A stretch of DNA of 64,000 nt, from contig NZ_CP110806.1 in assembly GCF_026184235.1 (NCBI RefSeq), forward strand, positions 3,038,001-3,102,000. Reading direction: 5' to 3'. Numbering within the stretch: the stretch's first letter is position 1; each line of letters begins with the position of its first letter. Below the pieces are notes generated by a model. It was not told the origin of the DNA and searched no databases. It saw only the letters and a program-made list of their open reading frames with translations. This stretch comes from Cellulomonas sp. S1-8 (GTDB lineage Bacteria > Actinomycetota > Actinomycetes > Actinomycetales > Cellulomonadaceae). This document shows positions 1 through 64,000 of the stretch, piece by piece. The translations under genes were made by a program, and so were the position numbers.

Positions 1-28
1 CGGGCGTGACGCCTCGGCGTCACGCCCG
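1..28. terminator. Hairpin at window edge, probable terminator of an upstream gene
   Basis: Bases 1-13 and 16-28 are exact reverse complements (GGGCGTGACGCC core) with a very short loop. It sits before the first gene of the window, so it most likely ends transcription from the left. The stem may extend beyond the window. Bases 29-106 hold no gene. Confidence 0.6.
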
Positions 29-106
29 CGTCGAACCTACCCGAGGCGCTCGTGCGGCGGGCCGTCGACACCGACCCCAACCCCGCACGCCACGAGGAGC
101 GTTGAC

Positions 107-697
107 ATGCTGTACCCGCACACCAGGAGGACGTTCGTGGCCAGACCGTGGGAGCTGCTGCTGGCGGAGGTCGCCCAGCAGCGGTGGCGGCGTCTCGTGA
201 CGCACGCGACGTTCGTGTCGGGGTCGTACTCCGACGCGCCCGACCTGGTGCAGGAGGCGCTCGTGAGCGCCTTCGCGGGACGGGCGCGGTTCGAGACCGC
301 CGACCAGGCCGAGGCGTACGTGCGCCGGGCGATCGCGTCGCGCGCGGTCGACGCCTCCCGCCGCCGCACGCGCGAGCGCCTCGCTCTCGACCGGGCCGGT
401 GCGCGGACCGGGGCGGTGGTGACCGACGAGGACAGCCTGCCCGGTGCCGACGTGGTCCGGGCGCTGGCGAGCCTGACCCCCCGCGAGCGCGCGTGCGTCG
501 TGCTGCGGCAGATGGAGGACCTCTCCGTCGCCGAGACGGCCGCCGCGCTGGGCCTCTCCGAGGGCGCCGTGAAGCGGTACACCTCCGACGCGATCAAGCG
601 GCTCGGCGCCCTGCTGGGCGCCACGTCACCGAGGCACGACCACGAGACCACGACCGTCGAGCCGACGGCAGGAACGGAGGTGCGCCGTGGCCGGTGA
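107..697 (+). CDS. RNA polymerase sigma factor, ECF (SigE-like) family
   Basis: Alternative sigma factor of about 196 residues, the usual ECF size. Region 2 is the stretch around DAPDLVQEALVSAF, with the conserved D-x-V-Q-E helix. Region 4 runs from LTPRERACVVLRQ through a helix-turn-helix ending GLSEGAVKRYTSDAIKRL, which would contact the -35 element. Two starts are credible: ATG at 107 preceded by GAGGAG (94-99), and in-frame GTG at 137 preceded by a full AGGAGG (125-130) at 6 bases. The next gene overlaps its 3' end by 11 bases and encodes a one-TM protein, the usual arrangement for an ECF sigma and its membrane regulator. The target genes cannot be read from the sequence. Confidence 0.9.
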   Translation: MLYPHTRRTFVARPWELLLAEVAQQRWRRLVTHATFVSGSYSDAPDLVQEALVSAFAGRARFETADQAEAYVRRAIASRAVDASRRRTRERLALDRAGARTGAVVTDEDSLPGADVVRALASLTPRERACVVLRQMEDLSVAETAAALGLSEGAVKRYTSDAIKRLGALLGATSPRHDHETTTVEPTAGTEVRRGR

Positions 698-2069
698 CCT
701 GGAGGACCTCATGGCACGCGCCGCCGTGGACGTCGAGGCGTCCGTGGCGCCGGTGCCGACCGAGACGCTGAGCAGGCTGCGCGGGGTCGTGCGCCGCCGC
801 CGGCTGCGGCGGCACGCGGTCGAGTCGGTCGGCGCCCTGGCGGTCGTCGGCGCGGTCGCCGTCGCGGCGGTGCTGGGCGGGCAGCACGACCCTCTGCCTG
901 CCGTCGACCCGACGCCCGCACCGACCGTGTCGGTGACACCCTCACCGACGCCGAGCCCCACCTCCACCCCGTCGCCCAGCCCCGGCGTCGAGGCCGCCGG
1001 GCCCGTGGTGCGCGAGGCGGAGATCGCCGACGCGACGGTGCTGGCGCGGCTGTCGGCACCACGCACGGGCGAGGTGTGGACCACGCCGCAGCGCGTGGAC
1101 CCGCTGCTCGCGGCCCGCCCGCGCGAGGCCGCCGACGACTGGTACCTGGTCGGCCACCGGGGCGCGGCGGACATCTACGCGACGACCGGGTCCACGGCAT
1201 CCTTGACGGAGGGGGAGATCTTCCTCTACCGCCTCCATGTCGCCCTCTACGAGCACGAGGCGGGCGTGCTGCGCCGCATCGTCTGCCCCAGCGCGCGGAC
1301 GGGCGACGCCTGTAGCCCGAGGGCCCCCGACCCGGCCGTCGAGGATGACAGCGCGACGTTCTACGACACGCTCACGCCACCGCGGACCGTCCGGCTGCCC
1401 GGCGGCTACACCGTGCGGACGGGCGCGACCTGGACCACGGACGGTGAGCCGATGGGCGACATGGGGTGGGTCGTGCTCGGGCACGACGTGCGGCTGCTCG
1501 CCGACCTCGGCGGCGGCCTGCAGGTCGTCGAACGGACGGTCCCCGCCGACCCGGAAGCGCCGGAGGGGCTGCGGACGGTGCAGTTCGCGCTGCGACTCCC
1601 GTACGGCGCGCTCGTCGACCTGGCCCAGGCCGACGTGCCGGGGGGTGACAGCGCGACGATCACCTGGGACGACGGGGTGTCGCGGGCCGACGACTCGCCG
1701 TGGGACTCACGCACGGCGCCACCCGGCGGCCGCTCCTGCGGCAGCGGGATGTTCTCGGCCCAGACGGCCGGGTTCGACCCCAGCGCCTGGACCCCCGCGG
1801 GCAGGACGTCCGACGGACGAACCGTCTACACGCCCGCACCCGGCAGGCTGGAGCTCGCGACGGTCGTCTTCGACTGGCAGGAGAAGAACTCCCGGACACT
1901 GAACCCGGACGACGCCCTGAACGGCCTGGAGGGCGCCGACGCGTACCCGTTCGACTCGGTCGAGCAGCTCGTCGCCGAGCGCGCGCTGTTCGCGCTGCAG
2001 GGGCCGGGCGACGAGTGGCTGCTGGGGCTGCGCAACGACGCCATGAACACGGTGTTCGAGTGCGCCTGA
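687..2069 (+). CDS. Single-pass membrane protein paired with the ECF sigma factor
   Basis: 460 residues starting at GTG 687, with GGAGG at 676-680. Residues 1-44 are cytoplasmic and arginine-rich near the membrane, 45-64 form one hydrophobic segment, 70-100 are a Pro/Thr/Ser linker, and the rest is a large extracellular domain with a few cysteines that I do not recognise. The gene overlaps the sigma gene by 11 bases, so the two are probably translated together. Position and topology suggest a regulator (anti-sigma-like) or a surface sensor. The N-terminus has no HxxxCxxC zinc anti-sigma motif, so the anti-sigma role is inferred from context only. Confidence 0.8.
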   Translation: MAGDLEDLMARAAVDVEASVAPVPTETLSRLRGVVRRRRLRRHAVESVGALAVVGAVAVAAVLGGQHDPLPAVDPTPAPTVSVTPSPTPSPTSTPSPSPGVEAAGPVVREAEIADATVLARLSAPRTGEVWTTPQRVDPLLAARPREAADDWYLVGHRGAADIYATTGSTASLTEGEIFLYRLHVALYEHEAGVLRRIVCPSARTGDACSPRAPDPAVEDDSATFYDTLTPPRTVRLPGGYTVRTGATWTTDGEPMGDMGWVVLGHDVRLLADLGGGLQVVERTVPADPEAPEGLRTVQFALRLPYGALVDLAQADVPGGDSATITWDDGVSRADDSPWDSRTAPPGGRSCGSGMFSAQTAGFDPSAWTPAGRTSDGRTVYTPAPGRLELATVVFDWQEKNSRTLNPDDALNGLEGADAYPFDSVEQLVAERALFALQGPGDEWLLGLRNDAMNTVFECA

Positions 2070-2091
2070 CCCCCGAAGCCCGCCCTCGGCC

Positions 2092-2119
2092 GGGCGACCG
2101 ACCTGGGCCGTGGTCGCCC
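2092..2119. terminator. Candidate bidirectional terminator between convergent genes
   Basis: GGGCGACC (2092-2099) pairs perfectly with GGTCGCCC (2112-2119) across a 12-base loop. It lies in the 67-base gap between the convergent stops at 2069 and 2137, so it can serve both strands. There is no U-tract, as is common in actinomycetes. Confidence 0.5.
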
Positions 2120-2136
2120 TGCGGTCACGCACCGCC

Positions 2137-2694
2137 TCAGCCGTAGACCCCGAACAGGTCCAGCCCACCGGCGGCCGCGCGCCGGACCGCCGCCACCAGC
2201 TGCAGCAGCCCGTCCTCGTCCTGCGTGCCCAGGTCACCCGCGTCGTCAGGCAGGCCGCCGGCCACCGCCGCCCGCAGCTCGGCGTTGCTCACCCACCCGA
2301 CCGACGGGTACTCCCCCGACGACATGCCCGCCAGCTCCCGGTTGAGCAGGTGGCGCACCAGGTCCCCGCCCAGCGCCTGCACCACCGGCCCGGCCAGGAA
2401 CGCACGGAAGTCCTCCCCACCCGACGACGAGTGCCCCAGAGCGCCGTACCAGTGGGTCGTCCCGTGGACCACGGCGACCACGTACGACGCCATCCCCGCG
2501 TCCAACGCCCCACCCCCCGCCCTCGCGGCCTGAGCCGCCGCGTGCGCGAACTCCGACCAGCGGCCGACCACCTCGTCGAGCAGGTCGTCGTCCCCCCGCT
2601 GATCCGCCACGTCCGCGCCGCTCAGCGTCGGCTCCCGCAGCTCCGCGACCACGCCGTCCACCGACCCCGCACGCAGCTCCAACGTGTACCCCAT
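2137..2694 (-). CDS. Small soluble protein, last gene of toxin operon (second immunity candidate)
   Basis: 185 residues. The ATG at 2694-2692 shares one base with the upstream TGA (TGATG), so translation is probably coupled. The frame is open further upstream, but the coupled ATG starts a sensible protein (MGYTLELRAG). There is no signal peptide or TM segment. The sequence contains a Trp/His patch (HGTTHWYGALGHSS) and the phrase ELAGMSSGEYPSVGW. I do not recognise the family. Its place at the end of a polymorphic-toxin operon, after another small soluble protein, suggests an immunity or accessory protein, but that rests on position alone. Confidence 0.75.
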   Translation of the reverse strand: MGYTLELRAGSVDGVVAELREPTLSGADVADQRGDDDLLDEVVGRWSEFAHAAAQAARAGGGALDAGMASYVVAVVHGTTHWYGALGHSSSGGEDFRAFLAGPVVQALGGDLVRHLLNRELAGMSSGEYPSVGWVSNAELRAAVAGGLPDDAGDLGTQDEDGLLQLVAAVRRAAAGGLDLFGVYG

Positions 2695-3455
2695 CAGGGA
2701 GCACCCCCCGCCCCGGCCGCGGCCACCAGCTCCCCCGGGACGGTGGCGACCCCGGCGGGCACGACCAGCCCTCGCCGCACGCCCGCGATGGCCAGCCCGG
2801 TGGACGGCCGGTCCAGCACGCCCGTCCACCGGCGCCGGTTCGCCGTGGTCGCGTGCGTCGTCGCGATCGCAGCGGCCCGCGCGACGAGAGCGTCGTCCAG
2901 GGCGGACTGGTCGCGACGCACGACTGCGTCCGCCAGGTCGCCCAGGTGGGCGAGCCCGGCCGCGACGGCAGGCGCGGTGCCGGGCGCTGCCGCGGCGTCG
3001 CGCAGCCGGGCCGCGCCGTCCACCGCCGCGGCGTCGTCTCCGCGGACGAGCGCACCCAGGGTGACCGGCAGCCAGTCCGCCTCCTGCGCCGGCGGTGGCA
3101 CCGCGAGCGCGCCGACCCGCTCGGCCGCGTCGTCGTCCCCCGCGAGCAGCGCCGTCGCCACCCACCGCTCGACGTCCGCCAGCTCCACGGGGCGCCCGTG
3201 CGGTGCATCGAGCCCCGAGCGGACCAGCGCCGCACCCTGCGGCACCAGCGCCGTCAGCTCGTCGAGCGGGTGCTCCAGCAGCCAGCCCCAGGCCAGCGCC
3301 TCCCACATCCCGTCGAGCCCGGCGTTCACGACGCCGAGGTCGGCGACCCCCACGCGCGCCACGGTCGCGCGGGCGCGGGCCACCTGTTGCGTCACGTGGA
3401 CGACGCGCCGCTCGGCGAAGGCGAGGTCGGGTCGGTGAGGGTACGGACGGGTCAT
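2694..3455 (-). CDS. Predicted all-alpha soluble protein, candidate immunity protein for the adjacent toxin
   Basis: 253 residues. The start ATG (3455-3453) overlaps the toxin stop by 4 bases (ATGA). The protein is rich in Ala, Leu, Val and Arg with helix-forming periodicity throughout and has no signal peptide or TM segment, so it is cytoplasmic. Size, composition and the position directly behind a toxin-like gene fit helical immunity proteins such as the Imm49 group. That family name is a guess from general appearance; what the sequence supports is the coupling and the context. An unrelated helical-repeat protein is also possible. Confidence 0.75.
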   Translation of the reverse strand: MTRPYPHRPDLAFAERRVVHVTQQVARARATVARVGVADLGVVNAGLDGMWEALAWGWLLEHPLDELTALVPQGAALVRSGLDAPHGRPVELADVERWVATALLAGDDDAAERVGALAVPPPAQEADWLPVTLGALVRGDDAAAVDGAARLRDAAAAPGTAPAVAAGLAHLGDLADAVVRRDQSALDDALVARAAAIATTHATTANRRRWTGVLDRPSTGLAIAGVRRGLVVPAGVATVPGELVAAAGAGGAP

Positions 3456-4558
3456 GGGTGCGGCTCCTTCATGACGTGCTCCACCACGGTCTGGGGGTTG
3501 CCGTTCAACAGCTCGGCGCGAGGGCCGGTGCGCACCCCGACGTAGCGGACGCGATCTTCGGCGTACATCCGCTCGATGAGCTCACCGAGCTCGTTGCGGC
3601 CGTCCTGCAGCGGCGAGGTCGCCATGTCCCCGGCGACGTCCCGAGGGTACTCAGGGTGCGTCTGGTTGATCCTCTGGCCGGACCCGAGGACCGACGTGGA
3701 CTCGCGGTCGATGTACATCCCGTTGCCCCCCTTGGCCTCGACGATGTGCAGGGTGTCCCCGTCGAAGTACACGACGTTTGTCACGTTGCGCCCGTTGAAG
3801 GCGACGGCGTGGTTCCATGCGACGCCGTCGTCCACCTGGGTGACGAGCGACTGGACCTGGCCCGACGACGTCGGCCTCAGGATGGTGAGCCGGGGGTCGT
3901 TGCCGACGTCCTGGAGGTACCGCAGGGCGCCGTCCTCACCGATCTGCTCCGACAGCGTCCGACGCGTCGACGGCGAGGTTCCCGGCTGCCGGTACTGCTG
4001 CACCCTCGGACCGGAGTACGGGTACGACGTCCCCCTGATGGGCGCGTGGCGTGGCGGGGTCGGAGGCGACCCCGGCGGGCGTGGCGGGGTCGGCGTCGGG
4101 ACGCGCGGTGGCTCACCGCGGACGCGCGGCGGGGTCGTCGGAGGATCCGGCAGGCGGGTCGGCACGTCCGGCGCGACACGCGCGAGGCGCCCGAGCCCGC
4201 CGAGCGCTGCCAACCCACCGACCACGGGCAGCACGCCGAGTGCGCGTTCCCAGGCCGCCAGCTCCTGCCCCGTGAGCAGGTCCCGTCCCGTCGCCGCCTC
4301 GACAAGGCCCTTGACGGTGCCGACGACCGGCACGAAGTCGAGCACCATCGACAGCGCCGCGAGCAGGGCGAGACCGAACGCGGCCTCGACGGCCGAGTTG
4401 GCGACGCCGAAGCAGTCGGTGAACACCGAGCAGTTGTCGGCGGCCGCCGGGTGCGCGGTGAACACCTCGACGAGCGCGACCGTCGTCCACACGCCGGCGC
4501 CGAGCTGGAGCACGCGCAGCCGACGCCGCCACGGCGGGCGCAGCCGTCGGCCCGTCAC
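3452..4558 (-). CDS. Secreted or membrane-associated polymorphic toxin with pre-toxin TG motif and nuclease-like C-terminus
   Basis: 368 residues from GTG 4558-4556, which overlaps the upstream stop (GTGA); the longer open frame upstream is a shadow of the neighbouring gene. Residues 10-40 form an Arg-rich then hydrophobic N-terminus ending AHPAAA, like a signal peptide. Residues about 73-115 (DFVPVVGTVKGLVEAATGRD and following) resemble the pre-toxin TG domain that precedes toxin domains. Residues 131-175 are a proline-rich linker. The C-terminal domain (about 200-368) has YFDGDTLHIVEAKGG, giving D266/D268...E274-A-K276, the pattern of PD-(D/E)xK-type nucleases. Known polymorphic toxins use this order: delivery region, pre-toxin, variable nuclease, immunity gene downstream. 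DNA or RNA as target is inference. The export route is unknown; two membrane-protein genes and an ectodomain gene lie upstream in the same operon. Confidence 0.8.
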   Translation of the reverse strand: MTGRRLRPPWRRRLRVLQLGAGVWTTVALVEVFTAHPAAADNCSVFTDCFGVANSAVEAAFGLALLAALSMVLDFVPVVGTVKGLVEAATGRDLLTGQELAAWERALGVLPVVGGLAALGGLGRLARVAPDVPTRLPDPPTTPPRVRGEPPRVPTPTPPRPPGSPPTPPRHAPIRGTSYPYSGPRVQQYRQPGTSPSTRRTLSEQIGEDGALRYLQDVGNDPRLTILRPTSSGQVQSLVTQVDDGVAWNHAVAFNGRNVTNVVYFDGDTLHIVEAKGGNGMYIDRESTSVLGSGQRINQTHPEYPRDVAGDMATSPLQDGRNELGELIERMYAEDRVRYVGVRTGPRAELLNGNPQTVVEHVMKEPHP

Positions 4559-5817
4559 CGCGGTCCCTCCGTCGGCGCCGGCTCGTGCGCCGGTGCGTCC
4601 TCGTCGGCCTGCGGCTCGCCGGGGAAGACCAGGAACACCACGAGCAGCGAGCCGAGGACGAACACGCCCAGAGCCGTGTAGCTGCCGATGACGTCGTTGG
4701 AGATCGCCTCGACGGCGACCCGCGAGACCAGCCACAGGAGGATGAGGCGCGCCCAGGCGGGCACGACGGACGCGACCCGACGCCAGCGCTCGAGCCAGGG
4801 CGGCGGCCGCGGCGCCGTGCGCACCAGCCGGATCCACAGCAGCAGCGCGAACGCCGCGATCCAGAGCCAGAGCTGCTCGAGGATCCCTGCCATCGTCAGC
4901 GTCGCGAGTGCCGACGTCGCCACGGCGGCTGCGATCCGGCTCCCGGCCCACGACCCGCGCGTCGTCGTGCGACCGCCGCCGCGGTCCGCGGCCGCTGCCG
5001 CGGCGCCGCCCGGGTCGCCGCTCTCCGCGGCGAGCAGCCGTGCCCGGACCGGTCCGGGCAGCATCGCCGCGCCGAGCCAGAGCTGCCGCAGGAGCGTGCC
5101 GACGACGGCGGCCGCGACCACGACGTGCCCGGTCTCCTGCAGCGTCGCGACCGCCTGGACCGTCGGCTGCCCGCCCGGCGCCGACCACGTGAACAGCGGC
5201 CGGACGAGCGTCGGCGCGGCGGCGACCCACGCGTCGGTGCCCAGCCAGGCGATCACCGTGACCAGGCCGCTGACCACCGGCCACGCCACCAGCGGCGGCA
5301 CCTGCCGACGTCGGCCGACCGTCGCCACCACGGCGCGTGCGGCCCGCGGGAGCACGACCACGCCCGCGACGAGCAGCAGGTACGTGATGAGCCGCGGCAG
5401 CCACCCGTGCGCGACGGTCGCGAGCGGCCCGGTCCCGAGCACCCCGCTGAACCAGACCGAGGACGACGACGCCACGCCCGGGTACCGGTCGGCCGTGAGG
5501 AAGTCGCCGACGCAGAACGCGACGGTCATCAGGACGCCGAGCTGGCTCGAGAAGAACCCGACCCCCACCAGGACCGCGAGCAGCACGACCGACTCGGTGT
5601 AGACGTCGTCGTACCCGAGGCGGTCCAGTCCGACGACGAGCCCGGTGAGCACCGCGAACGCCGGCAGGACCGCCGCGAGCAGCGGCACCGTGACGACGAC
5701 GTGACCGTCGCCGGCGATCCCGCGCGTGCTCGGCAGGCGCAGCATGAGCCGGCGCGGCAGGTGGACCCACTGCAGGTCGGCCCACCGCACGAGGCCCGTC
5801 AGGACGTCGGCGCTCAT
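4555..5817 (-). CDS. Polytopic integral membrane protein of the toxin operon
   Basis: 420 residues, with about nine to eleven hydrophobic segments spread over the whole length, and a Gly/Ala/Arg-rich cytoplasmic loop near residues 270-295. The N-terminal 45 residues are polar, and the C-terminus is acidic (EPQADEDAPAHEPAPTEG). ATG 5817-5815 overlaps the previous stop by 4 bases. I recognise no transporter signature and no catalytic motif. As it sits immediately upstream of the toxin gene and is coupled to it, it could be part of the export or anchoring apparatus; this is inference. Confidence 0.8.
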   Translation of the reverse strand: MSADVLTGLVRWADLQWVHLPRRLMLRLPSTRGIAGDGHVVVTVPLLAAVLPAFAVLTGLVVGLDRLGYDDVYTESVVLLAVLVGVGFFSSQLGVLMTVAFCVGDFLTADRYPGVASSSSVWFSGVLGTGPLATVAHGWLPRLITYLLLVAGVVVLPRAARAVVATVGRRRQVPPLVAWPVVSGLVTVIAWLGTDAWVAAAPTLVRPLFTWSAPGGQPTVQAVATLQETGHVVVAAAVVGTLLRQLWLGAAMLPGPVRARLLAAESGDPGGAAAAAADRGGGRTTTRGSWAGSRIAAAVATSALATLTMAGILEQLWLWIAAFALLLWIRLVRTAPRPPPWLERWRRVASVVPAWARLILLWLVSRVAVEAISNDVIGSYTALGVFVLGSLLVVFLVFPGEPQADEDAPAHEPAPTEGPR

Positions 5818-6578
5818 GCGGCGAGGCTCCCGCGCAGGTCACGCACGTCCCCGCGGCGCAGCAGCCACCGCGCCATGAGGGCCAGCGTGGTGCCGTAGAC
5901 GACGTGCCCGAGCACCGACATCTGCGTGAACTCCGCCAGCGCGGCGATGTCCAGCCAGCCCGGGTACAGCGCGAGCATGAAGGCCTCCAGACCGAGCGCG
6001 TACGCGATGCCCACCCACACCGGGCGGCGGCCGAACCAGACCACGTAGGCGATGCCGAACGCGATGCCGTTGAGCAGGTGGAATGCGATGCCGGCGCCGA
6101 GGTGCAGGTCCTCGCCCGCCTCGCCGAGCAGTGCCTGGCCGAAGAAGGGGAACGCCTTGAACGGCGAGACGTGCCAGTCGACGAGGGTCGCGATGAGCCA
6201 GCGGCTGCCGTCGTACGCCGCCGTGGCGACCAGGCCCGCGGGGACGCCGACCCGCACCCGGCGCAGCCACGTCGCCCGGCGGACGGGGTCCGTGTGCAGG
6301 GCGGCGTACGTCACGAGCGTGCCGACGAGCACGAGGACCGCGAGGACGAGCGCCAGCGGCGCCCCCGTGAGGATGTAGACGACCAGGGCGGCACCGCTCG
6401 AGAGGAACACACCACCCGAGACGAGCACCGGCCACACGCGGCGCCAGGAGCCGGTGCCGGAGCCGGGGCCGGTGCCGGTGCCGGTGCCGTCCACGGTCCG
6501 GGTGGCCGCGGACGGCGCGGAGACCGCCGGGCGGTCCGCCGGGCCGGGCCCGAGCAGCGCGTCACGGTCGTCGCTCAT
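5814..6578 (-). CDS. Multi-pass membrane protein of the toxin operon (YagU-like appearance)
   Basis: 254 residues from ATG 6578-6576, which overlaps the upstream TGA by 4 bases; the longer frame further upstream is a shadow. A polar N-terminus with a Gly-Thr-Gly repeat (residues 30-45) precedes about six hydrophobic segments. Conserved-looking loops carry polar residues: DGSRWLIATLVDWHVSPFKA, AFHLLNGIAFG and TQMSVLGHVVYG, with His residues inside or at the ends of membrane helices. This resembles small bacterial inner-membrane proteins of the YagU type, but I cannot confirm the family. It is the second gene of the toxin operon. Confidence 0.78.
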   Translation of the reverse strand: MSDDRDALLGPGPADRPAVSAPSAATRTVDGTGTGTGPGSGTGSWRRVWPVLVSGGVFLSSGAALVVYILTGAPLALVLAVLVLVGTLVTYAALHTDPVRRATWLRRVRVGVPAGLVATAAYDGSRWLIATLVDWHVSPFKAFPFFGQALLGEAGEDLHLGAGIAFHLLNGIAFGIAYVVWFGRRPVWVGIAYALGLEAFMLALYPGWLDIAALAEFTQMSVLGHVVYGTTLALMARWLLRRGDVRDLRGSLAA

Positions 6579-8425
6579 CGAGCGAGCTCCAGGGGTGCGG
6601 TGGCGCGGGCGGACGCGGGTCCACCCTCGAACGCGGCGGTCAGGTCCAGGACGAGCGTCGCGGCGACCAGGTCCTCCGGGACGGCGAGCAGCAGCGTCAC
6701 GTCGGTGCCGCTCACGCCCGCGTCGAGCACCGGCAGGACGGCGTCGCCCACGTCGAGCGACCACGCGGCGGTCACGTCCAGGCCGCGGGCGTCGCAGCAC
6801 GGCTCGGTGATCGACCAGTCGGTCACCAGGATCGTCAGGTAGGCGGATCCGTCGTCCGACCAGCCGCGATCGGGGTGCCACGCACTGAGCGCGGCCTCGG
6901 CCACGGCGCCGGATGCGCGGGCAGGGTCGCCGGCCGGCAGCACGACCTCGACGGCGATGGGAGCACCGACGCCGACCGACGTGCGCTCCCGGTAGAGCAC
7001 GGCCGGTGCGCCGGCCGCTCGCTCGCCCGTCACGAGGGAGATCCGTTGGACGCGGTCCTCGAAGAGGACCTCGAGCACGATGTCCTGCGCACCCTGCGGG
7101 ACGGACGCGACGATCGCCGCACCGTCGGCGAGCGTGGCGAAGTCGGGGACCGCGAGGCGGACGCCGTCAGCGACGACGGTGGCCGTGCCGCGGGCCGACG
7201 GCGCGTCGTCCGGGCGGGTGACCGCGAAGGTCGCGACGACGAGCTCCTCCTCCGCGGGGGCGGCGATGCCCTCGACGCCCGTTCCCAGGGTCGGCGTCCG
7301 CCCCAGGCCGGTGATCCGCAACGAGACCGCCGGGGTGACGAGGCGCCCGTCGGCCGGCTCGACCAGCTCGAGGGAGGGGTCCGGCGGCAGCGCCGCGAGC
7401 ACCCGGACGGTGCCCGGCGCGACGGGGTCGCCCGGCGGCGGCTCGAGGTCGCCGGTGGACGTCGGGGCGGTGCCACCGTCCGGCCGGACGAGGACGACGC
7501 CGTCCTCGAGGGCGCGGGTGTCGTCGACCCGGTCGAACGTCGGCTCGCTCGCGACGGCCTCGACGAGGGTGTCGCCCACCGTGAGCGGGACCTGGATCGT
7601 GGTCCAGAACTCCGTCGGCCCGGAGTCGCTCAGGAGGACCGGGCCGCACCAGACCCGCTCGGTGAACAGCTGGACCGTGACGCCGGCCCGTGTCGCCTCG
7701 CGTGCCCCGAGCCAGCACTGCGCGTCGTCGGACGTCGTGGCGCCCGACGTGCGCGCGGCGGCCGCGAAGGAGCGCTCGACCTGGGCGAGCACGCTCGCGG
7801 CGTTCGTGAGGACACGGCCGTTCTCCGTGCGCAGCCCGTCGGTGCCCAGCGTCGGCTCACCCGCGGGCGGGCGCGCGCCGTCCGGACGGCGCAGCAGGTG
7901 CTCGCGCAGGTCCGCGACCCCGTCGAAGCCGTCGAAGACCCCGGTCGCGCGCGCCCCGCCCTGCCCGTCCACGCCGGTGGACCACTGCGGCTCGTCGACC
8001 AGCCAGCGCTCGTCGTCCCCGGCCACCCCGAGGCGGACAGGCCCGCAGGCGACGCGAGGCCCCGCCGTCGCGGGCGCGCCGTCGGCGCGCGGCGCGAACC
8101 AGCAGCCGGCGCCGTCCGGGATCGTGCCGCCGTCGGTGGCGACGACCCGGCGCATCACGTCCGCGCCGTCCGCGAGGAGCGCCGCGGCGTTGGCGACCGG
8201 GGCGCCGCCGACGCTCAGGTCGGCCGGGGTGCCGCGGACCTGCCGCCAGGCGAACGCGCCGCCGAGGCCGAGGACCAGCACGAGGACCACGACGCCGGCG
8301 ACCACCTGGACGCGGCCGATGCGGTGGACCGACGGTTCGACGGCCTGCGGGGGTGAGGTCACCCGGCGGACCGGCGTCGACCCGCCGAGGAGGTCGTCGG
8401 GGTCGGGTCCTGCCTGCGTCGTCAC
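6575..8425 (-). CDS. Membrane-anchored protein with large ectodomain, first gene of toxin operon
   Basis: 616 residues from GTG 8425. A 38-residue cytoplasmic head is followed by one TM segment (39-60) and about 555 extracellular residues. The ectodomain contains an internal duplication. Two blocks each carry a CW...CGPV pattern (C107/C126 and C236/C259), preceded in both by an alanine-rich helix (AAALLADGADVMRR and AASVLAQVERSFAAA). Further on are beta-rich segments and a CC pair (SITEPCCDARG). It heads the operon. I do not recognise the fold. An extracellular scaffold, adhesin or receptor working with the toxin is a reasonable guess. Confidence 0.8.
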   Translation of the reverse strand: MTTQAGPDPDDLLGGSTPVRRVTSPPQAVEPSVHRIGRVQVVAGVVVLVLVLGLGGAFAWRQVRGTPADLSVGGAPVANAAALLADGADVMRRVVATDGGTIPDGAGCWFAPRADGAPATAGPRVACGPVRLGVAGDDERWLVDEPQWSTGVDGQGGARATGVFDGFDGVADLREHLLRRPDGARPPAGEPTLGTDGLRTENGRVLTNAASVLAQVERSFAAAARTSGATTSDDAQCWLGAREATRAGVTVQLFTERVWCGPVLLSDSGPTEFWTTIQVPLTVGDTLVEAVASEPTFDRVDDTRALEDGVVLVRPDGGTAPTSTGDLEPPPGDPVAPGTVRVLAALPPDPSLELVEPADGRLVTPAVSLRITGLGRTPTLGTGVEGIAAPAEEELVVATFAVTRPDDAPSARGTATVVADGVRLAVPDFATLADGAAIVASVPQGAQDIVLEVLFEDRVQRISLVTGERAAGAPAVLYRERTSVGVGAPIAVEVVLPAGDPARASGAVAEAALSAWHPDRGWSDDGSAYLTILVTDWSITEPCCDARGLDVTAAWSLDVGDAVLPVLDAGVSGTDVTLLLAVPEDLVAATLVLDLTAAFEGGPASARATAPLELAR

Positions 8426-8481
8426 CGCGCCCCCGTCCGCCGACCGTCCGCTAAACGCCCGAGTCGCGGCGTGCGCCCGTC

Positions 8482-8487
8482 AGGCTA
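8482..8487 (-). promoter_or_regulatory. -10 element of the toxin operon promoter
   Basis: Reading the minus strand, TAGCCT matches the actinobacterial TANNNT -10 and lies about 57 bases before the GTG at 8425. No clear -35 hexamer is visible. The rest of the gap to icd holds only the icd terminator. Confidence 0.4.
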
Positions 8488-8528
8488 GCGAAGGAGCGCG
8501 TCGGCGCGCACCGTCCCTGTGGACGACG

Positions 8529-8565
8529 CACGACGGCGCCATCCTGTGCGGAAGGCGCCGTCGTG
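8529..8565 (-). terminator. icd transcription terminator
   Basis: A perfect 12-bp stem, CACGACGGCGCC (8529-8540) with GGCGCCGTCGTG (8554-8565), and a 13-base loop, lies 21 bases after the icd stop. Its position between the end of icd and the start of the toxin operon would insulate the two. Confidence 0.7.
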
Positions 8566-8586
8566 GTGCGAGCGGTGCTCGGCCGG

Positions 8587-9804
8587 TCAGGCCAGGCGCG
8601 CGGCCAGGTTCTCGTCGAGGGCCGCGAGGAACTCCTCGGTCGTCAGCCACGCCTGGTCCGGTCCGACGAGGGACGCGAGGTCCTTGGTCATCTTGCCGCT
8701 CTCGACGGTCGTGATGACGACGTCCTCGAGCGTCTCGGCGAACTGCGTGACCTCGGGGGTGCCGTCCAGCTTGCCGCGGTGCTTGAGGCCACCGGTCCAC
8801 GCGAAGATCGACGCGATCGGGTTGGTCGACGTCGGCTTGCCGGCCTGGTGCTGGCGGTAGTGGCGCGTCACCGTGCCGTGGGCCGCCTCGGCCTCGACCG
8901 TCTTGCCGTCCGGCGTCATGAGGACGGACGTCATGAGGCCGAGCGAGCCGAAGCCCTGCGCGACGGTGTCGGACTGGACGTCACCGTCGTAGTTCTTGCA
9001 CGCCCAGACGTAGCCGCCCTCCCACTTCATCGCGGCGGCGACCATGTCGTCGATGAGGCGGTGCTCGTACGTCAGCCCGGCCTCGGCGAACGCCGCGGCG
9101 AACTCGGCGTCGAAGACCTCCTGGAAGATGTCCTTGAAGGCACCGTCGTACGCCTTGAGGATCGTGTTCTTCGTCGACAGGTACACCGGGTAGCCGCGCT
9201 GCAGGCCGTAGGCGAACGACGCGCGCGCGAAGTCGCGGATCGAGTCGTTGAAGTTGTACATGCCCATGGCCACGCCGCCGCCGTCGGGGTACGTGACGAC
9301 CGTCTGGTGGATCGGCTCGGAGCCGTCGGCCGGGGTGTACGTCATCGTGAGCGTGCCGGCGCCGGGGACCTTGAAGTTCGTCGCCTTGTACTGGTCGCCG
9401 TGGGCGTGCCGTCCGATGATGATGGGCTTGTTCCAGCCCGGGACCAGACGCGGGATGTTCGAGATGATGATCGGCTCGCGGAAGACCACGCCGCCGAGGA
9501 TGTTGCGGATCGTGCCGTTCGGCGAGACCCACATCTTCTTCAGGCCGAACTCCTCGACGCGGGCCTCGTCGGGCGTGATCGTCGCGCACTTCACGCCGAC
9601 GCCGTGCTCCTTGATGGCGTGGGCCGCGTCGATCGTCACCTGGTCGTCGGTGGCGTCGCGGTTCTCGATCGACAGGTCGTAGTAGCGCAGGTCGATGTCG
9701 AGATACGGGTGGATGAGGCGGTCCTTGATGAACTGCCAGATGATGCGCGTCATCTCGTCGCCGTCGAGCTCGACGACCGGGCCGACGACCTTGATCTTCG
9801 CCAT
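8587..9804 (-). CDS. icd: NADP-dependent isocitrate dehydrogenase (homodimeric, eukaryote-like type)
   Basis: 405 residues, typical of the dimeric type II enzyme. It oxidatively decarboxylates isocitrate to 2-oxoglutarate in the TCA cycle, making NADPH. The N-terminus [19 protein letters not shown], the substrate segment [12 protein letters not shown] with the phosphate-binding Ser/Asn, the metal ligands in ENRDATDDQ and the later aspartates (YDGDVQSD), and [12 protein letters not shown] in the cofactor region all match the family. AGGAGG (9820-9815) lies 10 bases before the ATG. The gene stands alone between its own promoter and terminator. The promoter carries a palindrome shared with sucC. 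Confidence 0.97.
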
Positions 9805-9840
9805 GCGGGGCCTGCCTCCTGTGCCGTGGGTGTCGGGACG

Positions 9841-9860
9841 AGTTTACTCGACATCGAGAT
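9841..9860 (-). promoter_or_regulatory. icd promoter with overlapping palindromic operator
   Basis: On the minus strand TAAACT (9846-9841) is a good -10, about 37 bases before the start codon. Directly upstream of it, at 9847-9858, lies the palindrome CTCGACATCGAG (10 of 12 bases symmetrical). A protein bound there would block RNA polymerase, so repression is likely. The same 12 bases occur in the sucC promoter. The rest of 9861-10049 shows nothing else I can name. Confidence 0.6.
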
Positions 9861-10049
9861 ACTTCGGCCCGGGCGACGGCGCCCGTCACCCGCGTCGGGC
9901 CCACTTCCTGCGCGCGCACAGGGTGGGCTGGCATGCTGGGCGGTGCGTAGTTCGCCCCGTGTCGCCCCACCTCGCCCGGCCCGCCGGGCGCGGTGCGGCG
10001 GCACCGCAACCGACCGGTGGCTTCCCCCACCTCACACGACAGGACCGAC

Positions 10050-11135
10050 ATGTCCCAGCAGAACCCGCAGACTCCCGACGGTACCCCGGTGCCCGAGGAC
10101 GACACGGCGACCCCCGCCACCCCTGCCGCGACGACGCCGCAGGAGACGGCCACGCCCGCCGCCGCGCCGGCGGCCGAGCCGGTCGAGGTGGTCGTCGTCG
10201 AGGAGATCGTCGTCGAGGAGGTCGTCGAGACGCCCGCCGCACCGCAGCGGCCCGCGCCCGTCGCCCTCGACGACGAGGACGACACGTACGTCCTGCCCGC
10301 GGGCACGGTCGTCGCCGCCGGGCCGGGCCTGGTCGCACGCCTCGGCGCCGAGGTGTTCGGCTCGTTCTTCCTGGTGCTCGTCGGCGTCGGCATCGCGCTG
10401 TACTCGGCGTTCAGCAACACCGGGGCCGGCCTCGGTGTCGCGCTCGGCTTCGGTGTCGCCGCCCTCGCGGGCATCGTCGCCGTCGGCCACGTCTCGGGCG
10501 GGCACTTCAACCCTGCGGTGACGTTCGGCGCCTGCCTCGCGGGCCGCACGCCGTTCCGCGACCTGCTCCCCTACTGGCTGGCCCAGGTCGTCGGCGCGGC
10601 GCTCGCCGCCGCCGTCCTGTTCCTCACGATCCCGTCGTCCCTGCCGGCCCTGGTCGCCCAGGGTGGCGAGGCGACGGTCCGCTCGTTCTTCAGCGGCACC
10701 GCCAACGGGTTCGGCGAGCACTCCCCGCTGGCCACGCTGTCCAGCGGCCAGGTCGAGTTCGGCCTCGTCTCCGCGCTGCTCGTCGAGGTCATCGCGACGG
10801 CCGTGTTCGTCGGCGTCATCCTGGGCGCCACCGACCGCCGCGCCAACAAGGCGCACGTGCCGTTCGCCGTAGGCCTGACGCTCACCGTCGTCCTGCTGCT
10901 GGCCATGCCGGTCACCAACGGGTCGATCAACCCGGCGCGCTCGCTCGCCGCCGCGATCTTCTCCGACAGCTGGGCGCTGCAGCAGGTGTGGCTCTTCTGG
11001 GTCGCGCCGCTGCTCGGTGCCGCCATCGCCGCACTCGTCTACCGCGCGTTCGCGGCCGAGCCCGTCGAGGACTCGCTGTTCGCCGAGGACGAGCTGTACG
11101 TCGCCGAGGAGGACGTGGTCGTCGTCGACCGCTGA
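10050..11135 (+). CDS. MIP-family channel (aquaporin/aquaglyceroporin-like) with long acidic tails
   Basis: 361 residues, about 130 more than E. coli AqpZ. The extra length is an Ala/Pro/Thr/Glu-rich N-terminal tail (1-90, with VVVVEEIVVEEVVE) and an acidic C-terminal tail; both are probably cytoplasmic. The core has six TM helices and both signature loops, GGHFNPAVT and NGSINPARS. Aligned by eye to AqpZ, the aromatic/arginine filter keeps the Phe and Arg but has Leu in place of the filter His and Gly in place of the Thr. This argues against a strict water channel. ATG 10050 is chosen over an in-frame ATG at 9993 because the N-terminus then starts cleanly (MSQQNPQTPD). It is monocistronic. 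Confidence 0.9.
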   Translation: MSQQNPQTPDGTPVPEDDTATPATPAATTPQETATPAAAPAAEPVEVVVVEEIVVEEVVETPAAPQRPAPVALDDEDDTYVLPAGTVVAAGPGLVARLGAEVFGSFFLVLVGVGIALYSAFSNTGAGLGVALGFGVAALAGIVAVGHVSGGHFNPAVTFGACLAGRTPFRDLLPYWLAQVVGAALAAAVLFLTIPSSLPALVAQGGEATVRSFFSGTANGFGEHSPLATLSSGQVEFGLVSALLVEVIATAVFVGVILGATDRRANKAHVPFAVGLTLTVVLLLAMPVTNGSINPARSLAAAIFSDSWALQQVWLFWVAPLLGAAIAALVYRAFAAEPVEDSLFAEDELYVAEEDVVVVDR

Positions 11136-11145
11136 CCCTGAGCGA

Positions 11146-11182
11146 CGAGAGGCCCCGGGAGCGCTGCTCCCGGGGCCTCTCG
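11146..11182. terminator. Strong bidirectional terminator
   Basis: A perfect 17-bp stem (11146-11162 with 11166-11182; core AGGCCCCGGGAGC) and a 3-base loop lie between the convergent stops at 11135 and 11203. It serves the channel gene and the DUF3017 gene. Confidence 0.85.
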
Positions 11183-11202
11183 CACGTCGGCGGGGCGGCG
11201 GG

Positions 11203-11793
11203 TCAGCCGGCGGGCAGCACGGACGCCAGCACGACGAGCGTGATCGCCGCACCCACCAGGACGGTGACGTCGAGCGGCTTCGAGCGGACCGCGACCGCCA
11301 CCGGGCCGGGCGGCCGTCCGACGGCACGGACCACGGCGTAGACCAGCAGCAGGGCCGCGAGCGCCATCGCACCGACCACGGCGTCCGCCACGAAGGCGGC
11401 CCCGACAGCGGCCCCGATGCCGGTCAGCGTCCACCAGAGCGAGGTGTTGCGGCCCGCGGCCAGCGACGCACGCGCGATGCTGCGCGGGTCGAGCGCCCGC
11501 TCCTCCGCGGTGATCGCGTCGTCGGGCGACCGCGGCGCGGAGAGGGCGACCGGCGCGGAGAGGGCGCCCGGCGCGGACGGGGGGACGACGGGCGCGGCAG
11601 GTGCGCCGGCGGCGGGCGGTGCCGGCGGGGCAGCCGGGGCGGCACTGCGGTGTGCCAGGGGCGCCGGGCGGACCTGGGGTGCCGCGGGGCTCGCGACGCG
11701 CTCGCCGGGGGTGCGCACCGTCGGGGGTACGGGCCGTGCGGGCCACACGGGGCCCGGGAGTCCGGCGGCGGGCGTGCGCGCTGGCGTCGACAT
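11203..11793 (-). CDS. DUF3017 family membrane protein
   Basis: 196 residues. The first 100 are a disordered Ala/Pro-rich tail. Residues about 113-196 hold three hydrophobic segments with the DUF3017 look: an entering WWTLTGIGAAVGAAF helix, a central helix, then AVRSKPLDVTVLVGAAI and a short C-terminus. The family is actinobacterial and of unknown function, and is often found near purine and folate genes, which fits purH and purN nearby. The start ATG 11793 is the first in frame. It is divergent from the ferredoxin-reductase-like gene. Confidence 0.85.
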   Translation of the reverse strand: MSTPARTPAAGLPGPVWPARPVPPTVRTPGERVASPAAPQVRPAPLAHRSAAPAAPPAPPAAGAPAAPVVPPSAPGALSAPVALSAPRSPDDAITAEERALDPRSIARASLAAGRNTSLWWTLTGIGAAVGAAFVADAVVGAMALAALLLVYAVVRAVGRPPGPVAVAVRSKPLDVTVLVGAAITLVVLASVLPAG

Positions 11794-11917
11794 CCGTGCG
11801 TGGCCTCCGTCCGCCTCGTCGAACCGCGCCGGCCCGGCACGACCGGACGGACCGCTCGCGGACGTGCGTCCAGCGGCTGCGCGCGGCGGACCCAGCGTAG
11901 CGCCGCGCGCTCCTCGT

Positions 11918-11932
11918 TACGGTGACCTCGTG
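11918..11932 (+). promoter_or_regulatory. -10 element and leaderless start of the flavoprotein gene
   Basis: TACGGT (11918-11923) is followed by only six bases and then GTG at 11930. With a transcription start 6-7 bases after the -10, the mRNA would begin at or next to the GTG, and there is no Shine-Dalgarno sequence. Confidence 0.55.
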
Positions 11933-13183
11933 ACGTCCGACACGCTCCCTCCCGTCCCGCCCGCCGACGTGCTCGTCGTCGGCGCCGGCCTGGCCGCGCT
12001 GCGCACGGTGGCCGCGCTGCGGGACCACGGCTACGACGGCCGCGTGCGCGTCCTGGGCGCCGAGGGCCTCGCGCCGTACGACCGGCCGCCCCTGTCCAAG
12101 CACCTCTTGGACCGCCCGTCGCCCACGTGGCTCGCCGACGACCTGGGGCACGACCTGCACGCCCTCGCCGACGAGGTGCACCTGGCACGCCCCGCCCGGC
12201 GGCTGCACCCGCTCGCGGACGGCGGCGCGGTGGTGGGCACCGACGAGGGCGACGTACGGGCCGCGTGCGTCGTCCTGGCGACCGGCGCGCACGCCGTGGC
12301 CGTCCCCGGCTGGCAGGCACGGACGCTGCACACGGCGGCCGACGCCGACGGTCTGCGCGCTGCCCTGACGCCCGGCAGGCGGCGGCTCGTCGTGGTCGGT
12401 GCCGGCTGGATCGGTGCGGAGGTCGCGGGTGTGGCGGCCGCCGCCGGGCACGACGTGACGGTGCTCGAGGCGCGCGACGCACCGCTCGGCACGGCGCTGG
12501 GCGCGCGCATCGGCGCCCTCACCGCACCCTGGTACGCCGCGGCGGGGGTCGACCTGCGGACCGGCGCGCAGGTCGACCGCGTCGACGACGAGGGCGTGCA
12601 CCTCGCCGACGGCACGCACCTGCCCGCCGACGCGGTGCTCGTCGCCGTGGGTGCCCTGCCGGCGACGGGGTGGCTCGGCGAGACGCTGCCGCTGCGCGGC
12701 CGGGCGGTGCCCGTGGACGCGTCGTACCGCGTGCTCGGCGCCGCGGGCCCGCTGCCGGGGCTGCTGGCCGTCGGCGACGTCGCCGTCCGCCGGTCCGCAC
12801 GGCACGGCTGGGTGCCCGGCGGGCACTGGGACGAGGCGATGCACGGGCCGGACGTGCTGGTCCGGCACCTGCTCGGCCGGCCGCTCGACCGCCCCGAGCC
12901 CGCGCCGTACGTCTTCTCGACGCAGCTCGGTCACGACGTGACGATGTTCGGGCTGCCCTCCCCCGACGACGCGGTGCGCGTGCTGGGCGATCCCACCGGC
13001 GCCGGCTGGACGGCCCTGTGGTCCCGCGGCGACGTCGTGACGGGCGTGCTCGTCGTCGACCGCCCGCGCGACGTCGGCGCGGCCCGGCGCCTGTTCGCCC
13101 GCGCGGACCTCCCGCGCCTGGACCTGCCCCGGGACCCGGCCACCCCCCTGCCCGACGACCTGCGCACCCTCCTGCGCACCTAG
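11930..13183 (+). CDS. FAD-dependent pyridine nucleotide-disulfide oxidoreductase, ferredoxin-reductase-like
   Basis: 417 residues. The N-terminal FAD site is DVLVVGAGLAALRTVAALR. A second GxGxxG (RLVVVGAGWIGAEVAGVAA) binds NAD(P)H. The segment YDRPPLSKHLLD is typical of oxygenase-coupled ferredoxin and rubredoxin reductases, and LLAVGDVA is the C-terminal FAD contact ending in Asp. There is no CxxxxC redox disulfide. The C-terminal 80 residues (reductase_C) carry the dimerisation and aromatic-stacking segment. It would move electrons from NAD(P)H to a ferredoxin or rubredoxin, but no partner gene lies nearby, so the pathway is unknown. The start is GTG 11930, apparently leaderless. Confidence 0.88.
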   Translation: MTSDTLPPVPPADVLVVGAGLAALRTVAALRDHGYDGRVRVLGAEGLAPYDRPPLSKHLLDRPSPTWLADDLGHDLHALADEVHLARPARRLHPLADGGAVVGTDEGDVRAACVVLATGAHAVAVPGWQARTLHTAADADGLRAALTPGRRRLVVVGAGWIGAEVAGVAAAAGHDVTVLEARDAPLGTALGARIGALTAPWYAAAGVDLRTGAQVDRVDDEGVHLADGTHLPADAVLVAVGALPATGWLGETLPLRGRAVPVDASYRVLGAAGPLPGLLAVGDVAVRRSARHGWVPGGHWDEAMHGPDVLVRHLLGRPLDRPEPAPYVFSTQLGHDVTMFGLPSPDDAVRVLGDPTGAGWTALWSRGDVVTGVLVVDRPRDVGAARRLFARADLPRLDLPRDPATPLPDDLRTLLRT

Positions 13184-13190
13184 ACCCGGT

Positions 13191-13358
13191 GCTGGATTGC
13201 TCTCTCACCGCGAGAGAGCAATCCAGCCCACCCCCCTCACCCGCGAGAGAGCAATCCAGCCCACCCCCCTCACCCGCGAGAGAGCAATCCAGCCCACCCC
13301 CCTCACCCGCGAGAGAGCAATCCAGCTCCGCCCCTCACCCGCGAGAGAGCAGTCCGGT
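13191..13358. repeat. Hairpin plus five tandem 33-bp repeats in a convergent gap
   Basis: The element opens with a perfect 16-bp inverted repeat (GCTGGATTGCTCTCTC at 13191-13206 and its complement at 13212-13227, loop 5). The right arm GAGAGAGCAATCCAGC then recurs in direct tandem at 13212, 13245, 13278 and 13311 (period exactly 33), with a diverged fifth copy at 13343. Units are joined by a C-rich linker ending CTCACCCGC. It fills the gap between the flavoprotein stop and the purH stop and may act as a terminator; any single left arm can pair with any of the right arms. Confidence 0.9.
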
Positions 13359-13373
13359 CGCTGTCGACGCGGG

Positions 13374-15008
13374 TCAGTGGGCGAAGTGGCGGGTGCCCGT
13401 GAGGTAGAGGGTCACGCCGGCGGCGGCCGCGGCGGCCACGACCTCCTCGTCGCGCACGGACCCCCCGGGCTGCACGACCGCGCGCACGCCCGCGTCGAGC
13501 AGCACCTGCAGGCCGTCGGCGAAGGGGAAGAACGCGTCGGACGCGGCGACGGCGCCGCGCGCCCGCCCGGCGTCACCGGCGTCGGCGCGCTCGACGGCCA
13601 GCCGGCACGAGTCCACCCGGTTGACCTGGCCCATCCCGACGCCGACGGACGCACCGGCGTCGGCGAGCAGGATCGCGTTCGACTTCACGGCCCGCACGGC
13701 CCGCCACGCGAACGCCAGGTCGGCGAGCGTCGCCTCGTCGGCGGGCTCGCCCGCCGCCAGCGTCCACTCCCCCGGCGCGTCGCCGGCGGCGTCGATCCGG
13801 TCGACCGCCTGCAGCAGCATCCCCCCGGACACGGCGCGCGTCTCGACCTGCGCCGCGGGCGGTGCGTCGACGACGAGCAGGCGGATGTTCTTCTTCTGCG
13901 TGAGCAGCGCGAGCGCGTCGTCGTCGAAACCCGGGGCGACGACCACCTCGGTGAACACGGGCGCGATCTGCTCGGCCGCCGCCAGCGTGACCTGCTGGTT
14001 GGTGGCGATCACGCCGCCGAACGCGGACACGGGGTCGCAGGCGTGGGCCTTGGCGTGCGCGTCGGCGACGTCGGCGCCGATCGCGATGCCGCACGGGTTG
14101 GCGTGCTTGACGATCGCGACCGTCGCGGCGTCCGCGTGGTCGTGCGCGGCGCGCCACGCGGCGTCGGCGTCGACGTAGTTGTTGTAGCTCATGGCCTTGC
14201 CGTGCAGCTGACGGGCCTGCGCGATGCCGGCCGCACCGTAGCCCGACGTGTACAGCGCCGCCCGCTGGTGCGGGTTCTCGCCGTAGCGCAGCACGTCCGC
14301 GCGCTCCCACGTCGCCCCGACCCAGGCGGGGAAGCCCGTCGCGACGCCGTCGACCTCGTCGGTCGACGTGGCGACGTTGCCCATCCAGGACGCGACCGCG
14401 ACGTCGTAGGTGGCGGTGTGGACGAACGCCTGCGCGGCGAGCCGCGTGCGCTGCGCGAGCGTGAAGCCGCCGGCGGCGACGGCCGCGACCACGTCGTCGT
14501 AGCGCGCGGGGTCGACGACCACGGCGACGCTCGGGTGGTTCTTGGCGGCGGCACGCACCATCGAGGGCCCGCCGATGTCGATCTGCTCGACGCACTCGTC
14601 GACGTCCGCGCCGGACGCGACGGTCTGCGTGAACGGGTAGAGGTTGACCACGACGAGCTCGAACGCGGCGACGCCGAGCTCGTCGAGCTGGGCGACGTGC
14701 TCGGGGCGGCGCGTGTCCGCGAGGATCCCGGCGTGCACGCGCGGGTGCAGCGTCTTGACGCGCCCGTCGAGGCACTCGGGGAACCCGGTGAGGTCCTCGA
14801 CGCGCGTCACGGGCACCCCCGCGGCGGCGACGGTCGCGGCGGTCGAACCCGTCGAGACGAGCTCGACGCCTGCGGCGTGCAGCGCGGTGGCGAGCTCGAC
14901 GAGCCCGGACTTGTCGTAGACCGACAGCAGCGCGCGGCGCACGGGGCGGCGCGTGGCGTCGGACGTCGGGTCGGCGACGGGGGCGAGGGGGGTCTGGTCG
15001 TGCGTCAT
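13374..15008 (-). CDS. purH: Bifunctional AICAR formyltransferase / IMP cyclohydrolase
   Basis: 544 residues. It catalyses the last two steps of IMP synthesis: formylation of AICAR with 10-formyl-THF, then ring closure. The N-terminal IMP cyclohydrolase domain (about 25-170) starts [15 protein letters not shown] and carries the STGSTA and [14 protein letters not shown] motifs. The C-terminal transformylase has [24 protein letters not shown] with the catalytic Lys-His pair, and [17 protein letters not shown] 15008 has GAAGG just upstream; the longer open frame runs through the riboswitch and is not coding. Expression is probably controlled by the ZTP riboswitch in the leader. Confidence 0.97.
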
Positions 15009-15062
15009 GGCACACCTTCGGAGGGTCGGTCGGTGGTCCGGGTGGACCTCGGCAAGGACCCA

Positions 15063-15146
15063 GGCACCCAGGCGGGCGGTGCACATGACAGGGGTGGGGC
15101 TCGGTCGCTCCCCGGTGGTCCTCCACCTGCGCCAGTCACGACCGGG
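15063..15146 (-). promoter_or_regulatory. ZTP (pfl) riboswitch in the purH leader
   Basis: On the minus strand the leader contains, in order, the conserved pfl-motif pieces: GGTCGTGACTGGC (15143-15131), ACCACCGGGGAGCGAC around 15118-15103, and ACCGCCCGCCTGGG (15080-15067). The P1 to P3 stems and the pseudoknot loop are present in the usual order. ZTP riboswitches sense Z-nucleotides that build up when 10-formyl-THF is short, and purH, which uses that cofactor, is a classic target. About 55 bases separate the aptamer from the ATG; I see no clear U-tract terminator, so control of translation is likely. Confidence 0.9.
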
Positions 15147-15149
15147 TCG

Positions 15150-15155
15150 AGCCTA
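15150..15155 (-). promoter_or_regulatory. -10 element of the purH transcript
   Basis: TAGGCT (TANNNT type) on the minus strand, placed so that transcription would start just at the 5' edge of the riboswitch. It overlaps the stop codon of the tetR gene. Confidence 0.55.
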
Positions 15156-15917
15156 TCGCGCGTCGCCCCTCTCGCCCCAGGCCTCGGCGAGGTCGACGTG
15201 CAGGCCCACGCCGACGGCCGCGGTCGCGACGACGACGTCGAACGCGCGCGCCCGGTCGTCCGCGATGCCCTTGAGGTGGCCGAAGAGCTCGGCCGTCAGC
15301 GCCCCGACGAGGATCGCGAACATCGTGAGGCAGCGGGCGGCGCCGGCGGGATCGAGCACCGCGGCGGCCGGGTCGTGCGCGACCGCGAACGCCAGGACGT
15401 CGTCGGTGACGACGCCCTCGGCGGCGAACGGTGGGCCTGTGGGGTGCAGGCTTCCGGTGCGCTGCGCGGCGACGAGCACGTCGACCATGACGCCCCACAG
15501 GCGCGTCGCGGGCTCGACCGTGTCGCGCGGCGCGACGTAGCCGGGCACGGGCGTGCCGTAGATGAGCTCGAACGCGTGCGGGTCCGCCAGCGCCCAGGCG
15601 CGGAAGGCGCGCGCGACTTCGAGCCACGTGCGAGCGGGGTCGTGACCTGCGGCGACGGACGCCGCGGCAGCCTGCTCGACCGCCTGCCCGGCGGCGTCGT
15701 AGGACTGCGCGACCAGCAGCGTGAGCAGCGCATCCCGGGACTCGACGTACCGGTACACGGCGGAGGACGCGAGTCCGAGGTCGCGGGCGACGGCGCGCAG
15801 CGAGAGCCCGTGGGGTCCGTCCTGGACGAGCCGGGCGCGGGCGGCAGCGAGCAGGTCGTGCATGAGCTCGGTGCGGGCGCGCTCGCGCGGCGTGGGGCGA
15901 GGGGTGGCGTCGGCCAT
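15153..15917 (-). CDS. TetR/AcrR family transcriptional regulator
   Basis: 254 residues from ATG 15917. The N-terminal DNA-binding domain (about 20-75) has GLSLRAVARDLGLASSAVYR followed by YVESRDALL, the standard TetR helix-turn-helix. The C-terminal domain (about 85-240) includes WLEVARAFRAWALADPHAFEL, as in the TetR_C_33 group. The gene is divergent from an epimerase-like gene, and the gap between them holds several copies of one palindrome, so it most likely represses both genes. An in-frame GTG at 15974 would place the start inside the operator array, so ATG 15917 is preferred. The ligand is unknown. Confidence 0.92.
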   Translation of the reverse strand: MADATPRPTPRERARTELMHDLLAAARARLVQDGPHGLSLRAVARDLGLASSAVYRYVESRDALLTLLVAQSYDAAGQAVEQAAAASVAAGHDPARTWLEVARAFRAWALADPHAFELIYGTPVPGYVAPRDTVEPATRLWGVMVDVLVAAQRTGSLHPTGPPFAAEGVVTDDVLAFAVAHDPAAAVLDPAGAARCLTMFAILVGALTAELFGHLKGIADDRARAFDVVVATAAVGVGLHVDLAEAWGERGDAR

Positions 15918-15937
15918 GCCCTCAGGATCGTCGACGA

Positions 15938-16021
15938 GAGCACCGCGCGCAAACGAGAGCACCGCTCTTGACATGGGCGATGCGTCGGGCAGAGCATTGC
16001 TCCCATCAGAGAGCAGTGCTC
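15938..16021. promoter_or_regulatory. Operator array for the TetR regulator
   Basis: Four copies of an 11-bp element: GAGCACCGCGC (15938-15948), GAGCACCGCTC (15957-15967), GAGCATTGCTC (15992-16002) and GAGCAGTGCTC (16011-16021). The last two are palindromes around one base, and the second has one mismatch. Centres are 19, 35 and 19 bases apart. TTGACA (15968-15973) on the plus strand is a good -35 between the pairs. Confidence 0.75.
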
Positions 16022-16038
16022 ACACGACGGAGGCCGAC

Positions 16039-17028
16039 ATGGCACGCCACACGATCCTCGGCAAGGGCCCCATCGGCCGCACGCTCGCCACGCACCTCGC
16101 CGACGCGGGGCACGACGTCCACGTCCTGTCCCGCTCCGGACCCCGGCCCGGCGCCCCCGCCCGGACCCAGGCGGCGAGCGGCGGCAGCATCGAGCACCAC
16201 CGCGTGGACGGGACGGACGCCGACGCGCTGACGGCCAGGACCGGCGGCTCGGTCGCCCTGTACAACTGCGTCAACCCCGCCTACCACCGCTGGGCCACCG
16301 ACTGGCCGCCCGTCGCCGCCGCGCTGCTGGCTGCCGCGACGCGCACCGACGCCGTGCTCGTCATCGCGGGAAACCTCTACGGCTACGGCGCCGGTCACCC
16401 CCACATGCGCGAGAGCGACCCGCTCGCCAGCCGCGAGACCAAGGGCCGCGTGCGTGCGCAGATGTGGGCCGACGCGCTCGCCCGGCACGACGCCGGCGCG
16501 CTGCGGACCACCGAGGTGCGCGGCAGCGACTACCTCGGTCCCGGCGCCGAGGCCCACGCCCACGCCGGGCCGCGCATGCTCACCCCGCTGCTCGCCGGCC
16601 GGGTCCTGCGACCGATCGCCTCGGCCGACCGGCCCCACACCTGGACCTACCTGCCGGACTTCGCGGCCGCCCTGGCCCGGGCCGCCGAGCTGCCGGACGC
16701 GTGGGGACGGCCCTGGCACGTGCCCTCCCCGGAGCCGCAGACGTACCGGGAGGTCGCCGAGCGCTTCGCCAAGGCCGCCGGCGCGCCGACCCCCCGCATC
16801 TCCCCCGCCCCGCTCGCGGCCGTCCGGCTGCTGGGACTGGTGAACCCGATGATGCGCGAGATCGCCGGGGTCGCCTACCAGTTCGACCAGCCGTTCGTCA
16901 CCGACGACACCGCCAGCCGCCGCGTGCTCGGGCTCGAGCCGACCGGCTGGGACACGATCGTCACGCGCACCCTCGCGGCGCACCGCGCGGAGCACCCCGC
17001 GGGGCAGCCCGTCGGCGCCCGGCGCTGA
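16039..17028 (+). CDS. NAD(P)-dependent epimerase/reductase-like protein (atypical SDR)
   Basis: 329 residues. The N-terminus MARHTILGKGPIGRTLA is a Rossmann dinucleotide site (GxGxxG), followed by HVLSRSG, which suggests NADP preference through the arginine. Later motifs fit extended or atypical short-chain dehydrogenases: LYNCVNPAYHRW, VIAGNLYGYG and EVRGSDYLGPG, with the classical YxxxK replaced. A helical C-terminus with NPMMREIAGV and QFDQPFV is typical of nucleotide-sugar or isoflavone-reductase-like members. The operator array of a divergent TetR gene covers its promoter, so it is probably induced by an unknown ligand. The substrate is not predictable. Confidence 0.85.
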   Translation: MARHTILGKGPIGRTLATHLADAGHDVHVLSRSGPRPGAPARTQAASGGSIEHHRVDGTDADALTARTGGSVALYNCVNPAYHRWATDWPPVAAALLAAATRTDAVLVIAGNLYGYGAGHPHMRESDPLASRETKGRVRAQMWADALARHDAGALRTTEVRGSDYLGPGAEAHAHAGPRMLTPLLAGRVLRPIASADRPHTWTYLPDFAAALARAAELPDAWGRPWHVPSPEPQTYREVAERFAKAAGAPTPRISPAPLAAVRLLGLVNPMMREIAGVAYQFDQPFVTDDTASRRVLGLEPTGWDTIVTRTLAAHRAEHPAGQPVGARR

Positions 17029-17055
17029 GGCGCGGCTCAGTGCTCGGGCGCCCCC

Positions 17056-17712
17056 TCAGCCCAGTCGCGCGCGACGGCCCTCGACCGTCAGGCCGTCGCG
17101 CGCGATCCGGCCGACGACGTCCACCAGCAGCCGCCGCTCGACGACCTTGATGCGCTCGTGCAGCGTCTCCTCGTCGTCGTCGTCGGCGACGGGCACGCTC
17201 TCCTGCGCGACGACCGGACCCGCGTCGACGCCGTCGTCCACCACGATCACCGAGCACCCGCTCACCTTCACGCCGTAGGCGAGCGCGTCACGTACGCCGT
17301 GCGCGCCCGGGAACGACGGCAGCAGGGCCGGGTGGGTGTTGACGGTCCGACCACCGAAACGCCCGAGGAACGACGCCCCCACGAGCTTCATGAACCCGGC
17401 GAGCACCACCGTGTCGGGCGAGAAGACCCCGACCGCCTCGGTCAGGGCGTGGTCCCAGGTGGTGCGGTCCGGGAAGTCGCGCAGGGCGACGACGGCCGTC
17501 GGGACGCCCGCGTCGCGCGCACGGTCGAGCGCGGCGATGCCCGGCCGGTCCGCCACGACCCCGACGACCCGCGCCCCGAACGCCGGGTCGGTGTGCGCAT
17601 CGAGCAGGGCCGCGAGGTTGGAGCCCGCACCCGAGACCAGCACGACCAGACGGTGCGTCCGCGCGACCGGCGGCGAGGGCGGGACGGGACCGGGCTGCGC
17701 GGAGGACGTCAC
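17056..17712 (-). CDS. purN: Phosphoribosylglycinamide formyltransferase
   Basis: 218 residues. It transfers the formyl group of 10-formyl-THF to GAR, step 3 of purine synthesis. The N-terminal LVVLVSGAGSNLAALLD binds the phosphate. The catalytic Asn-His-Asp set lies in VNTHPALLPSFPGAHGV and VDAGPVVAQESVPV. The start is GTG 17712; TAGGTT lies seven bases before it and there is no Shine-Dalgarno sequence, so the mRNA is probably leaderless. The open frame upstream is not coding. It lies near purH and DUF6350 as in many actinomycetes. Confidence 0.95.
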   Translation of the reverse strand: MTSSAQPGPVPPSPPVARTHRLVVLVSGAGSNLAALLDAHTDPAFGARVVGVVADRPGIAALDRARDAGVPTAVVALRDFPDRTTWDHALTEAVGVFSPDTVVLAGFMKLVGASFLGRFGGRTVNTHPALLPSFPGAHGVRDALAYGVKVSGCSVIVVDDGVDAGPVVAQESVPVADDDDEETLHERIKVVERRLLVDVVGRIARDGLTVEGRRARLG

Positions 17713-17718
17713 GCGCCG

Positions 17719-17724
17719 CAACCT
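17719..17724 (-). promoter_or_regulatory. -10 of leaderless purN transcript
   Basis: On the minus strand the hexamer TAGGTT is followed by GCGGCGC and then GTG at 17712. The spacing puts the transcript start at the start codon. Confidence 0.55.
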
Positions 17725-17785
17725 ACCGGCCCGACGGGCCCTGGACCGCGCACGTCCACCCGTCCGCGTGCGCGAGAATGGCGTC

Positions 17786-18430
17786 ATGGGCAACCCGTGG
17801 GCACCGCCGGACCACTCAGCGCCGCCGGGGCAGCCGACGCCCGGGCAGGCCCTGCCCGGCGCACCGGGCGGCGCCGCGCGGCCACCGTCGGACGCCCCGC
17901 CGCCCGCCGCACCGGGCGGGCGCCCGGCTCCCGGTGGGCCCGGCGCGCCGGTGCCCCCGGGCGGGCCGGCCGGGCCGGTCCCCCCCGGCGGGCCCGGACC
18001 GCGCCCCGTCGCACCGCCCGACCCTGCCGGCGTCGCTCGCACCACGCGGACGGCCGCCTGGAGCGCCGCCTGCCTGCTCGTCGCGGTCCTGCTGGTCAGC
18101 GCGCCCTACCCGGCGCTCCTCCTGGCGCCCGTCGCCTCGCTCGCCGGCCTCGTGCTCGCGATCCTCGCGGTGGTCCGCGCGGTGCGTGCACGGGCCCGCG
18201 GTCCGGTCGTGGCGCTGTCGGTCGTCCTCGTCGTGTCGTCCGTCGCGTGGACGGGGGTCAGCGCCCAGTCGCTCCTGTACGTCGACGCGCGCCGGGACTA
18301 CCAGGAGTGCCGCGCGGGCGCCCTCACGCAGCAGGCGCAGCGCGGCTGCTCGACGCAGCTCGAGCAGGACATGGAGGACCGCGTCCGGTCGATCACGGGG
18401 TTCGTCGGCACGCCGCCGACGTCCGCCTGA
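17786..18430 (+). CDS. Membrane protein with Pro/Gly-rich N-terminal tail
   Basis: 214 residues from ATG 17786. Residues 1-80 are almost all Pro, Gly and Ala with PGGPG-type repeats. Residues about 85-145 hold two hydrophobic segments with a short Arg-rich turn (VVRAVRARARG), as in DUF4190-like small membrane proteins. The rest is a polar C-terminal domain with two cysteines (YQECRAGALTQQAQRGCSTQ) that could form a disulfide outside the membrane. I assign no function. It is divergent from purN across a 73-base gap. Confidence 0.8.
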   Translation: MGNPWAPPDHSAPPGQPTPGQALPGAPGGAARPPSDAPPPAAPGGRPAPGGPGAPVPPGGPAGPVPPGGPGPRPVAPPDPAGVARTTRTAAWSAACLLVAVLLVSAPYPALLLAPVASLAGLVLAILAVVRAVRARARGPVVALSVVLVVSSVAWTGVSAQSLLYVDARRDYQECRAGALTQQAQRGCSTQLEQDMEDRVRSITGFVGTPPTSA

Positions 18431-18451
18431 CGCGTCGCACCGCCCGGCGGC

Positions 18452-19726
18452 TCAGGCCGCCGGCCCGTCCGCCCCGCCGCGCCGACGCGCGCGCCGGCCC
18501 CGGGCCGCCGCCCGGACGTGGGAGTCGAACGGGACGCTCGCGCACACCGCGGCCAGCCCGCACCCGGCGGCGACCAGCAGGCCGACGGCCCCCGGGTGCG
18601 CGCCCACGTCCGCCATCCGACCCGGGCCCGCGGCCCCGCTCGCCGCCGCCACCAGCAGTGCGACGAGGATCCCGCTGGACGCCGCGAGGACACCGACCGC
18701 GACCCACACGTCCCGCAGGCGCGTCGGCTCGAGCCAGCGGTGCACCGCGAGACCTGCCAGCACCCCCACCCCGAGCACCAGCAGCGGGGCGAGCAGCACG
18801 GGACCGCCCACCACGTCGGGGAGCGCGCCGAGCATCGGCAGCGCGGGCAGCGGGCCCGCCACCACCTCGTCGGGCGCGAAGCGCGACCCCGCGCCGACGG
18901 CGAACCCCGGGCCTACCACCCAGGCGAGCGCCCACACGACGAGGTTGGGAACGAAGGCGAGCTGGGCCACGGCGAGGACCACGCCGCCGACAGCGTCGAG
19001 CGAGAGCCCGCGCACCACGTCGGTGATCGTCGCGCGGCCCGCCAGGACCCACAGCATCGTCAGGACGGACGCGAGGAGCAGCAGCGACGACGCGGCGACG
19101 AGGCCCGCGCGGAGGCCGACGAGCACGGCCGCCGGGACGCGGTCGCGCACGGGCGCCACCACCTGCGCCCACGGCGGCGACTCCGGCCGACGCAGCAGAC
19201 CCACGCCGAGCCCGAGCGCACCGACGACCAGCCCGCCGAGCAGCGCCCGCAGCAGCCCCACCACCCCGGCGCCCACCGCGAGGGCGACCAGCACCGTGAT
19301 CCCCGCGTACCCGACGAGGGACGCCACGGCGCCGCCGCGCGTCGCGTGGCCCGACCGGCGCGCCGAGGCGTAGCAGGTGAACAGCGCCAGCGCCGTCAGC
19401 CCCAGCGGGACGACCGACACGACCGTCCCGCCGAGGGCGGCCGGCACGCCGTGCGCGAGGAGCCACAGGTTCGCGGCGACCACGACCGCCCGCGTCCACG
19501 CGACCTCGGCGTTGGCGGGGTCGGCGGACGTCGCGACGAACACCGCGACCGCCGGTACCGCCAGCGCCAGCAGGGACAGCGCGGCGGCCTGCACGGCCGT
19601 GAGGACGCCCACGGCCCACCGCGGTGCGCCGTCGATGGTCGAGGTGAAGAACGACGGGCGCGGGTCGTCCTGCAGGACGCGGCGGGCGCGCCCCGCGACG
19701 GGCACGGGTCCGGTGGGCGTGGGCAC
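18452..19726 (-). CDS. DUF6350 family polytopic membrane protein
   Basis: 424 residues with about ten TM segments. Features typical of this actinobacterial family are an N-terminus RPSFFTSTIDGAPRWAVGVL, an AAALSLLALAVPA helix, and the FVPNLVVWALAWVVGPGFA segment with a following GSRFAPDEV loop. The family is usually found between sucCD and purN/purH, exactly as here, and is sometimes labelled PerM-like cell division protein; I know of no proven function. The C-terminus is an Arg-rich cytoplasmic tail. Confidence 0.88.
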   Translation of the reverse strand: MPTPTGPVPVAGRARRVLQDDPRPSFFTSTIDGAPRWAVGVLTAVQAAALSLLALAVPAVAVFVATSADPANAEVAWTRAVVVAANLWLLAHGVPAALGGTVVSVVPLGLTALALFTCYASARRSGHATRGGAVASLVGYAGITVLVALAVGAGVVGLLRALLGGLVVGALGLGVGLLRRPESPPWAQVVAPVRDRVPAAVLVGLRAGLVAASSLLLLASVLTMLWVLAGRATITDVVRGLSLDAVGGVVLAVAQLAFVPNLVVWALAWVVGPGFAVGAGSRFAPDEVVAGPLPALPMLGALPDVVGGPVLLAPLLVLGVGVLAGLAVHRWLEPTRLRDVWVAVGVLAASSGILVALLVAAASGAAGPGRMADVGAHPGAVGLLVAAGCGLAAVCASVPFDSHVRAAARGRRARRRGGADGPAA

Positions 19727-19836
19727 CCGCCCATGGTCACCGGTGGCCCCGGCGCGTCGCCGGACCCACCGCGGCGCGTCGCCCCCTCGTCCCCGCGAGA
19801 GGTCGATCCGGCCCCGGCGCGGGCCCGTGACGCACG

Positions 19837-19868
19837 CGCGGCCCCGGTCCGTGGGGACCGGGGCCGCG
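19837..19868 (-). terminator. sucD terminator
   Basis: A 14-bp perfect stem (CGCGGCCCCGGTCC, 19837-19850, with 19855-19868) and a GTGG loop, 23 bases past the sucD stop. It would end the sucCD transcript before DUF6350. Confidence 0.8.
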
Positions 19869-19890
19869 GGTGGCGGTGCTCAGGTGCGCG

Positions 19891-20769
19891 TCAGGCGCTG
19901 AGGATCTCGCGCGCGAGCTGGGCGGTCTCGGACGGCGTCTTGCCGACCTTGACGCCCGCGGCCTCGAGGGCCTCCTTCTTGGCCTGCGCGGTGCCCGACG
20001 AGCCGGAGACGATCGCGCCGGCGTGGCCCATCGTCTTGCCCTCGGGGGCGGTGAAGCCCGCGACGTACCCGACGACCGGCTTGGTCACGTGCTCGGCGAT
20101 GTAGGCCGCGGCACGCTCCTCGGCGTCGCCGCCGATCTCGCCGATCATCACGATGACCTCGGTCTCGGGGTCCGCCTCGAACGCGGCGAGCGCGTCGATG
20201 TGCGTCGTGCCGATGATCGGGTCGCCGCCGATGCCGATGGCGGTGGAGAACCCGAAGTCCCGCAGCTCGAACATCATCTGGTAGGTCAGGGTGCCCGACT
20301 TCGACACCAGGCCGACCTTGCCGGGGCCCGTGATGTCGGCCGGGATGATGCCGACGTTCGACTTGCCGGGGCTGATGAGGCCGGGGCAGTTGGGGCCGAT
20401 GAGCCGCACGCCCTTCTCCTGCGCGTAGGAGAAGAACTCGGCCGTGTCGGCCACGGGGACGCCCTCGGTGATGATGACGGCGAGCGGGATGCCCGCGTCG
20501 ACGGCCTCGATCACGGCACCCTTGGTGTGGGCCGGCGGGACGAAGATGACGGAGACGTCGGCGCCGGTCGACGCGATGGCCTCGGCCACCGAGCCGAACA
20601 CCGGGACGTCGACGTCACCGAACGTGACGGACGTGCCGGCCTTGCGCGGGTTCACGCCGCCGACCACGTTCGTGCCGGACACGAGCATGCGGTTCGTGTG
20701 CTTCTGGCCCTCGGAACCCGTCATGCCCTGGACGATGACCTTGGAGTCCGCGGTCAGGAAGATCGCCAT
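19891..20769 (-). CDS. sucD: Succinyl-CoA synthetase (ADP-forming) alpha subunit
   Basis: 292 residues. With SucC it converts succinyl-CoA, phosphate and ADP to succinate, CoA and ATP in the TCA cycle. The N-terminus [18 protein letters not shown] is the CoA-binding Rossmann fold. Near the C-terminus [19 protein letters not shown] carries the phosphorylated histidine, and the [15 protein letters not shown] and GEIGGDAEE loops follow the family. The ATG is 32 bases downstream of sucC, so the two form an operon. Confidence 0.96.
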
Positions 20770-20801
20770 GGTGGTGTGTTCTTCTCTCTGCGTCGGGGGT
20801 C

Positions 20802-21983
20802 TCAGGCGGCGCTGTGCGCCAGGCGGGCAGCCTCGTCGGCGCCGCCGTCCATCGTGTCGGCGAGCGTGACGAGCGGGTGGCGGGCCTCGGCGAGGATGCG
20901 CCGGCCCTCCAGCACGTTGTTGCCGTCGAGCCGCACGACGAGCGGCTTGGACGCCTCGTCACCGAGGATCTCGAGGGCCGCCACGATGCCGTTGGCGACG
21001 GCGTCGCACGCCGTGATGCCGCCGAAGACGTTGACGAACACGGACTTGACCTGCGGGTCCGTCAGGATGATGTCGAGGCCCGCGGCCATGACATCGGCCG
21101 ACGCGCCGCCGCCGATGTCGAGGAAGTTGGCGGGCTTGACGCCGCCGTGCGCCTCACCGGCGTACGCGACGACGTCGAGCGTGCTCATGACGAGGCCCGC
21201 GCCGTTGCCGATGATGCCGACCTCGCCGTCGAGCTTGACGTAGTTGAGGTCCTTCTCCTTGGCACGCGCCTCGAGCGGGTCCGCGGCTGCCGTGTCCTCG
21301 AGGGCCGCGTGGTCCGCGTGCCGGAAGTCCGCGTTGGCGTCGAGCGTGACCTTGCCGTCGAGCGCGACGACCTGGCCGTCCTCGGTCAGGACGAGCGGGT
21401 TGACCTCGACGAGCGTCGCGTCCTCGCCGTCGTAGACCAGCCACAGCTTCTGCAGGACGTCAGCCACCTGGGCCGCGATCTCGGGTGCGAAGCCCGCCGC
21501 GGCGACGATCTCGTCGGCCTTCGCCTGGTCGATGCCCACGAGCGGGTCCACCGCGACCTTGGCGAGCGCCTCGGGACGCTCGACGGCGAGCTGCTCGATC
21601 TCGACGCCACCCTCAACGGACGCCATCGCGAGGTAACGACGCTCGGCGCGGTCCAGCAGCAGGGAGAAGTAGAACTCCTGCGCGATCCGTGCGCCGGCCG
21701 CGATCATCACGCGGTGGACGGTGTGGCCCTTGATGTCCATGCCGAGGATCTGGCCGGCCTTCTCGGCGGCCTCGTCGGCGGACCGGGCGAGCTGGACGCC
21801 GCCGGCCTTGCCCCGTCCACCGGTCTTGACCTGCGCCTTGACGACGACGACGCCACCGGTCGGCGGGAGCAGCTGCTCCGCTGCGGCGCGCGCCTCCTCC
21901 TGCGTGGTGGCGACGATGCCGCCGAGCACGGGCACGCCGTGCTTCTCGAAGATGTCACGTGCCTGGTACTCGAACAGGTCCAC
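20802..21983 (-). CDS. sucC: Succinyl-CoA synthetase beta subunit
   Basis: 393 residues from GTG 21983 (GAGGAAA upstream). The N-terminal ATP-grasp domain begins [18 protein letters not shown] and contains [16 protein letters not shown]. The Mg/nucleotide region is [15 protein letters not shown]. The C-terminal CoA-ligase domain carries [13 protein letters not shown] and NFLDIGGGA. The open frame that runs 2 kb further upstream on this strand is the antisense of the synthetase gene and is not coding. It leads the sucCD operon; its promoter bears the same palindrome as icd. Confidence 0.96.
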
Positions 21984-22045
21984 CTGGTTCGGTTTCCTCT
22001 CGTCGACCGCGTGCAGCGGCCCGGTGCGGCCGCATCGCCCGGACG

Positions 22046-22081
22046 ATCGTATCGCCGGGACCCAGGTCCCTCGACATCGAG
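22046..22081 (-). promoter_or_regulatory. sucC promoter with the icd-type palindrome at -35
   Basis: On the minus strand TACGAT (22051-22046) is a TANNNT -10. The palindrome CTCGACATCGAG (22070-22081), identical over 12 bases to the one at icd, covers the expected -35 position. The rest of the 219-base divergent gap (21984-22202) must also hold the promoter of the synthetase gene; a CAGGAT (22190-22195) eight bases before its GTG is the only candidate. Confidence 0.6.
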
Positions 22082-22202
22082 AGACTGTGGCCGCGCTCAC
22101 CCCGGCGCGCGGGGCACGGGCGATGAACACCGGGCGAAGAGCCGTCGACCACGCCGTGAACGTGACCGGTCCCGCGCGGAACCGGTGGCAGGATCGCCCG
22201 AC

Positions 22203-25200
22203 GTGACCTCGTCCTACCTGCGTGGCGACCAGGCGCCGCCGGTGCGCACGCTCCTGGACGTGCTCGACGCCACCGTCGCGGCGCACCCCGACGCGCCCGC
22301 GCTGGACGACGGACGCACCGTGCTGACGTACGACGAGCTCGCGGTGCAGGTGCGTGACGGCGCGGCCCGGCTCGTCGCCGAGGGCGTCGAGCGCGGGGAC
22401 CGCGTCGGCGTCCACATCCCCTCGGGCACCGCCGAGCTCTACACCGCGATCCTCGCGGTCCTCGCCGCCGGCGCCGCCTACGTCCCGGTCGACGTGGACG
22501 ACCCGGAGGAGCGGGCGCGCACCGTGTTCGCCGAGGCCGGGGTGGTGTGGGTCCTCGAGGAGGGCGACCTCGCGCCCGATCCTGCCGAGCGACCCGGTCC
22601 GGCCCGCGCGACCCCACCCCCCGCGCCCGAGCCCCAGGACGACGCCTGGGTCATCTTCACGTCCGGCTCGACGGGCGTCCCCAAGGGTGTCGCGGTCCGG
22701 CACCGGTCGGCGGCCGCGTTCGTCGACGCCGAGGCCCGGCTCTTCCTGCAGGGGGCGCCACTGGGTCCCGGCGACCGCGTCCTGGCGGGCCTGTCGGTCG
22801 CGTTCGACGCGTCGTGCGAGGAGATGTGGCTCGCGTGGCGGCACGGCGCGTGCCTCGTGCCCGCCCCGCGCGCGCTGGTCCGCACCGGCATGGACCTGGG
22901 CCCGTGGCTCGTCGCGCAGCGGATCAGCGTCATCTCGACGGTCCCGACGCTCGCGGGCCTGTGGTCCGCCGACCAGCTCGACGGCATCCGGCTCCTGATC
23001 TTCGGTGGCGAGGCCTGCCCGCCGGAGCTGGTGGCACGCCTGGCCACCCCGGGGCGCGAGCTGTGGAACACGTACGGTCCGACGGAGGCGACGGTCGTCG
23101 CGTGCGCGGCCCTGCTCGACGGGGTCGGCCCCGTGCGCATCGGGCACGCGCTCGACGGCTGGGACCTGGCCGTCGTCGGCCCGGACGGGGTGCCGGTCGC
23201 CGAGGGCGGGACCGGCGAGCTGGTGATCGGCGGCGTCGGGCTCGCGCGCTACCTCGACCCGGCGCTCGACACCGAGCGGTTCGCCCCCGCCCCCGAGCTC
23301 GGCTGGGACCGCGCGTACCGCAGCGGGGACCTCGTGCGGTACGAGGAGGCGGGCCTGGTCTTCGTCGGACGCGCCGACGACCAGGTGAAGATCGGCGGTC
23401 GGCGCATCGAGCTGGGCGAGGTCGACTCGGCGCTGGGCGCGCTGGCAGGCGTGGGTGCCGCCGCCGCGGCCGTGCGGCGGACGCCGGCCGGCACGTCGGT
23501 GCTCGTCGGGTACCTGGCGCCGCTGCCCGGCGCGGACGTCGACCTCGACGCCGCGCGCGTCGCGCTGCGGGGGGTGCTGCCCGCCGCGCTGGTGCCGCTG
23601 CTGGCCGTGGTCGACGAGATCCCCACCCGCGGGTCGGGCAAGGTCGACCGGGACGCCCTGCCGTGGCCGCTCGTCGGCGCACCGGGTGCGGAGCCGGGAC
23701 CCGCGGTGGCGCTCGACCCGACACAGGAGTGGGTCGCGACCTGCTGGACCGCGGCGCTCGGGGCGGCCGTGCACGGCCCCGACGACGACTTCTTCGCTGC
23801 CGGTGGCGGCAGTCTTGCCGCCGCACAGCTCGTCTCGGCGCTGCGCGCGCGCTACCCGACCGCCACCGTGGCCGACGTCTACGAGCACCCGCGGCTGGGC
23901 GACCTCGCGCGTCGGCTCGACGAGCTCGCACCGGCGACCCCGGAGGCGATGCACGTCCCGTCACCCACCCCGCTGCGGGCGCAGGTCGTCCAGGTCCTGC
24001 TCGGGCTGCCGCTCGCCGTGCTCGTCGGGCTGCGGTGGCTGACGTGGACGCTCGGCGCCGCCTCCGTCCTCGGCTTCGCCGGTGTCGCGTGGGCTCCGTC
24101 CGTGCCCGGCGCGGGCTGGTGGTTCGCCGCCGGCTGGGTGCTGCTCGTGAGCCCGCTGGGGCGCATGGGCTCGACCGTCCTCGTCGCGCGCACCCTGCTG
24201 CGGGGCGTGGCACCCGGCCGGTACCCGCGCGGCGGCGGCGTGCACCTGCGGCTGTGGTTCGCGGAGTCCTGGGCCGTGGCGGCCGGTGCGGGCAACCTGT
24301 CCTGCGCGCCGTGGAACGCCGCGTACGCCCGCGCGCTCGGCGCCCGGGTCGGTGCCGGCGTCGACCTGCACGCCCTGCCCCCCGTGACCGGCCACCTCGT
24401 CCTCGGCGACCGGTGCGCGATCGAGCCGGAGGTCGACCTGTCGGGGCACTGGCTCGACGGCGACGTCCTGCACGTCGGCCGCGTCCGCGTCGACAAGCGC
24501 GCGACCGTGGGCACCCGCAGCGTCCTCGGTCCGGGCAGCCGCGTGGGGCAGGGCGCCGAGGTCGCGCCCGGGACGTCTGTCACCGGCTCGGTGCCCCCGG
24601 GCGAGCTGTGGGCCGGGTCGCCCGCGGTGTTCGAGGGTCCGGCCCGCAAGCGCTGGCCCCGGCAGCGCCCGCCCCGTGGCCGGCGCTGGCTCGCGGTGTA
24701 CGGCGCCGGCGCCGGCCTGCTCGCGACGTTGCCCCTCGTCGCGCTCGCGACGGGCCTCGTGCTCGTCGCCGGCGCCACGCGCACCGCACCGGACGTCGCC
24801 GCGGCGGCCGTCGCCGCGTTGCCGCTGCTGCCGGTCGGCGCGCTGGCAAGCGCAGCCGTCCTGCTGGTCGCGACGTGGGCCGCGGTGCGGCTGCTGGCGA
24901 CGGGCCTGCGCCCGGGCGCCTACCCCGTGCGCTCGGCGCAGGGGGTGCAGGCGTGGGCCACCCTGCGGCTCATGGACGACGCCCGCACGCAGCTGTACCC
25001 GCTGTACGCGAGCAGCGCGACGCCGCTGTGGCTGCGCGCGCTCGGGGCACGGGTCGGCCGGGACGTCGAGGCGTCGACCGTGCTGCTGCTGCCCTCGATG
25101 ACCCGCATCGGCGGTGGTGCGTTCCTCGCCGACGACACCCTGATCGGTTCGTACGAGCTGGGCGGCGGGTACCTGCGCATCGAGCCTGCGAGCATCGGCA

Positions 25201-26060
25201 AGCGTGCGTTCCTCGGCAACTCCGGCATGATCGCACCCGGTCGCGCGGTGCCCGCGCGCGGGCTCGTCGCGGTGCTGTCGGCGACACCCGAGCACGCCAA
25301 GAAGGGCACGTCGTGGCTCGGGTCGCCGCCGCAACGGCTGCGACGCGTCGCGGGGGACGCCCCCGACGAGCGCACGTACGCCCCGCCGACGCGGCTGCGC
25401 GTCGCACGGGCGCTCGTGGAGCTCTGCCGGTTCGTCCCCGTCGTGCTGTCGTTCACGCTGGCGGTCGCGATGCTGCTCGTGCTCGCGCACGTCCTCGACA
25501 CCCGCGGCGTCCTCGTCGCGGCACTCGTCTCGCCCGTCGCGGTGCTGACGGCCGCCGCGGGCGCGTGCACGACGGCCGTGCTCGCGAAGTGGGCGCTGGT
25601 CGGGCGCATCAAGCCCGGTGAGCACCCGCTGTGGAGCTCGTTCGTGTGGCGCAACGAGCTCGCGGACACGTTCGCCGAGGTCGTGGCCGTCCCCTGGCTC
25701 GGGCCCGCGACCCTCGGCTCCCCCGCCCTGACGTGGTGGCTGCGCGCGCTGGGCGTCCGCATCGGCCGCGGCGCGTGGCTCGAGACGTACTGGCTGCCCG
25801 AGGCCGACCTCGTCGAGGTCGGCGACGGCGCCACGGTGAACCGCGGATGTGTGCTCCAGACGCACCTGTTCCATGATCGGGTCATGAGCCTGGACACGGT
25901 GCGGATCGGCGCGGGCGCGAGCCTCGGGCCCCATGGTGTGGTGCTGCCGGCGGCGCACCTCGGTGCGGGGGCGAGCGTAGGTGCGTCGTCGCTGGTGCTG
26001 CGCGGCGACGCCGTGCCCGCCGGGTCGCGCTGGGCGGGCAACCCCATCGCGCCCGCATGA
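22203..26060 (+). CDS. Pls/PosA-type membrane non-ribosomal peptide synthetase, predicted cationic poly(amino acid) synthetase
   Basis: 1285 residues, close to epsilon-poly-L-lysine synthetase (Pls). The adenylation domain (about 15-480) has [54 protein letters not shown] and TRGSGKVDR. The carrier domain follows with [15 protein letters not shown], Ser537 being the pantetheine site. From about 590 on, TM pairs alternate with three soluble hexapeptide-like tandem domains, the organisation of Pls, which couples monomers without a thioesterase and exports the chain. The specificity code read by eye against PheA is D-A-E-S-I-G-T-V-V-K, with Glu where basic side chains bind; it resembles my recollection of the lysine code of bacitracin synthetase. 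The product is predicted, not proven. ATGA overlap with the M1 peptidase. Confidence 0.92.
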
Positions 26061-27388
26061 GCATCGACCGCCCCGCACGCACGCGCCCCATGACCGACGA
26101 CGCCGACCCCTACCTGCCCGGCCGCCCGGACCCGGGCTTCACCGTGCAGTCGTACGACCTCGACCTGGACTACCGGGTCGCGACCAACCGGCTCGACGCC
26201 GTCGCGGTCGTCACCGCCACCACGACGCGCCCGCTCGACGAGGTGCGCCTCGAGCTCGCCGGGCTGCGCGTGGGTGACGTGCGCGTCGACGGCGCCCGCC
26301 CGGCCCGCTGGCGGCAGCAGCCGCGCCACCTCGCGGTGCGCCTCGCGACCCCGCTGCCCGCCGGTGCGGCGTTCACGGTGCGGATCACGTACCAGGGTCA
26401 GCCGCGCCCGATCGTCGGCCGCTGGGGCGAGGTCGGCTGGGAGGAGCTCACCGACGGCGTCATCGTCGCCGGGCAGCCGGACGGCGCCCCGTCGTGGTTC
26501 CCCTGCCACGACAGCCCGGGCGACAAGGCCGCGTTCCGCGTCGCGGTGAGCGCCGAGGCCCCGTACACCGTCGTCGGCAACGGCGTCCGCACGCAGCGGA
26601 CGGCGAGCGCGGGCCGGGTGCGGTGGGTCTACGAGCAGCCCGAGCCGACCGCGCCCTACCTCGCGACGGTGCAGGTCGGCCGGTACGAGGAGATCCTGCT
26701 GGCGACCGACCCCGTGGTGCAGCGCCTGTACGTGCCGCGGCACCTGCGGGCACGCGCCCATGCCGACCTGGCCCGTCAGCCGCAGATGATGACGCTGTTC
26801 ACCGCGATGTTCGGGCCCTACCCGTTCGCCGAGTACGCGGTCGTGGTCACCGCCGACGCCCTGGAGGTGCCGCTCGAGGCGCAGTCGATGTCGACGTTCG
26901 GCGCCAACCACGTCGACGGCCGGGGCACCTGGGAGCGGCTGGTCGCCCACGAGCTCGCGCACCAGTGGTTCGGCAACAGCCTGACGGTGGGGACCTGGCG
27001 CGACATCTGGCTGCACGAGGGGTTCGCCTGCTACGCCGAGTGGTTGTGGTCGGCGGCGTCGGGCGGCCCGAGCGCCGACGTGCTCGCCCGCGCGTCCCAC
27101 GCCCGGCACGCCCGGCTCCCGCAGGACCTCGACATCGCCGACCCCGGCCCGGACCGGATGTTCGACGACCTCATCTACCAGCGCGGCGCGCTCGTCCTGC
27201 ACGCGCTGCGGCTCGACGTCGGCGAGGGGGCGTTCGCGCGGCTGCTGCGCACGTGGGCCGTCACGCACCGGCACGGGACCGTCGACACTGCGGGCTTCGT
27301 CGCGTGCGCGTCAGCCGTCGCGGGACGGCCGGTCGGGCCGCTGGTCGATCGGTGGCTCGCCCCCCGGCTCCCGCCCTGGCCTGCATGA
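26057..27388 (+). CDS. M1 family zinc aminopeptidase
   Basis: 443 residues, shorter than the 850-residue PepN. The zinc site is His298-Glu299-x-x-His302 in VAHELAHQWFGN, with the third ligand Glu321 after exactly 18 residues (WLHEGFACYAEW). The usual GAMEN substrate loop is replaced by LEAQSMSTFG, a variant seen in actinobacterial members. There is no signal peptide, so it is cytoplasmic or loosely membrane-bound. The start overlaps the synthetase stop by 4 bases, so both are made together. In epsilon-poly-lysine producers a zinc aminopeptidase degrades the polymer and protects the host; that role here is inference from the coupling. Confidence 0.92.
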   Translation: MSIDRPARTRPMTDDADPYLPGRPDPGFTVQSYDLDLDYRVATNRLDAVAVVTATTTRPLDEVRLELAGLRVGDVRVDGARPARWRQQPRHLAVRLATPLPAGAAFTVRITYQGQPRPIVGRWGEVGWEELTDGVIVAGQPDGAPSWFPCHDSPGDKAAFRVAVSAEAPYTVVGNGVRTQRTASAGRVRWVYEQPEPTAPYLATVQVGRYEEILLATDPVVQRLYVPRHLRARAHADLARQPQMMTLFTAMFGPYPFAEYAVVVTADALEVPLEAQSMSTFGANHVDGRGTWERLVAHELAHQWFGNSLTVGTWRDIWLHEGFACYAEWLWSAASGGPSADVLARASHARHARLPQDLDIADPGPDRMFDDLIYQRGALVLHALRLDVGEGAFARLLRTWAVTHRHGTVDTAGFVACASAVAGRPVGPLVDRWLAPRLPPWPA

Positions 27389-27394
27389 GCTCTC

Positions 27395-27468
27395 GCCGAG
27401 CGCGGCACCTGACCGTCGAGCGCGGTACTCGTTTCCCCCGCGCTCGGCCGCCCTGTACCGCGCTCGGC
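27395..27468. terminator. Double inverted repeat between convergent genes
   Basis: Two left arms and two right arms share a core: GCCGAGCGCGG (27395-27405) and GAGCGCGGTAC (27418-27428), then CCGCGCTCGGC (27438-27448) and GTACCGCGCTC (27455-27465). The outer and inner arms can pair in more than one way. It fills the gap between the peptidase and pcrA stops and probably ends transcription from both sides. Confidence 0.65.
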
Positions 27469-27486
27469 AAGGGGTGACGGCGGCGG

Positions 27487-30087
27487 CTAGAGCTTGGTGA
27501 CCGGGGAGTAGCGCAGCAGCAGGCGCTTCTCGCCGTTGGTGCCGAAGTCGATCTTGGCGACCGCGTTCTGGCCGGCACCCTCGAGCGCGATCACCGTGCC
27601 CAGGCCGTAGGAGTCGTGCGTGACCTTGTCGCCGACGTCCAGGTCGGGGACCGTGCCGCGCGGCGTCGCGGAGCCGAACGACGCGCCCGTGCGGGGCAGG
27701 GGCTCGCGCTGCTCGCGCTGCTGCGTGCGGACGGGGCCGCTGCTCGACCCCGAGCCGCCGCGCTCACCCCACGACGACCCGCCTCGCGTGCCGCCACCCC
27801 CCGTGCCGAAGCCCGACCCCCACCCGCCGCGCAGGCGCGACGTCGAGGACTCGCGGCGCCGCCAGTCGACGAGCTCGTCGGGCAGGTCGTCGAGGAACCG
27901 GCTGGGCGGGAGCTCGTTGGGCACGCCCCACGCGGTGCGCACGGCGGCGCGCGACACGTAGAGCCGCTGCCGCGCGCGCGTCAGCCCGACGTACGCGAGG
28001 CGCCGCTCCTCGGCGAGCTGGTCCGGGTCGGCCAGGGAACGCATGTGCGGGAACGTGCCGTCCTCCATGCCGGTGAGGAAGACGACCGGGAACTCCAGTC
28101 CCTTGGCGGTGTGCAGGGTCATGAGCGTGACGACGCCCGCCGCACGCGCCGACGCCGCGGTCTCGCTGTCGTCGGCGCCGTCGGGCACGGGGATCTGGTC
28201 GGAGTCCGCCACCAGGGACACGCGCTCGAGGAAGTCGGTGAGGGTGCCCTCGGGCTCGGCCTGCTCGAACTCGGCGGCCACCGCGTGCAGCTCGGCGAGG
28301 TTCTCGACGCGGGACCCGTCCTGCGGGTCCTCGCTGGCGCGCAGCTCGGCGAGGTAGCCGCTGCGGTCCAGCACCGAGCCGAGCACCTGCGCCGGTCCCG
28401 CGCCCGACGCGGCGAGGTCGCGCAGCTCGTCGAGCATCGCGGCGAACGCGCGCAGCCCGGTCAGCGCACGCGTGCCGAGGCCGGGGACCTCGTCGAGGCG
28501 GGCCAGCCCTTCGCCGAAGGACGTGCGCTCGCGCTCCGCGAACGCCGCGACCATGGCCTCCGAGCGGTCCCCCAGGCCCCGCTTGGGCGTGTTGAGGATG
28601 CGGCGCGTGCTGACGTCGTCGTCCGGGTTGGCGATGGCCCGCAGGTAGGCGACCGCGTCCTTGATCTCCTTGCGCTCGTAGAAGCGCGTGCCGCCGACGA
28701 CCTTGTACGGCAGGCCGACGCGGACCAGCACCTCCTCCAGCGCGCGCGACTGGGCGTTGGCGCGGTAGAAGATCGCCACGTCGCCGGGCCGCACGCCGTC
28801 GGAGTCGCCGAGCCGGTCGATCTCCTCGGCGACGAACCGCGCCTCCTCGTGCTCGGTGTCCGCGACGTACGCCACGATCTGCGCGCCGGCGCCCGAGTCC
28901 GTCCACAGCCGCTTGGCCGTGCGCCCCGTGTTCTTGCTGATCACCGCGTTGGCAGCCGAGAGGATGGTCTGCGTGGAGCGGTAGTTCTGCTCGAGCAGGA
29001 TCGTCGTGGCGTCCGGGTAGTCGGCCTCGAACTCCATGATGTTGCGGATCGACGCGCCGCGGAACGCGTAGATCGACTGGTCCGCGTCGCCGACGACCGT
29101 CAGCTCACCGCGCCCGACCCCGTCGTCGTCCTGCGCGCCGACGCCCGCGAGCTCGCGGACCAGCACGTACTGCGCGTGGTTGGTGTCCTGGTACTCGTCG
29201 ACCAGCACGTGCCGGAACCGGCGCCGGTAGTGCTCGGCGACCTGCGGGAAGGCCTGCAGCAGGTGCACGGTCCGCATGATCAGGTCGTCGAAGTCGAGCG
29301 CGTGCGCCTGCTGCAGCCGCTGCTGGTAGCGCGTGTAGACCTGAGCGAGCACGGTGTCGAAGTCGTCGGCCTTCCCACCGCCGTTCGAGGCCGCGAACGC
29401 GTCGGGGTCGACCAGCTCGTCCTTGAGCGCGGAGATCTTGTGACCCAGCGCCTTGGCCGGGTACCGCTTGGGGTCCAGCTCGAGCTCCCGCGCGACGAGC
29501 GTGAGCAGCCGCTGCGAGTCGGCCTGGTCGTAGATCGAGAAGCTGGTGCGCAGCCCGAGCGTCGCGGCCTCGCGCCGCAGGATGCGCACGCACGCCGAGT
29601 GGAACGTCGAGACCCACATGCGCTGCGCCGACGGCCCGACCAGGTGCTCGACCCGCTCGCGCATCTCGGCAGCCGCCTTGTTGGTGAACGTGATCGCGAG
29701 GATCTCGCCCGCGCGGGCGCGGCGGGTCGCCAGCAGGTGCGCGATGCGGTGCGTGAGGACGCGCGTCTTGCCCGACCCGGCGCCCGCGACGATGAGCAGC
29801 GGGCCACCGGCGTGCAGCACGGCGGCGCGCTGCTCCGGGTTCAGGCCGTCGAGCAGGGCGGCCGCGCGCTGCTCGTCGGCGGCGGCGCGCTCCGTCGCCG
29901 CGGCGTCGAGGCGCGACCGGTCGTCGCCCGCAGCAGGGTCGACGTCGTCGTCACGCGGCGGCACGACCAGGGGCAGGCCGGACGACTCCCCGGCGTGCGA
30001 GCGCGCGACGGCGGCGCGCGCGTCCGGCGCTCCGGGGGCAGGCAGGCCCGGGACAGGGAGGGAGAGGCTCTCGAACAACGACGTCAT
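27487..30087 (-). CDS. pcrA: ATP-dependent 3'-5' DNA helicase PcrA/UvrD
   Basis: 866 residues from ATG 30087. Superfamily 1 helicase for repair and replication restart. Motif I is IVAGAGSGKTRVLTHRI, II is DEYQDTNHAQYV, III GDADQSIYAFRGA, IV around LEQNYRSTQTIL, V VTLMTLHTAKGLEFPVV, VI EERRLAYVGLTRAR. A Gly/Ser-rich linker (about 770-800) leads to the C-terminal Tudor-like tail (VGDKVTHDSYGLGTVIALEG) that binds RNA polymerase in PcrA. Earlier in-frame ATGs (30135, 30120) lie upstream of a -10 (TACGCT, 30103-30098) that would give an almost leaderless mRNA starting at 30087. Confidence 0.95.
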   Translation of the reverse strand: MTSLFESLSLPVPGLPAPGAPDARAAVARSHAGESSGLPLVVPPRDDDVDPAAGDDRSRLDAAATERAAADEQRAAALLDGLNPEQRAAVLHAGGPLLIVAGAGSGKTRVLTHRIAHLLATRRARAGEILAITFTNKAAAEMRERVEHLVGPSAQRMWVSTFHSACVRILRREAATLGLRTSFSIYDQADSQRLLTLVARELELDPKRYPAKALGHKISALKDELVDPDAFAASNGGGKADDFDTVLAQVYTRYQQRLQQAHALDFDDLIMRTVHLLQAFPQVAEHYRRRFRHVLVDEYQDTNHAQYVLVRELAGVGAQDDDGVGRGELTVVGDADQSIYAFRGASIRNIMEFEADYPDATTILLEQNYRSTQTILSAANAVISKNTGRTAKRLWTDSGAGAQIVAYVADTEHEEARFVAEEIDRLGDSDGVRPGDVAIFYRANAQSRALEEVLVRVGLPYKVVGGTRFYERKEIKDAVAYLRAIANPDDDVSTRRILNTPKRGLGDRSEAMVAAFAERERTSFGEGLARLDEVPGLGTRALTGLRAFAAMLDELRDLAASGAGPAQVLGSVLDRSGYLAELRASEDPQDGSRVENLAELHAVAAEFEQAEPEGTLTDFLERVSLVADSDQIPVPDGADDSETAASARAAGVVTLMTLHTAKGLEFPVVFLTGMEDGTFPHMRSLADPDQLAEERRLAYVGLTRARQRLYVSRAAVRTAWGVPNELPPSRFLDDLPDELVDWRRRESSTSRLRGGWGSGFGTGGGGTRGGSSWGERGGSGSSSGPVRTQQREQREPLPRTGASFGSATPRGTVPDLDVGDKVTHDSYGLGTVIALEGAGQNAVAKIDFGTNGEKRLLLRYSPVTKL

Positions 30088-30097
30088 GGCACCACCC

Positions 30098-30103
30098 AGC
30101 GTA
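30098..30103 (-). promoter_or_regulatory. -10 element of pcrA
   Basis: TACGCT on the minus strand with ten bases to ATG 30087, giving a leader of about three bases. It favours the shorter protein over the upstream ATGs. Confidence 0.45.
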
Positions 30104-30174
30104 GGCGCCGCCGCCGACATCCCCTCCGCCGACATCCCTTCCTCGAAGGAAGCGGTGTCGCGACCCCGCAGCCC

Positions 30175-30669
30175 TCAGCGCGCGACGAGCGCGAGCACCC
30201 ACACGCCGACCACGAGCATCGCGGCGGCGAGCTCCACGAGGATCGTCAGCCCGGTGGCCTGCAGCGCACGCACCGTCGCGCGCCACGCCGTGCGCACCTC
30301 GCGTGCCCGCAGCCACTCGACGAGGAACACGGCGCCGACGAAGAACAGGAACAGGCCGACGACCGGGACGACGAAGAACCCGACGATGCCGGCGATCCCG
30401 CCCCAGACGAGCGTGCTGCTGCGCACGCCGGAGCGTTGCATGTGGCGTCCCGCGACGAGGTACTTGACGACCTGGCCGGCGGCCGTGAGCACCACGGCGA
30501 GCACGGCGACCACCCAGCCGGCGCCCGTGCCCTGCAACGCGCCCCACAGGGCCACGGCCCCGCCCACGAGGAACGCGCCGGGCAGCACCTGCACGACGAC
30601 GCCGACCAGCCCGACGACCACGAGGACCGTCACGAGCAGGTCGAGCTCACCGGCCCAGTCGATCGTCAC
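30175..30669 (-). CDS. DUF456 family membrane protein
   Basis: 164 residues from GTG 30669, with TAGCCT six bases upstream and no Shine-Dalgarno sequence (leaderless). Four to five hydrophobic segments; the DUF456 pattern is seen in VVGLVGVVVQVLPGAFLVGG near the N-terminus, then GQVVKYLVAGRHMQRSGVRS, and GFFVVPVVGLFLFFVGAVF followed by the cytoplasmic ARE(V)RTAWRAT helix. Glycine-rich helices and small size are typical. Function unknown. It is downstream of, but probably separate from, the 30842-31189 gene, with a duplicated repeat between. Confidence 0.9.
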   Translation of the reverse strand: MTIDWAGELDLLVTVLVVVGLVGVVVQVLPGAFLVGGAVALWGALQGTGAGWVVAVLAVVLTAAGQVVKYLVAGRHMQRSGVRSSTLVWGGIAGIVGFFVVPVVGLFLFFVGAVFLVEWLRAREVRTAWRATVRALQATGLTILVELAAAMLVVGVWVLALVAR

Positions 30670-30675
30670 GACGTG

Positions 30676-30681
30676 AGGCTA
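30676..30681 (-). promoter_or_regulatory. -10 of leaderless DUF456 transcript
   Basis: TAGCCT on the minus strand, then six bases (CACGTC), then GTG at 30669. Confidence 0.5.
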
Positions 30682-30700
30682 GCGACTCTCCCCCGCCTCC

Positions 30701-30838
30701 GCCGACCGGAACGTCGGTCCCGCTCCGGCCGGTCGGACGGTGAGCCGGGTTCCGCTCGGCGGAGGATCTGCCGCCGACCGGAACGTCGGTCCCGCTCCGC
30801 TCCGTCAGACGGGGAGCCGGGTTCCCTCGGCGGGGAGG
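30701..30838. repeat. Direct duplication of a 72-bp intergenic unit
   Basis: The sequence GCCGACCGGAACGTCGGTCC begins at 30701 and again at 30773, a period of 72. The copies then run in parallel through GGTTCC and CTCGGCGG, with a few mismatches. Each copy contains short self-complementary pieces (CCGACCGGAACGTCGG). The 172-base gap has no open frame worth calling. Confidence 0.8.
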
Positions 30839-30841
30839 GGG

Positions 30842-31189
30842 TCAGTCCCAGAGGACGGCGATCGCGACGTTGAGGGCCGTCAGGCCCGCGATGCCGCCGA
30901 GCCAGCCGCGCGTGATGCGCTCGGGGTTGCGCCATCCGAGCACGACCATCGCCGTGACGGCGAGCGCGACGACGAGCTTGACCGCGATCTTGACGTTGTC
31001 CGGCTCGCGGCCCGCGACGCCCGACGACGCGAGGCCGACCATCAGGATCCCGGTCACGAGCGCCGTGAGGACGCCGTGGAAGGCTCCGGGGTTGAGGGTC
31101 ACCCCCTTCATCCCTGCCAGCACGCCACCGAACACCATCGCCCACCCCAGGAGGTGGAGCACCACGAGCACCCCGTACACGACGTCCAT
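30842..31189 (-). CDS. Small four-TM membrane protein
   Basis: 115 residues if started at ATG 31189; an in-frame GTG nine bases upstream would add MAP. TAGGGT ends seven bases before the ATG, which supports a leaderless start there. Four hydrophobic segments: VVYGVLVVLHLLGWAMVFGG, ALVTGILMVGLASSG, a third around KLVVALAVTAMVVLGW, and the C-terminal GIAGLTALNVAIAVLW. His15 and Gly-rich first helix resemble small integral membrane proteins annotated only as conserved in actinomycetes. Function unknown. Confidence 0.82.
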   Translation of the reverse strand: MDVVYGVLVVLHLLGWAMVFGGVLAGMKGVTLNPGAFHGVLTALVTGILMVGLASSGVAGREPDNVKIAVKLVVALAVTAMVVLGWRNPERITRGWLGGIAGLTALNVAIAVLWD

Positions 31190-31196
31190 GGGCGCC

Positions 31197-31229
31197 ACCC
31201 TAGTGGATCTGACGCCTCGTCAGATCCAC
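31197..31229 (-). promoter_or_regulatory. Promoter with a perfect 12-bp inverted repeat abutting the -10
   Basis: TAGGGT (minus strand, 31202-31197) is the -10. Immediately upstream, GTGGATCTGACG (31203-31214) and CGTCAGATCCAC (31218-31229) form a perfect inverted repeat with a 3-base centre, filling the spacer up to the -35 position. It could be an operator, or part of an intergenic repeat. Two copies of CCCCTCGGGA (31235 and 31267) follow further upstream. Confidence 0.5.
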
Positions 31230-31304
31230 GTCCTCCCCTCGGGATTGTCGCCCACGAGAGTGTCGCCCCTCGGGAAAGTCGGCGCGGCGCCCCGTGCGGG
31301 CCGC

Positions 31305-31310
31305 TAGCCT
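31305..31310 (+). promoter_or_regulatory. -10 element of the HIT-like gene
   Basis: TAGCCT on the plus strand, 42 bases before ATG 31353. GAGGTGG just before the ATG serves as ribosome-binding site. Confidence 0.45.
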
Positions 31311-31352
31311 CGCGGCGGACCCGCACGAGCCGACCGACGCAGAGGTGGACGC

Positions 31353-31982
31353 ATGACGCACACGACCGGCAGCCCGGGCACGGACGCGGCACTCGACGTC
31401 ACGGCACTCGTCGCACGTGCCCGCGCCGCCGCCGGTCCGGACGGCCGGGCGACCGTCGGGGACATCGCCGGCTGGGAGACCTTCCCGTTCGAGCGGGAGG
31501 GCCTGCGGCTGAGGGTCCTCGAGGACCCCGTGGTCCCCGAGCCGCCGCGGTCCGACGAGGACGCGGCCACCTGCCGGCGCTGCGCCCTCCCCGACGAACG
31601 CTTCGCCTGGACCGACGACACGTGGCGGCTCAGCGCGGGTGGCCCGGTCAGCGTCCCCACGCTGATCCTCGACCCGCGGGCGCACGGCGACCTGGGCGAC
31701 CTCGACGACGCGGGCGCAGCCGACCTGGGCCGGATGATCGTCCGCATCGAGCGCGCGCTGGCCGCCGTGCCGGGCGTCGGACGGGTGCACGTGCACCGCT
31801 GGGGCGACGGCAACGGGCACCTGCACATCTTCTTCTTCGCCCGGCCCGAGGGCTTGATCCAGCTGCGCGGACTGGTCATGCCGCTGTGGACGCACCACCT
31901 GCCGGCGCTGCCCGACGACGAGTGGGACGCGATCGTCGCGTCCGTCGTCATCGCCCTGGATGCGGGCCGCACCCCCGCCTGA
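31353..31982 (+). CDS. HIT-like superfamily protein
   Basis: 209 residues. The C-terminal half has GRVHVHRWGDGNGHLHIFFFARPEG, a run of histidines with hydrophobic spacers that resembles the HIT active-site strand (H-x-H-x-H type), although the canonical HxHxHxx order is loosened to H-L-H-I-F. The middle has a CRRCALPDERFAW segment with two cysteines, recalling the metal-binding start of some HIT hydrolases. The first 45 residues are polar. HIT proteins hydrolyse or transfer nucleotides; which substrate is used here is unknown. It converges on the response regulator gene. Confidence 0.7.
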   Translation: MTHTTGSPGTDAALDVTALVARARAAAGPDGRATVGDIAGWETFPFEREGLRLRVLEDPVVPEPPRSDEDAATCRRCALPDERFAWTDDTWRLSAGGPVSVPTLILDPRAHGDLGDLDDAGAADLGRMIVRIERALAAVPGVGRVHVHRWGDGNGHLHIFFFARPEGLIQLRGLVMPLWTHHLPALPDDEWDAIVASVVIALDAGRTPA

Positions 31983-31988
31983 GGCGCC

Positions 31989-32642
31989 TCACAGCAGGCG
32001 GCGCGCCGCCGCCCACCGCGTCAGCTCGTGCCGGTTCGACAGCTGCAGCTTGCGCAGCACGGCCGACACGTGGGTCTCGACCGTCTTGACGGAGATGAAC
32101 AGCTCGCCCGCGACCTCGCGGTAGGTGTACCCGCGGGCGATGAGCCGCATCACCTCGCGCTCGCGTGCGGAGAGCCGGTCGAGCTCGTCGTCGCCCGTCG
32201 CGACGTCGCCCGCGGCCGCGCCGAACGCGTCGAGCACGAAGCCCGCCAGGCGCGGCGAGAACACCGCGTCCCCGCCGGCGACGCGCAGCACCGCGTCCGT
32301 CAGCGCCTGCGGGTCGATCGCCTTGGTGACGTACCCGCGCGCACCGACGCGGATGACGGCCACGACGTCCTCGGCGGCGTCCGACACGGACAGCGCGAGG
32401 AACCGCGTGCCGGGCACGTCCACGCACCGACGCACCACCTCGGCACCGCCGCCGCCGTCCCCGCCGGGCAGGTGCACGTCCAGCAGCACGACGGGCGGCG
32501 CGAGGTCGTGCACGACCTGCACGGCCTCGTCGACGCCGGCGGCCTCCCCCACGACGCGCACGCGGGCGTCGAGGGACGCCTTCACGCCCGCACGGAACAT
32601 GTGGTGGTCGTCGACCAGCACCACGTCGACCGGTTCGTTCAC
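31989..32642 (-). CDS. NarL/LuxR-type response regulator (partner of the PspC-kinase)
   Basis: 217 residues from GTG 32642, overlapping the kinase stop by 4 bases (GTGA). The receiver domain (1-120) has the acidic pocket VLVDDHHMFRAGV and the phosphorylated Asp in VVLLDVHLPGGDG. The C-terminal helix-turn-helix (about 150-215) is LSAREREVMRLIARGYTYRE...SVKTVETHVSAVLRKL. Such regulators act as phosphorylated dimers. The divergent PspC gene is the likely target, as in other PspC-kinase loci responding to envelope stress. Confidence 0.94.
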   Translation of the reverse strand: MNEPVDVVLVDDHHMFRAGVKASLDARVRVVGEAAGVDEAVQVVHDLAPPVVLLDVHLPGGDGGGGAEVVRRCVDVPGTRFLALSVSDAAEDVVAVIRVGARGYVTKAIDPQALTDAVLRVAGGDAVFSPRLAGFVLDAFGAAAGDVATGDDELDRLSAREREVMRLIARGYTYREVAGELFISVKTVETHVSAVLRKLQLSNRHELTRWAAARRLL

Positions 32643-33973
32643 GCGTCGCGCTCCTCGTTCTCGTCGTCCACGCCCTGGCCGGACCCGCCGCCACCGACAG
32701 GCATGCACAGCTGGACCTCGGTACCCCGCTCGGGGCTGCTCGTCACGCGTGCGGTGCCGCCGCGGCGCCGCACGCGTCCCATGATCGACTCCCGGACGCC
32801 GAACCTGTCGGGACCCACGTCGTCCAGGTCGAACCCGTCGCCACGGTCCCGCACGAAGACCTCGACGGACTGCGGCCCGACCTCGAGGTACACCGACACC
32901 GGGGGCCGCCCGTGCACCACGGCGTTGACGAGCGCCTCCCGGGTCGCCTGCAGCAGCGCGAGCGTGTCGGGCTCGGGCACGCGGTCCCCCACGACGACGA
33001 GGTCGACGGCGACGGGCTCGCCCCCCGGACCCGAGCGGGAGTCCTCGACCTCGGCGACGACGGCCCGCAGCGCGGCGACGAGCGACGTGCCCGGCTCGGC
33101 GCGGTCGTCGTACAGCCACTCGCGCAGCTCGCGCTCCTGCGCACGGGCCATCCGGGCGACCTCGGCGGGCTCGTCGGAGCGCGCCCGGATGAGCGCGAGG
33201 GTCTGCAGCACCGAGTCGTGCAGGTGCGCCGCGATGTCCGCGCGCTCGGCCTCGCGTGCCCGCGCCGCGCGCTCGTCCCCGAGCTCGCGCACGAGCCGCA
33301 CCCACCACGGCGCCATGACCAGCCCGACGCCCAGCAGCACCGCGAGCGCCGCGACGGCCGACTGCGCCAGCAGCGCCGGCTCGACGCCCTGCCCCACGGC
33401 CTGCCCGGCGACCAGCAGGACCCCGGCGCCCGCGAGCAGCCCGCCCCCGATGAGGCGCAGCACGCTGATGCGTCGACCGTCCTGCCGGCCGTGCTGCACG
33501 GCGTCGAGCTGGCTCCACGCGAGCGCGACGCCCACGAGGACGACCAGCACCGGCAGCGCCCACGTCACGTCGATGCTCGCGCCCAGCCGCATCGCGACGA
33601 GCACCCCCGCCGTCACGACGAGCAACGCGCCCAGGGCGATCTCCGCCCACGGGATGCGTCGCCCGTCGTCGCGCAGCGGCTGCCGACGCGCCAGCCGCTG
33701 CAGCGCGCTGGGACGCGCGGCCGCCGCGACGGCCGCGGGGTCCCCCACCGGGACGGTGAGCCACCAGAACAGGTAGAGGGCGAGCCCGACGCCGGCGACG
33801 GGTACCAGCGCGACCAGGACGATGCGCACGAGCACGACCGACAGGTCGAGGTGCGCCGCGAGCCCGGTCGCGACCCCGGCGAACCACCGCCTTTGCGGGG
33901 GCCGACGCAGCGGCAGCCGCACGCGCGGCGGCGCGCCGGGGGGCGGCGCCAGGCCGTACGGTGCGGTGCTCAC
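32639..33973 (-). CDS. PspC-domain sensor histidine kinase (HisKA_3 type)
   Basis: 444 residues from GTG 33973; longer starts have no support. Residues about 25-80 form a PspC domain (RRWFAGVATGLAAHLDLSVV followed by a TM helix). Four more TM segments end near residue 230. The dimerisation helix holds the phosphorylated His in ADIAAHLHDSVLQTLALIRA, then the family ELREWLYDD. The ATPase has REALVNAVVHG, VRDRGDGFD and RGGTARVTSSPERGTE. It is typical of actinobacterial envelope-stress kinases in which the PspC part is the sensor. It is co-translated with its regulator and divergent from the PspC protein. Confidence 0.93.
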   Translation of the reverse strand: MSTAPYGLAPPPGAPPRVRLPLRRPPQRRWFAGVATGLAAHLDLSVVLVRIVLVALVPVAGVGLALYLFWWLTVPVGDPAAVAAAARPSALQRLARRQPLRDDGRRIPWAEIALGALLVVTAGVLVAMRLGASIDVTWALPVLVVLVGVALAWSQLDAVQHGRQDGRRISVLRLIGGGLLAGAGVLLVAGQAVGQGVEPALLAQSAVAALAVLLGVGLVMAPWWVRLVRELGDERAARAREAERADIAAHLHDSVLQTLALIRARSDEPAEVARMARAQERELREWLYDDRAEPGTSLVAALRAVVAEVEDSRSGPGGEPVAVDLVVVGDRVPEPDTLALLQATREALVNAVVHGRPPVSVYLEVGPQSVEVFVRDRGDGFDLDDVGPDRFGVRESIMGRVRRRGGTARVTSSPERGTEVQLCMPVGGGGSGQGVDDENEERDA

Positions 33974-34121
33974 GCACAGATCGTCACACGCCCGCAGGCT
34001 GCCCGGGCCCACCCCAGGGGCAGGTTCAGGGGCCCGACCCGCAGACCTGGGGGTCCGACCAGGGTCCTCTCAGGGCTCGTCCCCGATGTGGCGGTGCCGG
34101 ACCCGGGGCCAGGATCGAGCC

Positions 34122-35603
34122 ATGGACACGCAGACTCCCGCCGGTGCCGACGCCGGCACACCGGGCCCCACGCCCGGCACGGGCCCCGGACCGCACCCGG
34201 GCACCACGCCCCCGCCCGCCCCCCACCCCTTCTGGGTCGGGGTGCGTCGCACCGGGCTGTACCGCTCCGACGACCGCTGGGTCGGCGGTGTCGCCGGCGG
34301 CCTCGCCGAGCGCGTCGGCGTCGACCCGCTGATCGTGCGCGGCCTGCTGGCCGTCACGGCCCTGATCGGTGGCCTCGGCCTCGTCCTGTACGGCGTCGCC
34401 TGGGCGCTGCTCCCCGACGCCCGGGACAACCGCATCCTCCTCGAGCGCCTGGGCGCCGGGGACGCGAACGGCGCGCTGATCGGCTCGCTCGCCTTCGTCG
34501 TCGTCGGTTTCGCCCGCGGCGACGGCTGGTGGTGGTTCTGGGACGGCGGCGGCGCCCTCGGTGGCCTGCTGTGGCTGGCGTGCGTCGCCGGTCTCGTCGT
34601 GCTCGTCGTCACGGCCGTGCAGCGGCACAACCGCGGCAGCGCGTCGTGGCAGCCGCCCGGCGCCGTGCCGCCGCCGGGCGTGCCGCGGGCGACCGCCGGC
34701 GGGCCGCCGTACGGGCCGCCGTTCGGGCCGCCGTTCGGTCCTCACTTCGGTCCGCCGCACGCCGGTCCGCCGCACGCCGGCGCCTGGGCGCACGCGTCGA
34801 CGGCCCCGACCGCCCCCCTGCCGACGACCGGTGGCGCACCGGCGACGTCCGCCGGTGACGGCGCCCCGACGCCCCCGTACCCCCCGGCGCCGCCGTACGG
34901 CTACCAGCCGGTCCCACCCGCCCCCCCGGCACCGCCGCGTCCGCCGCGGCGCAGCGCGGACGGCGCGACCATCGGCGCCGTCGTCGGGCTGAGCGTCGTC
35001 GGGCTCGGCGTGCTGCTGCTCCTCGACCGCACCGGGGCGTACGACGGGCCGGTGTGGCTCACGGCGGGCGGCCTGGCACTCGCCCTCGCGGGCCTCGGCA
35101 TCGTCACGCTCGGCCTGCGGGGCCGCACCAGCGGGTTCGTCGGCTTCCTGGCCGTCGTGGCGGCGCTCGTGTGGGTGCCCCTGGCCCTGGTGCACCAGAC
35201 CGAATGGGAGGAGTCGGTGCGCAGCTGGGACCGCGCCGACGACGAGATCGTCGTCACGAGCCGGACCGTGGCGAGCGACGGGTTCGACGTGAGCGCCGGA
35301 GCCCTCCGGCTGGACCTCACGTCCGTCCCCCTGACCGACGACGAGCTGCGCGTGCCGATCTCGCTCGGCGCGGGTCAGCTGACGGTCGTCGTGCCGGCCG
35401 AGGCGGCCGTGCAGGCCGACATCACCACCGGCATGGGTTCGATCCGCTGGGAGCTGGACGGCGAGGTGAGGGAGCAGAGCGGTGTCGGGCTCTCGGACGT
35501 GACGTTCCAGGACGACGACGCCACCGCAGGGTCGCCCGACCTCGTGCTGGAGATCAGCTCGGGCGTCGGCGAGGTCCGCATCATCGAGGAGGCCGGAGCA
35601 TGA
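34122..35603 (+). CDS. PspC-domain protein with LiaF-like C-terminus
   Basis: 493 residues. A proline-rich tail (1-35) is followed by a PspC domain (about 40-105: LYRSDDRWVGGVAGGLAERV, then TM), two further TM segments, a long Gly/Pro/His-rich cytoplasmic linker (about 180-275), four TM segments, and a C-terminal beta-rich domain (about 385-493) with GAGQLTVVVPAEAAVQADITT and repeated MGSIRWEL / GVGEVRI elements, as in LiaF-type proteins. Such proteins inhibit or tune LiaRS-like kinases. The kinase and regulator lie on the opposite strand across 148 bases, so the three probably form one stress-sensing circuit. Confidence 0.9.
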   Translation: MDTQTPAGADAGTPGPTPGTGPGPHPGTTPPPAPHPFWVGVRRTGLYRSDDRWVGGVAGGLAERVGVDPLIVRGLLAVTALIGGLGLVLYGVAWALLPDARDNRILLERLGAGDANGALIGSLAFVVVGFARGDGWWWFWDGGGALGGLLWLACVAGLVVLVVTAVQRHNRGSASWQPPGAVPPPGVPRATAGGPPYGPPFGPPFGPHFGPPHAGPPHAGAWAHASTAPTAPLPTTGGAPATSAGDGAPTPPYPPAPPYGYQPVPPAPPAPPRPPRRSADGATIGAVVGLSVVGLGVLLLLDRTGAYDGPVWLTAGGLALALAGLGIVTLGLRGRTSGFVGFLAVVAALVWVPLALVHQTEWEESVRSWDRADDEIVVTSRTVASDGFDVSAGALRLDLTSVPLTDDELRVPISLGAGQLTVVVPAEAAVQADITTGMGSIRWELDGEVREQSGVGLSDVTFQDDDATAGSPDLVLEISSGVGEVRIIEEAGA

Positions 35604-35872
35604 GCACCGACGACATCATCATCACCGACGACGCAGCGACGACGAGCACCGCGGAGCTCCCGGGGCACGAGCACCGGCCCGGGGTCCGGGTGGGGACCGT
35701 GGTGTGGGGACTGATCGTCGTCCTGCTCGGCGCCGGGGTCCTGCTGGTCGCCGCCGGGTACACGATCGACGTGCAGCTCGCCGCGATCGTGCTGCTCATC
35801 GCCGCAGGCCTCGGCCTGATCGCGGGGCCGCTGGTCCAGGGCCTGCGCCGGGGACGCACCGCCGAGCGCTGA
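35600..35872 (+). CDS. Small two-TM membrane protein of the PspC operon
   Basis: 90 residues; ATG 35600 overlaps the PspC stop by 4 bases. An acidic, Thr-rich head (1-30) is followed by two TM segments (about 32-52 and 58-78) and a basic tail (RRGRTAER). The second segment, AAIVLLIAAGLGLIAGPLVQ, is glycine-rich. It is probably a partner of the PspC protein in the membrane. Function unknown. Confidence 0.85.
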   Translation: MSTDDIIITDDAATTSTAELPGHEHRPGVRVGTVVWGLIVVLLGAGVLLVAAGYTIDVQLAAIVLLIAAGLGLIAGPLVQGLRRGRTAER

Positions 35873-35877
35873 GCACG

Positions 35878-35919
35878 GCGCAGCGCGGAGGGCGCAGCGC
35901 GGAGGGCGCAGCGCAGGCT
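35878..35919. repeat. Three tandem 14-bp repeats
   Basis: GGCGCAGCGCGGAG-type units follow one another directly after the stop codon, the third copy ending CAGG. This is a short G/C repeat with no sign of function beyond a possible role in mRNA ending. Confidence 0.7.
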
Positions 35920-35930
35920 CAGCACCGACG

Positions 35931-35969
35931 ACCGAGGGCCGGTACCCGTGACGGGTACCGGCCCTCGGT
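35931..35969. terminator. Bidirectional terminator
   Basis: ACCGAGGGCCGGTACCC (35931-35947) pairs perfectly with 35953-35969 and one further G-C closes a 3-base loop. It lies between the convergent stops at 35872 and 36025. Confidence 0.85.
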
Positions 35970-36024
35970 CTGCCTGCGGTCCGCTCACCGGACCGCGGGG
36001 CGGGCCGTCGAGGGATCGGGCGGC

Positions 36025-36498
36025 TCAGACGCGCTCGGTGGCGGGGACGACGGCGACGGGCGCCTCGACCTTGGCGGCGATGCGACGCAGCGCCTCACCG
36101 GTGATGATGAACACGACGCCGAGGCCGAAGACCAGGAGCGACACGCCGAAGGCGAGCACCGAGGTGAACAGCGACGCCCGCAGGAACGAGCCGTTCATGA
36201 CGGTCGCGCGGGCCGGGTCCTCGCGGTCGAGCTCGGCGTAGGTCAGGCCGCCGGAGCTCTCCAGCGCGTGGTGGTTGATGATGTCGGCCTGCGCCCACGC
36301 CTCCCACGGCGTGTCGACGAGCTCACCCGCGAAGGAGGCGGCGTCGTCGGCGACCGTGATCTGCTCGGCGCGCAGGTTGCCGGCCACGAGGAGCCACGTG
36401 GCGGTCCCCGAGACGGCGAACAGGGCGCCGAAGGCGAGGACGATGATCGCCAGCACCTTGAGGTGGGCGGGCTTGGTGGTGACTGCTGCGTTCGACAT
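36025..36498 (-). CDS. Two-TM membrane protein with central extracytoplasmic loop
   Basis: 157 residues from ATG 36498 (GGGGAG nine bases upstream). TM1 at about 15-40 (VLAIIVLAFGALFAVSG), a polar loop of about 65 residues (RAEQITVADDAASFAGE ... SGGLTYAELDREDPARATVM) with TPWEAWAQAD, then TM2 at about 115-140. Similar proteins are often labelled aromatic ring-opening dioxygenase LigA in databases, but nothing here supports a dioxygenase: there are no metal-binding histidine motifs. Function unknown. Confidence 0.83.
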   Translation of the reverse strand: MSNAAVTTKPAHLKVLAIIVLAFGALFAVSGTATWLLVAGNLRAEQITVADDAASFAGELVDTPWEAWAQADIINHHALESSGGLTYAELDREDPARATVMNGSFLRASLFTSVLAFGVSLLVFGLGVVFIITGEALRRIAAKVEAPVAVVPATERV

Positions 36499-36559
36499 CT
36501 CGATCTCCCCGATCGGTACGGACTGACCCCCACGTGGCCGGAGGTCCGGCCCGGTGAGC

Positions 36560-36573
36560 CATGTGCTCACATG
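36560..36573 (-). promoter_or_regulatory. Palindrome upstream of the two-TM protein gene
   Basis: CATGTG and CACATG flank a CT centre (36560-36573), about 62 bases before the start codon; a second, wider symmetry TGAGC...GCTCA overlaps it. A dimeric regulator could bind. No clear -10 or -35 hexamer stands out in the 231-base gap 36499-36729. Confidence 0.4.
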
Positions 36574-36663
36574 AACAGCGTCGTCGCAGGTGGGGCCGAT
36601 CCCGTGGGACCCTGGTCCCGTACGCGCCTCACGGCGCTCACCCGTCCGGGTGAACCACTGACG

Positions 36664-36690
36664 CTACCCCGGACCTAGGGCCCGGGGTAG
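36664..36690 (-). terminator. Terminator after the glycosyltransferase operon
   Basis: A nearly perfect 27-base palindrome: CTACCCCGG (36664-36672) pairs with CCGGGGTAG (36682-36690) around CCTAGG. It lies 39 bases beyond the glycosyltransferase stop. Confidence 0.65.
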
Positions 36691-36729
36691 ATGCACGCCT
36701 GCCGGAGCGCGTGGCGACGCCGCGGCGGT

Positions 36730-37851
36730 TCAGACGAGCCGGGCGGCCCGGGCGTACTGCGCGTCCGCCGCGTCCAGCACGTGCTCCCAGTCGAACGGCG
36801 GCGGCACGGTGCGCGCGTGCCGGCGCAGCGCGGCGAGCAGCGCGCGGTCCTGCGCCAGGCGGACGATGGCGTCGCTCATCGCCGCGTCGTCGGCGACGAG
36901 GAACCCGTCGACGCCGTCGGTCACGAACTCCCCCACGCCGGTCCCGGCGTGCGCGAGCACCGCCAGCCCCGCGGTCCGCGCCTCGAGCGCCGCGATGCCG
37001 AACGACTCGAGCCGCGCGGACGCCAGGAAGACGTCGGCGTCGGCGTACGCGGCGCGGACCTGCGGCCGCGGGAGCCGTCCCCGCAGGTCGACGTCCGCCA
37101 GGCCCGCCGCGGCCACACGCGCCCGCACGGCGTCGCGCGCGGGCCCGTCCCCGATGAGCGTGAGGCGCAGCGCGCCGGGCGGCAGGCGGCGTGCCGCGGC
37201 CGCGACCACGTCGACCAGCGGGACCGCCCGCTTGCGCGGCGCGAGGCGCATCGTGGCCACGAGGTGCAGCGGCAGCGCCGGGTCGGGGACGACACCGGCG
37301 TCGGACGCCCAGGTGGCGACGTCGATGCCGTTGGGGACGACGTCGACGCGCACGTCGAACAGCTGCGCGACCCGCTGGGCCGCGGGACCGCTCACCGCGC
37401 TCAGCGCGGCGGGCAGACGACGCCACCGCGTGTGCCGCACGAGCGGGCGCCCGACGCCGACGACACCGTCGAGCATGCAGTGCCACGTGATCGCGGTCGG
37501 CAGCCGCAGCGCGGTGGCGACGCGCACGCCGTCGAACGCGAACGGCGACACGACGCCCGCGTGCACGTGCACCGCATCCGGGCGGACGTCGCGCAGCACG
37601 GACCGGATCAGGCCGGGGCCCGCGACGGGGTTGACCGGCAGGTCGAAGGGCAACCGCGCACCGAGGCGGTGCACGTGCACACCGTCCTCGACGTCGACGA
37701 CCCCGCCGCGCTCCCCGCCCTCGCCGAGCGTCGCGGTCAGGACGTGCACCTCGTGCCCCGCGCGCACCTGGTGCCGTGCCAGGTCGCCGACCTGCGTCTC
37801 GATGCCGCCCGTGCGGGGCGCGAAGCAGTCGGAGACGTGGACGATCCTCAT
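36730..37851 (-). CDS. GT4-family glycosyltransferase
   Basis: 373 residues from ATG 37851; the longer frame is a shadow of DUF3817. The N-terminal domain starts MRIVHVSDCFAPRTGGIETQV, the usual GT4 acceptor-side glycine-rich loop. The C-terminal donor domain has PNGIDVATW, LVATMRLAPRKR, LIGDGPARDAV and the ExxxxxxxE element in SARLESFGIAALEARTAG. GT4 enzymes transfer a sugar from a nucleotide donor with retention of configuration, here probably to a lipid or cell-surface glycan; donor and acceptor are unknown. It is 17 bases downstream of DUF3817. Confidence 0.92.
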   Translation of the reverse strand: MRIVHVSDCFAPRTGGIETQVGDLARHQVRAGHEVHVLTATLGEGGERGGVVDVEDGVHVHRLGARLPFDLPVNPVAGPGLIRSVLRDVRPDAVHVHAGVVSPFAFDGVRVATALRLPTAITWHCMLDGVVGVGRPLVRHTRWRRLPAALSAVSGPAAQRVAQLFDVRVDVVPNGIDVATWASDAGVVPDPALPLHLVATMRLAPRKRAVPLVDVVAAAARRLPPGALRLTLIGDGPARDAVRARVAAAGLADVDLRGRLPRPQVRAAYADADVFLASARLESFGIAALEARTAGLAVLAHAGTGVGEFVTDGVDGFLVADDAAMSDAIVRLAQDRALLAALRRHARTVPPPFDWEHVLDAADAQYARAARLV

Positions 37852-37868
37852 GCGTCGGCCGTCCGGCG

Positions 37869-38303
37869 TCAGGCGCGCGGCGCGAGTGCCGCGGCGACGC
37901 GCGCGTCCGCGTCCGCGTGCACGCGGCGCTCGAGGACGAACGACATCACGGGCACGACGCCCGCGGCCGCCATCGTGACGAGCCGGCCGAGCCGCCAGCG
38001 CAGCGTCGACCACAGGTCGAACACCGTCACGAGGTACACGACGTAGATCCACCCGTGCGCGAAGGCGATCCAGCTGCCCAGGACGGGTGCGTGCCGGCCC
38101 TCCGCGTCGTAGCCGTTGACCGCGAAGACGTACTTGAGGACCAGCTCGACGCTCAGCAGGATCAGCATCACGCCGGTGACCCAGGCCATCACGCGGTAGC
38201 GCGTCAGCGCGCCGCGGGCCTTGCGGGCCCAGGCGGCCGGGTCAGGCGCCTGCGGGGTGGCGGTCGGGCTCCCCGTGGGGGTGCTGGTCGGTTCGGTGGT
38301 CAC
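37869..38303 (-). CDS. DUF3817 family membrane protein
   Basis: 144 residues from GTG 38303 (GAGGA upstream). A Thr/Pro-rich head (1-25) precedes three TM segments. Family features are YRVMAWVTGVMLILLSVELVLKY, WIAFAHGWIYVVYLVTVFDL with the conserved His, and LGRLVTMAAAGVVPVMSFVLERRV, which is nearly diagnostic. DUF3817 proteins are common in actinobacteria, often near guaA, as here. Function unknown. Confidence 0.92.
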   Translation of the reverse strand: MTTEPTSTPTGSPTATPQAPDPAAWARKARGALTRYRVMAWVTGVMLILLSVELVLKYVFAVNGYDAEGRHAPVLGSWIAFAHGWIYVVYLVTVFDLWSTLRWRLGRLVTMAAAGVVPVMSFVLERRVHADADARVAAALAPRA

Positions 38304-38352
38304 GCTGGTCCTCTCGTCGACGCAGGTCGATTCTCCCCCACGCCGCGAGGGC

Positions 38353-38778
38353 TCAGCGTCCGGGCGCCAGGGTGTTGGTCACGAACCACAGGCCGCCGAT
38401 CGCGGGCATCAGGCCGACGAAGACCAGGAGCACCCCACCGACGGTCGACACGGAGGCCCCCACCGACAGCTGCACGGCCCCGGGGTTGCGCGGGTCGACC
38501 CAGACCATGAACCAGTCCCCCGGCTGCGCGGTCTTCCCCTGCCGGGTGGTCACAGGCATCCCCTCGACGCGGCGGGCACGCAGCCACCCACCCGGCACCG
38601 GGTAGTCGAACGTCACCGACGACGGCCGGACGTACGCCGTCCGCTCCACGACGACCGCTCCGACCTCGACCCACGGGCTCGGCGGACGCACGTTGCGGCG
38701 CAGCAGCAGGACACCGACCACGGCGACGCCGGCACCGGCCGCGACGAGGACGAGCGCCAGGACCTCGAAGGTCAGCAC
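38353..38778 (-). CDS. DUF3592 family membrane protein
   Basis: 141 residues from GTG 38778, 25 bases after the guaA stop. TM1 (4-24) and TM2 (about 108-135) enclose a beta-rich domain of about 80 residues with ERTAYVRPSSVTFDYPVPGG, RQGKTAQPGDWFMVWVDPRNPGAV, where the D-P-x-N-P pattern is characteristic of DUF3592. No known biochemical role. It probably shares a transcript with guaA. Confidence 0.85.
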   Translation of the reverse strand: MLTFEVLALVLVAAGAGVAVVGVLLLRRNVRPPSPWVEVGAVVVERTAYVRPSSVTFDYPVPGGWLRARRVEGMPVTTRQGKTAQPGDWFMVWVDPRNPGAVQLSVGASVSTVGGVLLVFVGLMPAIGGLWFVTNTLAPGR

Positions 38779-38798
38779 GCCCGCCGCCGCGTGACGGC

Positions 38799-40417
<1,619 letters not shown>

Positions 40418-40424
40418 GCGGGCC

Positions 40425-40430
40425 AGCCTA
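40425..40430 (-). promoter_or_regulatory. -10 of leaderless guaA transcript
   Basis: TAGGCT on the minus strand, seven bases (GGCCCGC), then GTG at 40417. The promoter lies in the 42-base gap after the upstream lipoprotein gene, so guaA can be transcribed on its own. Confidence 0.6.
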
Positions 40431-40459
40431 GTTGCCCGCCGACGTCGGTCGTCGACTCC

Positions 40460-40990
40460 TCAGCCGTCGACGACGGCCAGGCTCTCCTCGATGCCCGCGA
40501 CGACGTCCGCCGGCAGGTCGCGCCCGGTGAGCTGCAGGCCCACGCTCGTCCCCGACGCGGGGTCGGCGGCGGCCCAGAACACACCCGTCACGTCGTCGTA
40601 GGCGAAGTCGTTGCGGCGGACCTCGAGGGTCTGCGTCTCGACCGGCGTCGACATCCCCGTCGAGCCGTACCCCCAGCCGCCGACCTGCGCGCCGGCGACG
40701 AACGCGTCGAGCGCGCGCTCGGCACCGTCCTCGCCCAGCTCCGGTGCCGCCACGAGGAGCACGGACGTCGCCCCCGGCTCGGCGTCGTCGGACCAGCCGA
40801 TGCTCCACGTCGCGTCGGGCTGCGGGACCTCGACCCAGTCGCCGGGCACGGCGAAGGACAGCGCGCCCTGCTCGACGCGCTGCCAGCCCGCAGGGGTCGC
40901 GGGTGCGGCGTCCTGGGGGCCGGAGCACCCGACGACGGCCGCCGCGAGGAGGCCACCGCCGATCACGGCCAGCAACGGACGACGGGACAC
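40460..40990 (-). CDS. Lipoprotein of giant-prepilin unit 1
   Basis: 176 residues from GTG 40990. A signal peptide ends in a lipobox AAVVGCS, so Cys22 is lipid-modified and the protein sits on the outer face of the membrane. The mature part (GWQRVEQGALSFAVPGDWVEV, later LLVAAPELG) has the look of small beta-alpha domains of the PsbP/Mog1 type, and resembles the lipoproteins at 43612 and 48193 in the same neighbourhood (W...L.F.VP.DW.EV). It lies one base behind the membrane protein gene and in line with giant prepilin 1. Function unknown. Confidence 0.82.
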   Translation of the reverse strand: MSRRPLLAVIGGGLLAAAVVGCSGPQDAAPATPAGWQRVEQGALSFAVPGDWVEVPQPDATWSIGWSDDAEPGATSVLLVAAPELGEDGAERALDAFVAGAQVGGWGYGSTGMSTPVETQTLEVRRNDFAYDDVTGVFWAAADPASGTSVGLQLTGRDLPADVVAGIEESLAVVDG

Positions 40991-40991
40991 G

Positions 40992-41420
40992 TCACACCAC
41001 CTCGACGTAGGACGAGCGGATCGGCGGCGACCAGCGTACGTGGGCGAGGACCCCCCCGAGGGCCCCCGTCGCGAGGAGCAGCAGCACCGGCAGCGCGACG
41101 TCGGACACCTGCACCGACACCGGGACGTCGGCGCGCGACGCGGCCTCGGCCGCCGCCGCCAGCGACGACCCGAGCGCCGCGACCGCCGGGACGGACACGG
41201 CCGCCAGCCCCCGCAGGCGGGACGGGCGCGCGGCCGTGCGTGCCACCGCGATCGGCACCGCCACGGACCCGGCCAGCAGGGCCGGCACGACCAGCAGCGG
41301 CCAGGCCGCGACCGGTCCGTCCGCGCGGGACGCGAGGACACCGACGAGCACGGCACCCCCCGTCAGCACCACCAGGTACGTCACCGTCCCCGCCACCCAC
41401 GCCCACACGAGCCGTCGCAT
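40992..41420 (-). CDS. Four-TM membrane protein of giant-prepilin unit 1
   Basis: 142 residues from ATG 41420, 32 bases after prepilin 1. Four hydrophobic segments with short loops: TYLVVLTGGAVLVGVLA, WPLLVVPALLAGSVAVPIAV, an alanine-rich third (VPAVAALGSSLAAAAEAA), and DVALPVLLLLATGALGGVL. It has the same size, topology and position as the proteins at 45647 and 46286, which also accompany giant prepilins, though sequence identity is low by eye. It could hold the prepilin in the membrane before assembly; that is inference. Confidence 0.8.
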   Translation of the reverse strand: MRRLVWAWVAGTVTYLVVLTGGAVLVGVLASRADGPVAAWPLLVVPALLAGSVAVPIAVARTAARPSRLRGLAAVSVPAVAALGSSLAAAAEAASRADVPVSVQVSDVALPVLLLLATGALGGVLAHVRWSPPIRSSYVEVV

Positions 41421-41452
41421 CGTCCCCACCTCACCCTTCGTTGTCCCGGCGC

Positions 41453-42919
41453 TCAGCTGCACAACGTGTCCTCGACGAGCTGCCGGCTGCCGTCCTGCGT
41501 CGGCGCACCGAGGAACGCCGCCTCGACCTTCGTGGCCGTCGCCTCCTCGGCCGTGACGTTGAACCCGAACTCCCAGCCCTTCTTGACGGCGGCGCCGAAC
41601 TCCCAGGAGTCCTTGACGTTGTGGTACTCCACCTGGCTGAGCTTGGCCTGCTCGTACATCAGCTGCATGAACGGGTCGTCCGACGGGTTCTCGGGGACCA
41701 TCGCGGCGAAGGGGAGCGTGAAGGTCGCACCCGTCGCGCTGTCGTCGATCCACTCCTGCACCATCGCCCGGTTCTCCGCGGTCACGTCGAGCTTGGTCGT
41801 GGTCACCACGGACCGCGTCTCACCCTCCTGGAGCTTGCCGCCGGCCGACTTGAACGTGCTGTTCCCCAGGGCCGCGCTGCCGCCGATCTCGTACTGCGAC
41901 TTGAACGCGATCTGGGAGAGGTTCCCGTCCTTGTCGTACGTCGTCGTGAACGCCCCGGTGACCGCACCCTCGCCCGTGGCGTGGCCGACGACCATGCTGC
42001 CGCCGAGCGTGGCCTTGCCCGTGAGCTCGTACGTGTAGCTCTTGGTGCCGGCCACGGCGTCGTTCATCACGATGACCGAACCGCCGGCCGTCAGTGAGCC
42101 GTTCACGCCCAGCTGGGGGTCGATGAGCTTGTCGTCGCCGTTCTCGTCCTTGCTGGTGCCCGGGATGCGCGTGCCCGCGGAGGCCTTCAGCGCGGCCTCG
42201 AGCGTGATCTTGCCGTAGGTGATGCGGGGGTCCTTCGGGGCCTCGACCCAGCCGTCGGTGAGCCACAGGTACAGGCTGACGCCCGCGGCGCCCTCGCCCG
42301 TGAGCTGCTGCTGCTGGACCAGGTAGTCGTCGAGCTGCCCGCGCATCGACTCCCACTGCTCCGCGGAGTCGAACTGCCAGGTCGAGCCGTACTCGAACTT
42401 CAGGCCGGCACCCAGGCTCACCTCGGCGCCCGCGTTGTCGCCGTCACCGAGCTTGCCGGCGTCGAACGTCTTGGACCCGAGGTTGCCGCTCGCGCCGATG
42501 CCCGCACCGTCCGTCAGCGTCGCGCGGACGGTGCCGTCGGAGAACTCCTGGACGATGAACCCGGAGCTGTCGCTGACCTTGAAGAACCAGATCTTGACCT
42601 CGGCCGAGTACTTCTCGCTCGTCTCGGCCAGCATGCAGACGCCCGGGTGGTAGTCGGCGTCGTCCGCCTGCGTGACCGGCGCCGGTGCGTCGCACCCGCC
42701 CGTCCCCGCACCCTCGAGGGCCGCCATCAGCCGGCACACCGCCGCCGCCGCGTGCGGCGTCACGGACGACGCACCGCCCACCGACGCGGTGATGAGGACC
42801 GCCGCGAGCACCAGGATCCCGATGTACTCGACCGTTCCCGTGCCGCGCTCGGTGTCGGCCCTGTCGCCGCTGTCGGCACGCAGCGCGCGCATCACCCAGG
42901 TCACGAGAGGAGCCCCCAT
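41453..42919 (-). CDS. Giant Flp-type prepilin 1 with large ectodomain
   Basis: 488 residues. Residues 1-26 are a leader ending in Gly26; TGTVEYIGILVLAAVLITAS follows, so the class III prepilin site G26/T27 with Glu31-Tyr32 at +5/+6 is perfect. After the single hydrophobic helix comes Cys62, then a GTGGCDAP segment with Cys75. A domain of about 400 residues rich in Thr, Gly, Ser and Ala follows (FIVQEFSDGTVRATL, DAGKLGDGDNAGAEV, GKATLGGSMVVGH), apparently beta-rich. Normal Flp pilins have 50-80 residues. No SD precedes ATG 42919; TAGGTT (42952-42947) gives a short leader. It could be a minor pilin or tip protein; function unknown. Confidence 0.85.
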   Translation of the reverse strand: MGAPLVTWVMRALRADSGDRADTERGTGTVEYIGILVLAAVLITASVGGASSVTPHAAAAVCRLMAALEGAGTGGCDAPAPVTQADDADYHPGVCMLAETSEKYSAEVKIWFFKVSDSSGFIVQEFSDGTVRATLTDGAGIGASGNLGSKTFDAGKLGDGDNAGAEVSLGAGLKFEYGSTWQFDSAEQWESMRGQLDDYLVQQQQLTGEGAAGVSLYLWLTDGWVEAPKDPRITYGKITLEAALKASAGTRIPGTSKDENGDDKLIDPQLGVNGSLTAGGSVIVMNDAVAGTKSYTYELTGKATLGGSMVVGHATGEGAVTGAFTTTYDKDGNLSQIAFKSQYEIGGSAALGNSTFKSAGGKLQEGETRSVVTTTKLDVTAENRAMVQEWIDDSATGATFTLPFAAMVPENPSDDPFMQLMYEQAKLSQVEYHNVKDSWEFGAAVKKGWEFGFNVTAEEATATKVEAAFLGAPTQDGSRQLVEDTLCS

Positions 42920-42946
42920 CGTCGTCGTCCGCCGTCCGGTGCGCCG

Positions 42947-43001
42947 AACCTAGCCAGCGCGCGGCGCCGTCCGACGGGCCCCCGGGCTCACCCGTGGGCC
43001 C
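42947..43001 (-). promoter_or_regulatory. Promoter of giant prepilin 1 with three GGGCCC-like boxes
   Basis: Minus strand: -10 TAGGTT (42952-42947). Boxes at 42976-42981 (GGGCCC), 42984-42989 (GAGCCC) and 42996-43001 (GGGCCC) have centres 29, 37 and 49 bases upstream of the -10 centre. The flp promoter has boxes at the same three distances. The flanking GGGCCCGTCGG is also identical to flp. Confidence 0.7.
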
Positions 43002-43054
43002 ATGGTCGGCGGGCCCCCGGCGTCAGGACGACCGGGGCGACGGGACGGGGACGG

Positions 43055-43609
43055 TCAGGACGACAGCGCGCGGCTACGACCCGCGCGGCGGGCCACCAGA
43101 CCCAGGACGAAGACGACGGGAGCCACCGCCACCAGGACCCAGCCGAACGACGGCGTGCCGGCACGCGACGGGTCGGTCGAGACCGCGACCTCCGTCAGCC
43201 CGCCGCCCGAGCACGTCACGGTCGCGGCCGCGCCCGTGCCCTCGGTCGTCGCGAGCCACGTCCATGACCCGGAGCCCCCGACGTCCTCGACCGTGCCGGG
43301 CCGGTCACCCGGCGCACCGACCACCAGGTCGGCCACGGGCGTACCGTCCGACCGGCTCGTCGCGCACGTCACTCCCGTCACGTCGCCCTCGGCGCGCCCC
43401 CACACGGCCGTGGTCCGACCCGAGGGCAGCAGCTCCACCGCGTCGCCGGCGGCCCCGGCGCCCCACATCTCGACGGGACGCTGCGCGCCCGGGCCCGTCC
43501 CCGAGACCAGCAGCAGGCCCATGACGAGGAAGAACGGGGCGCCGAGCAGCGCGACCCACGACCACAGCCGCGTCGTGCGGCCGATGTTGCGCCGCGTGAA
43601 GACCGCCAT
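43055..43609 (-). CDS. Two-TM protein with extracytoplasmic domain, giant-prepilin unit 2
   Basis: 184 residues from ATG 43609. A basic head (FTRRNIGRTTRLW) precedes TM1 (about 17-38); the central domain of about 100 residues has two cysteines (VTCATSRSDGTPV and ATVTCSGGGLTEV) spaced as a likely disulfide; TM2 lies at about 150-172 with a basic tail. The partner at 48864 in unit 3 has the same plan and the same C...CxGGGLTxV ending, so the two are homologues. It follows the lipoprotein after two bases and shares the transcript of prepilin 2. Confidence 0.82.
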   Translation of the reverse strand: MAVFTRRNIGRTTRLWSWVALLGAPFFLVMGLLLVSGTGPGAQRPVEMWGAGAAGDAVELLPSGRTTAVWGRAEGDVTGVTCATSRSDGTPVADLVVGAPGDRPGTVEDVGGSGSWTWLATTEGTGAAATVTCSGGGLTEVAVSTDPSRAGTPSFGWVLVAVAPVVFVLGLVARRAGRSRALSS

Positions 43610-43611
43610 GC

Positions 43612-44190
43612 TCAGGACACCGTGACGGACGCGAGCACGTCGTGCGCGCCGGAGGCGTCGAACGTCTCGACGGGTGCGATCACCGCGACGACCGCCTGCG
43701 CCTCGTCCGCGAGGTCGAGCACGAGGTACTCGTACCGCACGTCCAGGTCACCGTCGTCGGTCGGCAGGGTCGCGGTGTAGGAGAGGAACGCCGCATCCTC
43801 GGCGCCCGGCCAGGTCAGCAACTCCTCGCTCGGGTCCTGCGCGCCGAGCGTCGCCTCCCCCACCGAGACCAGGTTCGCCACCGCGGCCGCCGCGTCGCGC
43901 GAGCGCAGCCGGGTCACCGACACGTGCACACCCGTGCCCGGACCCTCGGCGTCCTGCCGCAGCGCGTACGCCTCGTCCGCGCTCTCGCCGGCGGCCGTCT
44001 CGAACGGCGCCCAGTCCTGCGGCGCCGCGAGGGCGATCGGGCCCATCGTGTGCGACGTCCAGTCCGCCGGCGCCTCCTGCGGGTCGAGCACGGCTGAGCC
44101 GTCCTGGCCCGGGCTGCACGCGCCGAGGACCATCGTGGGCACCACCAGCAGGGCGGCGATCAGCGGGCGGGGCGAACGTCGTGCGGTCAC
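43612..44190 (-). CDS. Lipoprotein of giant-prepilin unit 2
   Basis: 192 residues from GTG 44190, with GGAG six bases upstream. The signal peptide ends LGACSPG, a lipobox with Cys25. Mature domain: DWTSHTMGPIALAAPQDWAPF and later LTWPGAEDAAFLSYTATLP, VAVIAPVETFDASGAHDVLASV. The corresponding pieces in the unit 3 lipoprotein (48193) are WSGLTLGPVTLDVPDGF, LTWPGADAAHHLTY and VGVLAPVDLFDELALHDVLA, so the two are clear homologues. It lies 44 bases after prepilin 2. It is probably an envelope partner of the prepilin. Confidence 0.85.
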   Translation of the reverse strand: MTARRSPRPLIAALLVVPTMVLGACSPGQDGSAVLDPQEAPADWTSHTMGPIALAAPQDWAPFETAAGESADEAYALRQDAEGPGTGVHVSVTRLRSRDAAAAVANLVSVGEATLGAQDPSEELLTWPGAEDAAFLSYTATLPTDDGDLDVRYEYLVLDLADEAQAVVAVIAPVETFDASGAHDVLASVTVS

Positions 44191-44234
44191 GGGCGTCTCC
44201 GGTCGGTGGGGGGTGGTCGAGACGTCACGGAGGA

Positions 44235-45650
44235 TCACACCACACACTCCGGGCGGTCGACGAAGCCGGTGCCGTCGTAGTACCGGTAGCCGGTCGTGGA
44301 GCGCGTGCTCTCGATCGACGCGACGTTCAGGCCCAGCTCGACACCCACCTTGCCCTGCGCGTTGACCGCGTCCTCGTTGGACGACGTCGTGTACGTCTGC
44401 TCGTAGATGAAGCCGCGGTTGGCGGCCACCCCGCCGAGCTCCTCGCCGAGCCCCGCGGGGTCCAGCTTGTCGAGGAGCGCCTGTGGGACGTCGACCGAGT
44501 CGGTGATCCCCGGGTAGTACGGGACCCCGGCGGCGTGCATGACGCGCGTCGCCAGCTCGCGGTCCGCGGCCGTCTCCAGCGGGATCTCCACCACGCGCTC
44601 GGTGTACGACGGGTCGCCGTCGATGCCGCCGGCACCCGAGTAGCTCTCGTCGCCGACCGGGTTCCAGGACGTCACGCTGCGGATGCGGAACGCGACGGGG
44701 TTCCCGTCCTCGTCCCGGTCGACCTCCATGACCGCGGCCGCCTCGCCGTCGAGCGTGAACTGCTTGTAGATGTCGTACCCGGAGGCGGTCACGGCGTGGC
44801 CCTCCAGGCCGCCGCTGATGCCCATCGACGCCCGCAGGTAGTCGGTCGACGTGCCGTCCTTGCGGCTCGTGCGGCCCAGGTAGGCCTCGAGGGTGGCCTC
44901 GGCGTCCGCCGTCGCGACGAGCGCCGTGGCCCCGGCGGACGCCTCGCCCTCGATGCCGGCCTCGAGGAACCACTCGTCCGGGTCGAGCTGCTCGTACTCG
45001 TTGCTGCCGCCGAGGTGCTCGTTGACCCAGTCGGCGCCGTCACGCAGCGGGTTGTCGTCGCCGAACCACAGGTCCTTGGTCTCGTCGTTGCGCTTGTGGT
45101 CGAGGATCCGCTGGGCCTCCTCCGGTGTCTTCGCGATGTACGACTCCCCGCCACCGACGACGATCGCAGCGCTCGCGTCCGCGGTCGCGCCCACGCCGTA
45201 CGTCTCGTTGTCGTTCGTCACGCTGACGTCGAAGCCGACGCCGACGCCGATGCCGATGCCGCCCTCACGGGCCCGCGTCAGGCGGTAGGTGCCGTCACCG
45301 AGCTGCTCGATGACCCACCGCTCCCCGCCCTCGACGGTCACGACGACCGTCACCGAGGAGCTGTCGTCCTGGCCGTTGGACGAGACCACGCACTCCTCCG
45401 GCGGGATGTAGTCCTCCGGGTCGCGGTTCTCGTCGGGGCCGGTGCCGCAGCCGCCGCCCTGCCCGAACGCCTCGGCGATGGCGCACGCCGCCGCCGCGAC
45501 GTGCTCGCGCGCCCGCAGCGACGTCACCGACAGCAGCAGCGCCGTGATGAGGACGGCCGCGAGCGTGATGATCCCGATGTACTCGAGGGTGCCGACGCCC
45601 GCGTCACCGCGCAGCGCGCCCCCACGTGCCCGGTTGAACCGTCGCATCAT
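44235..45650 (-). CDS. Giant Flp-type prepilin 2 with large ectodomain
   Basis: 471 residues from ATG 45650, overlapping the upstream stop by 4 bases. Leader RGDAG18 / VGTLEYIGIITLAAVLITAL gives a perfect G/X4-E-Y site with Glu23-Tyr24. Just after the helix are two cysteines (ACAIAEAF...GGGCGTG). The ectodomain has EDYIPPEECVV, GERWVIEQLGDGTYRLTR, GVGFDVSV, a DPDEWFLEAGIEG segment, VVEIPLETAADRELATRV, and a C-terminal TGYRYYDGTGF with a final Cys. Prepilin 3 shares these blocks in the same order. Role unknown; a minor pilin or adhesive tip is plausible. Confidence 0.87.
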   Translation of the reverse strand: MMRRFNRARGGALRGDAGVGTLEYIGIITLAAVLITALLLSVTSLRAREHVAAAACAIAEAFGQGGGCGTGPDENRDPEDYIPPEECVVSSNGQDDSSSVTVVVTVEGGERWVIEQLGDGTYRLTRAREGGIGIGVGVGFDVSVTNDNETYGVGATADASAAIVVGGGESYIAKTPEEAQRILDHKRNDETKDLWFGDDNPLRDGADWVNEHLGGSNEYEQLDPDEWFLEAGIEGEASAGATALVATADAEATLEAYLGRTSRKDGTSTDYLRASMGISGGLEGHAVTASGYDIYKQFTLDGEAAAVMEVDRDEDGNPVAFRIRSVTSWNPVGDESYSGAGGIDGDPSYTERVVEIPLETAADRELATRVMHAAGVPYYPGITDSVDVPQALLDKLDPAGLGEELGGVAANRGFIYEQTYTTSSNEDAVNAQGKVGVELGLNVASIESTRSTTGYRYYDGTGFVDRPECVV

Positions 45651-46051
45651 GCGTATGCCACCTCTCGGCCGTGCTGCCGGCGCGAGCGCGCCAAGGTTGC
45701 GGTGCCCACCACGACGAGGAGCCAGACGACGAGGTCCAGGGCGAGCGCCACCGGCCCCGCCGGGACCACGAGCTGCCCCAGGAACGTCCGTGCGGCCCAC
45801 GTGAACGGGTCGGCGGCGAAGCCGACCGTCGCCGCGAGGGCGACGAGGACGACGTGGCGGGGGGCGTTGCCTTCGTCGCCCATCCCGCGCCAGGTCACCA
45901 CCACGAGCACGAGCGCGACCAGGAGCGCCTTGAGCACCAGGGCCGCGACGAGCGGCAGCCCGGCGACCGCCATCATCCCCGCAGCCCAGGCCGCGAGGCA
46001 CGCCCCGAAGGCGTACATCACCGCCATGACCGCCAGCCGCACGAACGACAC
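45647..46051 (-). CDS. Four-TM membrane protein of giant-prepilin unit 2
   Basis: 134 residues from GTG 46051, with AGGAGG six bases upstream. Four hydrophobic segments: VRLAVMAVMYAFGACLAAWA, LPLVAALVLKALLVALVLVVV, HVVLVALAATVGFAADPFTW and GPVALALDLVVWLLVVVGTATLA. The third loop ADPFTWAARTFLGQLVVPAG matches SPTSWNGRTYAAQLVLEPG of the unit 3 protein at 46286, so they are homologues. It is first in its unit, and its stop overlaps the prepilin 2 start, so both are translated together. Possibly a prepilin-specific membrane chaperone; inference. Confidence 0.83.
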   Translation of the reverse strand: MSFVRLAVMAVMYAFGACLAAWAAGMMAVAGLPLVAALVLKALLVALVLVVVTWRGMGDEGNAPRHVVLVALAATVGFAADPFTWAARTFLGQLVVPAGPVALALDLVVWLLVVVGTATLARSRRQHGREVAYA

Positions 46052-46102
46052 GTGTTTCCTCCTCGTCCTGTCCGGCTGACGTCGCGCCCGCCGGGCACCG
46101 CC

Positions 46103-46145
46103 AGTCTGCGTGCGAGCAGGCGCTCCGCGATGGGCCGAGGGGTCC
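46103..46145 (-). promoter_or_regulatory. Candidate promoter of unit 2 with two GGGCCC-like boxes
   Basis: Minus strand: CAGACT (46108-46103) as a weak -10. CGGCCC (46137-46132) and GGACCC (46145-46140) have centres 29 and 37 bases upstream, the spacing seen at flp and the other two prepilin units, and the first box is followed by ATCG as at unit 3. No third box is visible. Confidence 0.45.
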
Positions 46146-46163
46146 GGACACCCGTTCAGCGGT

Positions 46164-46217
46164 AGGCCCGGCCTGGGCTCCCGGGCCCATCGGCGACGCC
46201 TGCGGACGACCTAGCCT
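46164..46217 (+). promoter_or_regulatory. Promoter of unit 3 with three GGGCCC-like boxes
   Basis: Plus strand: -10 TAGCCT (46212-46217). Boxes AGGCCC (46164-46169), GGGCTC (46175-46180) and GGGCCC (46183-46188) have centres 48, 37 and 29 bases upstream of the -10 centre. The last is followed by ATCGG, close to GTCGG at flp and prepilin 1. Confidence 0.65.
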
Positions 46218-46285
46218 CCACAGGATCCGTGGGGCGCGGTCCTTCGCGCCTCCCTGTGATCCCGACCCGCGAAGGACTCCGCTCC

Positions 46286-46705
46286 ATGCGACCTGCACTC
46301 ATCGCCCAGGTGGCGCTCACCACGGCGCTCGCCGCCCTGCTCAGCTCCTTCGCGGCGCTGTACGTGGCGCAGCAGGCGAACGACATCCAGGCGGGCCTCG
46401 TCCTGCGCGCGCTCCTGGTCACGGTCGCGCTGCTCGTCGCGTCGTGGGTCGCCGTGCGGCCCCGGCTCCTGAAGGCGACCCGGGCGCAGCTGCGCGCGGG
46501 CGCGCTCCTCGGGCTCGCGCTCGGCTACGCCGTCAGCCCGACGTCGTGGAACGGGCGCACCTACGCCGCCCAGCTCGTCCTGGAGCCCGGGGTCGCCACC
46601 ATGGTCGTCGACCTCGTGCTGTGGCTGCTGGTGGGCGGCGCCGCCGTCCTCGTCGCGAGCGCCCCGGCCAGCGCCCACGAACGGGCGACCTACGCGGCGC
46701 GGTGA
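46286..46705 (+). CDS. Four-TM membrane protein of giant-prepilin unit 3
   Basis: 139 residues from ATG 46286 with GAAGGA about nine bases upstream. Four hydrophobic segments; the loop and helix SPTSWNGRTYAAQLVLEPG then VVDLVLWLLVGGAAVLVAS match the unit 2 protein at 45647. It starts the plus-strand unit in the divergent pair and ends 40 bases before prepilin 3, which has its own leaderless promoter. The role is unknown; it probably accompanies the prepilin in the membrane. Confidence 0.83.
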   Translation: MRPALIAQVALTTALAALLSSFAALYVAQQANDIQAGLVLRALLVTVALLVASWVAVRPRLLKATRAQLRAGALLGLALGYAVSPTSWNGRTYAAQLVLEPGVATMVVDLVLWLLVGGAAVLVASAPASAHERATYAAR

Positions 46706-46733
46706 ACGCCCCCGGAGGGCGCCGCGCGGCCTG

Positions 46734-46748
46734 TAGGTTCCCCCCGTG
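46734..46748 (+). promoter_or_regulatory. -10 and leaderless start of giant prepilin 3
   Basis: TAGGTT (46734-46739) followed by six C residues and GTG at 46746, with no Shine-Dalgarno sequence. It gives prepilin 3 a second promoter inside its unit. Confidence 0.5.
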
Positions 46749-48140
46749 ACACGACCGCCCGTCCGCGACACCCTGCAGCGCGACGAGGGCGCCGGGACGG
46801 TCGAGTACATCGGCATCCTGACGATCGGCGCGCTGCTGGTCACGGCGGTGCTCGTCGCCCTCCCGGCCCTGGACCCCGCGGCTCGCGCGCGCACGCTCGC
46901 GTGCCAGATCGCCGACGCGTTCTCGGGCGGCGACGGCGGCGGGTGCGCGAGCTCGGGGGAACGCGGCCCTGAGGACTTCATCCCTCCGGAGCAGTGCGTG
47001 TACATCGCCGACGGCGCCGGCTGGCAGGGGTCGATCGCCGTCGGGGTCCAGGTCGACGGGGGCGGCACCTGGCTCATCGAGGAGCTGGGCGACGAGACGT
47101 TCCGGCTGACCCGTGGCTCGGAGGCGGGCGTCGGCGCCGAGGTGGGTGTCGGGTTCGACGTCTCCTGGCAGGACGGTGAGCGTCAGTACGGCCTCGGGGC
47201 GTCCGCGGGCGCGGCCGGCACGCTCGTCGGCTCCGACGCCGAGGTGTTCCTGGCCCAGGACCGCGACGAGGTCGATCGCATCCTCGCGGCCCAGAGCACC
47301 GACGACGTCAAGTCCGGTCTGCTCGGTGACGACTCCATCGCACGGAACCTGTGGGACGACCTGTTCGGCAGCGCACCCGAGGAGCACCTGGAGCCCGTCG
47401 AGACGATCCACGCCGCCGGGCTCGAGGTGAACGCCTCGGCCGGAGCGCTGCTGGGGGTCGCCCCCGCCGAGGCCGAGGTCACGGGCGGCATCTACGTCGG
47501 GTGGGTCGAGCGCGCCGACGGCACCCGGACGGACTCCTGGAGCGCGGCGTCGGACGGCACGGCCATGGCCGCCTTCCCGACCGGGACCGACCGCTACGAC
47601 CCGGCGTCGATGGACGACTACCAGGTCGCGACGGCGTCGTACGCGGGCAGCGCGTCCTTCGAGGTGGACCGGGACGCCGACGGGAACCCCGTCGCGATCC
47701 GCACGGTCACCGTCGGCATGGGGCACGCCGACACCGCGGAGATCTCGGGCGACGACCTCACGCTGCCGACGTACACCGAGACGCGCGTGCAGATGCCGCT
47801 GGAGACCGCAGCCGACCGCGAGCTCGCGGCGCGGATCGCGGACGGGCTCGGCATCCACGTCGCCGGGATCAACGACGACACCCTGGGCTTCGGCTCGCCC
47901 GACACCCTGTTCGGCCTCGGCGACAGCTTCGCCTCCATGGCCGAGGAGGCGAAGCAGCGCGGCCACTACTGGGTGCAGGAGTACACGCAGGAGACCACCG
48001 TCGACCGCGGCGGCAACGTCGACGCCAAGTGGGTCCTGGAGGCCGGGTTGTCGGGGTCGTACTACGAGACCGCCCGGGTCGGCACCGGCTACGAGTACTG
48101 GAACGGGCAGGATTTCGTCAGCCGGTCCGGCTGCCAGTAG
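46746..48140 (+). CDS. Giant Flp-type prepilin 3 with large ectodomain
   Basis: 464 residues from GTG 46746. The leader is RDEG15 / AGTVEYIGILTIGALLVTAV, a perfect G/X4-E-Y site (Glu20-Tyr21). Two cysteines follow the helix (ACQIADAF...GGGCASS). The ectodomain runs parallel to prepilin 2: EDFIPPEQCVYI, TWLIEELGDETFRLTR, GVGFDVSW, RVQMPLETAADRELAARI, and the C-terminal TGYEYWNGQDFVSRSGC. The Cys in IPPEQC and the last Cys match those of prepilin 2, so a conserved disulfide is likely. It lies between its membrane partner and a lipoprotein gene. Confidence 0.87.
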   Translation: MTRPPVRDTLQRDEGAGTVEYIGILTIGALLVTAVLVALPALDPAARARTLACQIADAFSGGDGGGCASSGERGPEDFIPPEQCVYIADGAGWQGSIAVGVQVDGGGTWLIEELGDETFRLTRGSEAGVGAEVGVGFDVSWQDGERQYGLGASAGAAGTLVGSDAEVFLAQDRDEVDRILAAQSTDDVKSGLLGDDSIARNLWDDLFGSAPEEHLEPVETIHAAGLEVNASAGALLGVAPAEAEVTGGIYVGWVERADGTRTDSWSAASDGTAMAAFPTGTDRYDPASMDDYQVATASYAGSASFEVDRDADGNPVAIRTVTVGMGHADTAEISGDDLTLPTYTETRVQMPLETAADRELAARIADGLGIHVAGINDDTLGFGSPDTLFGLGDSFASMAEEAKQRGHYWVQEYTQETTVDRGGNVDAKWVLEAGLSGSYYETARVGTGYEYWNGQDFVSRSGCQ

Positions 48141-48192
48141 CGTGCGCGTCGTCCCGCACCTGCACGACCGGCGACCACGAGGAGCCCTCCTG

Positions 48193-48867
48193 ATGAGGCA
48201 CGTCCATCCCGGCCTCGCGGTGCTGACGGTCGCGTGCTGCGCCGTCCTCGTCGCCTGCTCGCCGCCGGCCGAGCAGCCGGTCGACGGCGGGACGTCGGCG
48301 GTCCGGACCCCGCAGGCCGAGGCGACGGCGAGCGACGACGGCGACGGCGACGGCGACGATCCGGCCGGCGCGCAGGCGCTCGAACCGCTCACCGCACCGC
48401 CCGCCACCTGGTCCGGTCTCACGCTGGGACCCGTGACGCTCGACGTCCCCGACGGCTTCACCCAGGTCGACGAGCCGCAGGACACGACCGCCCGCCTGAC
48501 GACGTGGGTCGCACGGTACGGCGACCAGGACGGCGCGCGCGCCGCGATCTCGGTGGCGCGGGACCTCGACCCGCAACGCGACGCGTCCGGCACGGCGGAC
48601 GCCGCGCTCCAGGCGGAACGCGCGCAGCGCGGCGTCGACGACGACGCGTCGAGCGCGCTGACCTGGCCGGGCGCCGACGCCGCGCACCACCTCACCTACC
48701 TCCAGGACGTCGCCGTCGGCGGCACGCGCGTCTCGCACCGGGCCGAGTGGGTCTACGCCGACCTCCCGGACGGGACGCAGGTCGCCGTCGGGGTGCTCGC
48801 GCCGGTGGACCTGTTCGACGAGCTCGCGCTGCACGACGTGCTCGCGACGTGGCGGACCGGTCCGTGA
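48193..48867 (+). CDS. Lipoprotein of giant-prepilin unit 3
   Basis: 224 residues from ATG 48193; GAGGAG lies nine bases upstream. Signal peptide with lipobox VACSP (Cys21). An acidic low-complexity spacer (about 35-65, with GDGDGDD) precedes the domain WSGLTLGPVTLDVPDGFTQV, LTWPGADAAHHLTY and VAVGVLAPVDLFDELALHDVLA, shared with the unit 2 lipoprotein. The stop overlaps the next start (GTGA). It is presumably anchored outside the membrane near the assembled prepilin. Confidence 0.86.
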   Translation: MRHVHPGLAVLTVACCAVLVACSPPAEQPVDGGTSAVRTPQAEATASDDGDGDGDDPAGAQALEPLTAPPATWSGLTLGPVTLDVPDGFTQVDEPQDTTARLTTWVARYGDQDGARAAISVARDLDPQRDASGTADAALQAERAQRGVDDDASSALTWPGADAAHHLTYLQDVAVGGTRVSHRAEWVYADLPDGTQVAVGVLAPVDLFDELALHDVLATWRTGP

Positions 48868-49388
48868 GCACCGGCGGGAACCTGCGGCGCGCGGTCCGGA
48901 CGTCCGGGGTCGTCGCGTGCGGGGCCACCGTCCTGTTCCTCGTCGCCGGCACGTCGTACCTGATGCGCGTGGACACCCCGCCACAGATGTGGGAGCAGAC
49001 GTGGGCCGCGGGTGAGCCGATCACCCTGGACGACCGCCCCGAGGTGATCCTGTGGGCGCCGGACCTGGCCGGCTCCGCGCAGGACGTCACCTGCACCCTG
49101 AGCGACGCACGCTCGTACGACGGCGTCCTGCCCGCCGGGCCCGACGAGTCGCGAGCGGCGCTCGCGACGGTGACCGTGGACGGCGAGGACCTCACGTACC
49201 TGGCCCGGATCGACCACATCCGCTCCGGGACCATCGTGTGCGACGGCGGCGGGCTCACCCAGGTCCGCGTCTCGGACGACCTGCGCCCCGGGCTCGAGCG
49301 TGGCTCCGCGACCGCCTTCTTCATCGGCGCCGCTGTCGCCGCCCTGTGGGCGTTCGTCACGCTGCGCAGCACGCGTCCGCGGCGCTGA
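48864..49388 (+). CDS. Two-TM protein with extracytoplasmic domain, giant-prepilin unit 3
   Basis: 174 residues from GTG 48864, coupled to the lipoprotein by a 4-base overlap. Basic head (GGNLRRAVRTSG), TM1 about 15-35, a domain of about 95 residues with two cysteines (DVTCTLSDARSYDG and IVCDGGGLTQVRV), and TM2 about 142-162 with an Arg-rich tail. The CxGGGLTxV ending and the plan match the protein at 43055. It completes the mirror image of unit 2. Confidence 0.83.
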   Translation: MSTGGNLRRAVRTSGVVACGATVLFLVAGTSYLMRVDTPPQMWEQTWAAGEPITLDDRPEVILWAPDLAGSAQDVTCTLSDARSYDGVLPAGPDESRAALATVTVDGEDLTYLARIDHIRSGTIVCDGGGLTQVRVSDDLRPGLERGSATAFFIGAAVAALWAFVTLRSTRPRR

Positions 49389-49420
49389 ACCTCAGCGCCG
49401 CTCGAACCTCAGCGCCGGTC
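49387..49420. repeat. 17-bp tandem duplication across the stop codon
   Basis: GAACCTCAGCGCCGCTC at 49387-49403 is repeated with one change at 49404-49420, in the short convergent gap after unit 3. Confidence 0.7.
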
Positions 49421-49428
49421 GACCGCCG

Positions 49429-50019
49429 TCACCGCCACGTCACCGGGACGTCGGTCACGGGGTCGAGGCCCGGGAGCTCGACCGTGACGGTCTGCGTGCC
49501 CGCGGTCAGCGGGGGAAGCAGCGCGTGGACGTCGGCCCCTCCGCCCGAGAGGCGGCTCGGGAAGGGTGCGCAGGCGCACCCCAGGTCCTGCAGGCCGTCC
49601 GAGTCCTGGATCGTGTAGGGCCGCAGCCGCCAGCCCGAGCCCTCGTCGACGACGGACACGCCACGCAGGTCGTTGTGCACGCCGCGGCTGTCCGACCAGC
49701 CGGAGAACGACCCGCGGTGCTCGCCGTCGAGCCGCAGCACCAGGTCGGTCCCCGCAGGGTCCGCGACGACCGCCAGGACCTGCACGTCGATCGGCGTGTC
49801 CTCGACCGTCCCGGAGGTCTCGCCCAGCACGTCGGCGTCCGGCAGGTCGTCACCGGCCAGCACGGCGGCCGCGTACTCCTCGACCGTGAGCTGCGCCTCG
49901 TCCTCGGCCGTCGCCTCGCTCGTCCCGGTCGGCGTGGGTCCCGGCGCCTCGTCCGAGGTGCACCCCACCAGCAGGACCGTCAGCAGGCACGCCGCCGCAG
50001 CGCTCCCGACCCGCCTCAT
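49429..50019 (-). CDS. Secreted lipoprotein after the OmpA-family gene
   Basis: 196 residues from ATG 50019, overlapping the OmpA-family stop by 4 bases. Signal peptide with lipobox LLVGCTS (Cys20), then a Thr/Pro/Glu-rich spacer. The mature domain holds VDVQVLAVVADPAGTDLVLR and a paired-cysteine loop LGCACAPFPS, ending in a beta-rich stretch TVTVELPGLDPVTDVPVTW. The partner gene upstream has a similar ectodomain, so both may act together on the cell surface near the pilus. Family not recognised. Confidence 0.84.
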   Translation of the reverse strand: MRRVGSAAAACLLTVLLVGCTSDEAPGPTPTGTSEATAEDEAQLTVEEYAAAVLAGDDLPDADVLGETSGTVEDTPIDVQVLAVVADPAGTDLVLRLDGEHRGSFSGWSDSRGVHNDLRGVSVVDEGSGWRLRPYTIQDSDGLQDLGCACAPFPSRLSGGGADVHALLPPLTAGTQTVTVELPGLDPVTDVPVTWR

Positions 50020-51116
50020 CGCGCACCCCCCTGCACCTGGTAGGTCACCGTCACGCGCCGGTTCGCCTGCATGTTCTCCGGTGAGTCGTTGGGTGCCACC
50101 GGCTCGTCCTCGCCGCGCCCCTCGGCGACGAACGTCACGGCCGCACCGGAGCCCGGCTGCAACGCCGCGACCACCGCCGCGGCACGCTGCTCGGACAGCA
50201 CCGTGTTGGACTCGTCCGAGCCGTCGGAGTCCGTGTGCCCGACGACCACGACCTCGCCCGTGCCGCGCGCGGCGATGTCGGCCGCCAGGGCGTCGAGGGA
50301 CTGCTGCGCGGCCGGCGTCAGCGACGCCGACGACTTGTCGAAGAGCACGTTCGCGTCGAGCGTCGCGGCGACCTGCTCGACGGTCTCGTCGAGCGTCGTC
50401 ACCTCGTCGACCGACTCCCGGTGCGCCACGAGCGGGCGCACGGAGTACGCGGGTTCGGCGGCCGCCAGGTCGTCGCCCTGCAGCACTGCCGGCCATCCCT
50501 CACCGACCAGGGGCGCAGCGTCGTCCACGACGGGCTCGAGCGCACCCTCCCCGACGGGCACGTGCGCGGCCAGGGCGTTCGTCGAGCCGATCTGCACGTC
50601 CACGTGCTCGACCCCGGCGGGGAGCTCGGGGAACACGACCCACACGACGGCGAGCTCACCGGGCTCGATCGACACGTCGCGCTTGTCGGTCGAGTACGTC
50701 ACCTCACCACCGAGCAGGGGCTCGTACGCGGTCATGCCTGCCCGGTCGACGAGGGCCACCTCCGCCACCGCGCGGGTCTCGTACGCCTGACGGATGCCGA
50801 ACACCCCGGAGCCGGGGACGCCCCTGCTCTCGGAGTCGGACAGGCCGAGCGAGAAGTAGAGCACCGTGCCGCCCTCGACCCGCTGGACGCCGTGCACCGC
50901 CCCACGGACGGTCGGGTCGGAGTCGTCACCGCCCGGCCGGAACGAGAACGTCGCGTGGGTCGCGACGTCCGTCCCCGCGACGTCCACCACCCCGGACAGC
51001 TCATCGGGCGTCGTCGAGGCCACGGACGCGGACGGCGCGGCCACCAGGCCCGCGACGAGCAGGCCGACCAGGACGGCGCGGGTGCGTCGGCCGTGTCGCG
51101 GCAGCTCCGGCGTCAC
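50016..51116 (-). CDS. OmpA-family (peptidoglycan-binding) secreted protein
   Basis: 366 residues from GTG 51116, chosen because AGGAG ends five bases before it. Signal peptide (RRTRAVLVGLLVAGLVAAPSASVAS). An N-terminal beta-rich domain of about 200 residues follows, and the C-terminal OmpA domain (about 255-360) has VLFDKSSASLTPAAQQSLD, VVVGHTDSDGSDESN, VLSEQRAAAVVAAL and ENMQANRRVTVTY, with the Asp and Arg that bind the peptidoglycan peptide. In a monoderm it would tie surface structures to the wall. Close to the tad genes, it may anchor the pilus; that is inference. Confidence 0.92.
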   Translation of the reverse strand: MTPELPRHGRRTRAVLVGLLVAGLVAAPSASVASTTPDELSGVVDVAGTDVATHATFSFRPGGDDSDPTVRGAVHGVQRVEGGTVLYFSLGLSDSESRGVPGSGVFGIRQAYETRAVAEVALVDRAGMTAYEPLLGGEVTYSTDKRDVSIEPGELAVVWVVFPELPAGVEHVDVQIGSTNALAAHVPVGEGALEPVVDDAAPLVGEGWPAVLQGDDLAAAEPAYSVRPLVAHRESVDEVTTLDETVEQVAATLDANVLFDKSSASLTPAAQQSLDALAADIAARGTGEVVVVGHTDSDGSDESNTVLSEQRAAAVVAALQPGSGAAVTFVAEGRGEDEPVAPNDSPENMQANRRVTVTYQVQGGAR

Positions 51117-51157
51117 GTGCACTCCTCGGCTCAGGGGGACAGATCGGGCGGCGGTCA

Positions 51158-51886
51158 TCATCGCACAAGCCGCACATCGAGCCGGGAGGTCACCCAGCCG
51201 CGGCCGGCGTCCACGGCGTCGTCCAGGACGCGGGTCCACGGGGACCGCAGGTCCGCGCCGTCGACGTCCGTGCAGACGAAGCGGTACTCGAACCCGTAGA
51301 TCGGGACCGGCGGGGGCGGCGGGGTCGGGCTGGGCGTCGGTGTCGGGGTCTCACCGGGCGACGGCGTGGGGGTCGGTGTCGGGGACGGGGTCGGAACCGG
51401 TTCGTAGCCGACGATCACGCGCCGGTCCTCGATCCCGCAGCTGCCGAGCACGACACCCACCTCGGCAGCCGACGCCCGCTCCGTCCGCCGGCCGTCGCGC
51501 TCGTTGCGGCGCGCGACCTGGACGTCGACGCGTCCCGCGTACCGGTCGAGCGAGTAGGCGGAGCCGACGAGGTCGGCGCCGTTGCGGTTCGCGTACGCCG
51601 ACGCCTCGGAGATCCCCGCCGAGAGCGGGAGCAGGCCGTCCAGCGTGTCCCCGGGGCCGAGCGTCGGCAGGCCGTCACGCACGAGCTCGCGCACGCGGTC
51701 GGCGGCGGCGAGCGCCGCCGCGTCGGCTGCGCTCTCCGTGAGGTCGGAGTGCTGGGTGCGCCCGGCGATCGGCAGGACGGTGACGAACAGCAGCACGACC
51801 ACCGCGAAGCACACGACGATGACGACGCCCGTCACGGCCGCACCGCGCTCACGCATCGCGGGTCCGTCGATCGGTCCGATCCTCAT
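51158..51886 (-). CDS. TadG/TadE-like pilus assembly protein with proline-threonine tail
   Basis: 242 residues from ATG 51886: AGGAGG (51898-51893) lies six bases upstream, whereas it would touch the in-frame ATG at 51892. Short head RERGAA then one TM helix (VTGVVIVVCFAVVVLLFVTV), followed by the TadE/G-like helix RTQHSDLTESAADAAALAAADRV. The middle holds an Asn/Arg-rich domain, and from about 175 on comes a low-complexity PTPSPTPTPT linker before a small C-terminal domain with a Cys. Glu at +5 of a prepilin site is absent, so it is probably not processed. Confidence 0.82.
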   Translation of the reverse strand: MRIGPIDGPAMRERGAAVTGVVIVVCFAVVVLLFVTVLPIAGRTQHSDLTESAADAAALAAADRVRELVRDGLPTLGPGDTLDGLLPLSAGISEASAYANRNGADLVGSAYSLDRYAGRVDVQVARRNERDGRRTERASAAEVGVVLGSCGIEDRRVIVGYEPVPTPSPTPTPTPSPGETPTPTPSPTPPPPPVPIYGFEYRFVCTDVDGADLRSPWTRVLDDAVDAGRGWVTSRLDVRLVR

Positions 51887-51945
51887 CGCCATCCTCCTGT
51901 CGTCGGCAGCACGCGCAGCGGCTCGCACCGCTCTCCCCCACACGC

Positions 51946-51980
51946 CCACAGGACCCACGGCATCGCCGTGGGTCCTGTGG
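51946..51980 (-). terminator. Terminator downstream of flp
   Basis: Perfect 15-bp stem CCACAGGACCCACGG (51946-51960) with 51966-51980 and a 5-base loop, 32 bases after the flp stop. It separates flp, which must be highly expressed, from the tadG-like gene. Confidence 0.8.
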
Positions 51981-52011
51981 TGGTCGGACGGGTACGACCC
52001 GTCCGGGAGCA

Positions 52012-52239
52012 TCAGTCGCGTGCGTTCTGCAGCGCCTCGTCGATGTCACCGATCTGCGTGTCGGCGATCGCCTCGGGGTCGAAGACGTCGAACGCGGCGA
52101 GCACGGCGACGATCAGCAGCGCGGCGACCACGAGGATGCCGATGTACTCGAGCATGCCCTGGCCGGCCTCGCGGTCGCCGATGCGCGCCTCGATCGCCTT
52201 CTGCATGCGGACCTTCGTGTTGACGAACATGCGGGTCAT
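52012..52239 (-). CDS. flp: Flp-type major pilin prepilin
   Basis: 75 residues. Cytoplasmic leader of 26 residues ending GDREAG; then QGMLEYIGILVVAALLIVAVLAAF. The class III site is G26/Q27 with Glu31-Tyr32. Mature pilin would be 49 residues, one helix with a short acidic tail (IGDIDEALQNARD), normal for Flp. GGAGGAG lies about six bases before the ATG. It has its own promoter and terminator and sits just after the tad operon. A TadV peptidase needed to process it is not in the window. Confidence 0.96.
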   Translation of the reverse strand: MTRMFVNTKVRMQKAIEARIGDREAGQGMLEYIGILVVAALLIVAVLAAFDVFDPEAIADTQIGDIDEALQNARD

Positions 52240-52326
52240 GGCTGTCTCCTCCGTGTGGTCCGGCGTCCTGCCGGCTGTCCGACTCTGGTCTGGTGTCCCC
52301 CGGAGCGGGTTCTCCCGATGACCAGA

Positions 52327-52381
52327 AAGTTACGTCTCGAGCGGTCTGCCCCGACGGGCCCGTAGGCCCAACTGCGGGCCC
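52327..52381 (-). promoter_or_regulatory. flp promoter with three GGGCCC-like boxes
   Basis: Minus strand: -10 TAACTT (52332-52327). Boxes GGGCCC (52361-52356), GGGCCT (52369-52364) and GGGCCC (52381-52376) have centres 29, 37 and 49 bases upstream of the -10 centre. The outer two are preceded by TT, giving a repeated TTGGGCC. The boxes end right at the stop codon of the response regulator gene. Confidence 0.72.
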
Positions 52382-52383
52382 AA

Positions 52384-53070
52384 TCAGGACCTGACCCGCT
52401 CCGGGCCCGTCGCCCCACCCAGCCACAGCGACACGGCCTCCGCCCGGCTCCGGACGCCCAGCTTCGCGAAGATGTGGTTGACGTGGTTCTTCACGGTCTT
52501 CTCCGACAGGAAGCACTCGCGGGCGATCTCCCCGTTGGTGCGTCCCTGCGCGATGAGTCCCATGACCTCCTGCTCGCGCGCCGACAGGCCCGCGTCGGGG
52601 CGCACGGGAGCCGCCACCGTCTGCGGGGCGGCCCACGCCGCGCGCATCGCCGTGGCCGCCACCGGGGACAGCACGAACGACCCCGAGGCGACGCCCAGCA
52701 CCGTCCGGACGAGCTCGGCGCCGTCGAACTGCCCGTGCACGAGGTAGCCGCTCGCGCCCGCGTCGACGGCCGCGCGGACCACCTCCGGGACGTCGGAGTA
52801 GGTGAGCATGAGGACCTTGCTCCAGGCGCGGACCTCGGCGGCGACCTGCACCCCGTCACGGCGCGGCATCCGCACGTCGAGCAGCACCACGTCGGGCACC
52901 AGCTCCCGCACGACGCGCACCGCCTCCTCGCCGTCGGCAGCCTCGCCGATGACGCGGACGCCGTCCTGGACGTCGAGGAGGCTGCGCAGCCCCATCCGGA
53001 TCACGGCGTTGTCGTCCACGACCACCACGGTCACCGGGCGACCGGGGACCTCCTGCGCCTCGCCGCTCAT
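52384..53070 (-). CDS. NarL/LuxR-type response regulator of the tad operon
   Basis: 228 residues from ATG 53070, overlapping the kinase stop by 4 bases. Receiver: [14 protein letters not shown], phosphorylated Asp in [13 protein letters not shown], signalling Thr in [12 protein letters not shown]-binding: [20 protein letters not shown]...[19 protein letters not shown]. It is the last gene of the tad operon and lies directly before flp; the boxes in the flp promoter are close to its stop. It is the obvious candidate for the protein that binds the GGGCCC-like boxes. Confidence 0.94.
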
Positions 53071-54281
53071 CGCGCTCCTCCCAGGGCCCGCGCCCTGTCG
53101 CTCAGGCCGTCGGGGCGACGTCCGTCGCCCGCGTCCGGCGGCTCCCAGGCGAGCTCGACCGTCGTCCCGTCGCCGGGCGCGGACCGCACGCGCAGCCGCG
53201 CGTCGACCTCGGAGGCGCGTTCCCGCATGCCCGTGATCCCGAAGTGGCCGGGCGGGCTGGCGGCGTCGGTGCCGGCGTCGAAGCCGTTGCCGTCGTCCCG
53301 CACCCGGATGCGAACGGTGCCGTCGTCGTCGTGCGCCAGGCTGACCCGGACGCACGACGCGTCGGCGTGCCGGTGGACGTTCTCGAGCGCCTCGGTGACG
53401 ACCGCGAGCGCCTCGTACCGCACGTCGATGGGCAGGTCCACCGCGTCGTGCACGGTGAACTGGCACCGCACCCCGGTGCGCTCCTGCCAGGACGCGCAGA
53501 TGTCCCCGAGCACCTCGACCAGGGCGCGGTCCGGCTCGTCCTGCCGCAGCCGCACCAGCAGCTCGCGCGCCTCGCGAGCGGCCCGCTCCGCGCCCTCGGC
53601 CAGCGCGGTCGCGATGCGCCGCGCCGTCTCCGGGTCCCGGTCCACCCACGCCGCCAGGCCTTGCGCGCCCAGCGAGATGCCGTGCAGGGTCTTGCCGAGC
53701 GAGTCGTGCATCTCGCGCGCCAGCCGCGCCCGCTCGTCCGCCGCGGCCGTGAGCTGCTCGGCCCGCGACACGGCCCGCGCGGCGACGACCTGCTGCTCGT
53801 GCGCGGAGCGCACCGCCACGCCGATCGCCACGAGCGCCGCGTACAGGGCCGGGACGCCGACCTCGGTCATGAACCCGCGTGGGGCGGGTGCCGGCGGCAC
53901 CATCACGACCACGAGGTACCCGGCGCACAGCACCACCGCACCCGCGACGGCCACGGCGGGTCGTGTGAGCACGCCGACGACCAGCGCGACCGGGAACGTC
54001 GCGAGCACCAACGGGCTCTCGACACCGAGCACCCACACGACCGTCAGGCTCAGCAGGATGTCGGCGACCAGGGAGATCGGGTGCCGCGCGACGAAGTCGA
54101 GGATCTGGGCGTACATCAGCATCGCGAACGTCGCGGCGCTCAGCACCAGGATGCAGGCGAGCAACGGTCCGGTCATCGTCTGACCGACCAGCCCCACGAG
54201 CGCGATCATGATCGTCGCCAGGCGCACCACCAGCGCGACGCCGACCACACGTCCGGCGAAGTCCCTCGTCGGCAGCGTCAT
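53067..54281 (-). CDS. HisKA_3 sensor histidine kinase of the tad operon
   Basis: 404 residues from ATG 54281, overlapping tadC by 4 bases. Five to six N-terminal TM segments (about 10-165) with little outside the membrane, so it senses within or near the membrane. Dimerisation helix with His in [20 protein letters not shown]; ATPase with [24 protein letters not shown] and [15 protein letters not shown]. Being co-translated with the pilus motor and platform proteins, it may report on assembly or surface contact; inference. Partner regulator immediately downstream. Confidence 0.93.
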
Positions 54282-55195
54282 TTCTCGAGACTCCCCATCA
54301 GCTCGCCGAAGTCGATGTCGGCTCCCAGCACCAGGCCCGTGAGCATGAGGATCAACGCCCCCGGCACCAGGACGACCGTCGTGACGAGCGTGAGCTTCGG
54401 CGACGTCCGCGCCGCGCGCTGACGCTGGCGCTGCCCGCTGTCGCGGCGCATGTCGACGGCGATCTGCTTCAACGACTCGGCCAGGGGTGCGCCCAGCTCC
54501 TGCGACTGCAGCAACGCCGAGACGAACTGCGCCACGGGTTCGGACGCGGAGCGCTGGCGCAGGTCGACGAACCCCTGCCGCACCGAGGCGCCGTTGGCGA
54601 TCTGGTGCAGCGTGAGCTGCACCTCGTCGGCCAGCGGGCCGTTGAAGCGCTCGGACACCTGCCACAGCGCCTGGCGGAAGTTGACGCCCGCCATCACCGT
54701 GACCGCGAGCACGTCGAGGAAGTCCGGCAGGTCGCGGTCGATGCGGTCACGCCGCGTCCGCCCGGCGCGCGACAGGCGCCCCACGGGGATGACCACGGGG
54801 ACCACCAGCGCGAGGATCGCCATGACGGGCTGCCCCAGCAGCAGCAGGGCCGCGCTCGCGGGCAGCACGATGATGATCCACAGCGCGCAGCTCGTCAGGA
54901 ACCCGTCGACGGTGAGCCCGTCGGGCCGGCCCGCCTCGTCGATGCGGCGCTGCAGCGCGTGCAGCCGACGGATGCCCAGCCCGCGACGCATCGACGGGAC
55001 GAGCCGCGCCGCCAGCGACTGCAGCGGCGTCGACCCCTCGGCCGAGCGACGCTGCTGCCCCCGCAGCAGCTCGAGGTCCTCGATGGCCAGGCCGTCGAGC
55101 GCGTCGGTGCGCAGTGCGCGGTAGCCGACCAGCAGCAGCACCACGGCGACCGCGCCGGGCACCGCGATCAGCAGGGCCACCAGCTCCCCGCTCAT
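54278..55195 (-). CDS. tadC: Tad pilus inner-membrane platform protein TadC
   Basis: 305 residues from ATG 55195 (ATGA overlap with tadB). GspF-like fold: N-terminal TM, cytoplasmic helical domain with [20 protein letters not shown], two TMs, then the T2SSF domain (about 150-270: [53 protein letters not shown]) and a final TM. TadB and TadC form the platform on which the TadA motor acts. Standard length and order. Confidence 0.94.
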
Positions 55196-56118
55196 GCGTC
55201 GACCCTCGTCATCCGGCGGATCGTGAGGAACCCGGCGGTGTACAGGGCACCGGCGAAGATCAGCGCGCCACGGCCGACCCAGTGGTCGGTCATCGCCTGG
55301 ACCGTGCCGGGCTGGACGAAGTTGAGCAGGAACAGGATGCCGACCCCCATGCCGATGACGATGTAACCCGTGACGCTCGCCTGCGCGAGCGTCGTGCGGA
55401 CCTCGCGCCGGATCTCCTTGCGCTCGTCGAGGGTGTCGGCGATGTCGCGCAGCGCCGAGACGAGCGACCCACCGCTGCGGGCGGACACCAGGAGGGTCGA
55501 GACCAGCACGGACACCTCCCGCGAGGGCAGCCGCTCCTCCATCTCCCGCATGGCGACGTCGAGGCTCGCGCCGAACCGCAGCCGCGCCGCGACGCGGCCG
55601 AGCTCGACACCCGCCGGGGCGCTCAGCTCGTCGGCCGCCAGGGTCACGGCCGAGGCGATCGACAGCCCGGCACCGGTCGCGTTGGACAGCACGCGCGCCA
55701 GCTCCGGCATCTGCGCCACGAACGCCTCGTTGCGTCGGTCCTGCGCGCGGCTGAGCCAGGCGCGGATGCCCACGATCCCGCCGGCGATCCCCGCCAGCCC
55801 GAACACGGGCGCGAGGCCGACCGCCAGCACCCAGCCGAGGACCGCCCCGCCCAGGGCCGCGAGGGTGACGACGAGGACGGGCGACCGCCCCTCCTCGCCC
55901 GCGAGCAGCAGCTGGCGCTGCACCCAGGCCCCCAGGCGGGTCTGCACGAACACGCGGTCCCACGCCGCGACCCGGTGCTGCCACGTCGCGGTGGGCTCGT
56001 CGACGGCGCCGGCGAGGATGGCCCGGCGCCGGGACGAGACGGACGCGATGTCCGACGTGCCGACGACGAGCAGGACGGCGGCGGCGAAGACGAGGACGAG
56101 GATGCCGACGACGATCAC
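55192..56118 (-). CDS. tadB: Tad pilus inner-membrane platform protein TadB
   Basis: 308 residues from GTG 56118 (GTGA overlap with tadA). TM1 at the N-terminus, two TMs at about 85-120, the T2SSF domain (about 145-270: QMPELARVLSNATGAGLSI, REMEERLPSREVSVLVST, ALRDIADTLDERKEIRREVRT) and two TMs at the end. Partner of TadC. The glycine-rich segment AGLAGIAGGIVG is usual for this subunit. Confidence 0.94.
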   Translation of the reverse strand: MIVVGILVLVFAAAVLLVVGTSDIASVSSRRRAILAGAVDEPTATWQHRVAAWDRVFVQTRLGAWVQRQLLLAGEEGRSPVLVVTLAALGGAVLGWVLAVGLAPVFGLAGIAGGIVGIRAWLSRAQDRRNEAFVAQMPELARVLSNATGAGLSIASAVTLAADELSAPAGVELGRVAARLRFGASLDVAMREMEERLPSREVSVLVSTLLVSARSGGSLVSALRDIADTLDERKEIRREVRTTLAQASVTGYIVIGMGVGILFLLNFVQPGTVQAMTDHWVGRGALIFAGALYTAGFLTIRRMTRVDA

Positions 56119-57503
56119 GGCGCAGCCTCCGCAAGGGCCGCGGTGCCGGCGGGGACCGCCGCGTCGGCCGGACGCCCGACGTTCTCGCCCGCGATGCGCA
56201 GGCGGTTCAGCAGCGGCGTGGGCAGCGGGAACCGCAGGAACGCGCCCGGGGTCCCCCCCGTGCCCGGAGCCTCGGGGTCCCACCGCATGAGCGGTGCGAT
56301 CTCGAAGTCGTCGCGGTGGCGCGAGACCACGTAGCCGACCTCGACGACGCGGCGCGTGCCGTCGGCGCCGCGCAGCAGCTGCACGACGATGTCGATGGCG
56401 TTGTTCACCTGGTCGCGCAGGGCGTGGAACGGGACCTCGACGTCGCTCATCGAGGCCAGCGTCTCGAGCCGGATGAGGGCGTCGGCGGTCGTGTTGGCGT
56501 GCACCGTGGCCAACGACCCCTCGTGACCGGTGTTCATCGCCTGCAGCATGTCCAGCGCCTCGCCGCCGCGGACCTCGCCGACGATGATGCGGTCGGGCCG
56601 CATGCGCAGGGCGTTGCGCACGAGGTCGCGGATCGTGACCTGCCCGTGCCCCTCGACGTTCGCCGGACGGGTCTCGAGCCGGATGACGTGCTCCTGCTCG
56701 AGCGAGAGCTCGGCGGCGTCCTCGATCGTGATGATGCGCTGACGACCGGGGATGAACGCCGACAGCGCGTTGAGGAACGTCGTCTTCCCCGACGACGTGC
56801 CGCCCGAGACGATGATGTTCGCCCGGGCGCGCACGCACGCGGCGAGCAGGTCCGCGGTGTGCGGGTCCAGCGTCCCGCGGCGCATCAGCTCGTCGAGCCC
56901 GTACGACCGGGGGAACAGACGGATGGTGACCGTCGGCCCGTTGAGCGCGAGCGGCGGCAGGATGACGTGCACACGCGCGCCGCGCGGCATCCGCTCGTCG
57001 GCGGGCAGGCGCGCGTCGACCATGGGGCTGGACTCGTCGACGCGCCGGTTGACGGTCGAGACGATGCGGTCGATCGTCTGCCGCAGCTGCTCCTGGGACG
57101 CGAAGGACGTGGCGACCCGCTCGAGGCGGCCGAACCGCTCGACGTAGATCGTGTCGTGCCCGTTGATCATGATCTCGGACACCGTGTCGTCCGCCAGCAG
57201 CGGCTCGAGGACGCCGAGACCGATGGACTCGTCGACGACCCGGCGGATGAGCGCGTTGCGCTCGCGGGTCGTGAGGATGACGCCCTCGGTCGAGACGAGG
57301 TGGGCGACGACGCGCTCGAGCCGGACGCGGCGCTGGGCGGGCTCGAGCCGGCCCAGCTCCTGCAGGTCGACCTCGTCGAGCAGCTTCTGCTTGAACTGCG
57401 TGACGAGGTGCTCGTCGAGCTCGGTGCGCGCGTTCGACGACGCGAGCGAGGAGCTGGCCGCTGTCTCCTTGGGGCGCCCCCAGGCGTCGATGAGCTCGCT
57501 CAT
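56115..57503 (-). CDS. tadA: Tad pilus assembly ATPase TadA/CpaF
   Basis: 462 residues. PilB/VirB11-type secretion ATPase powering pilus assembly. N-terminal domain (50-150) includes [23 protein letters not shown]. Walker A GGTSSGKT at 234-241, Asp box around [23 protein letters not shown], Walker [21 protein letters not shown], His box [13 protein letters not shown]. The last 40 residues are Ala/Pro-rich. ATG 57503 overlaps the tadE stop. TadA may work with the TadZ homologue in the operon. Confidence 0.96.
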
Positions 57504-57850
57504 GAGTCCGTCCTCGGCATCGCGACCTGGCGCTGCAGGTCCATGGGGAACAGCGTTCCGCCCATGCGGACCGTGACGCGCACGGTGTCACCGGCCGGGT
57601 AGGAGATGCGGTACTCCGTGTCGTCCGGCACCGACCGCGCGACCGCCGCCGGGACGGACCGGCCCAGGCTCTGCGCCCGGGCCCCGTCGCGCGCGGCCTG
57701 CGTCGCGATGCCGGAGCCGATCATGAACCACACCACCTGCATGACGACCAGCAGGATCGTGCCGATCATGAGGATGGCGGCCAGCGCCTCGATCGCGGAC
57801 GACCCGCGGTCGTCCCCGGTGCCCCGCACCCGCTCGACGAGCCCGCTCAC
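57500..57850 (-). CDS. tadE: TadE-like pseudopilin
   Basis: 116 residues from GTG 57850 (GTGA overlap with the tadZ-tadE gene). RGSSAIEALAAILMIGTILLVVMQ gives the pseudopilin site G/SSAIE, Glu at +5, followed by one helix; next comes GIATQAARDGARAQSLG, typical TadE. The C-terminal 45 residues are a small beta domain. Probably a minor pseudopilin of the pilus. A second TadE domain is fused to the upstream gene. Confidence 0.9.
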   Translation of the reverse strand: MSGLVERVRGTGDDRGSSAIEALAAILMIGTILLVVMQVVWFMIGSGIATQAARDGARAQSLGRSVPAAVARSVPDDTEYRISYPAGDTVRVTVRMGGTLFPMDLQRQVAMPRTDS

Positions 57851-59412
57851 GGTTCCATCACCACCTGCCGGACGACGGTGATGCGCCACGGGGTGGCCGC
57901 GACGCCGGGGACGAGCAGGGGCACCTGGGTGGACACGGTCGACCGGCCGACGCCCGGGTCCGTGAGCACCTGCACGGAGCCCTCCATGACGGCGGGGACC
58001 CGGTCGAGCGCCGCGGCCCGGACGTCGAGGTAGGACGAGTGCATCGCCATCTCGCGCGCGGCGGCGCTCGCCGCGTACCCCGTCCACATGTAGGTGATGC
58101 CGACGACGACGAGCTGCACCAGGAGCAGGCACATGATCGCCACCCACGGGAACACGCTGACGAACTCGATCGACGCCGAGCCCTCGTCACCGTCCGCCCG
58201 CCGACGCCCGCGCGCCCGCGACCGCTCCGCCGTGGCGTCGGGCTCGCCGTCCGCACGTCGCGCCGCGATGCCGACGTGCCGGCCGATCGCCCGCAGGGAC
58301 TGCCACCACGACGTGTCGGTCGCGTACTCGGGGGACCGCGAGTTCGTCGCGCGCTCGAGCTTGCGACCCTGGTCCGGCAACGCGACCGGGATCAGGGGTG
58401 AGGGCGAGAGCCGGGCGGCCGTGTCCGGCTGCACCTCGTCCGCCTTGCTGTGGCGGTTGAGCAGCACGTGCACCATGTCGGCCTTGCGCACCGCGAGCTG
58501 CTCCCACGTCGCGACCTGGCGGCGCAGGCCGCGCAGGCTCACGAGGTCGGGCGTGGTGATGCTGACGACCTCGTCCGCGATCTCGACGACCGCCGCCTGC
58601 ACGGGCGTGACACGCGCACCCGCGTCGACCAGCACGAGGTCGTACTGCTGGCGCACGAGACCGACGATCTGGCGGATGGCCTGCGCCGTGACGTACTCGC
58701 TGTCCCGCACGTCCTCGGGTGGCAGCAGCAGGTGGATGCCCGACTCGTGGACGAACACCGCGTCGGCGACCGTGCGCAGGGACAGGTCGTCGGCGACCTT
58801 GGCGAGGTCGGCCACCGAGGTGCGGTACCGCGCCTCGATGAACGACGTGATGTCGCCCTTCTCGAGGTCGAGGTCGATGAGCAGGACCTTGTGGTCGGGG
58901 AGCTCGCGCCGGACGTCCCACGCGAGGTGGGTCGCCACGGTCGACACCCCCACCCCGCCCTTCGCGCCCGTGACCGCCAGGACGAGCGCGCGGTGCCCGC
59001 TCCTCGTGGAGTCCCGCTCGACGAGCAGCTCGTGCAGCCGGTTCGACCAGTCGAGCGCGTTGGTGACGCGCTGCTGGACCTCGCTGAAGGACAGCGGGTA
59101 GGTCAGGACCCCGCGGGCACCGGCGTCGAGCGCGAGACCGAGGTTCTCGGGGTCGCTGTCGCCGGCCACGATGAGCGTCACGCTCGACGGGCGCCGCAGC
59201 CCCAGGTCGCGGATGACCTGGTGCACCGGCTCCGGTCCGAGCTGGTCGTGCACGATGACGAGGTTCGGCTCGCGCTCGACCACGGCACGCACGAGCTCGC
59301 CGGTGGTCTCGGCGAGGGCGAGCACCTCGAGCTCGGCGACCTCCGCGAGCTGCGCCCGCAGCTCGTACGCCAACGTCTGGTCGGCGCACCCGATGATGAC
59401 GGTCCCGGCCAT
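57847..59412 (-). CDS. Fusion of TadZ/CpaE-like ATPase with a TadE pseudopilin domain
   Basis: 521 residues in one uninterrupted frame. Residues 1-120 are an atypical receiver-like domain (VIIGCADQTLAYELR ... GARGVLTYPLSFSEV). Residues 140-390 are a MinD/ParA-type ATPase: deviant Walker A AVTGAKGGVGVSTVA with Lys151, HKVLLIDLDLEKGDITSF, YDLVLVDAGARVTP. After a basic linker (ARRADGEPDATAERSRARGRR) comes TadE: DEGSASIEFVSVFPW with Glu416 at +5, one TM and about 80 residues outside. TadZ localises pili in the cytoplasm; TadE is exported. Fusing them ties pole-marking to a membrane pseudopilin, unless cleavage separates them. ATG 59412 shares one base with the cpaB stop. Confidence 0.92.
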   Translation of the reverse strand: MAGTVIIGCADQTLAYELRAQLAEVAELEVLALAETTGELVRAVVEREPNLVIVHDQLGPEPVHQVIRDLGLRRPSSVTLIVAGDSDPENLGLALDAGARGVLTYPLSFSEVQQRVTNALDWSNRLHELLVERDSTRSGHRALVLAVTGAKGGVGVSTVATHLAWDVRRELPDHKVLLIDLDLEKGDITSFIEARYRTSVADLAKVADDLSLRTVADAVFVHESGIHLLLPPEDVRDSEYVTAQAIRQIVGLVRQQYDLVLVDAGARVTPVQAAVVEIADEVVSITTPDLVSLRGLRRQVATWEQLAVRKADMVHVLLNRHSKADEVQPDTAARLSPSPLIPVALPDQGRKLERATNSRSPEYATDTSWWQSLRAIGRHVGIAARRADGEPDATAERSRARGRRRADGDEGSASIEFVSVFPWVAIMCLLLVQLVVVGITYMWTGYAASAAAREMAMHSSYLDVRAAALDRVPAVMEGSVQVLTDPGVGRSTVSTQVPLLVPGVAATPWRITVVRQVVMEP

Positions 59413-60140
59413 CAGCCCACGTTCCCTTCCGGCACGGAGACCCCGCCGAGGTCCTCGGCGTCGAAGTCGTCCTGCTCGCCGGAGCGGTTCTCACCGGTGC
59501 CGGTCGGCAGGCCGACGAGGCGCACCTCCTGCGCGAAGGCTGCGGCGTACGTCACGGCCAGCGCGTCGTTGGGCTCGAGCGCGAGCGTCACCGGGACCAC
59601 TGCCTGCTCCCCGGACGGGCTGTCCTCGTCGTAGCGCACCTGGCTGCCCCGCACGGACACGACGCGGACGTTCTGCACCAGCACCCGCACCTGCTTGGGC
59701 AGGCCCGGGACGTCGGCGAAGACCGCGTAGATGTCGACGTAGTCGCCCGGCCGCACGCGGTCGGCGATGCCGGTGATCTGGTTGACCTGGACGGCGATCT
59801 CCCGCTCGGTCGGCGACAGGTCGGACGGCGGGACGAGCATGTCCTCGGAGACGAGCGTGCCGGCGGCGATGTTGAAGCCGATCCGTCGGCCGAGCAGGTC
59901 CTCCGCGGTGACGCGGGCGTTGTCCGACAGCCACCGGGCCGGCACCTCGTCCACGACGAGCGAAGACTCGTCGATGACCGCGTACGCGGGCAGGTCGTCG
60001 GCGGCGCGGTACACGGTGACGACCGAGCCCACCTGGCTCTGGACGTTGCCCACGTACGTCGCGATGACGAAGAAGACGACGACGGCGAGCACGGCGGACA
60101 GCAGGATGAACAGGACACCGCGACGCTGGCGGGGGTTCAC
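59412..60140 (-). CDS. cpaB: Flp pilus assembly protein CpaB (RcpC-like)
   Basis: 242 residues from GTG 60140 (GTGA overlap). Short basic head, one TM (GVLFILLSAVLAVVVFFVIATYV), SAF domain (about 35-105: DDLPAYAVIDESSLVVDEVP, LLGRRIGFNIAAGTLVSEDML), then the RcpC part with RVRPGDYVDIYAVFADVPG and VVPVTLALEPNDALAVTYAA. In diderms CpaB supports the secretin; in monoderms it probably spans the wall near the platform. The C-terminus is acidic. Confidence 0.94.
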   Translation of the reverse strand: MNPRQRRGVLFILLSAVLAVVVFFVIATYVGNVQSQVGSVVTVYRAADDLPAYAVIDESSLVVDEVPARWLSDNARVTAEDLLGRRIGFNIAAGTLVSEDMLVPPSDLSPTEREIAVQVNQITGIADRVRPGDYVDIYAVFADVPGLPKQVRVLVQNVRVVSVRGSQVRYDEDSPSGEQAVVPVTLALEPNDALAVTYAAAFAQEVRLVGLPTGTGENRSGEQDDFDAEDLGGVSVPEGNVG

Positions 60141-60946
60141 GCAAGGACTCCTTGGGGATCGACGACCACGGGTCGTACGTGACAGAAGGGACAGGTCTCG
60201 GCGAACACCAGGGCGTCGCACACGCCGCACCGGCCGCGTGCGGGCGGCAGCGCCAGGCGCTGCTCGGCGGGCAGGGCCACGAGCTCCACGGCCTCGTCGG
60301 CACCGATGCGCCCACGGGCGTCGAGCGCGAGCGCCGGGTGGTCGACCGTGCCGGTCGCGCCCGACGTCGTCAGGACGTCCTGGAGGGCCGGCGCCGGGAT
60401 CCGCGCGAGGCCGGCTCCGTACAGGTCGCCGCGGGCGAGCACCGGCTCCGCCGGGGACGCCTTGCCGACCGCACGCGCCTCCGGCTGCGGGCCGGAGAAC
60501 GTGACGACGAAGCCGGAACCGCCCGGCAGCCACGAGCGCAGGTGCTGACCCACCGCGACCTCGGGGTGCTCCAGGCGCGCCACGCTGGGCGCCCACGCGC
60601 CGCTCCACGTCTGCTCCAGCAGGCGGTCGGCCAGGACGACCGCGATGCCGGCGTCCACGTCCGAGGTGGCGATCTGGTTCGCGATCAGCAGGAGCGCGGC
60701 CGGGCCGTGGTGCCCCGTGCGCCACGCCACCGGGTGGCCGGCGTCGGCCAGCAGCGCCGCATGCCGCCGCACGAGTGGTTCGTGCCGTCTTTCACCCAGG
60801 AGGAGGACGTGCGTTGCACACCCTGCGAGCCTCTCGGCCAGGTCCGGCAGATCCTCGGGTGCGACCAGCAGCAGCCGGTCGCTCTCGACGAGCTCACGAG
60901 CGTCCGGGAGGGGCGGCACGAGCGCCGACACGACGATGCGCTGCAT
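60137..60946 (-). CDS. Zinc-ribbon protein, first gene of the tad operon
   Basis: 269 residues from ATG 60946; the stop overlaps cpaB. There is no signal peptide. Residues 1-120 resemble a Rossmann-like fold (LVESDRLLLVAPEDLPDL, THVLLLGERRHEPLVRRHAALLADAG). The central part has DVDAGIAVVLADRLLEQTW. The C-terminus carries a zinc-ribbon: CGVCDALVFAETCPFCHV, C-x2-C-x8-C-x2-C. I do not recognise the whole protein. Being the first gene of the operon and cytoplasmic, it may act in assembly control; inference. Confidence 0.85.
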   Translation of the reverse strand: MQRIVVSALVPPLPDARELVESDRLLLVAPEDLPDLAERLAGCATHVLLLGERRHEPLVRRHAALLADAGHPVAWRTGHHGPAALLLIANQIATSDVDAGIAVVLADRLLEQTWSGAWAPSVARLEHPEVAVGQHLRSWLPGGSGFVVTFSGPQPEARAVGKASPAEPVLARGDLYGAGLARIPAPALQDVLTTSGATGTVDHPALALDARGRIGADEAVELVALPAEQRLALPPARGRCGVCDALVFAETCPFCHVRPVVVDPQGVLA

Positions 60947-61103
60947 GGATACGGTGCTCTCCTCGGTGCTGCGGCCTGCGCGTACGCTCCAGAACGCCTC
61001 CCGAATGGGTCCCTGGAAAGGGACACAGCGGGAGGAATCGGGCACGGGTTGCGACACAAGAGCCGGGGGACGATGACCCGCGAATGGTAACGGGAGGCCT
61101 GAG
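60947..61103. promoter_or_regulatory. Divergent promoter region of the tad operon and the DUF192 gene
   Basis: 157 bases between divergent starts. It contains a small hairpin GTCCCT-GGAA-AGGGAC (61009-61024). GAGGAG (minus) and GGGAGG (plus) are the ribosome-binding sites. A single GGGACC box lies 29 bases before a TACGCG on the minus strand, weaker than the flp pattern; no clear -35 is seen. Confidence 0.4.
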
Positions 61104-61472
61104 ATGCACCAGCCAGACGTTCGGCTGTTCGTGGACGGGAGGGACGTCGCCGGCCTCGTGGTGGCCGACACGTGGGCCCGACGTGCCCGCGGGATGCTGG
61201 CGCGCCGGCCGCTGCCCCCGGCCATGTGGTTCGTCGGCGAGAGCGGCGTGCACGGCGTCGGCATGACCCGGACGCTCGACGTCGCGCTCCTCGACGGCAG
61301 CGGGCGGGTGCTGGCGACGACCGTGCTGCGGCCTTTCGGCATGACACGACCGCGCCGGGGCGTCGTGGACGTCCTCGAGGCGCCGCGGGGCAGCTTCGCG
61401 GCCTGGGGGCTCACGACCGGGAGCACGCTGGCGCGGCGGGGCAGCGGCGCGGCGCAGGTCGACGGGTCGTGA
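61104..61472 (+). CDS. DUF192 family protein
   Basis: 122 residues from ATG 61104 (GGGAGG six bases upstream). DUF192 features: an N-terminal ADTWARRARGMLARRPLPP, the core VHGVGMTRTLDVALLDGSGRVL, and RPRRGVVDVLEAPRGSFAAWGL. No signal peptide, unlike many family members. The family is often found in or next to Tad loci and is of unknown role. Divergent from the tad operon. Confidence 0.9.
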   Translation: MHQPDVRLFVDGRDVAGLVVADTWARRARGMLARRPLPPAMWFVGESGVHGVGMTRTLDVALLDGSGRVLATTVLRPFGMTRPRRGVVDVLEAPRGSFAAWGLTTGSTLARRGSGAAQVDGS

Positions 61473-61693
61473 GGCACGATCACATCCTCGGCACCCGGAA
61501 CCCCCGGACGTAGGGCCCAGGGACCGGGTTCGCCCGGGTGCGGCCTGGGCCCACCCTGGGCCCCTCGACCCACGGCGGGGTTGCACGAGGGCGACCGGCG
61601 TGCGGTGCGACCCGCGTGCGGTGCGACCGTCCGCGGTGCGCGCTGCAGTAATTCCTTCAACGATGTCAGGACCGCCCCGTAACGTTGTTCGAC
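61473..61693. other. Intergenic region upstream of the ABC exporter
   Basis: 221 bases with no gene. It holds three GGGCCC sequences (61513, 61548 and 61558) and two adjacent copies of GCGTGCGGTGCGACC (61599 and 61614). Near the end TTCAAC (61656-61661) and TAACGT (61680-61685), 18 bases apart, form a promoter with the GTG at 61694 eight bases further on. Confidence 0.5.
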
Positions 61694-63529
61694 GTGCGTT
61701 CCCTGCCTCTCGCCGATCCCGGCACCCCGCCGCTGAGCGGACCCACCGCCTACCTGTGGTGGCTCGCCCGGCGCCAGTGGGGCATCCTGCTGACCGCCGT
61801 CGCGTGCGGCGTCGTGATGTTCGCCTGCCAGGCGTTCCTGCCCTTCCTCACGGGTCGCGCGATCGACGACGGGCTGGAGCAGGGCTTCGGCCCCGACCTG
61901 CTGCGCGCCGCCGGTGCCCTGCTGACCCTCGGGCTCGTCAGCGCCGGCGCCTCGGCGATCGGTCACCGGTTCGACGTCGCCAACTGGCTGCGGGCGGCCT
62001 TCACGACGTCGCAGCTGGTCGGACGCACCGCGGCTCGCTCGGGGCACGCGATCACCGCCGAGCTGCCGACGGGTGAGGTCGTGTCGGCCGTCGCCAACGA
62101 CGCGCTGCGCGTGGGCGAGGTGTTCGCGGTCCTGGCCCGGTTCGTCGGCTCGATCACCGCCTACGGTGCCGTGGCCGTGCTCATGCTCCGGGTCTCCGTC
62201 CCGCTCGGCCTCGTCGTGCTGCTCGGGCTGCCGACCGTCGCCGCGGCCCTCGGCCTGCTGGTCAAGCCGCTGCAGCGGCGCCAGACGGCGCAGCGCGAGG
62301 CGTCGGGCCGCCTGACGACGCTGGGCGCCGACACCGTCTCCGGCCTGCGCGTGCTGCGCGGCATCGGCGGCGAGTCCGTCTTCACGGGCCGCTACCGGCA
62401 GCAGTCGCAGCTCGTCCGGGAGCGCGGCGAGAACGTCGCGGTCACGCAGTCCTGGCTCGACGCGCTGCAGGTGCTGCTGCCGGGCGCGTTCGTCGTCGCG
62501 CTCGTGTGGATGGGCGCGCACATGGCGCTCGCCGGCACGATCACGCCCGGCCAGCTCGTCACGACCTACGGTTACGCGGCGTTCCTGGCGTGGCCGGTGC
62601 AGAACGCGACCGAGTTCCTCCAGGCCACGACGCGCGCGTTCGTGGGGACGCGCAAGGTGCTCGCCGTGCTGCGCGTCGTCCCGGCCGCCGGTGTCGACCC
62701 GGGTACCGCCGCGGTGATGCCGCCGGTGGGTGCCCCGCTGGTCGACGAGGCCAGCGGCGTCACGCTGGAGGCGGGCCGCGTCGTGGCGCTGGTGTCCGCC
62801 GACCCCGACGAGTCCGCGCGCATCGCGACGCGGCTGGGTCGGTTCGACGACGCCGCCGAGGCCGGGACCCCCGTCCTGCTGGGCGGGGTCCCGCTGACCG
62901 ACCTGCCGCTGGCCGAGGTGCGGCGCCGCATCGTCGTCGCCGAGGCGATGCCGCAGCTCTTCTCGGGTGCCCTGGCGACGGGCCTCGACGTGCGCGGCGG
63001 CGCGAGCCGCGACGACCTGCTCGCCGTCATCGGCCTCGCCGACGCGCAGGACGTGCTCGACTCCGTGCCCGACGGGCTGGACGGCGAGCTGCCGGAGAAG
63101 GGCCGCTCGCTGTCCGGTGGCCAGCGGCAGCGGGTCGCGCTCGCGCGGGCCCTGCTCACGGACGCCGAGATCCTCGTGCTCGTCGAGCCGACGAGCGCCG
63201 TCGACGCCCACACGGAGGCACGCATCGCTGCACGCCTGGCCGACGCGCGCCGCGGCCGCACCACCGTCGTGGTCACCGCGAGCCCGCTCGTGCTCGACCA
63301 CGTCGACGAGGTGCAGCTGGTGCAGGGCGGCGCTCTGGTCGCGCGCGGCACCCACGCCGGGCTGCTCGACGGCGCCGCCGGGCCACGCGTCGCCGCGACG
63401 TACCGCGCGGTCGTGGGTCGCCGGCTCGACGACGACCTGCCTGTCGAGGAGTCCTTCGACGACGCACCGGTCGACCTCTCCCCCGCGGCGCTGTCGCCCG
63501 CCGACCTGTCCACCGGAGGTGCCGCATGA
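61694..63529 (+). CDS. ABC exporter subunit with degenerate nucleotide-binding domain
   Basis: 611 residues from GTG 61694, which has a TANNNT -10 eight bases upstream; a TTG nine bases earlier is less likely. Six TM segments (about 25-310), then the ATPase. The signature RSLSGGQRQRVALARALL is intact, but the Walker A GxxGxGKST is replaced by ALVSADPDESARIATRL, lacking the Lys, and Walker B reads AEILVLVEPTSAVD with Val instead of the metal-binding Asp. So its own ATP site cannot hydrolyse; together with the next subunit it forms one active and one dead site, as in heterodimeric exporters. Substrate unknown. Confidence 0.9.
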   Translation: MRSLPLADPGTPPLSGPTAYLWWLARRQWGILLTAVACGVVMFACQAFLPFLTGRAIDDGLEQGFGPDLLRAAGALLTLGLVSAGASAIGHRFDVANWLRAAFTTSQLVGRTAARSGHAITAELPTGEVVSAVANDALRVGEVFAVLARFVGSITAYGAVAVLMLRVSVPLGLVVLLGLPTVAAALGLLVKPLQRRQTAQREASGRLTTLGADTVSGLRVLRGIGGESVFTGRYRQQSQLVRERGENVAVTQSWLDALQVLLPGAFVVALVWMGAHMALAGTITPGQLVTTYGYAAFLAWPVQNATEFLQATTRAFVGTRKVLAVLRVVPAAGVDPGTAAVMPPVGAPLVDEASGVTLEAGRVVALVSADPDESARIATRLGRFDDAAEAGTPVLLGGVPLTDLPLAEVRRRIVVAEAMPQLFSGALATGLDVRGGASRDDLLAVIGLADAQDVLDSVPDGLDGELPEKGRSLSGGQRQRVALARALLTDAEILVLVEPTSAVDAHTEARIAARLADARRGRTTVVVTASPLVLDHVDEVQLVQGGALVARGTHAGLLDGAAGPRVAATYRAVVGRRLDDDLPVEESFDDAPVDLSPAALSPADLSTGGAA

Positions 63530-64000
63530 AGCTCCCCATCGCCGACGCGGCGACCGTGCGCGCCTACGCGGCCGAGCTGCTGCGCCGCCACCGCCGGCCG
63601 CTGAGCCGGCTCGCGGTGCTGCACACGCTCGCCGCCGTCGCCGGACTCGCAGGGCCCCTCCTGCTGGGCCGGCTCGTGGATGCCGTCACGCGCGGCACCG
63701 ACGCGGCGTTCGTCAACACCCTCGTCGCCGTCGGTGCGGTCGCCGTGCTCACGCAGACCGGGCTCATCCGGTACGCGCAGCGCGCGTCCATGCTCTTCGG
63801 CGAGAAGGTCTTCGCCGAGCTGCGCGAGGAGTTCCTCGAGACGGTCACCTCGCTGCCGCTGTCCGTCGTCGAGCGCGCCGGCACGGGCGACCTCGTCGCG
63901 CGCACCACCAACGACGTCAACAAGCTGCAGCACGCCGTCCGGTTCGGCGTGCCGCGCGTGATCGTCGCGGTCGTGACGATCACGCTGACCATCGTCGCGT
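63526..64000 (+). CDS. ABC exporter second subunit, partial (runs off the window)
   Basis: Starts at ATG 63526, overlapping the previous stop by 4 bases (ATGA), and is open to the end of the window (158 codons seen). It begins KLPIADAATVRAYAAELLRR; two or three TM segments follow, with the intracellular loop LREEFLETVTSLPLSVVERAGTGDLVART-type sequence that couples to the ATPase. The ATPase itself lies beyond the window and is expected to be intact, to complement the degenerate subunit. Confidence 0.88.
   Translation, partial: MKLPIADAATVRAYAAELLRRHRRPLSRLAVLHTLAAVAGLAGPLLLGRLVDAVTRGTDAAFVNTLVAVGAVAVLTQTGLIRYAQRASMLFGEKVFAELREEFLETVTSLPLSVVERAGTGDLVARTTNDVNKLQHAVRFGVPRVIVAVVTITLTIVA

Follow-up and report, generated by a model that had tools for sequence, protein, structure and literature searches.

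Long prepilin genes beside a Tad locus

The window analyzed here, a 64,000-nucleotide stretch of the Cellulomonas sp. S1-8 genome, encodes three long class III prepilins (G1, G2 and G3) alongside genes that we take to specify the Tad machinery (Table 1). A lipoprotein gene lies downstream of each, and a cassette has been duplicated, as evident by the pairwise paralogy of the TM4, lipoprotein and TM2 genes accompanying G2 (A) and G3 (B). A single A24 prepilin peptidase was found in the genome.

Table 1. Features of the window (coordinates are window positions)
Feature	Position	Strand	Remarks
G1, long class III prepilin	41453..42919	-	488 aa; motif G26/E31/Y32; Cys 62/76/95/487
G2, long class III prepilin	44235..45650	-	471 aa; motif G18/E23/Y24; Cys 56/68/87/469
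G3, long class III prepilin	46746..48140	+	464 aa; motif G15/E20/Y21; Cys 53/67/84/463
G1 anchor module	42692..42844	-	predicted cleavage after G26, hydrophobic helix, Cys62 and Cys76
G2 anchor module	45447..45599	-	G18, helix, Cys56 and Cys68
G3 anchor module	46788..46946	+	G15, helix, Cys53 and Cys67
G1 ectodomain, Cys95-Cys487	41459..42637	-	predicted 12-stranded beta-barrel; the two Cys bracket strands 1 and 12
G2 ectodomain, Cys87-Cys469	44244..45392	-	homologous to the barrel modelled for G3
G3 ectodomain, Cys84-Cys463	46995..48134	+	predicted 12-stranded beta-barrel
Small membrane protein after G1	40992..41462	-	
lipoC, lipoprotein of G1 unit	40460..40990	-	homologue after G1-like gene in 17/19 loci
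TM2_A, membrane protein	43055..43609	-	paralogue of TM2_B
lipoA, lipoprotein after G2	43612..44211	-	start uncertain (43612-44145 in gene call); paralogue of lipoB
TM4_A, small multi-TM protein	45647..46051	-	paralogue of TM4_B; 4-base overlap with the start of G2
TM4_B, small multi-TM protein upstream of G3	46229..46705	+	
lipoB, lipoprotein after G3	48142..48867	+	48193-48867 in gene call
TM2_B, membrane protein after lipoB	48849..49388	+	
lipoD, Tad-locus lipoprotein	49429..50019	-	
OmpA-domain protein of Tad locus	50016..51239	-	PF00691, E 7e-17
TadG-like membrane protein	51158..52012	-	putative label
Flp major pilin	52012..52239	-	75 aa, without cysteine
TadC, TadB, TadA, TadF-like, TadZ	54278..59412	-	putative labels; order compared with relatives

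The three proteins, whose coordinates and lengths had been given correctly in the first-pass annotation, begin with a short basic leader followed by G-x4-E and a hydrophobic helix, the features by which class III (Flp-type) prepilins are recognized. Prepilins of this class are described in passages of PMC4322843 as small (50-80 aa), a range that G1-G3 exceed at 464-488 aa. All three also carry the exact G-x4-E-Y motif ahead of a charge-free hydrophobic stretch, as does the Flp pilin of the window, and the motif arose in only 2 of 11,800 shuffled N-termini. The tyrosine is not conserved family-wide, however. The G1-family alignment has 39 rows, four of which lack the N-terminus; G-x4-E is kept in 34 of the other 35 (in P0041, A replaces E), and Y is present in only 12 of 34.

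A profile of the motif region, composed of eight typed rows of which six come from this same genome and match by construction, recovered G1, G2, G3, the Flp pilin and two long prepilins outside the window (all E 3.1e-19 or better), with no further match better than E 0.04. The genome holds five giant prepilins, two of them beyond the window, rather than the three first recorded. Likewise, where two cysteines had been reported after the helix, each of G1-G3 has four.

The two added cysteines recur in 91 of the 95 long prepilins that we collected at loci of Actinomycetota, 69 of which belong to the barrel group described below, versus none of 34 short Flp-type prepilins, for which any cysteine after position +25 was counted. 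Among the exceptions, L057_14665, L058_14727 (multi-TM) and the TadG-like gene of the window look like false motif matches, and the Hint-domain prepilin L126_8202 looks like a real one. Other long prepilins carry calpain, DUF6782, M4 protease, GDSL lipase or NlpC/P60 domains; the calpain and metallopeptidase prepilins of the Cellulomonas genome are separated from its Tad locus by ~0.1 and 1.4 Mb. This remoteness speaks against reading G1-G3 as pilus subunits. Sister long prepilins bear toxin domains, either Hint with Colicin_D or Tox-REase-5 beside Imm52-like genes. Taken with the predicted barrels of G1-G3 and the protease and lipase prepilins of related bacteria, they suggest a use of Tad pili in actinobacteria for displaying or delivering functional domains. 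Matches to Imm52 occur in relatives only, not at G1-G3. Downstream of the Hint-Colicin_D prepilin, neither of two small genes matches Pfam at E<=0.1, which leaves an immunity role there conjectural.

A predicted 12-stranded barrel

G2 and G3 are homologous over their full length (40% identity); the shared blocks noted on first inspection are present, but form just part of this homology. The G1 ectodomain is homologous too (hhalign probability 95.9, E 5e-9, 349 columns). Structure models made separately for G1 and for G3 predict the barrel from shallow alignments (39 and 15 rows), with mean pLDDT over five models running from 77.0 down to 57.7 for G1 and from 78.5 down to 63.0 for G3. The anchor region is modelled with low confidence (10-residue block means of 37-70), and neither model places a globular pilin beta-sheet in the low-pLDDT region between helix and barrel. 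Shallow alignments and a low-confidence anchor count against assignment as pilus subunits, as may the lack of a pilin sheet in the models. The barrel strands are amphipathic, with a hydrophobic face of A/V/L/F/G and a polar face of G/T/S/K/E, a pattern that fits a membrane or a soluble barrel alike.

Foldseek matches have low TM-scores. The predicted barrels resemble those of the type Va autotransporters BrkA, EspP and Hbp (autotransporter translocators), which are likewise 12-stranded, antiparallel and of similar size. Autotransporters are outer-membrane proteins, whereas G1-G3 have a prepilin anchor that directly precedes the barrel, without autotransporter signal peptide or passenger, and no sequence homology between the two was detected. 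The host lineage is presumably Gram-positive, judging by the named homologues. A role as a guide channel for the pilus was dropped because a 12-stranded barrel is far too narrow.

Pfam and NCBIfam gave no match above cut-off for G1-G3 or seven neighbors; DUF4244 was sub-threshold (E 0.0086 and 0.07; none for G1), Flp_Fap was likewise absent above cut-off in G1-G3, and the Flp pilin of the window also lacks a Pfam match at E<=0.1. PADLOC returned no match for G1-G3. A match of the ectodomain to a non-pilus family lacking the motif, a possibility raised in the first-pass annotation, was found for the predicted fold (outer-membrane barrels) and not for the sequence, as no PDB match was convincing (best E values 0.046, spanning 61 G2 residues, and 0.26). 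A PsbP/LpqN-type fold suspected for the cassette lipoprotein was not confirmed by a profile search of the PDB, in which the best match (E 0.013) spans only profile positions 8-46, near the N-terminus.

Association with Tad genes

G1 orthologues of the Cellulomonadaceae-type loci L056-L066 lie between an OmpA gene (11/11) and guaA (10/11), and Tad synteny of G1 is seen in 15 of 19 related loci. The other four have no Tad machinery in the retrieved stretch, an observation that weighs against a pilus-subunit reading: L067 (Knoellia) and L074 (a Streptosporangiales MAG) over ~21 kb, and L056 and L072 on shorter contigs. Genes for OmpA and lipoD are present in L056 though Tad machinery is not in its contig.

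A close TadA (E<=1e-150, a threshold set once the values proved to leave a gap from 6e-152 to 1e-121) occurs in 69 of 394 sampled genomes. It is present in 22/22 genomes with a near-full-profile long-prepilin match (starting at profile position 1 or 2 and reaching 44 or beyond, in a frame of at least 300 aa), a raw count uncorrected for relatedness between genomes, and none of the 325 genomes without a close TadA has such a match in a long frame. Counting five genomes left out for having a long frame with a partial profile match only (G350, G138, G249, G157 and G465), a close TadA is found in 25/27, three of the five having one at E<=1e-150 and two not. A shared need for one peptidase would also yield the 22/22 association. 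By hand count, a long prepilin lies within 16 kb of TadA in 13 of the 22.

By a crude lipobox regex, one of the two genes that follow encodes a lipoprotein for 27 of 45 barrel prepilins, versus 78 of 922 genes overall (p 4e-11); these 45 are the members of the 69 with neighbors in reach, and four more had no close gene. The regex overlooked the window's own G1 and G2, which makes 27/45 an undercount.

Candidate minor subunits of the Tad pilus

We estimate a probability of about 0.5 that G1-G3 are minor subunits of the Tad (Flp, T4c) pilus, modular and headless, and probably located at its tip. The single A24 peptidase would cut each protein after the glycine, and the Flp-like helix would let it enter the Flp filament, cap it or prime it. 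The first cysteine pair would form a short disulfide loop leading into the barrel, with no globular pilin head, and the second pair would clasp the barrel ends. This arrangement would expose the barrel beyond the wall. There, probably present at the pilus tip as a single copy or a few, it may touch another cell or a surface. The membrane proteins and lipoprotein that were duplicated together would most likely serve the subunit's assembly or folding in the membrane, or self-protection. The four-cysteine layout, the predicted barrel, the conserved cleavage glycine and glutamate, and Tad synteny support the original proposal of a large folded domain attached to a prepilin. A pilus tip, a minor pilin and a surface enzyme, the roles then suggested, are all candidates.

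The accompanying statement that no such family had been described needs narrowing. Large modular minor pilins are known, although no account of the barrel prepilin family, its barrel or its cysteine module was found in literature and family databases. A prepilin N-terminus with a large non-pilin module, as in PilB, KilN, TadG and CpaL, is present in G1-G3. S. sanguinis PilB is a modular type IV pilin in which a functional module is grafted to a class III signal, an arrangement that G1-G3 share, and a survey lists >1,200 such proteins in 264 architectures, predicted peptidases included (passages of PMC8179133). PilB, however, has a globular pilin module, the survey used motif IPR012902, and the main text of that source lacks the terms Tad, Flp and barrel. 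Myxococcus KilN/TadG are large Tad minor pilins at the tip (passages of PMC12075869); common to them and G1-G3 are this size, paralogous interchangeable gene sets, predicted disulfides and a variable outer domain. KilN differs by its pilin fold and its trimer with KilL and KilM, and the terms Actinobacteria, Actinomycetota and barrel are absent from the main text. Caulobacter CpaL, modelled at the pilus tip, likewise belongs to the Tad minor pilin-like proteins and has a large ectodomain, but it possesses a ~120-residue pilin-like module, a split vWA with two six-stranded beta-barrels inserted, and a G/A-x4-F/E site (passages of PMC12607857). In known Tad tips the helix is followed by a pilin beta-sheet, of which the G1 and G3 models show no sign in this low-confidence region.

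Archaeal bindosome proteins offer an analogy for tethered class III proteins outside pili. G1-G3 may similarly be membrane-tethered surface proteins whose signal is merely an anchor cut by prepilin peptidase, a possible but rather doubtful alternative. The same kind of anchor bears enzymatic and other domains (calpain, DUF6782, M4, NlpC/P60, GDSL), the calpain and metallopeptidase prepilins are far from the Tad locus, and L067 and L074 have G1 and its lipoprotein with no Tad neighbors; the synteny at 15/19 loci and the co-occurrence with TadA (22/22, and none in the 325 genomes without it) argue against a mere tether. That shallow alignments gave rise to a spurious barrel, the ectodomain having another beta-rich fold, strikes us as quite unlikely; the few alignment rows, falling pLDDT values and low TM-scores given above favor it, and such an artefact would be compatible with the other readings.

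We also regard as unlikely a contact-dependent weapon resembling Kil-type Tad killing, in which the barrels would be pore or translocator tips and the lipoprotein and membrane proteins immunity or release factors. The toxin-bearing sister prepilins, the likeness to autotransporter translocators, the joint duplication of cassette genes and the Kil precedent (passages of PMC12075869) favor this explanation. However, no recognized C-terminal toxin domain was found in G1-G3 by Pfam or NCBIfam, G1 seems to be stable among orthologues and not polymorphic, and the strand amphipathicity suits a soluble barrel equally. A classical polymorphic toxin was rejected because G2 and G3 are alike end to end, without a hypervariable C-terminus, and lack a toxin domain. 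Links between toxins and Flp cannot be called wholly unreported, since a 2025 paper mentions Flp pilins a single time, in a list of elements associated with ARC toxin domains; its relevant passages contain no cysteine-module, barrel or Tad analysis (PMC12605009).

In a broader proposal, improbable in our judgment, the Actinomycetota Tad pilus would serve both as a contact weapon and for display, by means of heads that can be exchanged. Their common socket would be the two-cysteine anchor, G1-G3 and other barrel prepilins translocator or pore heads, the nuclease, tRNase, lipase and protease prepilins warheads, and the lipoproteins and Imm genes self-protection.

If G1-G3 are Tad subunits, they would link the Tad pili of Gram-positive bacteria to the display or delivery of functional heads, and place a predicted barrel of outer-membrane type where no outer membrane is expected. 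The cleavage glycine, the glutamate at +5 and the two cysteines define a recognizable class of prepilins in Actinomycetota, with cargo ranging from predicted beta-barrels to nucleases. The existence of interchangeable Tad tips beyond predatory myxobacteria is now testable, and such prepilins may offer certain toxins of actinobacteria a way out of the cell.

Giant prepilins beside the Tad locus

The prepilin motif, hydrophobic helix and lengths originally described for the giant class III prepilins G1, G2 and G3 were all recovered, and the motif arises by chance in 2 of 11,800 shuffled N-termini. The first-pass annotation noted two cysteines just after the helix in each protein; four are present in each, in the same layout in all three. 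A cassette that occurs in two divergent copies, headed by G2 and G3 respectively, has the gene order TM4 (a small multi-TM protein), prepilin, lipoprotein and TM2 (a second membrane protein). This cassette was probably duplicated as one unit, as suggested by the homology of the TM4 (E 0.001), lipoprotein (E 5e-17) and TM2 (E 5e-4) copies in blastp comparisons. The G1 unit carries its own small membrane protein and its own lipoprotein, the latter weakly like lipoA, the lipoprotein of the G2 unit (E 0.006).

These genes adjoin a minus-strand Tad/Flp locus that encodes TadZ, TadF-like, TadA, TadB, TadC, a histidine kinase, a response regulator, Flp, a TadG-like protein, an OmpA-domain protein and a lipoprotein. 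The Tad labels are those we take to apply, and gene order was compared with the loci of relatives. One A24 prepilin-peptidase match is present in the genome. The OmpA-domain protein has homologues in Tad loci of related Gram-positive bacteria. The TadZ ORF has a C-terminal TadE-like pseudopilin segment, with G-SASIE-F and a hydrophobic helix, and a similar C-terminal segment occurs in the TadZ ORFs of six of six relatives examined, an apparent TadZ-TadE fusion.

A profile of the anchor (predicted cleavage Gly and helix, followed in G1-G3 by two cysteines) matched six proteins of this genome: G1-G3, Flp and two further long prepilins. These match by construction, as six of the eight typed profile rows came from this genome; beyond them nothing scored better than E 0.04. 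A calpain-family domain (PF00648, E 6e-24) is found in the first of the two further prepilins; the second has a putative metallopeptidase domain (PF20573, E 2.4e-8, with an HExxH-like site). They lie about 0.1 and 1.4 Mb from the Tad locus, each followed by a predicted lipoprotein gene. The calpain prepilin has an rpoC-like gene on one side and an rpsL-like gene on the other, both in this genome and in the comparison locus L137.

Positions of prepilins and associated genes (the window is contig C1 3038001-3102000; L numbers are fetched loci, of which L004 and L005 belong to this same genome)
Feature	Position	Strand	Contig C1
G1	window 41453-42919	-	
G2	window 44235-45650	-	
G3	window 46746-48140	+	
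OmpA-domain protein	window 50016-51239	-	
TadZ ORF	window 57847-59412	-	
Calpain prepilin	L004:352-1797		near 3.191 Mb
Putative metallopeptidase prepilin	L005:691-1752		near 1.662 Mb
Pretoxin Hint prepilin	L126:8202-9872		

Distribution and association with Tad genes

Counting the window's own proteins, the G3 search returned 16 homologues and the G1 search 41, with Cellulomonas, Actinotalea, Xylanimonas and Pengzhenrongella among the named genera. Scanning genomes with the G1 alignment turned up 19 loci, of which 17 have a homologue of lipoC, the G1-unit lipoprotein (blastp E<=1e-3), after a G1-like gene. Tad machinery genes lie within the same stretch in 15, and are absent from the fetched stretches of L067 and L074, each about 21 kb long, and from those of L056 and L072, which are shorter. 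Among the 11 Cellulomonadaceae-type loci (L056-L066), an OmpA gene is upstream in all and guaA downstream in ten. Extra barrel cassettes are gained or lost from species to species. Within the family the anchor is patchily distributed: none of the nine other same-genus genomes listed has a match at E<=0.01, versus 20 other family genomes that do. In the G1 homologue P0041, Ala replaces Glu at +5, which would be expected to impair assembly.

Across the class, 48 of 394 genomes match the anchor profile at E<=1e-3. TadA (E<=1e-150) occurs in all 22 genomes whose match begins at profile position 1 or 2, reaches at least position 44 and lies in a frame of at least 300 aa, versus 69 of 394 overall (Fisher p 1e-18, uncorrected for relatedness), and in 25 of 27 when five partial-match genomes are added. 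By hand count, 13 of the 22 have a long prepilin no more than 16 kb from TadA.

Long prepilins, their domains and fused leaders

From the fetched loci we gathered 95 distinct long class III prepilins (199-815 residues from Gly). At least two cysteines at +33 to +61 are found in 91, a proportion that describes this gathered set only, because the gathering profiles were partly made from cysteine-bearing sequences; none of 34 distinct short prepilins has any cysteine after +25. With the anchor removed, single-linkage clustering (blastp E 1e-5, at least 80 aa) puts 69 of the 92 long prepilins that bear one or more such cysteines into a single cluster that includes G1-G3. Pfam recognised domains above cut-off in 18 of 66: Tox-REase-5 (5), GDSL lipase (4), NlpC/P60 (2), calpain (2), PT-HINT (2, one with Colicin_D), Abhydrolase_8, M4 and DUF6782 (1 each). 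The pretoxin Hint prepilin of L126 lacks the two anchor cysteines. Locus L106 holds four long prepilins and three Flp genes, the latter with identical N-terminal sequences, in one 9 kb array.

Tox-REase-5 lies near the C-terminus of its five prepilins, and in each case the next gene matches Imm52, once above cut-off (E 4.8e-8) and four times below it (E 3e-4 to 2e-3). Zhang et al. 2012 (PMC3482391) pair these two domains; the first 300,000 characters of that paper contain no word starting 'pilin' or 'pilus'. In the Tox-REase-5 group and in four barrel prepilins, the motif is preceded in frame by an extra 150-197 residues (326 in one) with one to five hydrophobic windows; the leader of these proteins is therefore not of the classical short kind. 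Loci with this fused region are L115, L117, L118, L120, L121, L124, L125, L061:12841, L064:7277 and L140, a list that includes none of the Hint-Colicin_D, NlpC/P60, GDSL or M4 members. In position and kind, the extension resembles TM4, which is a gene of its own upstream of G2 and of G3.

Possible roles: minor pilin, tether or weapon

Searches of open-licence PMC papers yielded no account of G1-G3 as a family, of their barrel or of their cysteine module. PMC12605009 names Flp pilins once, as one of the elements that accompany ARC toxin domains, and thus a toxin-Flp link as such is already known. The closest known systems are PilB-type modular pilins (PMC8179133), the Kil tips and TadG of Myxococcus (PMC12075869) and CpaL (PMC12607857). 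All share the modular idea with G1-G3 but include a globular pilin module, whereas the models of G1 and G3 show no more than a helix, a cysteine loop and a barrel; confidence is low in the anchor part, where such a module would lie.

The simplest reading, to which we give a probability of about 0.5, is that G1-G3 may be modular minor pilins of the Tad pilus, each with a predicted disulfide-clasped barrel as outer module. Its main competitor, which we consider rather unlikely, is that they serve as membrane tethers and never enter the pilus. A bolder reading, more doubtful still, sees here a contact weapon whose heads can be exchanged. It is worth testing because sister prepilins carry toxin domains and the Kil system (PMC12075869) sets a precedent in Myxococcus, but G1-G3 themselves give no sign of toxicity.
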